Below are positions 1 through 64,000 of a DNA stretch of 64,000 nucleotides, one piece after another. This stretch comes from Lamellibrachia columna (Eukaryota; Annelida; Polychaeta; Sabellida; Siboglinidae), in the NCBI GenBank assembly GCA_963662155.1, contig OY759262.1, forward strand, positions 65,272,763-65,336,762. Direction: 5' to 3'. Numbering within the stretch: the first letter of the stretch is position 1; every line of letters begins with the position of its first letter. The translations under genes and the position numbers were made by a program. The notes beneath the pieces were generated by a model. The model was given only the letters and a program-made list of their open reading frames with translations. It ran no database searches and was not told where the DNA came from.

Positions 1-264
1 CCCCTTAAGTAACAATAAAATATATTTCCTCCCGGACAATCGTTTGAAAATGTAATGCAACCTGCAGCACATGGACCATGTATATATATATTGTAAAGAT
101 CATTGACTGTAATATATTACTCAGGAAACCACACAATACTATTCAGAATGCTTCCACAATTAATATAATGGCGTTCAGATATTTGATATAAGAGTTGATA
201 AGGTGCGCTCGAATTGCACTGCCCCACTGCATCACTGTTGTAATCGTCTGCAAAATGCGAAGCT

Positions 265-322
265 ATACACGCACGCATGCACGCACGCACGCACGCAAGC
301 AAGCAAGCACGAATGCACGCAT

Positions 323-385
<63 letters not shown>

Positions 386-411
386 TGCACGCACGCACGC
401 ATGCACACAAA
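265..411. repeat. (ACGC)n microsatellite with ATGC/AAGC interruptions
   Basis: A run of ACGC units with scattered ATGC and AAGC variants. Every frame is open and gives Arg-Thr-His-Ala type peptides, which is the expected artefact of a 4-bp repeat and not a gene. Confidence 0.95.
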
Positions 412-461
412 TAAAGTAATGCAAATAATAATAAGGCACTCCTTTTTCCGTGTATTTTTGT

Positions 462-546
462 AGCACCCGTTTGTGTTTTTGTAGCACCCGTTTGTGTTTT
501 TGTAGCACCCGTTTGTGTTTTTGTAGCACCCGTTTGTGTTTTTAGA
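462..546. repeat. 21-bp minisatellite, 4 copies
   Basis: Four near-identical head-to-tail copies of a unit containing TAGCACCCGTTTGTG followed by a T run. No other function is visible. Confidence 0.9.
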
Positions 547-2655
547 TTATTTATGTGAATGCATAACCTGTTTTTTTTCAGTCAGGTCAGTTTTGCTTAC
601 GGATCAAGCTTTGCCACTGACAACAACTAGTACTGGCATTTACCATTATGACCATGATCTGTGACGTAGGATTATGCTGTGTTCCCGATTTTATTGTAAG
701 TAAATTCGCCGTTTAAGATATTTTTGTTCACAGTTTCTGTAGCCAATGCGTCAACACTTTTATGGACATAGTGCATTAGACTTGTTAACGTTCTAGCACG
801 CTACTTACTTTATTCGTTATATAATAACTCACATAAATACCGTATAACAATTCACTATGTTAAAAACGTTCAGTGTCTTTAGAAATTTATGTGGTTTGTC
901 AACCTAATACCCCGGTTGAGTGATGATTCATAAACCACCAGGTGGCCACTCCAGCCATTCACTGAAGTACGTCTAGACATTTAATAACTCTATTCCAAGT
1001 GTGACAACATTAATTGATCGGTTCCGGTTTACTGTTCATCAAATACAATGGCATTCAATGTATAAACACCGTTTATAGATCATATGCAAATATTCCAGAA
1101 ATCGTGATATGTGATAATAAACAGTTGTATTAGTAGTTTGGAATGAATTAAGAAATAATGCTATTGGTTACTCTTCAATAAAAGCTAATTATATTAGTGA
1201 CAAAGAAGCCCCAAGCGATTGGACATTTCGCTCGGCAATGTCCGTACGGAGTCGGCGTGTGATGTCAGTGGGGCCAAACGAACATCAACAAACATTGTCA
1301 TTCCATAGCAACGCAGAACATCTGCGTACGTTAAAAGCTTATATGTTGCTGTGGGGCAAACAAACAATGAATTTGGGTGTGACATCAGTTTCATTATTTG
1401 AAACACTATTAAAACACTGCAACATATATAGATTTTAAATAATAACTAGGCATTTTGTGCACTGTGCTACGACAACATCGCAAAGCCAAAGGGAAAGACA
1501 ATGCAAAGGCGAGACAGCTCTACTCAAACGTTAGATCAACACAATTGTTAAAAATTGCATATGTAAAAATATTTCTGCAGTAAAATCATACAGTGTCCAC
1601 GTATTTCCCCATGTGTTCCAATATTCCTAATCAAACCACCGAGTGCATCGCAAAGACAAAGACACGTATAGGCCGCTGTTCCAACTTCCAAGTCTAGGCT
1701 AGGGCTAGGCTAGACTTGTTCGACGACTGTGTCTACCAGCTTGTACAAACTAAATATGGAATTTAAAAAAACAGTTTGATAAATAAACACGCATGGTACT
1801 ACCGAAACAACACTATAGTAAATGCATTTACATTTATGTTATTTTTGAGGTTTTTGATACCGGGCATTTGTTTACTGCGTCGTGAATCCGTTTTTGTGAC
1901 GGCTGAATACTTCCCAGAGAAGTTGAGATGGCCTTGGAATGAACAGGTCTGCCAGGGGGTGAAGTGTAAAGCGCTTTGAGCGGTCCTACGAACTGGATAC
2001 CGCGCTATATAAGAACTTACCTTTACCTTTTTTACCTTTGTTGACCAGTACATGTACGGAATGATTTGAACCGATAAGTTTATGTCAGTTGCACCGCCAG
2101 AATCACAGTCGCCCGACATTTTGCGTGATCTAAATCTTGCTAAACGCTAAGTGCCTATGTGAACCGGCGTAGGCGGAGTTGGTTTGTTTGGCCAAAATGA
2201 TGTCACGCGACATCTACCGGCAAAAATCAACAAACTGGTTTCGGAAAGTGCTTTCGGTAATTTAGGTATATCATCATACAATGTATAAACGCTTGCAGGC
2301 ACAGATACTCGTGACATTTTGATCGCTATTCCCTACGTCCCCATTTCCTAAACCAACCAGCAAATAAAACAATATATCCAACAAAGAGATCCATTGAATT
2401 GACCACCCGGTACAGTATAATGCAAAAGGTGGTCCAATATAGACGACCGTTCGTCTATATTGGACCGGTATGCCATAATCCAAATTTCTAATTTTCTCCC
2501 AAATGCCTGGTCGAATAGTTGCCATATTGTACCTATTGGTGCCTATCACTGACAAGTTTCAAATTAAATAGTGGAAAGCGCAACATTGATAGTTTCCTTT
2601 GATATATCGGGCCATGTTCATAAGTGGTCCAATATACCCGACCTTCCCCTATCTA
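547..2655. other. Non-coding, no gene recognised
   Basis: AT-rich sequence with only short open frames that resemble nothing I know and lack a convincing splice framework. Two items stand out. A ~100-bp block at about 978-1078 recurs at 3127-3225. The stretch at about 1965-2025 contains AGCGCTTTGAGCGG and GCGCTATATAAGAAC, which resembles the 3' tail shared by many CR1/L2/RTE-type retrotransposon copies. Confidence 0.6.
978..1078 (+). repeat. Dispersed ~100-bp repeat, copy 1
   Basis: Shares long identical stretches (for example AACATTAATTGA and GCATTCAATGTATAAACA) with 3127-3225 in the same orientation. Identity looks about 85 percent by eye. Family unknown. Confidence 0.8.
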
Positions 2656-2658
2656 CCT

Positions 2659-2720
2659 ACCTTCATACATACATACATACATACATACATACATACAAAC
2701 ATACATACATACATACATAC
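2659..2720. repeat. (ACAT)n microsatellite
   Basis: CATA/ACAT tetranucleotide run with one ACAA interruption. Confidence 0.95.
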
Positions 2721-2777
2721 AGAGGCAATGCAAAGTAATATCGATTGCCTTGGCCTATTTAGTCTTCATAAACTAAT

Positions 2778-3020
2778 TCTCACCTGGTCTTCATTAGGCA
2801 AAGGCACCTCTTCAACAAGTTCCGGCTGTTGCTGAAAGTTGAGTTGTATACTCGGTGCGGTGGCTTTGGTTGTGGCCATTGCTCCACTCGTATTGTAATG
2901 GCCGCGTCTCTTGTGTTTGGGCACTGCTGCTTCGACTGAAACAGAATCGTTGTCTGCACGCTTTATATCAGTAAGCAGTGCAGATTGACATTGAGCAACA
3001 AAAGGTCGATTCAAGACCGA
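2778..3020 (-). CDS. Possible orphan coding exon, product unknown
   Basis: On the minus strand an open frame of about 80 residues rich in Gln, Glu and Pro ends at CCAG followed by GTGAGA, a strong 5' splice site. An internal TTCTGTTTCAG could be the 3' splice site, which would give an exon of about 160 bp. The peptide includes QQQPELVEEVPLPNEDQ. I do not recognise a family, and no adjoining exon was found. The same sequence appears in decayed form at about 3690-3830, where stop codons break it, so this may be part of a repeat instead of a live gene. Confidence 0.3.
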
Positions 3021-3126
3021 CGTAGTTTTGTTTTCCTGGAAATGTATGACTGTTTTCTGGAAAACAGAATAGTGTGTCTTCCGATTATTAGATTACAGCG
3101 GGTGTCTTTATGATACGATATACATA

Positions 3127-3225
3127 GACATTTAATAATATTCTAAGTACGGCAACATTAATTGACCGGTTCCGGTTTATTGTTCATTAAATACCATAGC
3201 ATTCAATGTATAAACATGGTTTAGC
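3127..3225 (+). repeat. Dispersed ~100-bp repeat, copy 2
   Basis: Direct-orientation partner of the block at 978-1078, also lying next to AT-rich sequence. Confidence 0.8.
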
Positions 3226-3436
3226 GGTAGAATTAAAACAATAGTAATTACACAGAATTGGGCAAATGAATACCACATCTATTCCGAGTCTATAGTTTAT
3301 TGCTGCACCGTTTATATATGTCACGTCTCGTACATGTGTTCTGCCTAACATTAGAACTCGTGCTTATATTTAGCTTACTCGTTATCCTCGTTTGTAAACC
3401 ATGCTAGACCCCCTTTCAACTTTTTATTAAATTCGA

Positions 3437-3682
<246 letters not shown>

Positions 3683-3689
3683 TTCTCTT

Positions 3690-3830
3690 CATAAGCTATT
3701 TCTCACCTGGTCTCACCTAGGCAAAAGCACCTATTCAACAAGTTCCGGCTTTGGCTGAAAGCCGGGTTGTATATGCCGTGCAAGTTGACATTGAGCAAAA
3801 AAGATCGATTCAAGATCAACGTAGTATTGG
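3690..3830 (-). pseudogene. Decayed second copy of the possible exon at 2778-3020
   Basis: The minus strand matches the start and end of the 2778-3020 frame (FAQCQ, PELVE and the CCAG/GTGAGA splice-like end) but lacks the middle ~110 bp and has stop codons where the first copy reads EEV and NED. It is therefore a deleted duplicate. Confidence 0.5.
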
Positions 3831-5160
3831 TTGAGACATTTTCTACCTGACGAATGCAGGAAAGAAACAGAGTTTCCCGGAAACTTCCACTTAGTTAGCA
3901 AAATTGCGTAATGTTGTGAATCGACAAAATAGTTTGTACAAATGTACAAACTGCTGATATATCGTACAGAAAACTAATGAACTTTGACAAGAAATATGGA
4001 CGCGCTACTGAACGTTGTATTATCACCGACGACACAATAAACTGTGACCTTGACGTACACGTGCGTGCGACTTGTCTCATAGCGGCCACGGGATTGTATG
4101 TTTGTGCAGTCCCCTGTACAGTAGCAGCGCAGTTTCTAAACACATGATTAATGCATCATAATATAACGCATATACGTTGACATTTCTGCACTATGCATGT
4201 AAGCTATAGTATTATGATTAGCAATGCATAACTGTTTAAGCAATCTAAATGTATATGAGTTTTTATTATCGAAATAAACATCTTATTCTGGTAATAACTG
4301 TTCAATATTCAAAACATTAACCTAGTGTGTTGCTCTCGTTTCACCCGCCTTTCACCTCACAAGATTGTCCCGAGGCTGACATTTACATGTTAAGAAAATA
4401 ACGGGCATCTGGCGAAACGACGAACGTGGAAATTACACTTTTTAGGTTTTAGTTTACTATACATCAACGTTACTATTAATTACTTGCCAACGTTTCCGTT
4501 AGAGAATATGCGTTTGAGCTGGGTTTTGTGCCATTCGTTCACAAAAAATATAATGTTCTCCTTGTAGCAAGTTGCTGTTCTTGGCTTAGTTGTTTTAATG
4601 TTTGCATTTCGTATAATGTTAATATCAAACTTAAACATGTTAGACATTGCTAAAATGTCTGTCCTTTCAAATCCACTCAATTATTCAAATTCAATGCACT
4701 TGTATAATGTGTACTACAATGTTTAATGTTCACAGTTGTTCTACGTGGGACTTGTACAAGCGTGTGTTGGCGATCAGTAACTACTGTAGTTTGTGATATA
4801 ATGTTAATGAAAGCTCACTGACCTAGAAATGTTTTTGAAAACAGCGCATTTCTTCATATAAATCCACCATGCTGAACTGTCAGTGAAGCCCAAGCATATC
4901 AATACAAGAGGAAGCAGTCGTAAACACATCTGAAGGCATCTGGATGATGCGAAATTAATACAAAGTTTGCTCACTTCATTTCAACTGTTATAAGTATGTT
5001 CGAGTACAATCTCGCTTCATAAAACAATAAAAAAGCTTGAACTCATACATTACCTAGTTTCTTTGATTTTTTCCCCACGCAAATGCGTTTTATTTTTTTA
5101 CCCTCGTGAAACTACTTAGCAACCTTTCCCGTGAAATTATCCATATCTTATTTCATATTT
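3831..5160. other. Non-coding, no gene recognised
   Basis: AT-rich, with stop codons frequent in all frames. I saw no repeats, splice framework or RNA genes in it. Confidence 0.6.
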
Positions 5161-5180
5161 CAAGGATAGGGAACCCCCCT

Positions 5181-5291
5181 CCCCAAGGATAACTTGGGGG
5201 GGTCGACAGCTTTCAGCTGTCTTCGTCACTGACTACTGCTATATGGCGACGCGATAGTGACAGGACCACACCACTGGTGTGGTCCTGTCAC
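5181..5291. other. Cluster of three hairpins including a perfect 35-bp palindrome
   Basis: Three inverted repeats lie in 111 bp. CCCCAAG (5181-5187) pairs with CTTGGGG (5193-5199). GACAGCT (5205-5211) pairs with AGCTGTC (5215-5221). A palindrome at 5257-5291 has two 17-bp arms (starting GTGACAGGACC) around a single central C and is perfect by base-by-base pairing. Nothing identifies a transposon end, though a foldback or MITE relic is possible. Confidence 0.85.
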
Positions 5292-5772
5292 GCTAAATTT
5301 GGTGCGGAGCCAGAATCGGTCAGGGGACCAGTTTTAGCATCCAGCGTTGGCTGCCAAAAGTAGTTAATTGACTTCAAATTAAAAAAAGGACTTTTTAATG
5401 CATGATAAATGAAACAGCAAGTACAAAACATAAATGTCACGTGATGTGTGCGCTTTTGCTGCCACAGGTTAATGTTGTCGCTCGACTACTGACATTATTT
5501 TCAGTTTGAAGTCATATTAGGTTTATATCTATCTGGTTTGTGAAGGTGTGTAGACCTGTCAAAACGCCACAGCCACAACCTGGACGTTTACGTTTGTCTG
5601 GATTTTAGTGATTTATGAGACAGTGCCATCGATAGTATTGCGCTGTATTCAGCGAGTCACGACCGTTGTCATGGCAATAGCATAAACAGGTCTTCAACCG
5701 CGTCAACTGTGCCAGCATATTGCGAAACCACTTACGCGTGTAGGGAAGGCCGTTTATGACACTATAAATCAA

Positions 5773-7934
5773 TTGGATATTTGCCTAGCAATGCCGACCC
5801 GCAGAGGGGCCGCTGGTGGTTGCAGACGTTTCAACAATACAATTCCAGTGAGGGTGATCACAGCCAGAAATTACATTATCCGACCCAGTGCACGTATTAT
5901 TGTCAATAAGAACAATCTCATATGTTTACCCAGCCGTATCAGTGCACCCCTTGCACGAGGTGAAAATGTGGACATACAATGTATTAATGTGCGTTCCGTG
6001 AAGAATAAGGCAACATCTGTTGCTGACCTCGTAAGTTCGCAAGTTATTGACATAATTTTTTAGCTTTGACGCAAACATGACTCGGCAGCGTCGTGGACAA
6101 CTATGTAATAGGGCAGCTGGTTCCAGACGGCTACAGGTTTCACGAACGGCTCAGAAGCGCGGTGGTGGAGTGTCTATCATTTACAAGTCCGGCTTGAAAG
6201 TGGAAAAATTTTCAACTCGCAATAAATTTACGCATTTTGAGCATGCTGATCACTATGTTACGGCACGTGGCGTTACGTTCAGATTGGGAGTAGTATAGTA
6301 TACATCTAGGAGAAATGGTTTCATTAACTCTGTTTTCCTTGACCACTGGTCAGCTTACTTGGACGCTGTGATGTTGGACCCGCATTACATCGCTATTACC
6401 GACGATTTGAATTTCCATCTTGACATTGTACCAGAGCCTGACGCCCGGCATTTTCTGATACGCTCGCTGACCGTGGCATGACTCAACTAGTTACATATGC
6501 CACACACAATAAAGGTCATCTCCTGGATGTAGTCGAATTGCCATTTGTGTCGAAACTGGTTGAAAAAGTGGTTGCAAAACATATTAGCACATACGTTGAT
6601 GAAAATGCTTTTCTCGACCCTTTTCAATCTGCGTACCGTTGCGGCTCGTGCACATTTGAAACAATCTATCATGAGTTGGTGATGATTCGATTTGAGCACT
6701 CATTTGGCATCACCGACAAGGCGCATGCGTGGCTGCAATCGTACATCAGCGAACGGTATCAGAAAGTGGCAGTGGGAAGCGCCAACATCCTGAGAAAACC
6801 AAGCTCTACAGAGCTCCAGTTCCAAAGTGTTAGGCAAATCTTAATCCAAATTCAATTCCGAATCGTCAACAGTGATTGTGGTGCGCTGAATAGCTAAGGA
6901 GGATAGGCCAGGTCAAATAGGTAGGATTTTAGATGACGCCGAAATGCTGATATATCTTCACCTGACTTAACACTGACAGGCAATGAGTATTAATGTGTGA
7001 CGCAATATTGATGTGTTGCGTCCAACAAGGGTCTGCGTTGAGCCCTACACTATAATGCATGTACGGAGATATTGTCGCTAGACACGGTATGCGGTGTCAT
7101 TGTTATGCTGATGACACTCAAATCGACCTCACAGTTGAACGAGATGAATCCATTGTGGCGGCACCGACGAAGGTGGAATTGTGTACAGCGGAAGTGGCTG
7201 CGTGGTTGACCAAAAAACAATTAAAACTTAACAGAGCAAATCTGAGGCGATCGTCTTCTTCAAAGTGAAGCAACGTGACAGTCTGCCTGTCGACGTATAC
7301 ATTACAATAACTGGTCATCGAATTCAAAATTTATCATGTGTGCGCAGTTTGGGTGTGCTATTTCATAGCAACCTGAAAATGGAACACTAGATTGCAAACA
7401 CAGTGAAAAGTTGCTACTATCAGTTTAGAAATATTGGGCAAATTCGGCCACATTTGACTGAAGAATCATGCAAGACACTTGTTCACGCACTAGTCACATC
7501 ACGTTTAGATTATGGAAATGCATTTCTTAATGGTCTCCCACAGACGGTGCTGCAGCGTTTACAAAAGTACAGAACTATGCGGCTCTCCTTATTACCCGTA
7601 CAAGGAAATACGAACACATTACACCCGTGTTGCAGCGTTTACACTGGCTGCCCGTACATTTGCGACTGATTTACAAAGCGCTTCGTTTACTCATTGTGCT
7701 ATAAATGGTCTGGCGCCGAACTACCTAACTGAATTAATTAGCTACCGCCCCATTAACAGAACTCTACGATCTGCTTCGCTGCCAGTGCTTTTGTTCGTAC
7801 CGGCTTCGCTGACTGTCACACATGGTGATCGCCGTTTCGCTGTTTGCTCAGCCGTTCTATGGAACAATTTAACACCTTCTCTCAGGACAGCGAAATCACT
7901 ACAAGTGCTTAAAACACACATGCACACACTTTGA
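5773..7934 (+). mobile_element. CR1-like non-LTR retrotransposon, multiply frameshifted
   Basis: A degenerate endonuclease/reverse transcriptase polyprotein. From 5' to 3' I can read the start of an AP-type endonuclease (INVRSVKNKA near 6000), an endonuclease core with DLNFHLD near 6400, and its end near 6530. The RT finger/palm begins about 6540, with motif B (VQQGSALSP) at 7020-7046 and the catalytic YADDTQ at 7104-7121. The C-terminal region (LTEESCKTLVHALVTSRLDYGNA, split here into shorter motifs such as TSRLDYGNA, plus LAPNYLTELI and RFAVCSAVLWNN) runs to a TGA at 7932-7934. The parts lie in at least four changes of frame with internal stops. A stretch between the endonuclease and RT is missing, so the copy is dead. 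The family call rests on the C-terminal signature common to CR1-clade elements. Confidence 0.88.
6782..7018. other. ~237-bp insertion inside the CR1-like RT
   Basis: The RT reading runs into this block after QKVAVGS and resumes with motif B at 7020, where family members are normally separated by only a few codons. The block itself has no coding resemblance. It may be a small non-autonomous insertion or rearranged sequence; I could not identify clear termini or a target duplication. Confidence 0.45.
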
Positions 7935-8317
7935 GCGATGACTCAACGTAAATGTTGTTTCGTTTTCCTGAAAATTGTTACGTTGATACATTTCTGAGAA
8001 ACAACGGGGCCATTTTTTATAATTCGGAAGAGCGTCGCGTCCAATGTGGTCTGTCGACCTTTTAAAGGAGAACATTTCAAATTACAGCGGCTTTCTTCGT
8101 ATTTACAGCCCCCCAACAAGACCTACCTGTTATGTGTATGTGTGGTTCTCAACTACAGCTTCGTATGAGGAAGAGTGATTGTACTTCAGAAATATATTAA
8201 TGCAGCAATGAACAAAGTTACACAGATTGTACACAAACAGCGCGGTGACTTAATGCTGTGAATTGACTGTTTGGTTGCAGACGAATGAATCAGATATTTA
8301 TGTGTGAATAGAAAATA
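7935..8317. other. 3' flank of the CR1-like copy, no gene
   Basis: Follows the stop of the CR1-like frame and probably includes its 3' untranslated region. No coding, repeat or RNA signal was recognised. Confidence 0.5.
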
Positions 8318-8351
8318 TGTGTGTGTATGTGTGTGTGCGTGCGTGCGTGCA

Positions 8352-8382
<31 letters not shown>

Positions 8383-8384
8383 AT
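8318..8384. repeat. (GTGT/GCGT)n microsatellite
   Basis: TGTG then GCGTGCGT units, with one ATGC interruption. Confidence 0.93.
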
Positions 8385-8689
8385 ATATATTCAGAGACGG
8401 ATGTAGGCTGGTTGGCAAGGACGACACATGTGTCGTTCTACTTACAGAAGGGTTAATATTTACCGTTTGCTAATTCTTCAGTCTATACGTTGACACTGGT
8501 TCCGATGTATGCCTATATACGTTGTCCTTTACCGTAATATTTGCCACGGACACAGACACATTCAACTTAGATTTTAAAAATGGTAAATAACTAGGGTATT
8601 AAACATTAATGAATAAAGCAACCAGTGCAGACACTGTTGTGCTGCAGTAATGTTTTGTTCATCCCGTCGCTTTAGTCACAGAACGACTC

Positions 8690-9298
8690 TGGCCGCCGAG
8701 CACTGGACCATCTCCCGACGGTGCACCAGACGGTCAGTGATGCCGTACAGGATCGCGTTGCCTTAATCAAGACGCGACGTCCCGAGCGAGTGCACTAGAC
8801 TCTTGCAAGCACCAGTTGTTAGGCTCGCGGGTATATTGGCGATGCGGAACAAGTTATAATAAGCGCCACGACAGGCGTTCAACACTTGAGCCAACGTGTC
8901 TAAACCGTTGGCCAGAACAACACCGATGTCGCGAACAGTCAACTTCAGTGGTGAACCCGCAAACACCAATATTCAATACCTCACCAGGCGAACGTAGACT
9001 GGAAGAAAGAAAAACGATGGCTTCCGTTTTCGCTTCGTTCAGTAGACGTCGATTGTCGGTCAGCCAGTCTTAAGTCTCGCACACATTCATCGACATGTAG
9101 TAGCGCGACTGTGTCTCAGGTATCAAGTAGTTATACTCCAAACAGCCCAATCTTGAGCTAACGCAGGAGTTTGGACCAACGGCTTTTAGTGTCTCTTCCG
9201 AAAGACACGGGTGTGGTTAGATGGCGGACACTCAGCGTAGAGTTGGGTGTCATCCGCGTATATGTGGTAGTGGATATGGTGTTGTTTGAAAATGTGTG
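8690..9298 (-). mobile_element. CR1-like RT, downstream part (motif C to C-terminus)
   Basis: On the minus strand this reads HYHIYADDTQLY (YADD at 9249-9260), then WLTDNRRLLNEAKTEAIVF, then VRDIGVVL, then SLVHSLGTSRLD and the tail ITDRLVHRREMVQCSAARV, with several frameshifts and stops. These are the palm, thumb and C-terminal blocks of a CR1-clade RT. The upstream part of the same gene is at 21603-21750. The 12.3-kb element at 9299-21596 separates them. Confidence 0.88.
9293..9298. repeat. Target-site duplication, left copy (TGTGTG)
   Basis: Identical to 21597-21602. Joining the RT halves with a single copy keeps the frame: FAH from the upstream part continues as IFKQHHIHYHIYADD. Confidence 0.8.
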
Positions 9299-10220
9299 AG
9301 TAGGATGTCTTTTTGAAACATAAAAAAATGGCAAGATTTGGGGCTCATTCTGATTGGTTGAAATTTGAAATGGAGCGTTCTGATTGGTCGTGCGCTTATT
9401 GCCGCTAGGGGCGCCACCGTATAATCCCCTATTATCGCTCAAATGGCAAAATTTGGGGCACTTTCTGATTGATCGAGAGCAGTTTCACCACCAGGGGGCA
9501 CCACGGGGGGGGTAATTGTGTCGACGGATCTGATTGGTCGAGAACTATCACGTGACCTATGACGTCACAGCTCATTTGCATAAATTAGCATAAATTACAC
9601 CGTTTTGTAGTGAAACCGTCACCAGGGGGCGCAACGTGTCATCCCCTATTATCGCCCCCGAGACATTGTTTTGCGGTAATATTGTCGCCAGGGGCGCTAC
9701 GTGTCAAACGTGTCGACGGTTCTGATGGGTCGAGAGCCGTCACGTGACCTATGACGTCACAGCTCTTCGTTTGCATGTCACGTGACCTATGAGCCTATAT
9801 TTGCATAAATTAGCATATATTGCACCCTTTTGTGGTGAAACTGTCACCAGGGGGCGCTACGGGTCAATTGTGTCGACGGTTTGTGACCTAGTTTCGTCTG
9901 TTCTGATTGGTCGAGAGCCTTTTGTGGTGAAACCGTCACAACGAGGCGCTACCGGTCAAATGTTTCGACGGTTTGTGACCTAGTTTCGACTGTTTTGATT
10001 GGTCGAGAGCCGTCACGTGACCTATGACGTCACAGCTCATTTACATAATTTTGCATAAATTACACCGTTTTGTAGTGAAACCGTCACCAGGGGGCGCCAC
10101 GAGGTAATCCCCTATTATCGCCCCTGAGGCACTGTTTTGCGGTAATGGTGTCGCCAGAGGGCGCTACGGATCAAGTGTGTCGACGGTTCTGATTCGTCGA
10201 GAGCCGTCACAAGTGTGAAT
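9299..10220 (+). repeat. Left outer arm: repeated CTCF-like/E-box/CRE/octamer cassette
   Basis: About five imperfect repeats. Each combines GATTGGTCGAGAG (reverse CCAAT), TCACGTGA (9548, 9740, 9778, 10013), TGACGTCA (9560, 9752, 10025), ATTTGCAT (9574) and a CTCF-core-like CACCAGGGGGCGC (9488, 9619, 9844, 10084; shorter CGCCAGAGGGCGCT at 10152 and a variant at 9686). Mirrored at about 20790-21596. The motif matches are direct reading; function as binding sites is untested. Confidence 0.8.
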
Positions 10221-10227
10221 ACAATTG

Positions 10228-10410
10228 CCAGTTGGGGTTGGGGTTAGTAACCCTAATTCTATCGTCTGTAGTGAACCCTAATACGAACCCTGTAGGGTTA
10301 GTAACCCTAATGAAAGGTCAAAGGTCACCGACCTTTTGTACTTATTCAACTGCCAGTTGGGGTTAGGGTTAGTAACCCTAATTCGATCGTCTGTAGTGAA
10401 CCCTAATACG
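10228..10410 (+). repeat. Telomere-like TTAGGG/CCCTAA palindromic segment
   Basis: Contains several GGGTTAGTAACCCTAA blocks, each a small palindrome of telomere-type repeats, plus AACCCTAATACGAACCCT. Mirrored at about 20588-20770. It looks like an interstitial telomere-like motif built into the element, not a true telomere. Confidence 0.8.
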
Positions 10411-10414
10411 CGAC

Positions 10415-11062
10415 GTATGTCGTTTCGCGCGGACACCTACGTATCGTCTATAATGATACTAGTCTACAAGAACACCGCGAGTCTAAAGGTCAAAAGGTCA
10501 AGGTCAACAAAACAAACACCGCCGCTTTCTGGAACGTTCGAACGAAGTCACGCCTTTTCACTCAGCTAGCAGACTGAAACCTAGCGGACGAAAATTCGTG
10601 CATCCAGCGGGAAAAACGTAGCCGTGCATGTAAGCTATAAGACGCATATCGCATCGTTGCATTATATCGAGAACGTTTCGACGTATATCGTTTCGCGTCG
10701 ACACCTACGTATCGTCTATAATGATACTAGTCTGCAAGAACACCGCGAGGTCAAAAGGTCAAAAGGTCAAGGTCAACAAAACAAACACCGCCTCTTTCTG
10801 GAACGTTCGAACGAAGTCACGTCTTTTCACCCAGCTAGCAGACTGAAATATAGCGGACGAAAGTTCGTGCATCCAGTGGGAAAAACGTAGCCGTGCATGT
10901 AAGCTATAAGACGCATATCGCATCGTTGTATTATATCGAGAACTTTTCGACGTATGTCGTTTCGCGAAGGTCAAGGTCACCGCCGCTTTCTGGAACGTTC
11001 GAACGAAGTCATGGAATTTTCCATAAACATCGCTAGGTCTAAAGGTCAAAAGGTCAAGGTCA
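10415..11062 (+). repeat. Three ~240-bp modules with heat-shock-element and AGGTCA clusters
   Basis: Each module contains TTCTGGAACGTTC, which fits the three-pentamer heat shock element TTCnnGAAnnTTC (10527, 10796, 10988). Each also has clustered AGGTCA half-sites (10487, 10495, 10501; 10748, 10756, 10764, 10770; 10967, 10973; 11043, 11051, 11057). A perfect DR1 pair lies just upstream at 10315-10327. Modules also share ACGTATCGTCTATAATG and CTAGCAGACTGAAA. Mirrored at about 19935-20580. Confidence 0.8.
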
Positions 11063-11166
11063 AACCAGTTTTCCCGCGAAATGTGTCCAGCTGCATGTCC
11101 TTATTTGGTATTGTTCTGCATGCCGTACACGTGATGTTCACGTGCTACGCGCGTGCTGTACGTCAG

Positions 11167-11214
11167 AACCGGTTCAAACCGGTTCAAACCGGTTCAAACT
11201 GGTTCAAACCGGTT
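11167..11214 (+). promoter_or_regulatory. Five 10-bp-phased Grainyhead/CP2-like sites (left arm)
   Basis: AACCGGTT at 11167, 11177, 11187 and 11207, and AACTGGTT at 11197, one exactly every 10 bp. AACCGGTT is the published Grainyhead-family consensus. The exact helical phasing is seen directly. Binding is inference. Confidence 0.6.
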
Positions 11215-11289
11215 CAATCCGGGAAAAACCCAGGAAACAAGTGCACCGTGAGCAGTGGCGACTGACTTGTGCGTTCCCGTTCCCACGCA

Positions 11290-12282
11290 GCAGACATTTA
11301 CCACTGTGTGATATGCGTGGAGACATTGACCACAATGTGACATACATGGAGACATTGACTGCTATGTGACATGTATGGAGGCATTTACCGCTGTGTGATA
11401 TGTATGGAGACGTTCACCACCATGTGACATGTGTGGATACATTTACCCCTGTGTGATATGTATGGAGACATTTGACACCATGTGGTATGCATGAAGACAT
11501 TGACTGCCATGTGACATGCTTGGAGACATTGACTGTCATGTGTTGGAAGTCTGCAAGTTGGAAGTTTGTGCTTTGGAATTTGCAAATTGGAAGTTCTCCA
11601 CTCCACTCCACTCAACTCCACTTTGAAAGTTTATGTTATGAAAGTTTGCAAGTTGAAAGTTTGCTTCATCGAACACACATGTTTTGAAAGTTTGTGTCAT
11701 GAAAATTTGTTTGGAGACATTGACTGCCATGTGACATGCATGGAGAAATTGACCGCCATGTGACATGCATGGAGACATTTACCGCTGTGTGATATGCGTG
11801 GAGACATTGACCACAACGTGACATGCATGGAGACATTGACTGGTATGTGACATGCATGGAGACATTTACCGCTGTGTGATATGTATGGAGACGTTCACCA
11901 CCATGTAATATGTGTAGAGACATTTACCCCTATGTGATATGTATGGAGACATTTGACACCATGTGATATGCGTGTAGACATTGACCGTCATTTGACATGC
12001 ATGGAGACATTTACCACTGTGTGATATGTATGGAGACATTTGACACCATGTGATATGCGTGGAGACATTGACCACCATGTGACATGCATGGAGACATTGA
12101 CCACCATGTGATACGCATGGAGACATTTGACACCGTGTGATATGCATGGAGACATTGACTACCATGTGACATGCATGGATACATTGACCACCATGTGATA
12201 TGCATGGAGACATTTGACACCGTGTGATATGCATGGAGACATTTGACAACCATGTGACATGCATGGAGAAATTGACCGCCAT
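11290..12282. repeat. 29-bp minisatellite, left arm block 1
   Basis: Tandem units built on CATGTGACATGCATGGAGACATTGACC with variants (GTGTGATATG, TTTACCGC). A short block at about 11535-11710 is replaced by the GGAAGTTTG-type repeat. Because 29 is not a multiple of three, reading frames cycle and stay open; the resulting His/Cys/Met-rich peptides are not genes. Confidence 0.92.
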
Positions 12283-12955
12283 TTTTGAAAGTTTATGTTA
12301 TGAAAGTTTGTAAGTTGGAAGTTTTGGAAGTTTGCTTCACGTCACACACACGTTTTGAAAGTTTATGGTATGAAAGTTTGTACGTTGGAAGTTTGCTTCA
12401 CCGCACACACATTTTGTGTGAAGTTTGCGAGTTGGAAGTCTGCAAGTTGGAAGTTTTAGCTTTGGAAGTTTGCATATTGGAAGTTCTCCACTCCACTCCC
12501 CCCCTCGAAGTTGTGTAAAGTTGTACGAAGTTGTGTGAAGTTTGCGAGTTGGAAGTCTGCCAGTTGGAAGTTTGTGCTTTGGAAGTTTGCAAATTGGAAG
12601 TTTGCTTCACCGCACACACATGTTTTGAAAGTTTATGTTATGAAAGTTTGTAAGTTGGAAGTTTGCTTCTCCGCACACACATGTTTTGAAAGTTTGTGTC
12701 ATGAAAATAAATTTGTAAGTTGGAAGTTTGTGATGTGAAAAGTTCACGTTTTGAAAGTTTATGTTATGAAAGTTTGTAAGTTGGAAGCTTGCTTCACCGC
12801 ACACACATGTTTTGAAAGTTTGTGTTATAAACATTTTTAAATTGGAAGTTTGTGATGTGACAAGTTTATGTTATGAAAGTTTGTAAGTTGGAAGTTTGCT
12901 TCACCGCACACGCACATGTTTTGAAAGTTTGTGTTGTGAAACATTTGTAAGTTGG
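12283..12955. repeat. GAAAGTTTG/GGAAGTTTG minisatellite, left arm
   Basis: Degenerate tandem blocks of AAGTTGGAAGTTTG, TTATGTTATGAAAGTTTG and CACCGCACACACATG. Mirrored twice in the right arm (about 16095-16790 and 17655-18412). Confidence 0.9.
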
Positions 12956-13220
12956 AAGATTGGTCTATTTGACATTGGTCAGCCACTGTTGACATACTTT
13001 AACTTGTACGCTCCCACTCGTCTTGTCTTTTTAATATTGGTCAGTCACTGTTGGCAGACTTTAACTGGTGCGCTCCCACTCGTCTTGTCTTTTTGACATT
13101 GGTCAGTCACTGTTGGTAGACTTTGACTTGTGCGCTCCCACTCGTCTTGTCTTTTTGACATTGGTCAGGTATTGTTGGTGGACTTTAGCTTGTGCGCTCC
13201 CACTTGTCTTGTCTTTTTGA
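12956..13220. repeat. ~62-bp minisatellite, 4 copies, left arm
   Basis: Units of GACATTGGTCAGTCACTGTTGG...CGCTCCCACTCGTCTTGTC. Mirrored in the right arm at about 15850-16110 and 17395-17650. Confidence 0.9.
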
Positions 13221-14250
13221 CATGGTATGCATGGAGACATTTGACACCATGTGACATGCATGGATACATTGACCGCTGTGTGATATGTATGGAGACATTG
13301 ACCACCATGTGGTATGCATGGAGATATTTACCACTGTGTGATATGGAGACATTGACCGCCATGTGACATGTATGGAGACATTTGACACCATGTGGAATGC
13401 ATGGAGACATATGACATGCGTGGAGACATTGACTGCGATGTGACGTGCATGGAGACATTGACCGCCATGTGACATGCATGGAGACATTGACTGCCATATG
13501 ACATACATGGAGACATTGACCACCATGTGACGTGCATGGAGACATTGACCGCCATGTGACATGCATGGAGACATTGACTTCCATATGACATACATGGAGA
13601 CATTGACTACCATGTGACGTGCATGGAGACATTGACCGCCATGTGACATGCATAGGGACAGTTACCGCTGTGTGATATGTATGGAGACATTTGACACCAT
13701 GTGACATGCATGGAGACATTTACCAATGTGTGGTATGCGTGGAGACATTGACCACAATGTGACATGCATGGAGACATTGACTGCTATGTGACATGTATGT
13801 AGACATTTACCACTATGTGGTATGTATGGAGACGTTTACCACCATATGATATGTGTGGAGACATTTACCCCTGTGTGATATGTATGGAGACATTTGACAC
13901 CATGTGATATGCGTGTAGACATTGACCCTCATGTGACATGCATGGAGACATTTACCACTGTGTGATATGTATGGAGACATTTTACACCATGCGATATGTG
14001 ACATTGACCACCATATGATATGCATGGAGACATTTGATACCATTTGATATGCATGGAGACATTGACTACCATGTGACATGCATGGAGACATTGACCACCA
14101 TGTGACATGTATAGAGAAATTTACCGCCATGTGACATGCATGGATACATTTACCGCTGTGTGATATGTATGGAGACATTCACCATCATGTGATATGTGTG
14201 GAGACATTTACGCCTGTGTGATATGTATGGAGACATTTGACATCATGTGA
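13221..14250. repeat. 29-bp minisatellite, left arm block 2
   Basis: Same unit family as 11290-12282. It runs to the axis of the palindrome. Confidence 0.92.
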
Positions 14251-14282
14251 CAGTGGTAAATGTCTCCATACATATCACACAG
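14214..14282. repeat. Palindrome axis: 25-bp perfect stem, 19-bp loop
   Basis: 14214-14238 pairs base for base with 14258-14282 across the loop 14239-14257. Repeat orientation flips here from GGAGACATT to AATGTCTCC. This is the actual turn-round point, slightly left of the unique centre. Confidence 0.85.
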
Positions 14283-14309
14283 TGGTCAATGTCTCCACGC
14301 ACATCACAT

Positions 14310-14597
14310 GACAACCGCCCGTGTTCCGTGGTGGCGGCGGCATGGAAAGAGGTGTAACCCAACCTGTTGTCAGTTGTATAACCCTAGATAGCCTGCATCG
14401 AGACAGTGCTGTTTGCCAACCCTATCATCACATAGTTGTTGGCTCGTAGATAGCCTGCATTGAAACGTTGTGTATGACAATATCTTGTTTTCTTCAAGTT
14501 GTGTGTGACAATGTCTTGTTTTCTTCAAGTTGTGTGTGGCAGTGTCTTGTTTTCTTCAAGTTGCGTATGACAGTGTCTTGTTTTCTTCAAGTTGTGT
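14310..14597. other. Unique central segment with a 31-bp repeat, 4 copies
   Basis: The only part of the element with no mirror copy. The first ~150 bp are unique (GTGGCGGCGGCATGG). The rest is about four copies of a ~31-bp unit containing GTCTTGTTTTCTTCAAG. No open frame of note. Confidence 0.75.
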
Positions 14598-15190
14598 TCA
14601 ATGTCTCCACGCATATCACACAGTGGTAAATGTCTCCACACATATCACATGGTGGTGAATGTCTCCATGCATGTCACATGGCAGTCGATGTCTCCATGCA
14701 TGTCACATGGCGGTCAATGTCTCCATGCATACCATATGGCGGTCAATGTCTGCATACATATCAAACAGTGGTAAATGTCTCCATGCATGTCACATGACGG
14801 TCAATGTATCCACGCATATCACATTATGTCAAATGTCTCCATACATATCACACAGGCGTAAATGTCTCCACACATATCACATGATGGTGAATGTCTCCAT
14901 ACATATAACACAGCGGTAAATGTATCCATGCATGTCACATGGCGGTCAATTTCTCTATACATGTCACATGGTGGTCAATGTCTCCATGCATGTCACATGG
15001 TAGTCAATGTCTCCATGCATATCAAATGGTATCAAATGTCTCCATGCATATCATATGGTGGTCAATGTCACATATCGCATGGTGTAAAATGTCTCCATAC
15101 ATATCACACAGTGGTAAATGTCTCCATGCATGTCACATGAGGGTCAATTTCTACACGCATATCACATGGTGTCAAATGTCTCCATACATA
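14598..15190. repeat. 29-bp minisatellite, inner right arm
   Basis: Inverse orientation of the left-arm unit (AATGTCTCCATGCATGTCACATGG). Its innermost ~210 bp have no partner in the left arm. Confidence 0.9.
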
Positions 15191-18100
15191 TCACACAGGG
15201 GTAAATGTCTCCACACATATCATATGGTGGTAAACCTCTCCATACATACCACATAGTGGTAAATGTCTACATACATGTCACATAGCAGTCAATGTCTCCA
15301 TGCATGTCACATTGTGGTCAATGTCTCCACGCATACCACACATTGGTAAATGTCTCCATGCATGTCACATGGTGTCAAATGTCTCCATACATATCACACA
15401 GCGGTAAATGTCCCTATGCATGTCACATGGCGGTCAATGTCTCCATGCACGTCACATGGTAGTCAATGTCTCCATGTATGTCATATGGAAGTCAATGTCT
15501 CAATGCATGTCACATGGCGGTCAATGTCTCCATGCACGTCACATGGTGGTCAATGTCTCCATGTATGTCATATGGCAGTCAATGTCTCCATGCATGTCAC
15601 ATGGCGGTCAATGTCTCCATGCACGTCACGTCGCAGTCAATGTCTCCACGCATGTCATATGTCTCCATGCATTCCACATGGTGTCAAATGTCTCCATACA
15701 TGTCACATGGCGGTCAATGTCTCCATATCACACAGTGGTAAATATCTCCATGCATACCACATGGTGGTCAATGTCTCCATACATATCACACAGCGGTCAA
15801 TGTATCCATGCATGTCACATGGTGTCAAATGTCTCCATGCATACCATGTCAAAAAGACAAGACAAGTGGGAGCGCACAAGCTAAAGTCCACCAACAATAC
15901 CTGACCAATGTCAAAAAGACAAGACGAGTGGTAGGCGCACAAGTCAAAGTCTACCAACAGTGACTGACCAATGTCAAAAAGACAAGACGAGTGGGAGCGC
16001 ACCAGTTAAAGTCTGCCAACAGTGACTGACCAATATTAAAAAGACAAGACGAGTGGGAGCGTACAAGTTAAAGTATGTCAACAGTGGCTGACCAATGTCA
16101 AATAGACCAATCTTCCAACTTACAAATGTTTCACAACACAAACTTTCAAAACATGTGCGTGTGCGGTGAAGCAAACTTCCAACTTACAAACTTTCATAAC
16201 ATAAACTTGTCACATCACAAACTTCCAATTTAAAAATGTTTATAACACAAACTTTCAAAACATGTGTGTGCGGTGAAGCAAGCTTCCAACTTACAAACTT
16301 TCATAACATAAACTTTCAAAACGTGAACTTTTCACATCACAAACTTCCAACTTACAAATTTATTTTCATGACACAAACTTTCAAAACATGTGTGTGCGGA
16401 GAAGCAAACTTCCAACTTACAAACTTTCATAACATAAACTTTCAAAACATGTGTGTGCGGTGAAGCAAACTTCCAATTTGCAAACTTCCAAAGCACAAAC
16501 TTCCAACTGGCAGACTTCCAACTCGCAAACTTCACACAACTTCGTACAACTTTACACAACTTCGAGGGGGGGAGTGGAGTGGAGAACTTCCAATATGCAA
16601 ACTTCCAAAGCTAAAACTTCCAACTTGCAGACTTCCAACTCGCAAACTTCACACAAAATGTGTGTGCGGTGAAGCAAACTTCCAACTTACAAACTTTCAT
16701 ACCATAAACTTTCAAAACGTGTGTGTGACGTGAAGCAAACTTCCAAAACTTCCAACTTACAAACTTTCATAACATAAACTTTCAAAAATGGCGGTCAATT
16801 TCTCCATGCATGTCACACAGGGGTAAATGTCTCCACACATATCACATGGTGGTAAACGTCTCCATACATACCACATAGTGGTAAATGTCTACATACATGT
16901 CACATAGCAGTCAATGTCTCCATGCATGTCACATTGTGGTCAATGTCTCCACGCATATCACACATTGGTAAATGTCTTCATGCATGTCACATGGTGTCAA
17001 ATGTCTCCATACATATCACACAGCGGTAAATGTCCCTATGCATGTCACATGGCGGTCAATGTCTCCATGCACGTCACATGGTAGTCAATGTCTCCATGTA
17101 TGTCATATGGAAGTCAATGTCTCCATGCATGTCACATGGCGGTCAATGTCTCCATGCACGTCACATGGCAGTCAATGTCTCCACGCATGTCATATGGCAG
17201 TCAATGTCTCCATGCATTGCACATGGTGTCAAATGTCTCCATACATGTCACATGGCAGTCAATGTCTCCATATCACACAGTGGTAATTATCTCCATGTAT
17301 ACCACATGTTGGTCAATGTCTCCATACATATCACACAGCGGTCAATGTATCCATGCATGTCACATGGTGTCAAATGTCTCCATGCATACCATGTCAAAAA
17401 GACAAGACAAGTGGGAGCGCAAAAGCTAAAGTCCACCAACAGTACCTGACCAATGTCAAAAAGACAAGACGAGTGGGAGCGCACAAGTCAAAGTCTACCA
17501 ACAGTGACTGACCAATGTCAAAAAGACAAGACGAGTGGGAGCGCACAAGTTAAAGTCTGCCAACAGTGACTGACCAATATTAAAAAGACAAGACGAGTGG
17601 GAGCGTACAAGTTCAAGTATGTCAACAGTGGCTGACCAATGTCAAATAGACCAATCTTCCAACTTACACATTTTTCACAACACAAACTTTCAAAACATGT
17701 GTGTGTGCGGTGAAGCAAACTTCCAACTTACAAACTTTTATAACATAAACTTGTCACATCACAAACTTCCAACTTAAAAATGTTCATAACACAAACTTTC
17801 AAAACATGTGTGTGCGGTGAAGCAAGCTTCCAACTTACAAACTTTCATAACATAAACTTTCAAAACGTGAACTTTTCACATCACAAACTTCCAACTTACA
17901 AATTTTCATGACACAAACTTTCAAAACATGTGTGTGCGGAGAAGCAAACTTCCAACTTACAAACTTTCATAACATAAACTTTCAAAACATGTGTGTGCGG
18001 TGAAGCAAACTTCCAATTTTCAAACTTCCAAAGCCCAAATTTCCAACTGGCAGACTTCCAACTCGCAAACTTCACACAACTTCGTACAACTTTGCACAAC

Positions 18101-18435
18101 TTCACACACCTTTACACAACTTCGCAGGCGTGGAGTGGAGTGGAGAACTTCCAATATGCAAACTTCCAAAGCTAAAACTTCCAACTTGAAGACTTCCAAC
18201 TCGCAAACTTCTCACAAAATGTGTGTGCGTTGAAGCAAACTTCCAACTTACAAACTTTCATAACATAAACTTTCAAAACGTGTGTGTGACGTGAAGCAAA
18301 CTTCCAACTTACACATTTTTCACAACACAAACTTTCAAAACATGTGTGTGCGGTGAAGCAAACTTCCAAAACTTCCAACTTACAAACTTTCATAACATAA
18401 ACTTTCAAAAATGGCGGACAATTTCTCCATGCATG
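15190..18435. repeat. Tandem duplication of a ~1.62-kb block in the right arm
   Basis: 15190-16812 and about 16813-18435 align at a constant offset of 1622 bp from the first 29-bp units to the AACTTTCAAAAATGGCGG boundary. Each copy holds a 29-bp block, the 62-bp repeats and the GAAAGTTTG-type repeats. The left arm has one copy only, so the duplication happened after the palindrome formed and explains most of the arm-length difference. The second copy has deletions inside its 29-bp block and an extra CACACACCTTTACACAACTT near 18100. Confidence 0.8.
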
Positions 18436-19700
18436 TCACATGGTTGTCAATGTCTCCATGCATGTCACACGGTGTCAAATGTCTCCATGCATATCACATG
18501 GTGGTCAATGTCTCCATGCATGTCACATGGTGGTCAATGTCTCCACACATATTACATGGTGGTGAACGTCTCCATACATATCACACAGCGGTAAATGTCT
18601 CCATACATGTCACATACCAGTCAATGTCTCCATGCATGTCACGTTGTGGTCAATGTCTCCACGCATATCAAACAGCGGTAAATGTTTCCATGCATGTCAC
18701 ATGGCGGTCAATGTCTCCATGCATGTCACATGGCAGTCAATGTCTCCAAACAAATTTTCATGACACAAACTTTCAAAACATGTGTGTTCGGTGAAGCAAA
18801 CTTTCAACTTGCAAACTTTCGTAACATAAACTTTCAAAGTGGAGTGGAGTGGAGTGGAGTGGAGTGGAGAACTTCCAATTTGCAAATTCCAAAGCACAAA
18901 CTTCCAACTTGCAGACTTCCAACACATGACAGTCAATGTCTCCAAGCATGTCACATGGCAGTCAATGTCTTCATGCATACCACATGGTGTCAAATGTCTC
19001 CATGCATATCACATGGCTGTCAATGTCTCCATGCATGTCACATGGTGTCAAATGTCCCCACACATATCACATGGTGGTGAATGTCTCCATACATATCACA
19101 CAGCGGTAAATGTCTCCATGCATGTCACATGGTGGTCAATGTATCCATGTATGTCACATGACAGTCAATGTCTCCATGCATGTCACATGGCAGTCAATGT
19201 CTCCATGCACACCACATGGTGTCAAATGTCTCCATACATATCACACAGGGGTAAATGTCTCCACACATGTCACATAGTGGTGAACGTCTCCATACATATC
19301 ACACAGCGGTAAATGTATCCATACATGTCACACAGCAGTCAATGTCTTCATGCATGTCTCCACGCATATCACGCAGTGGTAAATGTCTCCATGCATGTCA
19401 CATGGTGTCAAATGTCTCCATACATATCACACAGCGGTAAATGTCTCCATGCATGTCACATGACGGTCAATGTCTCCATGCATGTCACTTGACAGTCAAT
19501 GTCTTCATGCATACCACATGGTGTAAAATGTCTCCATACATATCACACAGGGGTAAATGTATCCACACATATCACATGGTGGTGAACGTCTCCATACATA
19601 TCACACAGCGGTAAATGTCTCCATACATGTCACTTAGCAGTCAATGTCTCCATGTATGTCACATTGTGGTCAATGTCTCCACGCATATCACACAGTGGTA
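18436..19700. repeat. 29-bp minisatellite, outer right arm
   Basis: Mirror of 11290-12282. It includes a five-copy GGAGT run at about 18838-18868 where the left arm has the corresponding CCACT run shorter. Confidence 0.9.
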
Positions 19701-19784
19701 AATGTCTGCCGCGTGGGAACGGGAACGCACAAGTCAGTCGCCACTGCTCACGGTGCACTTGTTTCCTGGGTTTTTCCCGGTTTG

Positions 19785-19832
19785 AACCGGTTTGAACCAG
19801 TTTGAACCGGTTTGAACCGGTTTGAACCGGTT
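19785..19832 (-). promoter_or_regulatory. Five 10-bp-phased Grainyhead/CP2-like sites (right arm)
   Basis: AACCGGTT at 19785, 19805, 19815 and 19825 and AACCAGTT at 19795: the exact mirror of 11167-11214, so both arms keep all five sites and the phasing. Confidence 0.6.
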
Positions 19833-19934
19833 CTGACGTACAGCACGCGCGTAGCACGTGAACATCACGTGTACGGCATGCAGAACAATACCAAATAAGG
19901 ACATGCAGCTGGACACATTTCGCGGGAAAACTGG

Positions 19935-21596
19935 TTTGACCTTGACCTTTTGACCTTTAGACCTAGCGATGTTTATGGAAAATTCCATGACTTCGTTGGA
20001 ACGTTCCAGAAAGCGGCGGTGACCTTGACCTTCGCGAAACGACATACGTCGAAAAGTTCTCGATATAATACAACGATGCGATATGCGTCTTATAGCTTAC
20101 ATGCACGGCTACGTTTTTCCCACTGGATGCACGAACTTTCGTCCGCTATGTTTCAGTCTGCTAGCTGGGTGAAAAGACGTGACTTCGTTCGAACGTTCCA
20201 GAAAGCGGCGGTGTTTGTTTTGTTGACCTTGACCTTTTGACCTTTTGACCTCGCGGTGTTCTTGCAGACTAGTATCATTATAGACGATACGTAGGTGTCG
20301 ACGCGAAACGATATACGTCGAAAAGTTCTCGATATAATGCAACGATGCGATATGCGTCTTATAGCTTACATGCACGGCTACGTTTTTCCCGCTGGATGCA
20401 CGAATTTTCGTCCGCTAGGTTTCAGTCTGCTAGCTGAGTGAAAAGGCGTGACTTCGTTCGAACGTTCCAGAAAGCGGCGGTGTTTGTTTTGTTGACCTTG
20501 ACCTTTTGACCTTTAGACTCGCGGTGTTCTTGTAGACTAGTATCATTATAGACGATACGTAGGTGTCCGCGCGAAACGACATACGTCGCGTATTAGGGTT
20601 CACTACAGACGATCGAATTAGGGTTACTAACCCTAACCCCAACTGGCAGTTGAATAAGTACAAAAGGTCGGTGACCTTTGACCTTTCATTAGGGTTACTA
20701 ACCCTACAGGGTTCGTATTAGGGTTCACTACAGACGATAGAATTAGGGTTACTAACCCTAACCCCAACTGGCAATTGTATTCACACTTGTGACGGCTCTC
20801 GACGAATCAGAACCGTCGACACACTTGATCCGTAGCGCCCTCTGGCGACAACATTACCGCAAAACAGTGGCTCAGGGGCGATAATAGGGGATTACCTCGT
20901 GGCGCCCCCTGGTGGCGGTTTCACTACAAAACGGTGTAATTTATGCAAATTTATGCAAATGAGCTGTGACGTCATAGGTCACGTGACGGCTCTCGACCAA
21001 TCAAAACAGTCGAAACTAGGTCACAAACCGTCGACACCATTGACCCGTAGCGCCTCCTGGTGACAGTTTCACCACAAAAGGGTGCAATATATGCTAATTT
21101 ATGCAAATATAGGCTCATAGGTCACGTGACATGCAAACGAAGAGCTGTGACGTTATAGGTCACGTGACGGCTCTCGACCCATCAGAACCGTCGACACGTT
21201 TGACACGTAGCGCCCCTGGCGATAATATTACCGCAAAACAATGTCTCGGGGGCGATAATAGGGGATGACACGTTGCGCCCCCTGGTGACGGTTTCACTAC
21301 AAAACGGTGTAATTTATGCTAATTTATGCAAATGAGCTGTGACGTCATAGGTCACGTGATGGTTCTCGACCAATCAGATCCGTCGACACAATTACCCCCC
21401 ACGTGAAACTGCACTCGACCAATTAGAAAGAGCCCCAAATTTTGCCATTTGAGCGATAATAGGGGATTATACGGAGTCGCCCCTAGCGGCAATAAGCGTA
21501 CGACCAATCAGAACGCTCCATTTCAAATTTCAACCAATCAGAATGAGCCCCAAATCTTGCCATTGTTTGATGTTTCAAAAAGACATACATACTACT
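19935..21596 (-). repeat. Right outer arm: mirrored HSE/AGGTCA, telomere-like and CTCF-like cassettes
   Basis: The HSE-like TTGGAACGTTCCAG forms, TGACCTT half-sites, CCCTAACCCCAA blocks and cassettes repeat in reverse order. CTCF-core-like sites are on the minus strand at about 20834, 20902 (GCGCCCCCTGGTGG, a full consensus match), 21049, 21209 and 21274. CRE TGACGTCA is at 20967, with ATGCAAAT at 20943 and 20953. One CRE is mutated (GACGTTAT near 21150). Confidence 0.8.
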
Positions 21597-21602
21597 TGTG
21601 TG
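21597..21602. repeat. Target-site duplication, right copy (TGTGTG)
   Basis: Matches 9293-9298. It directly abuts the ACTACT terminus. Confidence 0.8.
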
Positions 21603-21750
21603 CAAAAAGTAAGCAGTATATGTTGAATAACATCGGCCCAAGGGCTGAGCCCTGTGGAACACCGTGGCGAGTGAATCTAAGAGCTGATGTTGCTTGCCGT
21701 ATCTTTACCACATTCGTTCTGTCCACGAGGTACGATCTTTACGATACGTT
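21603..21750 (-). mobile_element. CR1-like RT, upstream part (motif B)
   Basis: The minus strand reads SYLVDRTNVVKI, then GVPQGSALGPMLFNIY (motif B at 21634-21663), ending at FAH next to the TGTGTG duplication. It is in frame with the YADD part at 8690-9298 once the palindromic element and one duplication copy are removed. Confidence 0.85.
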
Positions 21751-22180
21751 ATATTTCATCAGCATAAACAATTATTTAAGTCAGTAATAACATAACTCAT
21801 TGACACACAAGTTAACCTCGAAAAAACCAGTGACAATAAAATATAACTTTTATTACGCTACATGAACGGAATACTTACTGAAAGTTCTCAGCAAGCGTTT
21901 TTTAACAAGGGTTTAGGTTTTCCTTGCAATTTCCAAGAAGACAAGAAATTATGCCTCCACTCCTGCAAGCACAATTTGGTTTGCGCGGCGAATTTGGTTT
22001 GCGGGTTATGTAAATCATGCGCGATTAATCTTACCTTTTAATTGTATGTGAAGTATATTTATAAGGGGTCGTAAGACGACCCCTTAAGATGGAATGGAAT
22101 GGTCTACAGCAATTTTCAAAATAATATCTCAAGCACTATGCTAGAAACTGCTATAGAACCCTGTCGGTGTCAGGTACACC
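21751..22180. other. Non-coding, with an 11-bp-stem hairpin
   Basis: No gene recognised. A perfect hairpin lies at 22062-22086 (arm TAAGGGGTCGT, loop AAG) just before the satellite. Confidence 0.65.
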
Positions 22181-22184
22181 ACCA

Positions 22185-23790
22185 CTATCATACACAACGG
22201 CACCGCTATCGTACACAACGGCACCGCTATCATACACAACGGCACCACTATCATACACAACGGCACCACTATCGTACACAACGGCACCGCTATCGTACAC
22301 AACGGCACCGCTATCATACACAACGGCAACGCTATCATACACAACGGCACCGCTATCGTACACAACGGCACCGCTATCGTACACAACGGCACCGCTATCA
22401 TACACAACGGCACCACTATCATACACAACGGCACCGCAATCGTACACAACGGCACCGCTATCATACACAACGGCACCGCTATCATACACAACGGCACCGC
22501 TATCATACACAACGGCACCGCTATCGTACACAACGGCACCGCTATCGTACACAACGGCACTGCTATCATACACAACGGCACTGCTATCATACACAACGGC
22601 ACCGCTATCATACACAACGGCACCGCTATCATACACAACGGCACCGCTATCATACACAACGGCACCGCTATCATACACAACTGCACCGCAATAATACATA
22701 ACGGCACCGCTATCGTACAAAACGGCACCGCTATCATACACAACGGCACTGCTATCATACACAACGACACTGCTATCGTACACAACGGCACCGCTATCCT
22801 ACACAACGGCACTGCTATCATACACAACGGCACCGCTATCATACACAAAGGCACCGCTATCATACACAACGGCACCGCTATCATACACAACGGCACCGCT
22901 ATCATACACAACGGCACCGCTATCATACACAACGGCACCGCTATCGTACACAACGGAACTGCTATCGTACACAACGGCACTGCTATCGTACACAACGACA
23001 CCGCTATCATACACAACGGCACTGCTATCGTACACAACGGCACCGCTATCATACACAACGGCACCGCTATCATACACAACGGCACCGCTATCATACACAA
23101 CGGCACCGCTATCATACACAACGGCACCGCTATCGTACACAACGGCACTGCTATCGTACACAACGGCACCGCTATCGTACACAACGGCACCGCTATCGTA
23201 CACAACGGCACCGCTATCGTACACAACGACACTGCTATCGTACACAACGGCACCGCTATCATACACAACCGCAATGCTATCGTACACAACGGCACCGCTA
23301 TCATACACAACGGCACCGCTATCATACACAACGGCACTGCTATCCTACACAACGGCACCGCATTCGTACACAACGACACCGCTATCGTACACAACGACAC
23401 TGCTATCGTACACAACGGCACTGCTATCGTACACAACGGCACTGCTATCGTACACAACGGCACCGCTATCATACACAACGGCACCGCTATCGTACACAAC
23501 GGCACCGCTATCATACACAACGGCACCGCTATCATACACAACGGCACCGCTATCATACACAACGGCACCGCTATCATACACAACGGCACTGCTATCACAC
23601 ACAACGGCACCGCTATCATACACAACGGCACCGCTATCATACACAACGGGACTGCTATCGTACACAACGGCACCGCTATCACACACAACGGCACTGCTAT
23701 CGTACACAACGGCACCGCTATCATACACAACGGCACCGCTATCATACACAACGGCACCGCTATCATACACAACGGCAACGCTATCACACA
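22185..23790. repeat. 21-bp satellite, ~76 copies
   Basis: Head-to-tail unit ACGGCACCGCTATCATACACA with mostly A/G and C/T variants (ATCATAC/ATCGTAC, CACC/CACT). As 21 is divisible by three, most frames are open on both strands, including a 548-codon minus-strand frame of a hydrophobic heptapeptide; these are artefacts. It abuts the last exon of Mx copy A and would lie in its 3' untranslated region or just beyond. Confidence 0.95.
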
Positions 23791-23804
23791 AAATGGCAGC
23801 GACG

Positions 23805-24032
23805 TTACTGCTGAAACATGGCGAGTTCTCTCGACGTTCGCTGCAGTCGACTCAGTTTCTTGGTCAGTTGGTCACGCTTGAGTGCCACTTCACGAGTTTC
23901 TTTCAGCGTGTCCAGGGTGCCTGGGTCATCTGCCAAGGCGATGACTTCGTTGCGAATCTTTGACGACAGTTCGTCAATCATGTCGTACGAGATGGTCATG
24001 GGAACGTAGTCAACGAGGCGTCGGTTGCAAAC
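23805..24032 (-). CDS. Mx: Mx copy A last exon (GTPase effector domain, C-terminus)
   Basis: Starts after a CTAG acceptor with VCNRRLVDYVPMTISYDMI and ends in LAMFQQ and a TAA stop. The LKETREVALKRDQLTKKL block fits the helical effector domain that folds back on the stalk. It is intact and closely matches 44248-44475 in copy B. Confidence 0.88.
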   Translation of the reverse strand, partial: VCNRRLVDYVPMTISYDMIDELSSKIRNEVIALADDPGTLDTLKETREVALKRDQLTKKLSRLQRTSRELAMFQQ

Positions 24033-24239
24033 CTAGATCAAACGAAACCAATAATTGAATGTACTACGTGCCAGTGTTACCAGTGGTTACATTCTATGCG
24101 TGCACGTATACAGGGTGTAACAAGATTGCCACCCAAAGTAACAGCCTCCTGGCGGTAAGTGGACAATGAAGCCTTTGGGTTATTGAGTGTCTAACAAGTG
24201 TATATATATATCTGTAACCATCTTTATAAGATAAGCAAC

Positions 24240-24545
24240 GTCTGTTCACAACGCCAGCATCATTTCCATAATCAGTAAATACTTTGTTACATTAATTTAT
24301 CGTCTCCTGGGAAATGAATACTAACTTAAATACGATCTACATTAATTTATTATCACCTGGGAAATGCATATTATTATAAATACGATGTACATTCATTAAT
24401 CGTCTCCGGGGAAATGAATACTAACTTAAATACGATCTACATTAATTTATTATCACCTGGGAAATGCGTATTAATATAAATACGATCTACATTCATTAAT
24501 CGTCTCCGGGGAAATGAATACTAACTTAAATACGATCTACATTGT
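24240..24545. repeat. ~56-bp imperfect repeats, 5-6 copies
   Basis: Alternating units of ACATTAATTTATCG/TTATCACCTGGGAAATG and TAAATACGATCTAC, giving a dimer of about 112 bp. Lies in the last intron of Mx copy A. Confidence 0.85.
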
Positions 24546-24644
24546 TCTTTGACTAATCCTACTTCGTGACATCTAGTTCATGTACGTCCTTCATGTTTGA
24601 AAATATACGTATATCTGTTTATATCCGCTCAATATTTTTAAATT

Positions 24645-25410
24645 CGGTTTGCTCCTAATCTCCTCGTCATATCTGTTGTTAAACGACATTCGTTGGTCCA
24701 TTTTTTCTCATAAATAAGGTTTCTAAGTTCTGGAATCAGCGTGATTGTTGTCCTCTGTCCTATGCGTTGGACAACTAAGTCCGTGTTACAATAACTCCTC
24801 CGAATATGTATGTAGTACCATAAATAAGGCATAATTGCTTTATAAAAACTTATGATTAGCTCTTGTTTATGCATATGTAGTGGTTCTCCTAATCAACTCA
24901 ATATTAGCAGCAGCAGCAGAGTACCTCAATGTTATTAATACATTATTCAAACTTCTGAAATTTACTGACGGCAGAACTGTTTAGAAAAGTGATGGAGATA
25001 CATAAAATATGAGGTAGACAAATTTGGCTGAAAAATGGCAGATATTATTCAAAGATGGGAATGCAAATGCTTACACAAATTACATTGTAACGTAGACGGA
25101 GAATATCCAATGGAGGATACTATATTAGTTACAGCCTTCGAAGAAAACAACTTAGGAGTAATAATTAACGACAACATGACATGTTCGAAGCACTATGGAA
25201 TGGTGTTTTCATAGACAGATATATCGTGCAATTATTTACGAGAAATCGAAACAGATCATTATACTCTTGTATAAAGCAACATAAGGCGTCGTTTCAATGA
25301 CTGCATACACACGCGGGAAGTCACATCGGAAAAAAGACAAAGACAAGCCGGAAAGAATAAAAGGAATCGAGCTAGTTAATACAAATGAATGAATGTTGTA
25401 GACGGATCAG
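24645..25410 (-). mobile_element. Segmental duplication A, copy 1, with jockey/CR1-like RT tail
   Basis: Matches 26125-26890 almost base for base (~98 percent by eye). On the minus strand 24870-24650 reads LIPELRNLIYEKKW...LTTDMTRRLGANRIE, a decayed C-terminal piece of a jockey/CR1-like RT. The rest is non-coding. Lies in the last intron of Mx copy A. Confidence 0.8.
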
Positions 25411-25419
25411 ATCAAAACT

Positions 25420-26030
25420 CACCTCTTGTTCTCGTTAAGTCGACAGATAATATAGTGTGTTGCAGTTTGCATTATTTCAATGTGGACTTTAATAGCCGTA
25501 ACATATAAAAATTATACTAATATGATTTTGTTCAACGTCCGACGCATTTAATATATGACAAATACACAATGTGACATTGATACATCTTGTGTGCATACTA
25601 ATGCAGGTACGTACTGGTGGATACATTTATGGCGCAGGTGTGCAGATTGAAGTAATATTAACACAATTATATCTACCTTCATTGAATGTTATTGAGTTGT
25701 TCTGCCCAAAGAAAAACCTTCAGTGTGTGTGGGTTTGATAAATGTGGAAGTTGAACGCTGTTGTACCCCTTTCCTGTTGGCAAAATAGTCATGTAGACGC
25801 AGTTCCTGAAAAGGATTATCTTGTTAGATGTACCCCCTATCGCAAGAGCAGATGCAGCTAAATAATATCTTCTTTTGAACAAATTGATTTGTGGAGAAGT
25901 TTTGTAGGGATGGCTGATATCTACACGAGGGATGGGCTTCATCTAAGTGGAAAGGGTACAGCAGTATTTGCTGATGAACTCTTAGCAGCAGTTTCATGGG
26001 TAGCATAAGAAATATGTTTGATAGTAAATA
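25420..26030 (+). mobile_element. Segmental duplication B, copy 1, with SGNH-esterase fragment
   Basis: Matches 27900-28500 in direct orientation. On the plus strand about 25900-26005 reads DIYTRDGLHLSGKGTAVFADELLAAVSW. The D-G-L-H element resembles the block III Asp/His of SGNH esterase-like domains carried by some non-LTR retrotransposons. Upstream stops show decay. Confidence 0.65.
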
Positions 26031-26124
26031 CTGTTTAAACAAGAAGCGCAGGGGATTACTTAGAAGTGTCTCAAGCAGTACAAAAGGCCACTAGTACACA
26101 CAAATCATTAGGTATTGCAACTTC

Positions 26125-26890
26125 TATTCGGTTTGCTCTTAATCTCCTCGTCATATCTGTTGTTAAACAACATTCGTTGGTCCATTTTTTCTCATAAATA
26201 AGGTTTCTAAGTTCTGGAATCAGCGTGATTGTTGTCCTCTGTCCTCTGCGTAGGACAACTAAGTCCGTGTTACAATAACTCCTCCGAATATGTACGTAGT
26301 ACCATAAATAAGGCATAATTGCTTAATAAAAACTTATGATTAGCTCTTGTTTATGCATATGTAGTGGTTCTCCTAATCAACTCAATATTAGCAGCAGCAG
26401 CAGAGTACCCCAATGTTATTAATACATTATTCAAACTTCTGAAATTTACTGACGGCAGAACTGTTTAGAAAAGTGATGGAGATACATAAAATATGAGGTA
26501 GACAAATTTGGCTAAAAAATGGCAGATATTATTCAAAGATGGGAATGCAAATGCTTACACAAATTACATTGTAACGTAGACGGAGAATATCCAATGGAGG
26601 ATACTATATTAGTTACAGCCTTCGAAGAAAACAACTTAGGAGTAATAATTAACGACAACATGACATGTTCGAAGCACTATGGAATGGTGTTTTCATAGAC
26701 AGATAGATCGTGCAATTATTTACGAGAAATCGAAACAGATCATTATACTCTTGTATAAAGCAACATAAGTCGTCGTTTCAATGACTGCATACACACGCGG
26801 GAAGTCACATCGGAAAAAAGACAAAGACAAGCCGGAAAGAATAAAAGGAATCGAGCTAGTTAATACAAATGAATGAATGTTGTAGACGGA
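26125..26890 (-). mobile_element. Segmental duplication A, copy 2
   Basis: Second copy of 24645-25410, with the same RT tail on the minus strand and a few substitutions. It ends next to Mx copy A exon 26966-27135. Confidence 0.8.
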
Positions 26891-26965
26891 TCAGATAGCT
26901 TTCACACAGCGCATATATTCTAAAAATGCGACTACTGTCTTAATATTAATATAATTAAAACTTAC

Positions 26966-27135
26966 GGTAATGTAGGCTTTCATCATGTGAAACATCTGCT
27001 CAGCATCTTCCCTGCGAGTTTGTCCACGCACTGTGTGGCCGAAGGCAGTCACTGAGCTGACCACTGCGGATGCGCCGAACCCTAGCTTTTGCGTTTCTGC
27101 CAGCTTCCGTTCTTGCTCCTTCTCTAGGATGTCAT
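26966..27135 (-). CDS. Mx: Mx copy A exon (stalk end / start of effector domain)
   Basis: A TGCAG acceptor and ACC/GTAAGT donor bound 170 bp with phase 1 entry and phase 0 exit. It reads DILEKEQERKLAETQ, then a Gly/Val/Ser-rich stretch, then AEQMFHMMKAYIT. The last block matches copy B (MFHMMKEYII). The middle is 12 codons longer than in copy B, so this loop is variable in length. Confidence 0.82.
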
Positions 27136-27899
27136 CTGCATCATGGGTAATTTAAATATGCACAAATACATCTTAAGATTTGGTGTTCGAGAGGATGAGT
27201 TTGCGAACAAGCTGAAAATTGAAGTCCGTTTTAAATTCATAAGTGATGTTTTGCAAAAAGGATTTCACCGGAATTTTAATTATCATTGATAATAAATTAA
27301 CATTTACTAACTGTTTGAAGCATACACCTAAGCATTATATATACGTGGGAAACTTAATACAATAACTGACTTAATTCGATTATTAGGGATAAATTTACAT
27401 AACAAAATCTATGTCTTCGTATTTACCCCTTTCAAACATTGTATACACATTTACAGTTATGTGTTGTTCTGTATATATGTATCATTAGACGTATTACATT
27501 ACTACTTAAGTGGGCATTTAGTTATATATATACACATGCTTGTCCTGTATATTGTTGCCAATGTTCGAATAAATAAATTAATCAATTCATAAAAAAATTA
27601 AATGTTTGTGGCCTAAACCTACAAACCAAACACTGTTTGTGTGAATCGTAAACGTCGTTGATACATTATACAGTATATGTTTAGATTGTCTCAGGATGTG
27701 TATAAAAAGTTCAGGGGAGGACATGTCGCATTTCACAATTACCTACACAATTACCCAGCAAGCATTTCTATCCAAGGAACCAGCATATTTACTTTCATTG
27801 CTCACACCAGCAAGACTGCCCAGGTCCAGCTTCGATCATCTGGTTCTAGTCCACTGTTCGTTCCCAGTGTTAAAACAAAAGCTTTGTCAGTTGCCGCAC
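27136..27899. other. Intronic, no gene recognised
   Basis: AT-rich sequence inside the long intron of Mx copy A. An open stretch at 27677-27940 on the plus strand resembles nothing I know. Confidence 0.5.
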
Positions 27900-29290
27900 C
27901 AACTCACCCCTTGTTCTCATTAAGTCGACAGATAATATAGTGTGTTTGCATTATTTCAATGTGGACTTTAATAGCCGTAACATATAAAAATGATACTAAT
28001 ATGATTTTGTTCAACGTCCGACGCATTTAATATATGACAAATACACAATGTGACATTGATACATCTTGTGTGCATACTAATGCAGGTACGTACTGGTGGA
28101 TACATTTATGGCGCAGGTGTGCAGATTGAAGTAATATTAAAAAAATTACATCTACCTTCATTGAATGTTATTGAGTTGTTCTGCCCAAAGAAAAACCTTC
28201 AGTGTGTGTGGGTTTGATAAATGTGGAAGTTGAACGCTGTTGTACCCCTTTCCTGTTGGCAAAATAGTCATGTAGATGCAGTTCCTGAAAAGGATTATCT
28301 TGTTAGATGTACCCCCTATCGCAAGAGTAGATGCAGCTAAATAATATCTTATTTTGAACAAATTGATTTGTGGAGAAGTTTTGTAGGGATGGCTGATATC
28401 TACACGAGGGATGGGCTTCATCTAAGTGGAAAGGGTACAGCAGTATTTGCTGATGAACTCTTAGCAGCAGTTTCATGGGTAGCATAAGAAATATGTTTGA
28501 TAGTAAACACTGACTCAAGCAGTACAAAAGGCCACTAGTACACACAAATCATTAGGTATTGCAACTTCAAAGGGTAATCACATTCTTGGGTTGATTAGGA
28601 GAAACATAACATACAAGGGAATAATGCTAATTATACCTCTGCATAAAGCAATAGTTAGACCTCATTTAAACTACTGTATACAAGCATGGAGACCATGTCG
28701 TAAGAAGGATATAGATACGTTTGAACGCATACAGAGGAGAGCAACTAAAGTTATTCCAGAACTGAGAGACCTTATTTATTAAGAATGCCTGAAAGAATGT
28801 GGTTTAACAACTCCAGAGACAAGGAGGTTAAGAGGAGACCAGATTGAAGATATTGAATGGGTACGACAATATTGATAGAAATATGCTTTTATCACTCAAG
28901 AAAGATAGTAGAACTAGATGACATAAGGTAGAATTAGTAAAGGTTTAGGATTTGAATTAGTAAAGGATCAGTGGACATCAGGAAGCACTCGTTCTCACAG
29001 AGGACAATAAATTAATGGAACAAATTGTCTACAGATTGTGTAACTGCTACCAGCGTGAATATGTTTAAAAAAAATGGGTTGACACATATCTCAGTAGGGC
29101 GGGTTACACGCAGATGAACATTGTTGAACTCTCGATAATCCACTGGCTTCCTTGTTCACTTGCCATCTGGGTGCTTGGCTTGGATGGAAAATCTTGTTAA
29201 AAATTGAATCTGTCTTTAATTGTGCAGCTTCTTCTTCGAACATTACAACTGATGACTTCGTAATGTCACATATTTAATGTGACTAGATGA
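27900..29290 (+). mobile_element. Jockey/CR1-like element: SGNH fragment joined to RT 3' end
   Basis: 27900-28500 is the second copy of duplication B (DGLHLSGKG near 28405). From 28560 it continues with the RT C-terminus: KGNHILGLIRRNITYKG, IVRPHLNYCIQAWRP, ERIQRRATK, CGLTTPETRRLRGDQIE, then a decayed tail. A 3' segment with CTGGCTTCCTTGT and ACTTGCCATCTGG is shared with 58830-58910. The core RT between the esterase and C-terminus is missing, so this is an internally deleted copy. Confidence 0.75.
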
Positions 29291-29680
29291 AGAATGACCC
29301 GAGGGAAGTGATTGGGATGCACTTCAGCCTAGCGGGAAGAATCGTAAGAAGCCAGTTGATGTGGGCATATCACGTGGTGCGGATGCAGGCCTGCCGGCTA
29401 CCTTAGAAAGCAGAGGCAATGAAACAGCCAGGCCGTAGGAAAAGTGAAAAACCACAACTAAGATGGAAGGACTGCATAAAGAGGGATGGACAACATAGAC
29501 ACGACCAGAGTATGAGTCCATGACAGGTTATATATTCACCCCATGTGTGACAACTCTGTGTTCCTCTACAGCTTGGAGTGTTGGCGCAAGACATTAACAT
29601 ATTTTCAGTTGCTTGTTAAGGTTGGAAAGGGCGCTATATAAATACGTGTGATTGACTGGGTGATTGATTGAAGTAGCACA
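29291..29680 (+). mobile_element. RTE/L2-like RT C-terminal remnant with 3' tail
   Basis: Reads WAYHVVRMQACRLP, GRRKSEKPQLRWKDCIKRD in the plus strand with stops between; this resembles the C-terminal RWxGHVxRM...GRPxxRWxDxV pattern of RTE/L2-type elements. It ends in GGGCGCTATATAAATACG and a TGATTGAC-type repeat, a usual 3' tail of such elements. Confidence 0.6.
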
Positions 29681-29839
29681 GTAAATGGGAACATTTAGTT
29701 CCCGTTGTATACACTATGTAGAAAGGACTTGCGGTTTAGTGTGCTTCGTCCGAACTACGCATATATCCAACTTCCTTCCCATATGCTAGGTGCTAGGTGA
29801 CTCCAATTTTTCCAAAATGGCTTGGTTTGTTCACCAGAC

Positions 29840-30280
29840 TACGAATCCAATATTTCATTATCCCAATGTCAACACTAAGCTATTGAATCACAACACGTTT
29901 TGTTGGTGTCCATGTGATGATGATGTGATGTCCCGTCAAGTCGTACTTCTGGTGACGTTCACGATCAGCTGTCTCCAACCAATCAAGTATCTTGCTACTT
30001 CTGGTTACGTCCAACCAATCAAGTCTCTTGTTACGTCTCTCAATTCGTCTATCGTCAGATATGATGCATCCCTATAATCTCATCCTTCCATCTCATGTGT
30101 TATCTTCCTTTCTTTCGCTTGCCTTCAGTCACTCCGATCATTATCGACTTTCACACCTGTCGTCGTCTACATGCATGATGTGCCCGAAATACCATAGCTT
30201 CTGTCTCAAGATCAGTGCTTCTAGTGGGGAGATGTTATAGACCTCTTCAAGGAAGAACATGTTTGTTTTCTATGTGGGCG
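29840..30280 (-). mobile_element. Second RTE/L2-like RT C-terminal remnant
   Basis: The minus strand reads LRQKLWYFGHIMHVDDD, then a GK(R)-rich stretch and GWRQLIVNVTRS with stops and frameshifts. It is the same type of C-terminal block as 29291-29680 but on the other strand. Confidence 0.6.
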
Positions 30281-31040
30281 TATCACATGCTTACAGTACA
30301 AATTCAGTTGATTCAACAAACAGTAAACATTCATAGACAACTATAGCTGACTTTTGTCTCAATATATTTTTAGATATTAGCCTATTATTCAAATTCCCTG
30401 ATGATTTTAAAACCGTATTAAAAACGTAACCAATGCCAACATATTGTCATATGTCTTTACGGTACCATCATACGGAATGAAAATCCGTTCCATTCACGAT
30501 TAATAATATTGTTCGTTACGCGTATGATGCATTCGTTATGTGTGCTTGTCGTTTGAAATACAAATGTAATACTCATATCAGAAACACAATCCAGGTGACC
30601 CTACCTCCAGGCTTAGACATCCATAAGCTTCCAAGGCTGAGATACACTGATGCCGTGTATTCACAGTCTGCTGATTACCACCTTTCAGCATGCATTCAGC
30701 GCCAGCTGGTGGTACGAACTTTGCTGTGGTGCTACATATATCACCTAATCTCAAGTAGCAATGATCAGGACTTACAACAAAATCAACAATGACCACAGCG
30801 TAAGAACATCATATTATTAAAGTAGGTGCCTACCCTGAAATCAGATTAATTGCGCATCGGTCCGAGTAATGTAGACGTAACATGAATTCAACACTCGTAA
30901 ACGTTACACTGCGATTGAAACTACGTCCATAATGCGAACAGTAAACACAAATTATACATTTACACTGTATTAGTAAAGCACACTAATAAACATTTATAAA
31001 AGAACGTACCTTTATCCTTTACCCGGGTATTCAGGTACTG
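30281..31040. other. Intronic, no gene recognised
   Basis: No convincing coding or repeat structure. A short plus-strand frame at 30538-30792 has no recognisable domain. Confidence 0.5.
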
Positions 31041-31047
31041 TTACTTG

Positions 31048-32010
<963 letters not shown>

Positions 32011-32039
32011 ACTGGAGTAATACAAGGCTATATACTGAG

Positions 32040-32462
32040 GAAATATATATTGAGGAAACAAAATCAAGAAATGACTGGACAGATGAACAAGTGCTGGGAT
32101 ACTCTGAAACATTTATGTTGAAGAGCTGCAGTCTGTGATAAACAGTTTGCCCAGCCTCCATCACTGAAGTCAAGAGAGCAAACTGTGATGGAAATCCACA
32201 TTTGCTAAACGCATTGTTTTCCCTATCTTGGCAATGTCATGTCCAAAGATGGAGACTGTTCTAATGACATCAATAATATGCTTGGAAATGCATGAGGTTC
32301 ATTTCAGAAACTCACAAAAACCTGCCGGTCAAAGGGTATAATTACAAATATTAAAATAAAAATTGTCAACAATTATTTTATACCCGTGCTTCTCTATAGC
32401 TCTGAAACATGGAAAGCAACAACAACAACTATTGGACAGAAACTAACAACTTTCCAGAAACG
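32040..32462 (+). mobile_element. RTE-like RT fragment
   Basis: The plus strand reads YLGNVMSKDGDCSNDINNMLG, KLTKTCRSKGIITNIKIKIVNNYFIPVLLYSSETWKA in pieces, then TTFQKR; a few stops interrupt it. It is tail-adjacent to the minus-strand jockey/CR1-like RT. The same pair occurs inverted at 57470-58910. It ends exactly where the Mx inverted arm begins. Confidence 0.75.
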
Positions 32463-32955
32463 TAAGTATACACAAATACGCGTTTGACGTTCTTGTGCTC
32501 GAAAGGACGAGTGTATGAAGAAACGAAACATTTAAATCAGTTTTGAAGTTATAGTCCGTCACACGATGTTCTCAAAATGTATAGATTGTTGCCACCTCGG
32601 TTTATGGCACTTTATTGCAACCAAAATGTAGGAAAATGTGTTTACTTTACATTTCTGCCTGTTACACTGTTACACTGTTACACTGTTACACTGCCCTCAA
32701 TTACCCTGAATCATGTTCAATTTCATAAAATATGGACCGACCCCATTTCCATAAATATTAAACACAGTAGTTCGGCAGCCGAGGTGGGTAACTTCTTTTA
32801 ACCGCATAAAGATGTGTATTGTAGAATATTCATCTCTAGCCTAATTATATGTAATGATGTCTATATTTTGGTACCAAAAATATTAGATAAAATGTTTTGC
32901 TAACTACTTGCGGAGCTCGAGATATAGTCGTTTTTCGAAAGTCTACAAAATTTTA

Positions 32956-33043
<88 letters not shown>
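32956..33043. repeat. (AT)n microsatellite, left Mx arm
   Basis: Pure TA dinucleotides; counterpart at 42403-42514. Confidence 0.95.
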
Positions 33044-33045
<2 letters not shown>

Positions 33046-33857
33046 CCGCCATCTTTACATTTTTTTCAAAATACTATTGGTGGCATTGAACTCCGGAAAA
33101 ACATATAAAAAGACAATTTAATCACCTTGGTCTCTGAGTTTGGCCGCCATCTTGGTTTTTTTACATTGTTTAAAAACCAAAGGTGGAATCGATTTCCACA
33201 TGCATGAAAACATAAACAGATATTGTAATCATATATGTGTCTTATCTGTTTGCAAAAATATGATAATAAGTTGATTTTAACGATCGTGTGGCGGCCATCA
33301 TAGCTATTTCAATTTTTTTCAATGTTCCAACGGGTGAAACTTGCGTACCAACCTGGTTGTCATTATATGTATGCTAGAGATAATATTCAACAATAAAACA
33401 TTTTATCTGATGAAAAGAAGTTACCCCACTCGGCTGCCAAACTACTGTGTTTATAATTTATGGAAATGGGGTGGGTCCATATTTGATTAAATTGAACATT
33501 TTCAAGGTAATTGCTAACCGGGGGTGGGGGTTGGTCACAGTGGATTCCGGATGACTTTGTGGCGGATAGACCCCCACAGATAGACCCCCATAGATACATG
33601 GGGTGGAAAAGATGTGAATGGAAAATGCTAGTCTTTAGTGACATAATTTAGTACTTGTAGCGGGTGGCTGCCGGAGACAGTTAAATAGTGAATTATAGAT
33701 ATTACTTGTACACACCATTTGGGGCCCGGCATGCTTGTTGTGATGATGTGTGTCGTTTTGATATGTATGTTTGCATAATTGCTGGTAATAGTTTGCTTAA
33801 TTGAATGTCATTTTTTGGGCCTATTTCACTCTACGCTGCGCTGTTATTCTACATAAA

Positions 33858-33905
33858 TACACACACACACACATACGCACGCACGCACGCGCGCGCACGC
33901 ACGCT

Positions 33906-33958
<53 letters not shown>

Positions 33959-33973
33959 TCACTCACTCACTCA

Positions 33974-34024
<51 letters not shown>

Positions 34025-34035
34025 CACACACACGA
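33858..34035. repeat. (AC)n/(ACGC)n/(ACTC)n compound microsatellite
   Basis: AC tracts flank ACGC and ACTC runs. The right arm carries a plain (GT)n at the corresponding place (41380-41474), so the tract has evolved independently. Confidence 0.95.
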
Positions 34036-34155
34036 ACTGGATAAACTGCGATGTATAGGGTTTTAAATACGAATAACTGAACTATAATTATGTTAAGCTG
34101 TTCTATACACCGATTACTGTAAAATATATTCGATTACATCGTAACCGAACTGTAC

Positions 34156-34273
34156 CTAAATCAGCATTGTAGATGTCGTACTGGGCGAACGGATTTCTCT
34201 CCATCTTGAGCAGTTTCCGCAGAGCGTCCTGACACGCATTGTCTGCCTCGACACGCAGTCGGTACACGAGGCT
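34156..34273 (-). CDS. Mx: Mx copy A stalk exon
   Basis: Acceptor ACACCCAG, donor G/GTACAG, 118 bp, phase 0 in and 1 out. It reads SLVYRLRVEADNACQDALRK then LLKMERNPFAQYDIYNADL. The LLKMERNPFxQ block is the conserved stalk segment of Mx proteins that precedes the variable loop. Intact, unlike its partner 41130-41247. Confidence 0.85.
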
Positions 34274-34631
34274 CTGGGTGTAAAGATGACGATACAATGC
34301 AATACTATGTTCTCATGCAGAAACGGAGGCGGAGATGAACTTCAAAGTATTAATTGTTGTTTGTTTGAAGTTAGTCACTAAACAGTGCATCTATGTGTCT
34401 TACATATTGTCCAAATACAAACAAATAGTCTAGTAAGAGACGTCCACAGGCAATAGACATCTCGTTTCCAATAGCACTCTTGCAGATAGCTTAGTAGTGC
34501 AAGCTAGGATCGTAGCATCGATGTCTTATGCTTGAGTTAATTAATTAATCGAGCTGAATAAGTAAAACAATCAATGCATCAATAAGGATAGGTGATATCT
34601 CCATTACGACCTTCTGTAGAACGCTTCAAAC

Positions 34632-34870
34632 CTTAATTTTCCGATCAAGGTTTGGGAGATTTTCAAACGTGTTGGTTGCAAGTTTGCCAAATATATCCGC
34701 AACCAACTGACTGACGTCCTGTAGAGTTTCCATCAATGGTTCTTCATATTTCTCCACAATCTCCACAATGAGAGCTTCACAGATGGAATACTTGAGGAAC
34801 CCCGGCAGCTCTCGACCGCGCTGGCCGCTTGAAAGCTCCATTATGTGTTCAATGTAAGTTTGACTTCGCG
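34632..34870 (-). CDS. Mx: Mx copy A stalk exon with RGRELPGF motif
   Basis: A CTTGCAG acceptor opens 239 bp that read RSQTYIEHIMELSS, GQRGRELPGFLKYSICEAL, EKYEEPLMETLQDVSQLV and FENLPNLDRKIK. RGRELPGF is the Mx stalk signature. The donor AAG/GTTTGA is weak and identical in both copies. No stops inside. Confidence 0.88.
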
Positions 34871-35029
34871 CTGCAAGACAAAGAAATATTACAGAATAGC
34901 AGTTCCATTGTCACAGCAGGTTCATTGTCATAGCAGCTTCATTGTCATAAAATGTCAGTAGTCAAAATATAATTGTCATTGTTGTTATATATCAGTCTGT
35001 TTATGCGCATTGGCATATGTATGTATATT

Positions 35030-35140
35030 CCATTACAACATATACAACAACATCTACAACAACATGTACAACAAAATCTACAACAACATCTACAACAACA
35101 TCTACAACAACATCTGCTGCCGCCGCCGCCGCTGCTTCTA
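35030..35140. repeat. 12-bp CAACATCTACAA repeat plus GCC run, left Mx arm
   Basis: Short tandem repeat in the intron, mirrored and longer at 40238-40380 (TTGTTGTAGATG). Confidence 0.9.
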
Positions 35141-35218
35141 CGCTGTTGTAATATATTGTATAATAAATTAAATACACGTTTTTATTGTAATGTCATGTAT
35201 GAATGTCAGGCTACTTAC

Positions 35219-35345
35219 CAGGAGATAGTGCACGTATTTCTTATGCCAGTTGTTCGTAATATTCTCTGCATCTAGGAACGAGTCTGAGTCTTCCCAAACC
35301 CTTGTATTCCCTACGGACGACACTCTTGGTGTCATCCGCGTACTG
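35219..35345 (-). pseudogene. Mx: Mx copy A exon with nonsense codon
   Basis: 127 bp between a GCTTCAG acceptor and CCTG/GTAAGT donor. It reads QYADDTKSVVRREYKGLG, then PRCREYYEQLA, then TAA at 35241-35243, then EIRALSP. Copy B has CCA (Pro) at the stop position, and phases agree with the neighbours. Confidence 0.82.
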
Positions 35346-35559
35346 CTGAAGCAGCTGTTTGTGTCACAGTCAACAGTACTCCTATTAGTATGTTCACCAA
35401 CCATCAGTGAACATGTAAAAATTGAGGTTTACAGAACATATTGGTAAACCGTCCCATGCCGTATGTATGTACGTAGCGCCCTCTGGCACATAACTGGTCA
35501 GTTTGCTTACATTGAACAATAGTAGAAGACACGCATAGCTTTGCAAACAATCTACGATT

Positions 35560-35651
35560 CATGGTAATTCTCCACAATAAGAGCCTCACAGATGAAATAC
35601 TTCAGGAACCTCGGCAGCTCTACACTACTGCGCTGGCCGCTTGAAAGCTTA
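35560..35651 (-). pseudogene. Truncated extra copy of the Mx stalk exon, left arm
   Basis: The minus strand reads LSSGQR, then VELPRFLKYFICEALIVEN and stops matching. It duplicates the first third of the 34632-34870 exon and sits at the inner end of the arm. Mirrored at 39733-39815. Confidence 0.8.
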
Positions 35652-35689
35652 GATAAATCGAAGATGGATGAACGTCAGTGTTATAGATC

Positions 35690-37460
35690 CGCCCTGGGGT
35701 CGTAGATGAACCCGTGATAGTGTGGTGGAGGTGGACAGTTTTAGAGATCCGTCATGGGGTCGTAGATGAACCCGTGATAGTGTGGTTGAGGAGGGCAGTG
35801 TTAGAGATCCGCCCTGGGGTCGTAGATGAACCCGTGATAGTGTGGTGGAGGTGGACAGTTTTAGAGATCCGTCATGGGGTCGTAGATGAACCCGTGATAG
35901 TGTGGTTGAGGAGGGCATTGTTAGAGATCCGCCATGGGGTCGTAGATGAACCCGTGATAGTGTGGTTGAGGAGGGCAGTGTTAGAGATCCGCCCTGGGTC
36001 GTAGATGAACCCGTGATAGTGTGGTGGAGGTGGACAGTTTTAGAGATCCGTCATGGGGTCGTAGATGAACCCGTGATAGTGTGGTGGTGGAGGGCAGTTT
36101 CAGAGATCCGCCCTGGGGTCGTAGATGAACCCGTGATAGTGTGGTGGAGGAGGGCAGTGTCAGAGATGCGCCCTGGTGTCGTAGATGAACCCGTGATAGT
36201 AAGGTGGAGGAGGACAGTGTTAGAGATCTGCCCTGGGTCATAGATGAACCCGTGATAGTGTGGTGGAGGAGGGCAGTGTTAGAGATCCGCCCTCGGTCGT
36301 AGATGAACCCCTGATAGTAAAGTGGAGGAGGGTAGTGTCAGAGATCCGTCCTGGGGTCGTAGTTAAACCCGTGATAGTATGGTGGAGGAGGGCAGTGTTA
36401 GAGATCTGCCCTGGGTCGTAGATGAACCCGTGATAGTGTGGTGGAGGAGGGCAGTGTTAGAGATCCGCCCTGGGGTCGTAGATGAACCCGTGATAGTGTG
36501 GTGGAGGTGGACAGTGTTAGAGATCCGCCCTGGGGTCGTAGATGAACCCGTGATAGTGTGGTGGAGGTGGACAGTTTTAGAGATCCGTCATGGGGTCGTA
36601 GATGAACACGTGATAGTGTGGTTGAGGAGGGCAGTGTTAGAGATCCGCCCTGGGGTCGTAGATGAACCCGTAATAGTGTGGTGGAGGTGGACAGTTTTAG
36701 AGATCCGTCATGGGGTCGTAGATGAACCCGTGATAGTGTGGTGGTGGAGGGCAGTGTCAGATATCCGCCCTGGGGTCGTAGATGAACCCGTGATAGTGTG
36801 GTGGAGGAGGGCAGTGTTTGAGACCCGCCCTGGTGTCGTAGATGAACCCGTTATAGTAAGGTGGAGGAGGACAATGTTAGAGATCCGCCCTGGGTCGTAG
36901 ATGAACCCGTGATAGTGTGGTGGAGGAGGGCAGTGTTAGAGATCCGCCCTGGGTCGTAGATGAACCCCTGATAGTAAAGTGGAGGAGGGTAGTGTCAGAG
37001 ATCCGTCGTGGGGTCGTAGTTAAACCCGTGATAGTATGGTGGAGGAGGGCAGTGTTAGAGATCTGCCCTGGGTCGTAGATGAACCCGTGATAGTGTGGTG
37101 GAGGTGGACAGTGTTAGAGATCCGCCCTGGGGTCGTAGATGAACCCGTGATAGTGTGGTGGAGGTGGACAGTGTTAGAGATCCGCCCTGGGGTCGTAGAT
37201 GAACCCGTGATAGTGTGGTGGAGGTGGACAGTGTTAGAGATCCGCCCCGGGGTCGTAGATGAACCCGTGATAGTGTGGTGGAGGTGGACAGTTTTAGAGA
37301 TCCGCCCTGAGGTCGTAGATGAACCCGTGATAGTGTGGTGGAGGTGGACAGTGTTAGAGATCCGCCCTGGGGTCGTATATGAACCCGTGATAGTGTGGTG
37401 GAGGTGGACAGTGTTAGAGATCCGCCCTGGGGACGTAGATGAACCCGTGATAGTGTGGTG
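35690..37460. repeat. 60-bp minisatellite, ~29 copies
   Basis: Unit TCGTAGATGAACCCGTGATAG followed by a TGGTGGAGG-type half and TTAGAGATCCGCCCTGGGG. A block with the rare CTGATAGTAAAGTGG variant recurs 657 bp apart (about 36311 and 36968), an 11-unit higher-order repeat. Frames on both strands read as 20-residue repeats because 60 is divisible by three. It occupies the spacer between the two Mx arms. Confidence 0.95.
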
Positions 37461-37469
37461 TATCAATTC

Positions 37470-38050
37470 TTTACTGTTTAGTTCTGTTGAGTAATCATTA
37501 TTATGAATTTATTAAACATCTCAATATGAATTTTATTCGTGAAAGTAAAATGCTGTTTAATGCTGACGTAAGCCGGTAAGGCCGTTGATGACAATGTCAA
37601 TGCCAATGGGCGAAAATCGGTTCTCGTTCTCGATCCACGAGGCGCGTTCGCTCACGAATATCAGAATTGTGTCAGTGTATGGGGATTGTCAATACATTGT
37701 CGAAATTGCAAATTTTAATATTTATAATACGTATTGGAAACTTACTGATTAATAGTTTATATGGTGCAACGGAGACATTTGCATCGTGGTTTGAGGTGGC
37801 GTTCAAGCGTTGTGTGCTCGAAGTGACATTTCATGTCAACGGCCTTGACCTGACCTATGCCAATACTTCGTTCACTGACGTAGATATAAAACAGTGGTTG
37901 CGTCGATTTCCCGAAGAGAGGTATGCATGCAAATATGATCGCGAACTGGCACGCGATTGAATGATGTTAATAGCTTTTAACCTGGCGACTATGAACAGTT
38001 TTTGAAATGTCGTTGACGGTGGAGCGCCACCGCCGGCAGCAGCGGTTTCG
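37470..38050. other. Spacer sequence, unrecognised short frames
   Basis: Two plus-strand frames (about 37603-37760 reading MGENRFSFSIHEARSLTNI, and up to 37960 ending ERYACKYDRELARD) look more protein-like than the surrounding DNA, but I recognise no family and see no shared splice framework. Confidence 0.35.
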
Positions 38051-38079
38051 CAAAAAAAATTAACGAAAATATATTGCGA

Positions 38080-38247
38080 AGTAAATAAAAGTAACGGAGT
38101 AAAAAGTCGCGTTACATTAGATAAAACTACTTCGTTACAAGTAAAAAGTATTTAGTCAAAATTATACTTTGTTACACGCCAATTACTTGAAATAACTACT
38201 CAAGTATTGTAACGAAGTACTTTTACTTTGTTACATGCCAACCCTGT
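38080..38247 (-). mobile_element. hAT-like transposon terminal segment
   Basis: The minus strand starts CAGGGTTGGCATGTAACAAAG and continues with many GTAAC/ACTCAAGTA motifs, like the subterminal repeats of hAT-type elements. No transposase and no clear partner end were found, so this is a solo end or MITE fragment. Confidence 0.55.
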
Positions 38248-38280
38248 TAATAAGAACCGAAAACATAATAAATGTTAGCA

Positions 38281-39440
38281 AACTATAAGTAGCGCCCTCT
38301 GGCAGACAACGTGTACGTAATTCGTTTCAGAAAATTTAGTTCGGAACTCGTGTGATTTTAAGATAGTAAACCCAACTCGTTTGCCCAGCACTTCATTACT
38401 TTTTTGTGTATATTGAGATGATTAATAAATTAACATTTCCGCCACATTATACAGAAATGCCATAACTACTTTTGGGTAAAATTTGCCTTTTGTTAAAAGT
38501 GTTGCTAATAACGTAGGTGTAGCGATATTTCACACATTTGCACGGGACCCCCCCGCAATACTGCTGTTTTTGCTAAAGTGGCGTTACTCGTTGAGGGTCA
38601 ACACTTTAATATGGTCGAAATTTAGCTAAAATGCATTGAACAATTTAACCATTGTTCAATGCATATTTTGCAATTGCAATATCCAGGCAAGTTTTATATT
38701 CAAATAGTAAATAAATCTCCTGTTTTGACTGTTATGATGAGAGCACAGTATTTTGGTAGGCTAATCCCGCTGCTGACGTAGCTTTTACTATGTCAGATAT
38801 TTCACAAACTTGCACGGGAACGTTTTTGCTTTAGAGATGCTCATAGAGATAAATAATAAATGAACATTTTCGCCAAGTTTTACTGTGGGTCACGTATTGA
38901 ATATAGTCAAAATTGAGTTAAATGAGGTTTTACACGACTTAGTAAAATAAATAAAATAATTAAGTTTCCGTTTTTGCTAAAATAATATGAACGCACACAG
39001 AGACGGCATGGGACGTTTTTATCAAAATGTTCTAAAAACCTCTGACTTTTACTTGTTCACTGACGGTTCGTGAACGTAGTAATAGGAGTATTGTTGACTG
39101 TGTCACAAACAGCTGCTTCAGCAGTACACCGATAACATAAAAAATGCTGATATAATTTGAACATATCATATTGCAATAAAGTTTGATATTTGAATAGTAA
39201 ATGTTATGACTGATTATGATCAGAGTGCAGTATTTTGCTAATTTGTGTTGTTACTATGTCCGATATTAAAAAAATTGCATGGAACATTCCAACTTTTTGT
39301 ACTTTTAGGGTATAATGGATTTCAAACAAACTTTAGCATTTAAAGTTTCATTACTTTTAGTTTAGGGTAGCTGGACACCTTAAGCTTGTTAATTTATAAA
39401 ACACTTACTGTTGTCTGAAACGCAACAGCTTTGTTGTATT
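38281..39440. repeat. AT-rich spacer with three imperfect repeats and a hairpin
   Basis: Three degenerate copies share CGATATTTCACA.ATTTGCACGGGA (near 38520, 38790, 39258). A perfect hairpin lies at 38631-38664 (arm ATGCATTGAACAA, 8-bp loop). 39005-39140 duplicates the acceptor region of the Mx exon at 40034, ending in a decayed exon start (QYTD). No gene. Confidence 0.6.
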
Positions 39441-39454
39441 TATGTTCCCAACAG

Positions 39455-39577
39455 AGGGCGCTGCATGACATGCGTGGGCAAATCCAAGAGAAACTGAATG
39501 TCACCAAACGTGCCGGAATGGATGTGACACCCGGGGTGCCGGAAGATCCAGGGCAACGAACCATCTACTTGCAACAG
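39455..39577 (+). CDS. Mx: Mx copy B exon, hinge/stalk start
   Basis: Acceptor CCCAACAG, donor CAG/GTAACA, 41 codons, phase 0 at both ends. It reads RALHDMRGQIQEKLN, GVPEDPGQRTIYLQQ. The (P)PEDPGxR block fits the Mx segment entering the stalk. It lies outside the inverted arm and has no copy A counterpart. Confidence 0.8.
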
Positions 39578-39732
39578 GTAACACGTTGTGTCAAAATGTA
39601 TACATGTATATACTGTTCATATGCTGATTGGTTTGTTGAAGCAGCTGGTGAACTTATTTTCCCACAATATGAATATCACAAAACAATTAAACAACTTAAA
39701 ATAAAACAGTGAATGTGTAAATCAACAACTCC

Positions 39733-39815
39733 TCAAGCGGCCAGCGCAGTAGTGTAGAGCTGCCGAGGTTCCTGAAGTATTCCATCTGTGAGGCTCTTAT
39801 TGTGGAGAATTACCA
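39733..39815 (+). pseudogene. Truncated extra copy of the Mx stalk exon, right arm
   Basis: Reads SSGQR, then VELPRFLKYSICEALIVEN and stops matching, as in the left-arm copy at 35560-35651. It was therefore present before the inverted duplication. Confidence 0.8.
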
Positions 39816-40033
39816 TCAATCGTTGATAGTTTGCAAAGCTATGCGTGTATTCTACTATTGTCCAATGTACGCAAACTGACCAGTTATGTGCCAGAGGGCG
39901 CTTCGTACATACATACGGCATGGGACGGTTTACCAATATGTTCTGTAAACCTCAATTTTTACATGTTCACTGATGGTTGGTGAACATACTAATAGGAGTA
40001 CTGTTGACTGTGACACAAACAATGCTGCTTCAG

Positions 40034-40160
40034 CAGTACACGGATGACACCAAGAGTGTCGTCCGTGGGGAATACAAGGGTTTGGGAAGCCTCAGACTCG
40101 TTCCTAGATGCAGAGAATATTACGACCAACTGGCACCAGAAATACGTGCACTATCTCCTG
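40034..40160 (+). CDS. Mx: Mx copy B exon (intact counterpart of 35219-35345)
   Basis: 127 bp, acceptor GCTTCAG, donor CCTG/GTAAGT, open throughout: QYTDDTKSVVRGEYKGLG, then REYYDQLAPEIRALSP. Confidence 0.82.
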
Positions 40161-40237
40161 GTAAGTAGCCTGACATTCATACATGACATTACAATACAAA
40201 CGTGTATTTAATTTATTATACAATATATTACAACAGC

Positions 40238-40380
40238 GTAGAAGCAGCGGCGGCGGCGGCAGCAGATGTTGTTGTAGATGTTGTTGTAGATGTTGTTGTA
40301 GATGTTGTTGTAGATGTTGTTGTAGATGTTGTTGTAGATGTTGTTGTAGATGTTGTTGTAGATGTTGTTGTAGATGTCGT
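40238..40380. repeat. 12-bp TTGTTGTAGATG repeat, right Mx arm
   Basis: About 11 copies after a GGCGGC run; the Val-Asp-Val frame is an artefact. Longer than its left-arm mirror. Confidence 0.93.
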
Positions 40381-40544
40381 AATGGAATATATATACATAT
40401 GCCAATGCGCATAAACAGACTGATATATAACAACAACGACAATTATATTTTGACTACTGACATTTTATGACAATGAAGCTGCTATGACAATGAACCTGCT
40501 CTGACAATGGAACTGCTATTCTGTAATATTTCTTTGTCTTGCAG

Positions 40545-40783
40545 CGCGAAGTCAAACTTACATTGAACACATAATGGAGCTTTCAAGCGGCCAGCGCGGT
40601 CGAGAGCTGCCGAGGTTCCTCAAGTATTCCATCTGTGAGGCTCTTATTGTGGAGATCGTGGAGAAATATGAAGAACCACTGATGGAAACTCTACAAAACG
40701 TCAGTTAGTTGGTTGGGGATACATTTGGCAAACTTGCTACGAACACGTTTGAAAATCTCCCAAACCTTGATAGGAAAATTAAG
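40545..40783 (+). pseudogene. Mx: Mx copy B stalk exon with nonsense codon
   Basis: Same 239-bp frame as 34632-34870 (GQRGRELPRFLKYSICEAL), but CAG is TAG at 40706-40708. The motif reads RELPRF, not RELPGF. Confidence 0.85.
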
Positions 40784-41129
40784 GTTTGAAGCGTTCTACA
40801 GAAGGTCGTAATGGAGCTATCACGTATCCTTATTGATGTATTGATTGTTTTACTTATTCAGCTCGATTAATTAATTAATTCAATCATAAGACATCGATGC
40901 GACGATCCTAGCTCTACAAGACTGCTATTGGAAACAAGATGTCTATTGCCTGTGGACGTTTCTTACTAGCTAGACTATTTGTTTGTATTTGGACAATATG
41001 TAAGACACATAGATGCACTCTTTAGTGACTAACTTCAAACAAACGTCAATTAATACTTTGAAGTTTATCTCCGCCTCCGTTTCTGATTGATACCATAGTA
41101 TTGCATTGTATCGTCGTTACTACGTCCAG

Positions 41130-41247
41130 GGCCTCGTGGACCGACTGCGTGTCGAGGCAGACAATGCGTGTCAGGACGCTCTGCGGAAACTGCTCAAGAT
41201 GGAGAGAAATCCGTTCGCGTAAGACGAAATCTACAATGCTGATTTAG
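41130..41247 (+). pseudogene. Mx: Mx copy B stalk exon with stop and lost donor
   Basis: GLVDRLRVEADNACQDALRK, then MERNPFA and TAA (41220-41222). The original donor position after 41247 is CT instead of GT. The same substitutions create GTAAGA at 41219-41224, a good donor consensus, but splicing there would enter the next exon out of frame. Confidence 0.8.
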
Positions 41248-41376
41248 CTACAGTTCGGTTACGATGTAAAGTCTGTATGTAGCTAATATATGTTACAGTA
41301 TTCGGTGTATAGATGTGATCATAATTAAAGTTCAGTTGTTCATATTTAAAGCCCTATACATCGCAGTTTATCCAGT

Positions 41377-41476
<100 letters not shown>

Positions 41477-42400
41477 AAAAATATTTGTTATGCGGGTTGC
41501 TGCTTTAACAATGAGTAAATTACAATATCATAAAAATAAAAATTCGCAGTAGCAAAACATGAATTATGCATAATAGTTTGTCACATGAAATTTATAAACG
41601 GGTTAAAACTCGACCTTCGTTGCCCCCGTCGGTTTATGGTACCAAACCGAAGGAAAATATACATCATCACAGCAAGCATGCCGGGCCCCAAATGGTGTGT
41701 ACAAGTAATATCTACAATTCACAGATGTATTATGCTAGACTAGCAAATAATGATAATGATACTATTTAACTGTCTCCGGCAGCCACCCGCTACAAGTACT
41801 AAATTATGTCACTAATGACTAGCATTTTCCATTCACATTTTTACCCCCATGTATCTGTGGGGGTCTATCCGCCACAAGGTCATCCGGAATCCACGGTGAC
41901 CAACCCTCATCCCCCGGTTAGCAATTACCTTGAAAATTTTCAATTTCATAAAATATGGACCCACCCCATTTCCATAAATTATAAACGCAGTAGTTTGGCC
42001 GCCGAGTGGGGTAACTTCTTTTCATTAGATAAAATGTTTTATTGTTGAATATTCATCTCTAGCATACATATAATGACAACCAGGTTGGTACGCAATTTTC
42101 ACCCGTGGGAACATTGAAAAAAAATGGAAATATCTAAGATGGCCGCCTCACGATCGTTAAAATCAACTTATTATCATATTTTTGCAAACATATAAGACAC
42201 ATATATGATTACAATATCTTTTTACGTTTTCTTGCATGTGGAATTCGATTCCACCGTTGTTTTTTAAACAATGTAAAAAAACAAGATGGCGGCCAAACTC
42301 AGAGACCAAGGTGATTAAATTGTCTTTTTTATATGTTTTTGCGGAGTTCGATGCCACTAATAGTATTTTGAAAAAAAATGTAACGAAAGCAAGATGGCGG

Positions 42401-42516
<116 letters not shown>

Positions 42517-42778
42517 TAAAACTATTGTAGACTTTCGAAAAATTACTACATCTCGAGCACCGCAAGTAGTTAGCAAAACATTTTATCTAATATTTTTGAT
42601 GCCAAAATATAGACATCATTACATATAATTAGGCTAGAGATGAACATTCAACAAAACACATCTTTATGCGGTTAAAAGAAGTTACCCAACTCGGCTGCTG
42701 AACTACTGTGTTTAATATTTATAGAAATGGGGTGGGTCCATATTTAAGGAAATTTAACATGATTCAGGGTAATTGCGG

Positions 42779-42862
42779 GCAGTGTAGCAGTGTAACAGTG
42801 TAACAGTGTAACAGTGTAACAGTGTAACAGTGTAACAGTGTAACAGTGTAACAGTGTAACAG
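42779..42862. repeat. 8-bp AGTGTAAC repeat, ~10 copies
   Basis: The left arm has four or five copies at 32660-32695, so the array changed length after duplication. Confidence 0.93.
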
Positions 42863-43075
42863 GCAGAAATGTAAAGTAAATACATTTTCCTACATTTTGG
42901 TTCCAATAAAGTGCCATAAACCGAGGTGGCAACAATCTATACATTTTGAGAGCATCGTGTGACGGACTATAACTTCAAAACTGATTTAAATGTTTCGTTT
43001 CTTCATACACTCGTCCTTTCGAGCACAAGAACGTCAAACGCGTGTTTGTGTATACTTACGTTTCCCACCAAATAG

Positions 43076-43209
43076 TTCGCATCCTAGAGCAGGAACAACA
43101 ACGGAAGAGAGCTGAGAAACAGGCACTGGCACAAAATCAGGTTGTCGTCGACCAAACTGTAATAGAAGATGCGGAGCTTATGTTTCACATGATGAAAGAG
43201 TACATTATT
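43076..43209 (+). CDS. Mx: Mx copy B exon (stalk end / effector start)
   Basis: Acceptor CAAATAG, donor ATT/GTAAGT, 134 bp, phase 1 to 0. It reads RILEQEQQRKRAEKQ, VIEDAELMFHMMKEYII. It is open, and 36 bp shorter than the copy A exon. Confidence 0.83.
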
Positions 43210-43261
43210 GTAAGTTTCATCCATGTTTATGAATGTTAATATCCATTCGTTATGTCTGACA

Positions 43262-43733
43262 ACGACAGTGCTGTCACACTGTAAGGGTGTATGCACCTTT
43301 ACAGTGCTGTCACAATGTAAGGATGTATGCACCCTTACAGTGATGTCACACTGTAAGGATGTATGCACTCTTACAGTGATGTCGCACTGTAAGGATGTAT
43401 GCACCCTTACAGTGATGTCGCACTGTAAGGATGTATGCACCCTTACAGTTATGTCACACTGTAAGGATGTATGCACCCTTACAATGATGTTACACTGTAA
43501 GGATGTATGCACCCTTACAGTGATGTCGCACTGTAAGGATGTATGCACCCTTACAGTGCTGTCACACTGTAAGGATGTATGCACCCTTACAGTGATGTCG
43601 CACTGTAAGGGTGCATGCATCCTTACAGTGATGTCCCACTGTAAGGATGTATGCACCCTTACAGTGATGTCGCACTGTAAGGATGTATACACCCTTACAG
43701 TGATGTCACACTGTAAGGATGTATGCACCATTC
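43262..43733. repeat. 39-bp hairpin minisatellite, ~12 copies
   Basis: The unit contains CACTGTAAGG, a ~10-bp loop (ATGTATGCAC), CCTTACAGTG, and a GATGTCG-type linker. Arms are complementary in nearly all units, with some compensated or loop changes. It lies in the last intron of Mx copy B. Frames on both strands are open because 39 is divisible by three. Confidence 0.93.
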
Positions 43734-44089
43734 AGAAGATATTTATAACAACAACTTACACTGTCCCTTTGATTATTAACACATATTTCCACACATACTT
43801 TAGCATGTCGCGATCTCCCCCGTGATCTGCCGTGGCTGGACACCGGTACAAGGCATCACCTGGAACTGCTAATATTACTTTTATGCTACTGTCGTATTTT
43901 ATTGCGTCTCTCATACCTATCGATTTATTTATGATTTTCGCAAGTATTGGAATAAAGGTGAACATTTGTTATATCGGGAAAATGCATATGTTATCACTAC
44001 GCAAAGAACGTATTAACACAACGTAATGTTCCTTAAATAACCTTCTGGCTGGAAATATTAAATATTATTTCGTCAGTTTGTATATGTGT

Positions 44090-44200
44090 GTGCGTTCGTG
44101 TGCGTGCGCGTGCGTGCGTGCGTGCGTGCGAGCGAGCGAGCGAGCGAGCGAGCGTGCGTGCGAGCGAGCGTGCGTGCGTGCGTGTGTGTGTGTGTGTGTG
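44090..44200. repeat. (GTGC)n/(GAGC)n/(GT)n compound microsatellite
   Basis: Tetranucleotide tract just upstream of the last Mx exon. Confidence 0.93.
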
Positions 44201-44247
44201 TTTCTGTCTCAGGACGTAGTACATTTAAATGGTTTCGTTTGTTGTAG

Positions 44248-44475
44248 GTTTGTAACCGACGCCTCGTTGACTACGCTCCCATGGCCATCTCGTATGACAT
44301 GATTGACGAACTGTCGTCAAAGATTCGCAATGAAGTCATCGCCTTGGCAGCAGACCCTGACAGTCTGGACGCGCTGAAAGAGACTCGTGAAGTTGCACTC
44401 AAGCGTGACCAACTGACCAAGAAACTGAGTCGACTGCAGCTAGCGTCAACAGAACTCGCAATGTTTCAGCAGTAA
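44248..44475 (+). CDS. Mx: Mx copy B last exon (effector domain, C-terminus)
   Basis: Acceptor GTTGTAG, then VCNRRLVDYAPMAISYDMI through LKETREVALKRDQLTKKL to MFQQ and TAA. Intact; differs from 23805-24032 by a small number of substitutions. Confidence 0.88.
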   Translation, partial: VCNRRLVDYAPMAISYDMIDELSSKIRNEVIALAADPDSLDALKETREVALKRDQLTKKLSRLQLASTELAMFQQ

Positions 44476-47400
44476 CGTTGCAACCCGTAAACAGTTAAAC
44501 ACTACATCTAGTCATTGCGTTACTGTGTTTAATAAACACATCGGTAAGTTAAATTTGTGGAAATGTTTACGGCCACTTTTTAGAAATGTGATGTACGGCG
44601 TCCCGATACATTATTCCTAAGTCCTAACAAACAGGTAATTGTTCTAAATAGCACGCGACAACAAATTAGTATGACACCCTTGTCTAAAAGTGAACGTATG
44701 ACTTTTTCTACATATGGGCACACGAGCAGCTTTAAACAAGACTTTCGCTGGTTTTGGTCGGCTTAATTTCTTAGATGTTGAAAGACGGTATTTGAAGGTT
44801 TTGTGTTTGGACGAATGCTTAGCCAACATCGGTAAACCGATCAGGTCTTTTATTTTCATTAGAAAGAATCTGTTTTCAAACTTGACTAATTTGGTATGTT
44901 TAAGACTAATGTTGTGTTGTATTCTAAAAAATTGTTTCCATTAGTATAATTAGTATTTTTATATTATATTGTGAAGAGTCGCGTGACGTTTTGTTTGACC
45001 TTTGGCGATATTTCTCAGCCACGAGGTATTTACGGAGGTCAATGACTAATTAATCGTCCTGTTTAATTGCGCGGGCAAAATCAGCCTTGTTGTCTTTCAA
45101 TTAATTCTTTAATTAAATATGATCTTGATGAATGCAACCCTGTTGAAAATCAGTTGATGGGAACTTCCAGTAAGGCAGGTTTCTGCATATTGTGTGATTG
45201 ATGCTTTCCTTTATCTGATTCTTTATTAGCTTTATGTTTCTGGTACCGCAACATGGATTGTGTTATTTCATGAACGACTGCTTTCGTGTATGTAAACCGT
45301 TTGTGAAGTATGTTTTCATTGACAACTCCGTCTACTGTTGGTTGATTGTAAAAAAAAAACGTTTGTCGTTAAATTGCATACCACCCAGTTTAGAGTTTGC
45401 GTCAACATATAGTTAAGTGTTTATATTTATTGTTTTTTACTTACAATTAGAGTAAAAGTTGGTAAATTTAATATCCTATCGATATTTGTTATGTTATGTT
45501 AATTAAGGCCATACGCAAATATTCATTAAGTATATATCTACTTTGTATAATATTAAATATTGGTATTGACAATGACCTTTGTGCCTTTTTTGTAATAGTG
45601 ACTAAATGTGTGCGTGTGTGGTGCTTGCGTGGGTGCGTGGGTGCGTGGGTGCGTGGGTGCGTGGGTGCGTGGGTGCGTGAGTACGTGGGTGCGTGAGTGC
45701 GTGTGTGGTGCTTACGTGGGTGCGTGAGTGCGTGGGTGCGTGAGGTTTAGACAGGTTAAAACAAGATTTCAAGTACACCTAGAGCAAAGACAACAAAGTC
45801 AGAAACAAGTAGAGCGCACGGTGCAGGCCTAGAAATAGCCTATTGTTAGTAGGGATATAACACAATAGGGTGTTATCCATGACCTGGTGCTGCTGGTACT
45901 TCACATGATGATACAAACGGACTACTGATCATCCCCAGTGATACATACTAAAGATATACTATGGCAAAAATCTCAATGTGGCTGTTGAAAGTGGTAGAAA
46001 ACACGGTAACTTAATTTACTTAAACCATACGGTCTTCGATGATGTCTTTACGCTTATTTCTTAAATGGTTATAATATTTCGGAATTGTTGGTTAGGGCAC
46101 CGTACAAGATGGATATGTGATTATTTATTTTGTGTGCATAAACTATTGAATATGTCATTATACATTACGATAAAAAAATATATGGTAACGTAATTTACAC
46201 ACATTTTGTGGGCATATATAAACATCTCCTCGTCGGTTTCTCTGAGTTAACTTCCATAACAAACATTAATCATATTATAGGTGCAACATTATTTTATCAC
46301 AAATTATTTTGCTGTAACTTACCCCAGTTTGAGGCAACCAAAATGTCACAACTTGTAGATTTATTCAGCACTGTCCTGAATTAACTATAAAGGCTACCTT
46401 ATAGAACTACTGACAGAAAGAAAAGAAACAAACACTACAAATATATGCAGGAAAAAGGCATGTATCATTTATTCCTTACGAAATATTTGCATGAGACACG
46501 TAGAAATGTAGATGTGTGTGTCATCTGAATAACCGTGGTGACTGAAAAGCAGTTCCCTACATATACACCAGTGTGTGTGTCATCTGAACAACCGTGGTGA
46601 CTGGAAGGCAGTTCCCTACAGATACACCAGCCATAGAGATAAACGGTTAATCAGAATGGAGTGATCAACTGCATCACATGTTCTACATAAGTTTCGCGCC
46701 ATGTTCTACATAGGTTTCGCGCCATGTTCTACAATGGCCTCAAGTAGTGAATATGCTACTTACCAGTTTTAGACGTTATTTCAAAGAAGGCATGCTTAAG
46801 TTTTGCATGCGATATAATCTAGATACAAAAGAACACATATAACGTGAGAGGGAAACACCAGTTATTTTTACTGTAGTTTATACGTTGAAAACGATTTTAC
46901 ACACCCGCTGGTGGACAAGCACTCATGCATGCACCAATTTCAAGATTTCCCTAAGGGAGGGGATATAGCGAAGGAACCTATTTATCGAATTGAGGGTGAT
47001 GATGATAAAGATGATTAAAATAAATAAACGAAAATATTTGAATGTTTACTACAACAATAAACTAAATAACGTTGTGGCACACAGTTTTGTACAATCGGCA
47101 ACTTTTAATAAACAACAGAAGTAATACTTATACCTGCGTGTTTACTAACAGTAAATGTCACGCACGGATCACGATAAAGACGTATTAAATTACGATCGGT
47201 AATAATCATATCCATACGCAAATAACTTACCTGGATCTGGTATGGTTTACATACTTTCTTGGCGACCGAACTGACTTGAATTTGCCATTCAGGTGATATT
47301 ATCTTCTGGTTGTCTCAACAGCCCACGTGATGACGTCACTAACGTGATCTACGGGGATCCTTGTTAATACCGGGACACAGATCAAACATAAACCCATTTC

Positions 47401-47970
47401 TTGGATCTTATTCCTTGAAATCACACCTCGTATAAATATGTAATTCCTCTGGTATTATACCCTTTAATACATTTTAATTAAGCAAACGGAATTTATATTA
47501 TGCACATCCCCCATTTCACCGGCAATACGGCGCTTCACGGCTACTTTTAGACCCCCCCTTACCCTGCAGAACTATTCCCTTCAGGATCTCGAGACCCCTC
47601 TTTCTTCCTGTAAGTTTAACCAACATCCGTTTCCCTGTTTCTTGTTCTTTCTTTCTATATTCCATGAATTACACTCCCGATTAAATAATAATAATGATGT
47701 TACGCATGACGAAAAGAGATTAAAATAACTAATTAGTCTACGTTTCCACGAGTCGATAGATTCGTTTTTCCCTCTAGTCAGTCTACGCCGGCCATCTCCA
47801 TCCCGAGGACCTCAGTGGAATAAGCAACGATAGCTTTTGAGGATATCATAGGATTAACGCTAAGCTTCTCAGTTATAATTAATGTTTTTACAAGTTATTA
47901 TTGCGATGTCTTCATCTGAATCAAATGAAATAAATAAAATGCTACACCTTTGTGTATCTCTGCGTTGTTC
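44476..47970. other. Gene-poor region with short repeats
   Basis: No gene recognised. Repeats seen: GTGGGTGC-type minisatellite at about 45620-45745; a 61-bp duplication at about 46515-46635 (GTGTGTGTCATCTGAA); TGTTCTACATAAGTTTCGCGCCA-like copies at about 46678-46735. The plus-strand frame at 44714-44944 has no recognisable domain. Confidence 0.55.
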
Positions 47971-47972
47971 AC

Positions 47973-48182
47973 GATGAGTGAGTGAGTGAGTGAGTGAGTG
48001 AGTGAGTGAGTGAGTGAGTGAGAGAGTGCGTGAGTGAGTGAGTCTGAGTGAATGACGGAGTGAATGAATCAGTTAATGGATGAGTGAATGATTAACGTAT
48101 TAATAGCTTCAGTGAGTGGATTTGTGAGTGAGTGAATCAATGAATCAGTGAGTCGGTGAGTCAGTGAGTCAGTGAGTGAGGA
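47973..48182. repeat. (GAGT)n microsatellite, decaying outward
   Basis: Pure TGAG units at the left become mixed (GAATGA, GAGTCA) at the right. Confidence 0.92.
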
Positions 48183-48184
48183 AT

Positions 48185-48560
48185 TGCCCCGGGTATATTC
48201 CCCATTTGGAGTAGGACAGCTTCATCAATATGTTCCTGGCTCCTCCCTTAGCTCCTGTAGGCATGATCTAGTTGACGGTGCGGTTCAGGGCAACTCCAAG
48301 GTACATCGGCTTGTGGTCATGCGTTTTCTCCCATTACAGCAGTTTCGTTTTGTATCCCTGTTCTTACGTCAAAAGGCATTGATTTACATCTTCTCTAGAT
48401 TTGCCCGCAGACGGTTGACAACATAGTAGTTGGTTTTAACCCATCCAGTGCATCAGTGACTGCTCCACTTTTTCAAAGGATTGATCCTGGGATGCAATGC
48501 AGAAATCATCATCATACAGGGCATTTCTGGTGTTTGTATGTATCGTTTATATGTTACAAA
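48185..48560 (-). mobile_element. Jockey-like RT fragment (YDDD variant)
   Basis: The minus strand reads ALYDDDFCIASQDQSFEKVE near 48520-48460, then after frameshifts HDHKPMYLGVALNRTV near 48325-48270 and LMKLSYSKWGI. These match the catalytic loop and the following LGVxLDRT block of jockey-type RTs; the second catalytic-loop residue is Asp instead of Ala. Confidence 0.7.
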
Positions 48561-48975
48561 CTGGATAAACGCAACTTTTAATGGAACAGGAGTGAAACTT
48601 GGCGTTGTAGAGTTTTGTTGTTGTTGTTGTAATATATATGGGGACTAGTAGTCTTTTTAATATCCGTGTTCAATGATGCTCATACAGCAGTTAGGCGATT
48701 GATATGCGTATACATCAAACTATGACTTTTTAAGAGATTTCACTTGAATTCAAGTACACATGTAGAACACTATGTGATGACTTCACGTTCGCCATGATAT
48801 TGTCAAAAAACCACTGCAATTGCAAACCGAAAACAAATTGTACATAGTTAAATAATCGCTTAGGCACCGTCAACAAAGTGCATATCGCCTTCATGACGCC
48901 TTGCAATCTTCCCTGGTCAGTCGTTTGTCCAGCCGTCCTTGAAATACAACCGATGCAACCGTTTTTGTGTCTGCT
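48561..48975. other. Non-coding, no gene recognised
   Basis: Contains a short GTT run near 48610 and nothing else that I could identify. Confidence 0.5.
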
Positions 48976-48984
48976 GAATTTTCT

Positions 48985-49398
48985 GGATCAGGCAATCGGT
49001 CACTTACAACCCTTCATCGCTATTGGATCAGGCAATGGGTCACTTACAACCCTTCATCGCTATTGGATCAGGCAAAGGTCACTACCAACCCTTCATCGCT
49101 ATTGGATCAGGCAATCGGTCACTTACAACCCTTCATCGCTATTGGATCAGGCAATCGGTCACTTACAACCCTTCATCGCTATTGGATCAGGCAATCGGTC
49201 ACTTATAACCCATCATCGCTATTGGATCAGGCAATCGGTCACTTACGCTTGCAACCCTTCATCGCTATTGGATCAGACAATCGGTCACTTACAACCCTTC
49301 ATCGCTATTGGATCAGGCAATCGGTCACTTACAACCCTTCATCGCTATTGGATCAGGCAATCGGTCACTTACGCTTGCAACCCTTCATCGCTATTGGA
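48985..49398. repeat. 40-bp minisatellite, ~10 copies
   Basis: Unit GGATCAGGCAATCGGTCACT then TACAACCCTTCATCGCTATT. Two units carry a 6-bp insertion (ACGCTTGCAA form), spaced three units apart. Confidence 0.95.
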
Positions 49399-49566
49399 AA
49401 ACACTGGCTGCCTGATCCTGGTACAATTTCCCCGTTCTTCTGGATAAGAGCTGCCCCCCTCGTCAATACATATAAACTATGCGTGCGTGACGTGTATGAG
49501 AAACAGAAAATATGATAGTGTGCGTGAAGAAATAAAACATTTAATGCGGGAAATATTAAGTATAGT

Positions 49567-49630
49567 GTATGCATTAATGTTGTACGCCTTAATGTTGTAT
49601 GCCTTAATGTTGTATGCCTTAATGTTGCAC
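49567..49630. repeat. 15-bp CTTAATGTTGTATGC repeat, 4 copies
   Basis: Short tandem array; minor variants TACGC and GCACGC. Confidence 0.9.
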
Positions 49631-49676
49631 GCTGGAGATCTAACGCGGGACAATCAGAAGGAAGACGCATCAGTAC

Positions 49677-51553
49677 ACATGGTTAGACGGGCAACCAGAA
49701 CACATCAGTACACATGGTTAGACGGGCAACCAGAACACATCGGTACACATGATTAGACGGGCAACCAGAACACATCGGTACACATGATTAGACGGGCAAC
49801 CAGAACACATCAGTACGCATGATTAGACGGGCAACCAGAACACATCAGTACACATGGTTAGACGGGCAACCAGAACACATCGGTACACATGATTAGACGG
49901 GCAACCAGAACACATCAGTACACATGATTAAACGGGCAACCAGAACACATCAGTACACATGGTTAGACGGGCAACCAGAACACATCAGTACACATGGTTA
50001 GACGGGCAACCAGAACACATCGGTACACATGATTAGACGGGCAACCAGAACACATCAGTACACATGATTAGACGGGCAACCAGAACACATCGGTACACAT
50101 GATTAGACGGGCAACCAGAACACATCAGTACACATGGTTAGACGGGCAACCAGAACACATCGGTACACATGATTAGACGGGCAACCAGAACACATCAGTA
50201 CACATGATTAAACGGGCAACCAGAACACATCAGTACACATGGTTAGACGGGCAACCAGAACACATCAGTACACATGGTTAGACGGGCAACCAGAACACAT
50301 CGGTACACATGATTAGACGGGCAACCAGAACACATCAGTACACATGATTAGACGGGCAACCAGAACACATCGGTACACATGATTAGACGGGCAACCAGAA
50401 CACATCAGTACACATGGTTAGACGGGCAACCAGAACACATCGGTACACATGATTAGACGGGCAACCAGAACACATCGGTACACATGATTAGACGGGCAAC
50501 CAGAACACATCAGTACACATGGTTTGACGGGCAACCAGAACACATCAGTACGCATGGTTAGACGGGCAACAAGAACACATCAGTACACATGGTTGGACGG
50601 GCAACCAGAACACATCAGTACACATGGTTAGACGGGCAACCAGAACACATCGGTACACATGATTAGACGGGCAACCAGAACACATCAGTACACATGATTA
50701 GACGGGCAACCAGAACACGTCGGTACACATGATTAGACGGGCAACCAGAACACATCAGTACACATGTTTAGACGGGCAACCAGAACACATCGGTACACAT
50801 GATTAGACGGGCAGCCAGAACACATCAGTACACATGATTAGACGGGCAACCAGAACACATCGGTACACATGATTAGACGGGCAACCAGAACACATCAGTA
50901 CATGTGATTAGACGGGCAACCAGAACACATCGGTACATATGGTTAGACGGGCAACCAGAACACATCAGTACACATGATTAGACGGGCAACCAGAACACGT
51001 CGGTACACATGATTAGACGGGCAACCAGAACACATCAGTACACATGTTTAGACGGGCAACCAGAACACATCGGTACACATGATTAGACGGGCAACCAGAA
51101 CACATCAGTACACATGATTAGACGGGCAACCAGAACACATCGGTACACATGATTAGACGGGCAACCAGAACACATCAGTACATGTGATTAGACGGGCAAC
51201 CAGAACACATCGGTACACATGATTAGACGGGCAACCAGAACACATCAGTACACATGATTAGACGGGCAACCAGAACACGTCGGTACACATGATTAGACGG
51301 GCAACCAGAACACATCAGTACACATGTTTAGACGGGCAACCAGAACACATCGGTACACATGATTAGACGGGCAACCAGAACACATCAGTACACATGATTA
51401 GACGGGCAACCAGAACACATCGGTACACATGATTAGACGGGCAACCAGAACACATCAGTACACATGATTAGACGGGCAACCAGAACACATCGGTACATAT
51501 GGTTAGACGGGCAACCAGAACACATCGGTACACATGATTAGACGGGCAACCAT
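49677..51553. repeat. 35-bp satellite, ~53 copies, with 8-unit higher-order period
   Basis: Unit TTAGACGGGCAACCAGAACA then CATCAGTACACATGG, with CAGTA/CGGTA and GGTTAG/GATTAG variants largely alternating. The rare CACGTCGG variant occurs at 50716, 50996 and 51276, exactly 280 bp apart, each time with the same neighbours, so the right part has been amplified in blocks of eight. Confidence 0.95.
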
Positions 51554-51602
51554 AAACAAAATGATGTTAGCCTCTAAATGACGCGTGCTCTGGACAACGG
51601 AT

Positions 51603-51720
51603 GGCACTTGAATCATGCACTAACACTTGAATCATTCACTAACACTTGAATCATGCACTAACACTTGAATCATTCACTAACACTTGAATCATGCACTAAC
51701 ACTTGAATCATTCACTAGCA
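51603..51720. repeat. 19-bp repeat in 38-bp dimers
   Basis: ACACTTGAATCATGCACTA alternates with ACACTTGAATCATTCACTA; about six copies. Confidence 0.92.
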
Positions 51721-51837
51721 CTAAAGAATTTGAATCGATTGTTGATATACCATTAGGTCGTTTATGAAAAACATGCATATTTTCTTAATCTGATTTGCTA
51801 ATTTAGTTTTGGTTTGATAGATAAATTTCAACAGATG

Positions 51838-52075
51838 TAGAGGACATGGTTGTTGGAGTCAGCTGGTTGTGGCCAGCCACGTAGAGGACACGGTTTTTGG
51901 AATCAGCTGGTTGAGGCCAGCCACGTAGAGGACACGGTTTTTGGAATCAGCTGGTTGAGGCCAGCCACGTATAGGACACGGTTTTTGGAATCAGCTGGTT
52001 GAGGCCAGCCACGTAGAGGACACGGTTTTTGGAATCAGCTGGTTGAGGCCAGCCACGCAGAGGACACGGTTGTTG
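51838..52075. repeat. 44-bp minisatellite, 5 copies
   Basis: GAGGACACGGTTTTTGGAAT then CAGCTGGTTGAGGCCAGCCACGTA. The CAGCTGGTTG...CCAGC part is weakly self-complementary. Confidence 0.93.
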
Positions 52076-52079
52076 GAGT

Positions 52080-52740
52080 CAACATGCTGTTTACCGCTTT
52101 TTTGTCTTCGATATTAAATTTCCAATTGGTGCGTCTTCGACACTGGAATTCAGTCAGATGTATCATATTTTGCTCGTAACTATAGTTGTAGTGAGGTTGT
52201 TTGTGGTTTGTTGTAACAGACATACAATAAATCTAAACAAGCCTAATTCAATGTACTTTCTTGGCATTTAGATATAATAATTTATTAATTAACTTAAGTG
52301 AAAATACAAAAATAAAATAAAAAAATACTCAGATAAAATCAGGTTTGGGTTCAAATGCTGCATTTAATTTAAACGCAGTGGTTTTATATGCGTTGCATTT
52401 GCATTTGAATGAAACAAATGTATACATAATGGCTGAAAGACAGAAGTGGAGATGCCAACTTCTGATGACACGGTGTGACCCGGTTGGCATGGGGGGGGGG
52501 TTCGAGACAGACAGACAGACAATTAGCCAGAAATTGACGATTACCAATCCCAAAGTGTAATATTTAAATTGTTGCCAGTCCACGTATTGCTGCGCGCGAA
52601 GCCAGCTAGTTTTTTTAATTTGAGGCTCTGAGATGCATTCTGAGTAATTCTAAGACAATCCGGGAAAACTTTTCAAGGTAAATTTTTATTACATAACAAT
52701 GTGATTATTCTAGTAACTTAGCACAGCCAGGCCCAACAAG
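52080..52740. other. Non-coding, no gene recognised
   Basis: Includes a G run and (GACA)n at about 52490-52520. No coding signal. Confidence 0.5.
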
Positions 52741-53700
52741 CGTTGCTTTGCATGCGAGTATATTCACTGCAGTGAGAGTATGTAAAGTTGATGGTTTTCA
52801 ATGTTTCACTTCTTGTGTTTTAGTAAGTTAATTATTACAAACACTGTGTTTGTACCAGATACAACGTTTCTTTAGGATAGTGTGTTACTTCGCATGTATG
52901 TCTATTTACTGCAGTCAAAGTGTATGTGATGGTTTTCAATGTTTCCTTTCTTGTGTTTTAGTAAGTTAATTATTGCAAACACTGTGTTTGTACCAGATAC
53001 AACGTTTCTTTAGGATAGTGTGTTACTTCGCATGCAAGTCTATTTACTGCAGTCAAAGTGTATGTGATGGTTTTCAATGTTTCCTTTTTGTGTTTTAGTA
53101 AGTTAATTATTGCAAACACTGTTCATAGCAAATTCAACATTTCTCTAGAATAGGGTGTTGCTCTGTATGTGAACATATTCACTGCATGTTATGCTAGAAA
53201 ATGATAATGTATAAAGTTGATTGTACTCAGTGTTCCCATCTAGTATTTTCACAGCAGATTCAACACGACCTTCCTATAGAGTGGCTGGCAGTTCACAGTC
53301 GGAATATTTGATTTTTTCCCGAAAATAGTGTTGATCTGCGTGTGAGTTTGATGCTATATTATGTTTTACATTGTGTGTGTGTGTGTGGAAAGTTGATAGT
53401 TTTCAATGTTTCCCATCTTGTGTTTTATTATGTTAGTTATTTCAAACACTGTAGTTATACCAGATTCAACGTTTCTTTAGGATACTGCGTTGTTCTGCCT
53501 GCGAGTCTATTTAGAGCAGTGAGAGGGTAACGTTGACGGTGTTCAATGTTTCTCATCTTGTGTTTTAGTAGATTAAGTCCAGACACTGAGTTCATAGCAG
53601 ATTCAATGTTTCTCTAGACAATGGTGCTCTGCATGCGAGCACATTTGCTGCTTCCTGTCTAAGAGTTTCAAAGCACATTCAATATGACTCTCCTATACAG
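52741..53700. repeat. ~138-bp imperfect repeats, ~6 copies
   Basis: Two adjacent copies (about 52795-53080) are nearly identical at 138-bp spacing, sharing TTTCTTTAGGATAGTG. Others near 53400, 53550 and the flanks are diverged. GTTTTAGTAAGTTAA recurs but no coding frame does. Confidence 0.85.
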
Positions 53701-54150
53701 TTGCTGGCATTTCACTGGCTTAACATCGGATCTAATATTTTGTGTGCCCAATTAACGCTTTCCTTCTGGTGAATTTCCCCCATAAATGGTTTTAAAAGGT
53801 TTTTAGTGCGTATATTTGAATTTATATCATTATCAAATTATGGATAATATGCAATATATTGAATTATTTAATTTACATTAGACACTTTCCTTCCCATTAA
53901 TTCCCCTCCTGGGTTTTTTATAAAGGGTTTTGTACATGTACGATTATTACTATGCATATGTTGATCTGTGTAATCTTCAACTATGTCATGCCTGAATTTT
54001 TCCCCATAGATGGATTTTTGAAGGTTTTGGTATGAATACTTTAGAAGTATAATTTCTTTGTAAAAACATTATTTTATACTGATTTCTCTGCCACGTGGTG
54101 GGACAAATGACTGGCCCACCTTTGCTACTGCTATTTCTCGTTTAATAATT
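53701..54150. other. Non-coding, no gene recognised
   Basis: AT-rich; two weakly similar stretches with TTTTCCCCATAAATGG/TTTTTCCCCATAGATGG suggest an older repeat. Confidence 0.5.
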
Positions 54151-54154
54151 ATCT

Positions 54155-55128
54155 TATTGATGAGCACCTTTGTGTTTGTGGTTAAGCTCATCGATGTACG
54201 TGTACATGAGCACCTCTGTGTTTGTTGCTGAGCTCATTGATGTACGTATACATGAGCACCTTTGTGTTTGTTGTTAAGCTCATCGATATACGTTTATATG
54301 AGCACCTTTGTGTTCGTTGTTAAGCTCATTGATGTACGTGTACATGAGCACCTTTGTGTTTGTTGTTAAGCTCATCGATATACGTGTATATGAGTACCTT
54401 TGTGTTTGTTGTTAAGCTCATCGATATACGTGTATATGAGTACCTTTGTGTTTGTTGTTAAGCTCATCGATGTACGTGTATATGAGCACCTCTGTGTTTG
54501 TTGTTAAGCTCATTGATGTAATGTACATGAGCACCTTTGTGTTTGTTTTTAAGCTCATCGATATACGTGTACATGAGCACCTTTGTTTTTGTTGTTAAGC
54601 TCATCGATGTACGTGTACATGAGCACCTCTGTGTTTTTTGTTAAGCTCATTGATGTACGTGTACATGAGCACCTTTGTGTTTGTTGTAAAGCTGATCGAT
54701 GTACGTGTACATGAGCACCCTTGTGTTTGTGGTTAAGCTCATCGATGTGCGTTTACATGAGCACCTTTGTGTTTGTGGTTAAGCACATCGATGTACGTGT
54801 GCATGAGCACCCTTGTGTTTGTGGTTAAGCTGATCGATGTACGTGTACATGAGCACCTTTGTATTTGTTGTTAAGCTCATCGATGTACGTGTACATGAGC
54901 ACCCTTGTGTTTGTGGTTAAGCTCATCGATGTACGTGTACATGAACACCCTTGTGTTTATGGTTAAGCTCATCGATGTACGTGTACATGAGCACCTTTGT
55001 GTTTGTTGTTAAGCACATCGATGTACGTGTACATGAGGCCCCTTGTGTTTGTGGTTAAGCTGATCGATGTACGTGTACATGAGCACCCTTGTGTCTGTGG
55101 TTAAGCTCATCGATGTACGTGTATATGA
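54155..55128. repeat. 46-bp minisatellite, ~21 copies, with hairpin core
   Basis: Unit AAGCTCATCGATGTACGTGT then ACATGAGCACCTTTGTGTTTGTTGTT. Within it TGTAC-GT-GTACA plus outer CTCA...TGAG can pair. Variants include TTGATG, ATATAC and CCCTTG. Confidence 0.95.
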
Positions 55129-55990
55129 TTTCTGTTAATACAATTATTTATTTACGTGGTTAGGTGTGGCATTGCAAGGTCCACTGTACAACACATAGGA
55201 GCACCGCCAACAGTTCTAAAACGCGAACGTGCCACGTTACTACTACAATGTGTACATTTGAAGTAATCGTAGCCTACGCTGGGGCTACGATACAGCGGCT
55301 AACACCGACAAGTCGTCTACGACATGTTATCTTAAGGAAGGTGCAGTGTGTATAGCCGATATTGGAAGTAAGTAATTGAGCCAAATACGAAGAAGTCAAT
55401 ATGGCTATGTGAGAGCGCTTTCTGAATAGCGCCTTCATTAAAACTTCCATTTGGGTTATTTTCGTAAAACTAATATCAGCGGAGAAGAACAATCCAGAAA
55501 GTAACATTATACAGGGGTTGTACATTATACAGGGGCTGTACTGTTTTTCTTATTACTGAGGTTTAGTTTTTATTTGAGACATCGCATATAAAGAAAATAT
55601 GTGGCAAGTTTCTGCGTTGCCCGATATACAACCCCGTTTTCATTACAAAATATGCTGCTTTTGGAATTATTGTCTTCGTTGATTAGTCGTCCAATATACC
55701 GAGCAAATCGGATATCTTCACATGTAGCAATATCAGTGGTAGGTCCGTCTGTGTAGTGACCGTAAACATAAAAGTGCTGGTGATTGCGGAATCAAGAAGT
55801 GTCGTCGTCTAGGCAGTGTCATTGCAGTGTCTCCATTAAGATTGTCGTTGCTCTCCTCTTTATCCGGGCTGAGACTGGCACCGATACTGGCCGTCTATTC
55901 AATAACTGCAAAAACCTGTTGCAAATTCTGACTTTGTTTTGCGGTGCACTAAAACAAGCTCAGCGACCAAACATACCGAGTAGTACGCGT
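55129..55990. other. Upstream of GPCR frame, no gene recognised
   Basis: Could hold the promoter and 5' untranslated region of the GPCR. I see no obvious TATA-initiator arrangement or upstream coding exon. TACATTATACAGGGG is doubled near 55508-55535. Confidence 0.45.
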
Positions 55991-55994
55991 GGCG

Positions 55995-57101
55995 ATGAAC
56001 ATGAATAACGAACTAAAGACTTCAGGAAACATTAGCGGACCTGTCGCAGACAACGACAGTGCCACGGAAGCTGCTATGTCGATGCACGCATTTCATCCGA
56101 ACAGTGTGCGTACGAAGTGTATGTTTGGAACGATCGGTGTCATCGGATTGCTGGGAAACCTGCTCGTGGTCGTAGTAATATTTCGCTTCACGAATCTCGT
56201 GAAGAAAGTCACATGTATCTACATCATCAACCAGAGTTTGATCGACCTTAGTGTTGCGGTTCTTATCCTTCTGGCTGCTTTCATAGACAGCCGCTTCATG
56301 CCGGCTGACGATGGCGTGTTAGCTCAGATCTACTGCCGGGTTTGGCTGACACAGACGCTGCAGTGGGGGTTCATTCGATCATCCACCGTCAACCTGATGT
56401 TGTTGTCCATCGAGAGGTACATCGCTGTCGTGCACCCGATACGCTACAAGACGTCGTTCTCGAAGAACAAAGTGGTCGCATCGCTCGCGTTCGTGTGGTT
56501 GTTTGGCGTCACCTATACGGCAATCTTTGTCATTCCATAAAGTGCCGCTGTCGCTGGACGATGCTATCCCATGGCTTTCTACCCAAGCAAGCCCTTCCGT
56601 CTGGTGGATAGCATTGTCAACATCTGCGTCATCATGATGTGTCCTTTAATTGTACACGCCTTCTGCTACGGCAGAATTATGTACACCCTTCGTCATCGAT
56701 CCCGACCTGCGGAGCCCACGGTCTTTGCCGTCGACGTCCACGCGAGCCCAGCCGTGTCGACCAGCGTTCCCCGCCTACAGATGTCCATCTATGCGGGCAC
56801 CCCGAAGTATGTCGTCAAGACGAAGAAGACAGTTACCCAGACGTTGAGTATCGTCACCTGTTGTTATGTAATCTGTTTCTTGCCTTACCAAGTGCGCCTG
56901 CTGCTGTTCCACTTGAACTGAATCGGCGAATGTGGATTGTGCTGGATCATTCCTGCCACTCTTGTCTTCGCCCACTGCTGCGTCAATCCGTTCACCTCCA
57001 CTGCCAGATACGCCGAATTCCAGGAAGGACTCCGCAGACTCGGGCTTCAGTTACGTAAGACATGCGACCGCGTGAGTGACGGAGCAGTCGATGCTTGTTG
57101 A
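55995..57101 (+). pseudogene. Class-A (rhodopsin-like) GPCR, single exon, two in-frame stops
   Basis: From ATG 55995 one frame of 368 codons runs to TGA 57099-57101. N-terminal NIS is a possible glycosylation site. TM1 has GLLGNLLVVVVIF, TM2 NQSLIDLSVAVL, TM3 starts at Cys in YCRVW and ends SIERYIAVVHP (an E-R-Y version of DRY), and TM4 is KVVASLAFVWLFGV. ECL2 Cys is in GRCYP, TM5 is SIVNICVIMMCPLIVHAF, and TM6 is TLSIVTCCYVICFLPYQ. TM7 has CCVNPFTSTARY, where NPxxY is altered, then AEFQEGLRRL (helix 8). TAA (56538-56540, end of TM4) and TGA (56919-56921, after TM6) interrupt it with no frameshift. An orphan receptor; ligand unknown. Probably a young pseudogene. Confidence 0.85.
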
Positions 57102-57465
57102 AAGAGCCACACGGCCATTAGACAAATGTGTCTAAAATATGTATATTTCATATTACTATTAGAAATGTTGTTTTTGTCGCTTCTGATGCATGTACGCCAA
57201 AATGTATAGTAGAAAGAACATCATCGTCCACAAATGTTAGAATCCAGAATAACATAATGAAATGTATTTTGTAGTAAGTTGTGTTCATGCTAAAGATCCC
57301 ACATAATGTTCATCGACAATGTAGGAATTTATTTCAACTCTACTGAAATGCAATGAAGACCGTAATTGTTTGACCTATTATGGTCTGTATTATGGTACTA
57401 TTATGGTCCTATTATGGTTCGTAAAAGGCAGCCGTCTCGCGAACAAGCAGATAGTAACCGACGCG
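57102..57465. other. 3' flank of GPCR, no gene recognised
   Basis: AT-rich; TATTATGGT repeats near 57378-57415. No coding signal. Confidence 0.5.
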
Positions 57466-57469
57466 ATCT

Positions 57470-58150
57470 ATTTATATCTTCAGTCACTCTTTCTAAATCC
57501 TTTGTCTTTATTTTCTGAGTGGGTACCTTCCCTTGCGTGGAACCTTTCTTTCTGGGCGTTCTCCTTTCCTTTTTTTAGATGGTTTCCAGTAGCACGTCTG
57601 CTTTGGAGTTCTCGTTGGCAGCATTTTAAGGACGGCTCAAATATCTCTTTTCAATATCGTTGATATGATTAGCTCTGTATTTGTTCTTTTAAAGACTTCC
57701 TTGTTGGTGATGAATTCGTGCCATTCGATGGTTAAAATCTGCGCAAGCATATAATCTGGAAAGTGGTTAGTTTCTGTCCAAAAGTTGTTGTTGTTGCTTT
57801 CCACGTTTCAGAGCTATAGAGAAGCACGGGTATAAAATAACTGTTGACAATTTTTATTTTGATGTTTGTAATTATACCCTTTGACCGGCAAGTTTTTGTG
57901 AGTTTCTGAAATGAACCTCATGTATTTCCAAGCATATTATTGATGTCATTAGAACAGTCTCCATCTTTGGACATAATATTGCCAAGATAGGTCAAACAAT
58001 GCGTTTAGCAAATGTGGTTTTCCATCACAGTTTGCTCTCTTGACTTCAGTGTTGGACGCTTGGCAAACTGTTTATCACAGACTGCAGCTCTTCAACATAA
58101 AAGTTTCACAGTATCCCAGCACTTGTTCATCTGTCCAGTCAATTCCTGAT
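57470..58150 (-). mobile_element. RTE-like RT C-terminal region
   Basis: The minus strand reads MSKDGDCSNDINNMLG, KLTKTCRSKGIITN, FIPVLLYSSETWKA, then IEWHEFITNKEVFKRTNTEL and SKKRKGERPERKV, with frameshifts and stops. Same fragment as 32040-32462 but longer at the 3' end. It abuts the plus-strand jockey/CR1-like copy. Confidence 0.75.
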
Positions 58151-58910
58151 TTCGTTTCCTCAGTATATATTTCCTCAGTATATAGCCTTGTATTACCCCA
58201 GTGGTTACTTTAATGTATTATGTAATCAATTGGGTAGAAGAGTGGCTTACACACAGAAGACAGAGAGTAATAGTAGATGGTGATATTTCAAACTGGAAAT
58301 CTGTTCTGAGTGGGGTACCACAGGGAAAAACAGCTAATTGTACCCCTGTACAAAGCAATAGTTAGACCACATTTGGAATATTGTATTCAAGCATGGAGGC
58401 CGTATCGTGAAAAGGACATAGACAAGCTAGACAGAATAAAACGAGGAGCAACTAAAATGATTCCAGAATTGAGAGACTTTAGCTACGAAAGCCGCTTATT
58501 ACAATGTGGTTTGACAACACTAGAGACCAGGAGACTAAGAGGAGACCAAATAGAAGTGTTTAAAATAGTGAACGGTTATGAGGATGTTGATAGGAATATG
58601 TTCTTCAAACTTAAAGAAGGCAGTAGAACCAGAGGACACAAAGCAGCAGTAGTTAAGGAGCAGTGTAGGTTGGACATGAGAAAGTACTCTTTCTCGCAGA
58701 GGGTGATAAATGAATGGAACAAACTGCCAAATGATTGTGTTAATGCTAGTAGTGTGAATATGTTTAAAAATAGAATTGACAGATATTTGATAAGGGCTAC
58801 ACATAGATGAGAAAAGAGTTGGACTCTCGATAAGCCAATGGCTTCCTTGTCCACTTGCCATCTGGAACTTGTTGTTTGGGATGGCAAGCTTTTTAAATCT
58901 TGTTAAAAGT
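58150..58910 (+). mobile_element. Jockey/CR1-like RT, internally deleted, 3' end intact
   Basis: Reads VEEWLTHRRQRVIVDGDISN, WKSVLSGVPQG (about 58290-58325), then jumps to LIVPLYKAIVRPHLEYCIQAW, RGATKMIPELRDFSYESRLL, CGLTTLETRRLRGDQIEVFK, then KYSFSQRVINEWNKLPNDCV and RYLIRATHR before TGA at 58808. The catalytic YADD segment present at 31048-32010 is missing between VPQG and KQLIVPL. The 3' segment matches 29110-29200. Confidence 0.88.
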
Positions 58911-59580
58911 GTGTGGTTTTTCCTGCTCAAACTTTGTTGAACATTGTGCATTCACATAGAAAAGTGTGATCTTGTAATGAATTTGATGGAGTTCCACTTG
59001 GAAAACGTAAGACGCCAGATGTTTCGACAGGTTCTTGTACAACGCACAATCTCTACAATGTGCTTTGAAAGTCATTGTTTCGTTATGTATTCGGTTTAAG
59101 CGTGTTTTCGAACCCAAAGCATTTAAATGTTGTGATTGTGCAAATTAGTCAAGCCCTTTCATATTTACGTCTTTACAGGGATTTTTACGCATTTACAAGG
59201 ACATTTACGTCTTTACAAGAATATTTACACAAAAAATCGGATTTTCACATTGATAAATTTGGAATATGGTTCGTGTATATAACGATTTAATATCACACTG
59301 ATATCATTGTGGTTGCAACATGTGTACGTTGTTGATGACAGTATGCCTGCCTGTAGTATCTTATGGTACTAATCGCTTATTTGTTGGATTGATCATCTCG
59401 CGCTAGTTTCAGTTTGTCGCTCGGGTATATCGCTAAAATCATTAGAAATCAGTAAGGGCGAAACATTTTGCGTTGTAATTGTTCGCTTGTTGTTGTCATG
59501 AAATAATAAACTATTACATGAGATTCGTTCTGTTGTCACACTTTTTACATCAACGGTTATGAACACACACATATTTTCCG
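58911..59580. other. Non-coding, no gene recognised
   Basis: AT-rich; three TTTACGTCTTTACA-like repeats near 59165-59230. Confidence 0.5.
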
Positions 59581-59582
59581 CG

Positions 59583-59775
59583 CCGTTGGTTCTAAAGGAA
59601 GACACATACAGTTTACACGTCGTTGGTTCTAAAGGAAGACACATACAGTTTACACGTCGTTGGTTCTAAAGGAAGACACATACAGTTTACACGTCGTTGG
59701 TTCTAAAGGAAGACACATACAGTTTACACGTCGTTGGTTCTAAAGGAAGACACATACAGTTTACACGTCGTTGTT
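59583..59775. repeat. 37-bp minisatellite, 5 copies
   Basis: CGTTGGTTCTAAAGGAAGAC then ACATACAGTTTACACGT, nearly identical copies. Confidence 0.95.
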
Positions 59776-60262
59776 TTGAAGCACCACAGACAGTGTAGGT
59801 TGTTATGATTTGCTTTTAACATAGTGCTAATCTTGCTGCATTGTGCTTTCCTTGTGTGACTGAAAGCCTGCTGAATTGTTCCGCTGCGTGTTCTTGTCGG
59901 GTTACTCGATATTAACGTTTGAGACAGTAATATATGTATTTATTTATACGTTTAGTAAAATAACTATGAAGCTCATATGTATGATCATCGTGATTATAGT
60001 GACCCATTATTGTTTACAATGTATATTCTATGACACAATTAATAATATTATTTCAATCACTCTGACTTTACGTGGTCAATGCAAAGAACAAGAAGAATTA
60101 ATCCAATACATACAAAACGTTAGTTAACTAATGTGTGTATATTGTCCCTACATTATCACCTACATTAATTTTTCTCTTACCGATTTGGCTGAAACGTGGA
60201 TAAAATATCCCCAAGAATTGATTGAGACTGCGTATGTCCTAGAACTGACCTTTCGTCACATA
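59776..60262. other. Non-coding; unrecognised hydrophobic short frame
   Basis: A plus-strand frame (ATG 59966 to 60127) begins with a hydrophobic, signal-like stretch (MKLICMIIVIIVTHYCLQCI). Length is about 53 residues. No family recognised and no supporting context, so it may be chance. Confidence 0.3.
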
Positions 60263-60263
60263 A

Positions 60264-60530
60264 CTATCTAGAGCCTTTCACATCATCGTCGGCCGGCATG
60301 AAGTGGCTGTCTGTGAAATCCGCCAGAAGGATAAGAACAGCAACACCAATGTCTATAAAATTTTGGTTGATGATGTTAATAGACGTAACTTTATTCACGC
60401 GATTCGTGAAGCGAAAAATTATTATGACCACGTCAGATTTCCCAGCAGTCCGATGCGTCCATTCGTGACACTGTCGTTTCTCTGCTACAGGTCCGCTAAT
60501 GTTTTCTGTAATTGTTAGTTCGCTGTTCAT
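60264..60530 (-). pseudogene. Truncated inverted paralogue of the GPCR N-terminus
   Basis: The minus strand reads MNSELTITENISGPVAEKRQC, then IIIFRFTNRVNKVTSINIINQ and FIDIGVAVLILLADFTDSHFMPADDDV, matching residues ~3-105 of the 55995 frame. About 25 codons covering the TM1 start are lost, and the match ends at the codon after FMPADD. The rest of the receptor is absent. Confidence 0.85.
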
Positions 60531-61110
60531 GTTCTCTGTGACGCATACAACTCAACTTGTGGTGTCTGAGCAAGCTTTAGCGCTCAGAGAAACGGAATTT
60601 TTCATAGCTTTTTCCATTTATCGAAACAAAGTGGAGACAATTCAGTGATTGTGCCTCGATGAAGATGCTCGAGGCATCGGGCGACAAAATATCACCCGTT
60701 ACTTTTGTAATTTGTTTTTTATGTGTAATGTATTGCTCTTTTTCGCTGACATTACGAAAGTAGCCATTAAATTTGTAATCACAGCGCTATTTAGATAGGG
60801 CTATAAAACATCCATATCTATACTCTTCTGTTTTTGTTTGCTCTTTTGTTTACTTCCAATATCGTCTTTGCATACGGCATCTGTGCGTAAGATAATAATT
60901 TATTGACCACGTGCCGCGTGCTATATGTGTTAACCAAGGTGGCTTCAGCGCACAATTATTTGTTACGCATTCGTAAACGTAACAGTCGCTGTATACGTAT
61001 TATACGCGGGTCAGAACCGGTGGTTTTATGCATTGGTGTGTCAGTCTTTCGTGTACACATTGAAGTACGAATAAATATATTATTATTATTATTATACTGC
61101 CACGCCGACA
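60531..61110. other. Non-coding, no gene recognised
   Basis: No coding or repeat signal beyond an ATT run at 61078-61095. Confidence 0.5.
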
Positions 61111-61114
61111 CGTT

Positions 61115-61335
61115 GGAATTAATGTTGATTGACGATCAGGATGTCGTTATAATGGAATGGTGATCGAGGATAAGGATGTTGTCAGAATGTCGACTGAAGA
61201 TCAGGATATTGACAGAATGGAATGTCGATTGATGATTGGGATATCTTCAGAATGTTGATTGAGGATCAAGAAGTCGTCATAATAGATTGTCGATCGAGGA
61301 TCAGAACGTTGTCACAATGTTAACTGAGGATCAAG
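61115..61335. repeat. Degenerate GATTGA(G)GATCAGGATGTCGTCA repeats
   Basis: About six diverged copies with spacing of roughly 33-40 bp, each holding GA.GATCA/GATAAGGA and GTC.GAATG. Confidence 0.75.
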
Positions 61336-61689
61336 ACTTTCATTTAAATTTTCTCAAATAAACAAAAACTACTGGTGATGTTCGTGTTTTAACGAATAAC
61401 TAAATATTTTTATGTCGTAGTATGTTTGCATGTTTAAAATCCCCTTTATTCCACTCTCGTCTGATCTAACGAATACATGTGTCGACGTAATAAGTAGCTA
61501 ATAACTGCATAGTAAGAGAAAATGTCGCCAAATTTAGATTGTTTTTTTATACTGTAGAACACGCCGTTTTGAAATTGTTTATTCGCAGCGGATATTGGTT
61601 AAGGTTTGTTTTATATTCGCAACTACGTCCTCGAAAACACCCTTGAACAAAGTGTTTTTTATCAGCTACGTGTCTGTGGAGCATGAACT

Positions 61690-62245
61690 GGTGTGATAGA
61701 GCTCTATAGGCGTAGTTTGAAAAGTTACACTAGGATGAAATTACTCACCAACATCTGGAAATCCACTACTCTCCACACCCAGACCAAACTGAAACAACAC
61801 AGATCGAACGTCTGCCCAGCACAACTGTATATTCCCGAAAAATGGAGGATCAAGAAGAATATTGAAATCCGACTCAGAGATGTTGAGTAATGTGTCACAG
61901 ATTAATCCTCGGAATACGTTAAGAACAGAGAGTGATCAAAAAGATAATCTCCGAACGCCCCAACATCAGCAGCATCGTCGATGAGTTGAAACAAAGAAGG
62001 TGGAGATGGAGACGTTCTCCGCATAAACATATCCATTCTTCCACATGCCGCTTTGACGTCGACGCTATCTGGAAAAAGGAGAAGAGGCAGACCATCTTCC
62101 ACGTAGAGAAGAACTGTGGTAGAAGAAATGAAGCTGGCTGCGAAGATTGAGCTAGCTCACCCTAAACTGTGAGGAGATCTACTCCAGCAGGAGCAAAGAG
62201 TATTGTGGGCCTGTATTTCGACAGTGAAATGTTGCATGCATGCAC
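61690..62245 (+). mobile_element. RTE/L2-like RT C-terminal remnant
   Basis: Plus-strand pieces in different frames read IVDELKQRRWRW, LSGKRRRGRPSSTWRRTVVE and EMKLAAKIELA. The GKRxRGRPxxTWRRTV block is characteristic of the C-terminus of RTE-type and related elements. Stops and frameshifts throughout. Confidence 0.7.
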
Positions 62246-63405
62246 CATTTTGCTGTTACTGTGAATTGCCTTAATATCCCTGTGTTATTTGCGTACATCA
62301 TGAATTGTATACTTATTTATAATATATGGTTGAAATTGTGCAGTGTCTTAACAGATTACCAGCATATCCTGACACATACACAACTAATGGAACTTTTAAC
62401 ATGATTCATCATTTATATGATTATCTCTACCACTGAAATATTTTATTTGGCTTTTAATATTTAAGAGGCACTTAGGGACATACATAGAAAGAGTTCAATA
62501 ATTCTGACACAATAAATTTGCAAATGTTGACCTACATTAAAATGTGGCAATATGTCTGGGTAATAGGTAATTTATTAATATGTTTATGAATTATTATTAG
62601 TGCAGTCCTGGAGACAAGTAGCATTCTATAATTTGAACTACCCTCCTCCTTCTGCCCCCGCCACTGGATCTCTTGTTAGAGCAGTCCTGGAGACAACTAG
62701 TAGTTGTGTTTTTCATTCCACTCCGTGGTACTAGAAGACTGGAGCCTGGCAGACTCGCTTGACAACAACCCCAGGACTGGAGCTGGTCATTTATTCATCC
62801 AGTAGATGATGACTTTGGCAGCTTTATATCATAACCATCATGAAAAGAAATTACTTGTCTAGGCTACGATGCCACACCACAACTCAAAGGACATGTATGT
62901 GGATACAATCTGCAGGAGGACCCTGGCCATATTCCACATCCTCCTTCTTATTTCGGAAAAGGTACAAGCGTAGCTCATTGACATCACAAATTAACGATCT
63001 TTACCAATATGAACGGCAAGTGAATGACTAGAATACTTGATTTTACCTGAACATATTCATTATAGTGGAGATGGTATAGACTATTGCTGAAGCAGCGAAT
63101 TTCCAATCGTTTAGTTTTGTACCCTGTTGTTTGGAAGATCAATGTAGGTGTTGGGCTAATTTATGCAGCCTAAATAAAATAAATAAGCACTGCTTCTATC
63201 CAGAAGTCTGGTTGGTTTGTTGGTTGGTTGGAAGGATGTGAACACCAGATGGCGATACCGTCAAGTGGCAGGCTTTTGCTCTCCACTTATGAATGCTATT
63301 CTCCACTTATGACGTTGCTCTCTTCGATGGTAAATATACTGCTGAACTGGTAATTAAATATCGTTGTGTTGTTTGTTTACTTGTTTTTGATATTAATACA
63401 CGCAT
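62246..63405. other. Non-coding, no gene recognised
   Basis: TTAGAGCAGTCCTGGAGACAA-like copies occur twice (about 62600 and 62677). No recognisable coding exon. Confidence 0.5.
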
Positions 63406-63408
63406 GCA

Positions 63409-63555
<147 letters not shown>

Positions 63556-64000
63556 ACCTTATATAATAAAGCATAACAGGCGCAAATATATATTATTTTC
63601 AATGCAAATTTTTAATGACAAAAACTAGAAACAGCCTTTGCGATTATATGCGCGCTGCCACTGTTAGTAGATAACAGACAATCACCAAAAATACCAATAA
63701 GGTACAACATTGCAACAGTCACAGTTATTGTAAGTAAAATAGTATTATATAAACCCTTCACCATCATGTTGAAATCAGTTTCAAAACTGTGTAGCATGCA
63801 ACATCGATAAACCCTGTTGCAATCAACATTCGCTAGCCATTGACCATTAAGACTACCTTCTACAAATCTTAAAAACAAATTAGCCAGCGATAAAATAAAA
63901 CGCATACACACATAAACCTAGCCCCAATCAAACAAGATAATACAATATAAGCATCATGGTCCATATCTAGCTAAGTGCCACATAACATCAAACTTCTAGA
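63556..64000. other. Window end, no gene recognised
   Basis: A minus-strand frame at 63612-63911 has two hydrophobic stretches but no family I recognise and no splice or start context that supports it. Confidence 0.35.

Follow-up and report, generated by a model that had tools for sequence, protein, structure and literature searches.

A gene-less palindromic element, probably derived from Polintons/Mavericks, in the genome of Lamellibrachia columna

A 12.3-kb palindrome that splits a CR1-like reverse transcriptase (RT) fragment in a window of 64,000 nucleotides (the whole stretch of DNA analysed) from Lamellibrachia columna raises the question of what kind of element it is and which proteins could have moved it. 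We refer to this copy, at 9299-21596, as WIN and to the other copies of its family as C1, C3, C5, C9a, C9b, C9d, C13, C15, N3, N6 and N13. Our reading, to which we assign a probability of roughly 0.85, is that WIN is a gene-less, palindromic derivative (a foldback) of a Polinton/Maverick that is served in trans, since its ends and duplications are common to gene-less and gene-bearing copies and the genes are absent from WIN itself.

Table 1. Features of WIN and of its insertion site, in window positions.
Feature	Position	Strand	Remarks
Whole element (WIN)	9299..21596	no strand	12,298 bp; ends AGTAG..CTACT
Target-site duplication, left copy	9293..9298	+	TGTGTG
Target-site duplication, right copy	21597..21602	+	TGTGTG
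Left terminal inverted repeat	9299..10210	+	common to gene-bearing Polinton copies
Telomere-like module, left	10219..10410	+	TTAGGGTTAGTAACCCTAA
269-bp tandem module, left	10411..11063	+	
10-bp repeat module, left	11100..11260	+	AACCGGTTCA
Left satellite block	11292..14250	+	29-bp, 61-bp and 62-bp minisatellites
Non-mirrored centre	14251..14597	+	reversed-orientation 29-bp units, spacer, 31-bp repeats
Right satellite block	14587..19707	-	mirrors left, plus one additional r62-r61-r29 block
10-bp repeat module, right	19739..19899	-	
269-bp tandem module, right	19936..20588	-	
Telomere-like module, right	20589..20780	-	
Right terminal inverted repeat	20789..21596	-	
Interrupted CR1-like RT fragment	9211..9298	-	YADD side
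Interrupted CR1-like RT fragment	21603..21722	-	GVPQGSALGP side

The terminal sequence of the element is AGTAGTATGT, and both the flanking TGTGTG copies and the AGTAG..CTACT termini noted in a preliminary description of this DNA are present (Table 1). Joining the flanks at a single TGTGTG gives one minus-strand frame, GVPQGSALGPMLFNIYCL...YADDTQLYA, that spans the junction and in which we take the RT motifs to be motif B and YADD; the earlier claim that the frame is restored by removing the element and one duplication was thereby borne out. The host RT is a degraded fragment only, with stop codons on both sides, and the left flank at 9108-9211 is another repeat, high-copy and distinct from the RT. 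A search for an empty site, as previously suggested, identified a related copy of the RT site that is uninterrupted and carries one TGTGTG.

The mirrored order of modules in the two arms, also described earlier, holds for most of the element but is not perfect. Of all WIN bases, 98% lie within an inverted match of at least 80%, compared with 0% for one shuffle and 4%, 25% and 0% for three 12.3-kb stretches elsewhere in the window, and the identity between the arms is 98.3% over 1,625 bp and 94.9% over 2,542 bp. However, the right arm contains the additional r62-r61-r29 block (15846-17391 and 17391-18756), positions 14251-14818 remain unpaired in the main alignment of the arms, and the left end is short of about 4 bp of AGTAGTATGTATGT. 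The left-arm junction is found at about 14250, and in other copies the counterpart of the centre that follows it closes the satellite block on its inner side.

WIN was indeed found to be gene-less. Pfam at 0.1 gives no match for the one ORF submitted that is not satellite sequence (10903-11265), and the remaining ORFs of at least 120 amino acids are satellite frames, the mirror ORF at 19734-20096 and an ORF at 21407-21787 that crosses the right end. The gene set of an autonomous Polinton/Maverick, consisting of protein-primed PolB, integrase, ATPase, protease and capsid, is absent from WIN as judged by tblastn, in which none of seven Polinton protein queries gave a match. Across the window, eight ORFs were compared with Pfam at 0.1, and one has GPCR matches, one a weak RVT_1 match, one a chance-level match and five none.

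WIN belongs to a large family in this 880-Mb genome, for which a first look gave 816 and 599 candidates, and copies were compared using the 15 with both ends located. All 15 are flanked by 6-bp duplications, 13 of them exact and two with one mismatch, and AGTAGT starts 26 of the 30 ends, the deviating ones being the left ends of WIN (AGTAGG), C1 (ATTAGT), C15 (AGAAGT) and C3 (AGTATT). Over 480 bp, the ends of WIN and of the gene-bearing C13 share 93-96% identity. The preliminary description had proposed to look for further copies that share the outer ends, for 6-bp duplications and for autonomous relatives; the genome does contain such copies, with 6-bp duplications, and gene-bearing Polinton copies that have these termini, and its view that 6-bp duplications and AG/CT ends fit Polinton/Maverick-type integration gains from ends that are common to gene-bearing Polintons. 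Satellite blocks are mirrored on both sides in WIN, C9b, C1 and N13, which are palindromic, and are one-sided in five polymerase-only copies; C15, C3, N6 and N3 are gene-less and asymmetric. The left-arm junctions are not the same in WIN, N13 and C9b.

Among the 15 copies, one carries polymerase, integrase, ATPase, protease-like and putative capsid genes and one carries most of them, five retain polymerase sequence with no integrase, ATPase or capsid match, and in the eight gene-less copies none of the seven Polinton protein queries was found. In Pfam searches, the integrase of C9d matches rve (1.7e-13) and includes a chromodomain, its ATPase is of the Adeno_IVa2 type (2.5e-5, above the Pfam cut-off) and its protease match is weak (PF00770, 0.027, below the cut-off); its PolB is 100% covered by the C5 query. 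In C9a the query coverage is 56% for integrase and 23% for protease, and its ORF has a Chromo match and no rve. Many relatives of the C5 polymerase ORF carry PF03175 among the 120 listed out of 1850; the polymerase ORF has no Pfam match at 0.01, and a PDB search with it returned a single chance-level match (E 0.33). ORFs P0002 and P0003, which we tentatively take to resemble capsid proteins, have no Pfam match at 0.01, and their homologues are hypothetical or unnamed proteins. Altogether 20 ORFs from family loci were submitted to Pfam, of which 15 have no match and one (L025:5694-6407) lies outside its element.

In the tree of the ends, the left end of each copy pairs with its own right end as a sister, in all 15 copies; 13 of these pairs are starred and two are unstarred (WIN, 87/75; C1, 98/79), and a tree constrained to group all left ends is rejected (p-AU 8e-59). 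Forcing the gene-less copies or the palindromic copies into one clade is rejected as well (p-AU 0.007 and 0.003, respectively, in tests run after a FastTree of the same data had been viewed), and the starred branches by themselves are compatible with a single origin of the gene-less copies. When the left arm of WIN is divided into half-kilobase windows, its own right arm is the best match in 8/10, six of these at about 99%, and it is the closest in three of four longer segments. In the other three palindromic copies the own opposite arm is best in 3/6, 4/6 and 5/9 windows. Many inner satellite windows of those copies, and 2/10 in WIN, are nearer to other copies, so that sequence must also have been exchanged among copies or rearranged later. 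Likeness of ends and arms could likewise be made by gene conversion between chromosomal arms.

Foldback elements include FB, TU and Galileo, and target-site duplications of 8-10 bp occur outside Tetris too. The accessible text on Tetris (PMC4079207), in which most foldbacks are said to be Mutator members, describes long tandem-repeat inverted termini, no coding capacity and dependence on a partner in trans, and WIN resembles FB, TU, Tetris and Galileo in these respects; the preliminary description had likened its tandem-repeat inverted termini to foldback/TU-type elements. That comparison falls short at the duplication, which is 6 bp here and 8-10 bp in Tetris, and at the partner, since WIN shares its ends with gene-bearing Polintons of the same genome whereas that text reports none found for Tetris. 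A classical foldback of the Mutator or P superfamily was rejected on the duplication length and the Polinton partner, and we regard it as very improbable. The Polinton/Maverick comparison is closer: vertebrate Mavericks, in the accessible text of PMC8097293, have (AGT)2//(ACT)2-like ends and 6-bp duplications, and WIN has (AGT)2-like ends, 6-bp duplications, terminal inverted repeats and termini common to copies with polymerase, integrase, ATPase, protease-like and putative capsid genes, but differs in being without genes, palindromic and filled with minisatellites. The architecture had been called undescribed, which holds in the narrow sense of a foldback built on a Polinton/Maverick but not for the foldback structure as such, known from other transposons. 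A Polinton foldback in print was not found in a literature search with most subscription papers and Repbase outside its scope, and the phrases "non-autonomous" or "nonautonomous" Polinton or Maverick and "miniature Polinton" do not occur in the searchable literature, mostly without subscription papers.

Long palindromes are difficult to assemble, and WIN could be a mis-joined inverted duplication; yet its arms differ in detail (the extra block and the end deletion), the flanking duplications are exact, and three further palindromic copies lie on other contigs with duplications of their own, so we find an artefact scarcely credible. A simple MITE-like deletion form fits the four asymmetric gene-less copies and was rejected for WIN, which is palindromic. 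For the mirrored form only, a different route has to be weighed, in which an internally deleted Polinton became palindromic after integration by gene conversion or unequal exchange in a chromosomal inverted repeat, without fold-back replication. Homogenised arms would be expected in long inverted repeats, the inner satellites show exchange between copies, and asymmetric gene-less copies exist; however, exact 6-bp duplications lie outside the mirrored ends in all four palindromic copies, and the rejected clades together with the differing junctions mean that the palindromic form would need a repeated origin, although in-place conversion could also arise repeatedly. We hold this route to be unlikely, though a serious contender.

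For the Polinton-derived foldback, we propose that WIN has retained the sequences required in cis, namely a long terminal inverted repeat with (AGT)2-like ends, and has lost the polymerase and integrase genes, its interior being occupied by mirrored satellite blocks. A protein-primed polymerase and an integrase would come from gene-bearing Polintons elsewhere in the genome, the integrase inserting the element with a 6-bp duplication, and from its gene-lessness and clean insertion WIN is presumably mobilised in trans, as earlier suggested. We infer a strand-displacement mode of replication for WIN, during which the displaced strand may fold back within its own tandem repeats and self-prime, so that one arm would be copied into the other. 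Sister ends in each copy would be predicted by such self-synthesising replication and not by simple cut-and-paste. Snap-back or palindromic defective genomes of linear DNA viruses have lost genes, carry one end as an inverted duplication and keep their ends, and WIN is alike in all three respects; it differs in being chromosomal, with target-site duplications, and is known here from genomic sequence. The close match between the two arms of WIN fits such copying during replication, and the chances of the fold-back step taken by itself seem about even.

More tentatively, and at odds short of even, the palindromic gene-less copies may be subviral parasites of polintoviruses, that is, defective genomes that arise repeatedly by fold-back self-priming in tandem repeats and depend on full elements for the polymerase that copies them and the integrase that inserts them. 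The polymerase-only copies would then be an intermediate tier, and defective interfering molecules would have left a fossil record in the animal genome. If so, Polintons would act like viruses with helper-dependent parasites, which would touch on the question of classing them as transposons or as integrating viruses. Supply in trans is now testable, because partner and parasite share one genome and their ends, whereas the accessible text on Tetris reports no partner (PMC4079207).

We consider the element most likely to be a helper-dependent Polinton derivative. It starts with AGTAGGATGT, ends with ACATACTACT and is bordered by TGTGTG on either side. When the flanks were fused at a single TGTGTG, one minus-strand frame was obtained with what we take to be reverse transcriptase (RT) motifs on both sides of the junction; the interrupted RT has decayed to a fragment. 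A related copy of the site elsewhere in the genome, L037, is uninterrupted (84% identity, one TGTGTG), and three more (L039-L041, 81-84%) also cross the site, with a gap at or beside it. The repeat adjoining the RT fragment takes 33 of the 40 scored flank-query matches at 97-99% (1,759 first-look candidates).

From outside inwards, each arm consists of a terminal inverted repeat, a telomere-like module, 269-bp repeats, a 10-bp repeat module and minisatellite blocks (29-, 61- and 62-bp units), and this order is mirrored in the opposite arm; one extra block of ~1.5 kb lies in the right arm. Inverted match of at least 80% covers 98% of the bases, compared with 0% of one shuffled sequence and with 4, 25 and 0% of three further stretches of the window, and none of ten module probes matched the rest of the window.

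Features of the window and of one related locus
Feature	Position	Remarks
Element	9299-21596	12,298 bp
Element centre	14251-14597	without mirror; inner end of satellite block in other copies
High-copy repeat	9108-9211	~100 bp; adjoins RT fragment
Satellite array, 21-bp unit	22180-22997 and beyond	near right flank of element; scan reached 23000
Second large inverted repeat	32457-35644 and 39733-43064	arms 86-91% identical, ~4 kb apart
Rhodopsin-type GPCR sequence	55953-56921	two adjoining ORFs; first ORF 7tm_1, 3.9e-16
ORF in family copy C13	L022:7369-7926 (+)	replication factor A C-terminal domain (PF08646, 5.6e-11)

In the 880-Mb genome, the outer 502 bp gave 64 matches (816 first-look candidates, 40 scored) and the centre 307 (599 candidates, 40 scored). 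Twelve copies, including the window copy, were taken from the outer-end list and four from the centre list; L031/L035, whose left end could not be located, was dropped, leaving 15. Exact 6-bp duplications were GCTGTC, GTCGCT, AATGTC, CACGTG, GCCGTC, CATAGC, AACGCC, CATATC, TATATA (within a TA repeat, and thus of little weight), TGTGTG, GCCGGA, ACCGCA and CTTGTA, and one-mismatch duplications were found in C10 (TCCGTC/TCCGTT) and C9d (GACATA/GACATC); three were read by eye. Three copies are placed within family DNA: gene-less C3 (L016/L017) has Polinton polymerase sequence on both flanks, N3 (L030/L034) has it directly right and ~1.9 kb off on the left, and gene-bearing C13 (L022/L023) has 62-bp satellite on both.

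Gene content, scored by coverage of seven query proteins, falls into three tiers. C9d (L026/L027) covers at least 93% of each, and C9a reaches the same level except for integrase (56%) and protease (23%). C9d carries a polymerase, an integrase (rve 1.7e-13, Chromo 9e-8), an ATPase (Adeno_IVa2 2.5e-5, over the Pfam cut-off), a protease-like ORF (PF00770 0.027, under the cut-off) and two ORFs that we take to encode capsid proteins; Pfam gave no match for the putative capsid ORFs tested. One putative capsid protein matches hypothetical proteins of Lamellibrachia satsuma at up to 93% identity; as a hint from a mobile gene, short of proof, this makes a siboglinid tubeworm the probable host. C5, C7, C10, C13 and C9c cover polymerase (49-100%) and the protease-like query (58-62%), with no coverage of integrase, ATPase, the query P5 or the two putative capsid queries, and their satellites lie on that side of the polymerase on which C9a and C9d carry their other genes. 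The C5 polymerase ORF has what we take to be B-family motifs, and PF03175 occurs in many of the 120 listed of its 1850 relatives (66-93% identity). Eight of the 15 copies cover none of the seven.

In a tree of the 30 ends (480 bp each), both ends of one copy were sisters in all 15 copies, with 13 pairs starred and WIN, the window copy (87/75), and C1 (98/79) not starred. By plain identity, the N6 right end and C9d left end tie with another copy. Grouping all left ends was rejected (p-AU 8e-59); since left and right were assigned by assembly strand, the information lies in how the ends pair within each copy. Single clades of the gene-less copies (p-AU 0.007) and of the four palindromic copies (p-AU 0.003) were also rejected, although the starred branches alone would permit a single origin.

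The mirror form may have arisen by fold-back self-priming or by conversion in the chromosome. Inverted match covers 100% of C1, 84% of C9b, 24% of C15, 88% of N13 (one end missing from the measured stretch) and, where part of each copy was measured, 0% of N6 and 8% of N3. Of ten windows along the left arm of the window copy, eight matched its own right arm best, six of them at 98.9-99.8% where the best other fetched copy reached 86.9-98.2%, and the remaining two matched another copy better. The own arm was best in 3/6 windows of C9b, 4/6 of C1 and 5/9 of N13, mainly outer ones, and the junction between left arm and central block is not the same among WIN, N13 and C9b. From these comparisons we favour a history in which one arm was repeatedly copied onto its partner, plus exchange between copies.

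Vertebrate Mavericks are reported to have (AGT)2//(ACT)2 ends and 6-bp duplications (PMC8097293). For the Tetris foldback, duplications of 8-10 bp are reported and no partner was identified (PMC4079207), whereas the family here has 6 bp and a partner in the same genome; our literature search turned up no Polinton foldback with such a partner. The outer edge of the second inverted repeat in the window begins at a GTAAGT-like splice donor, and thus this repeat may be an inverted gene-segment duplication.
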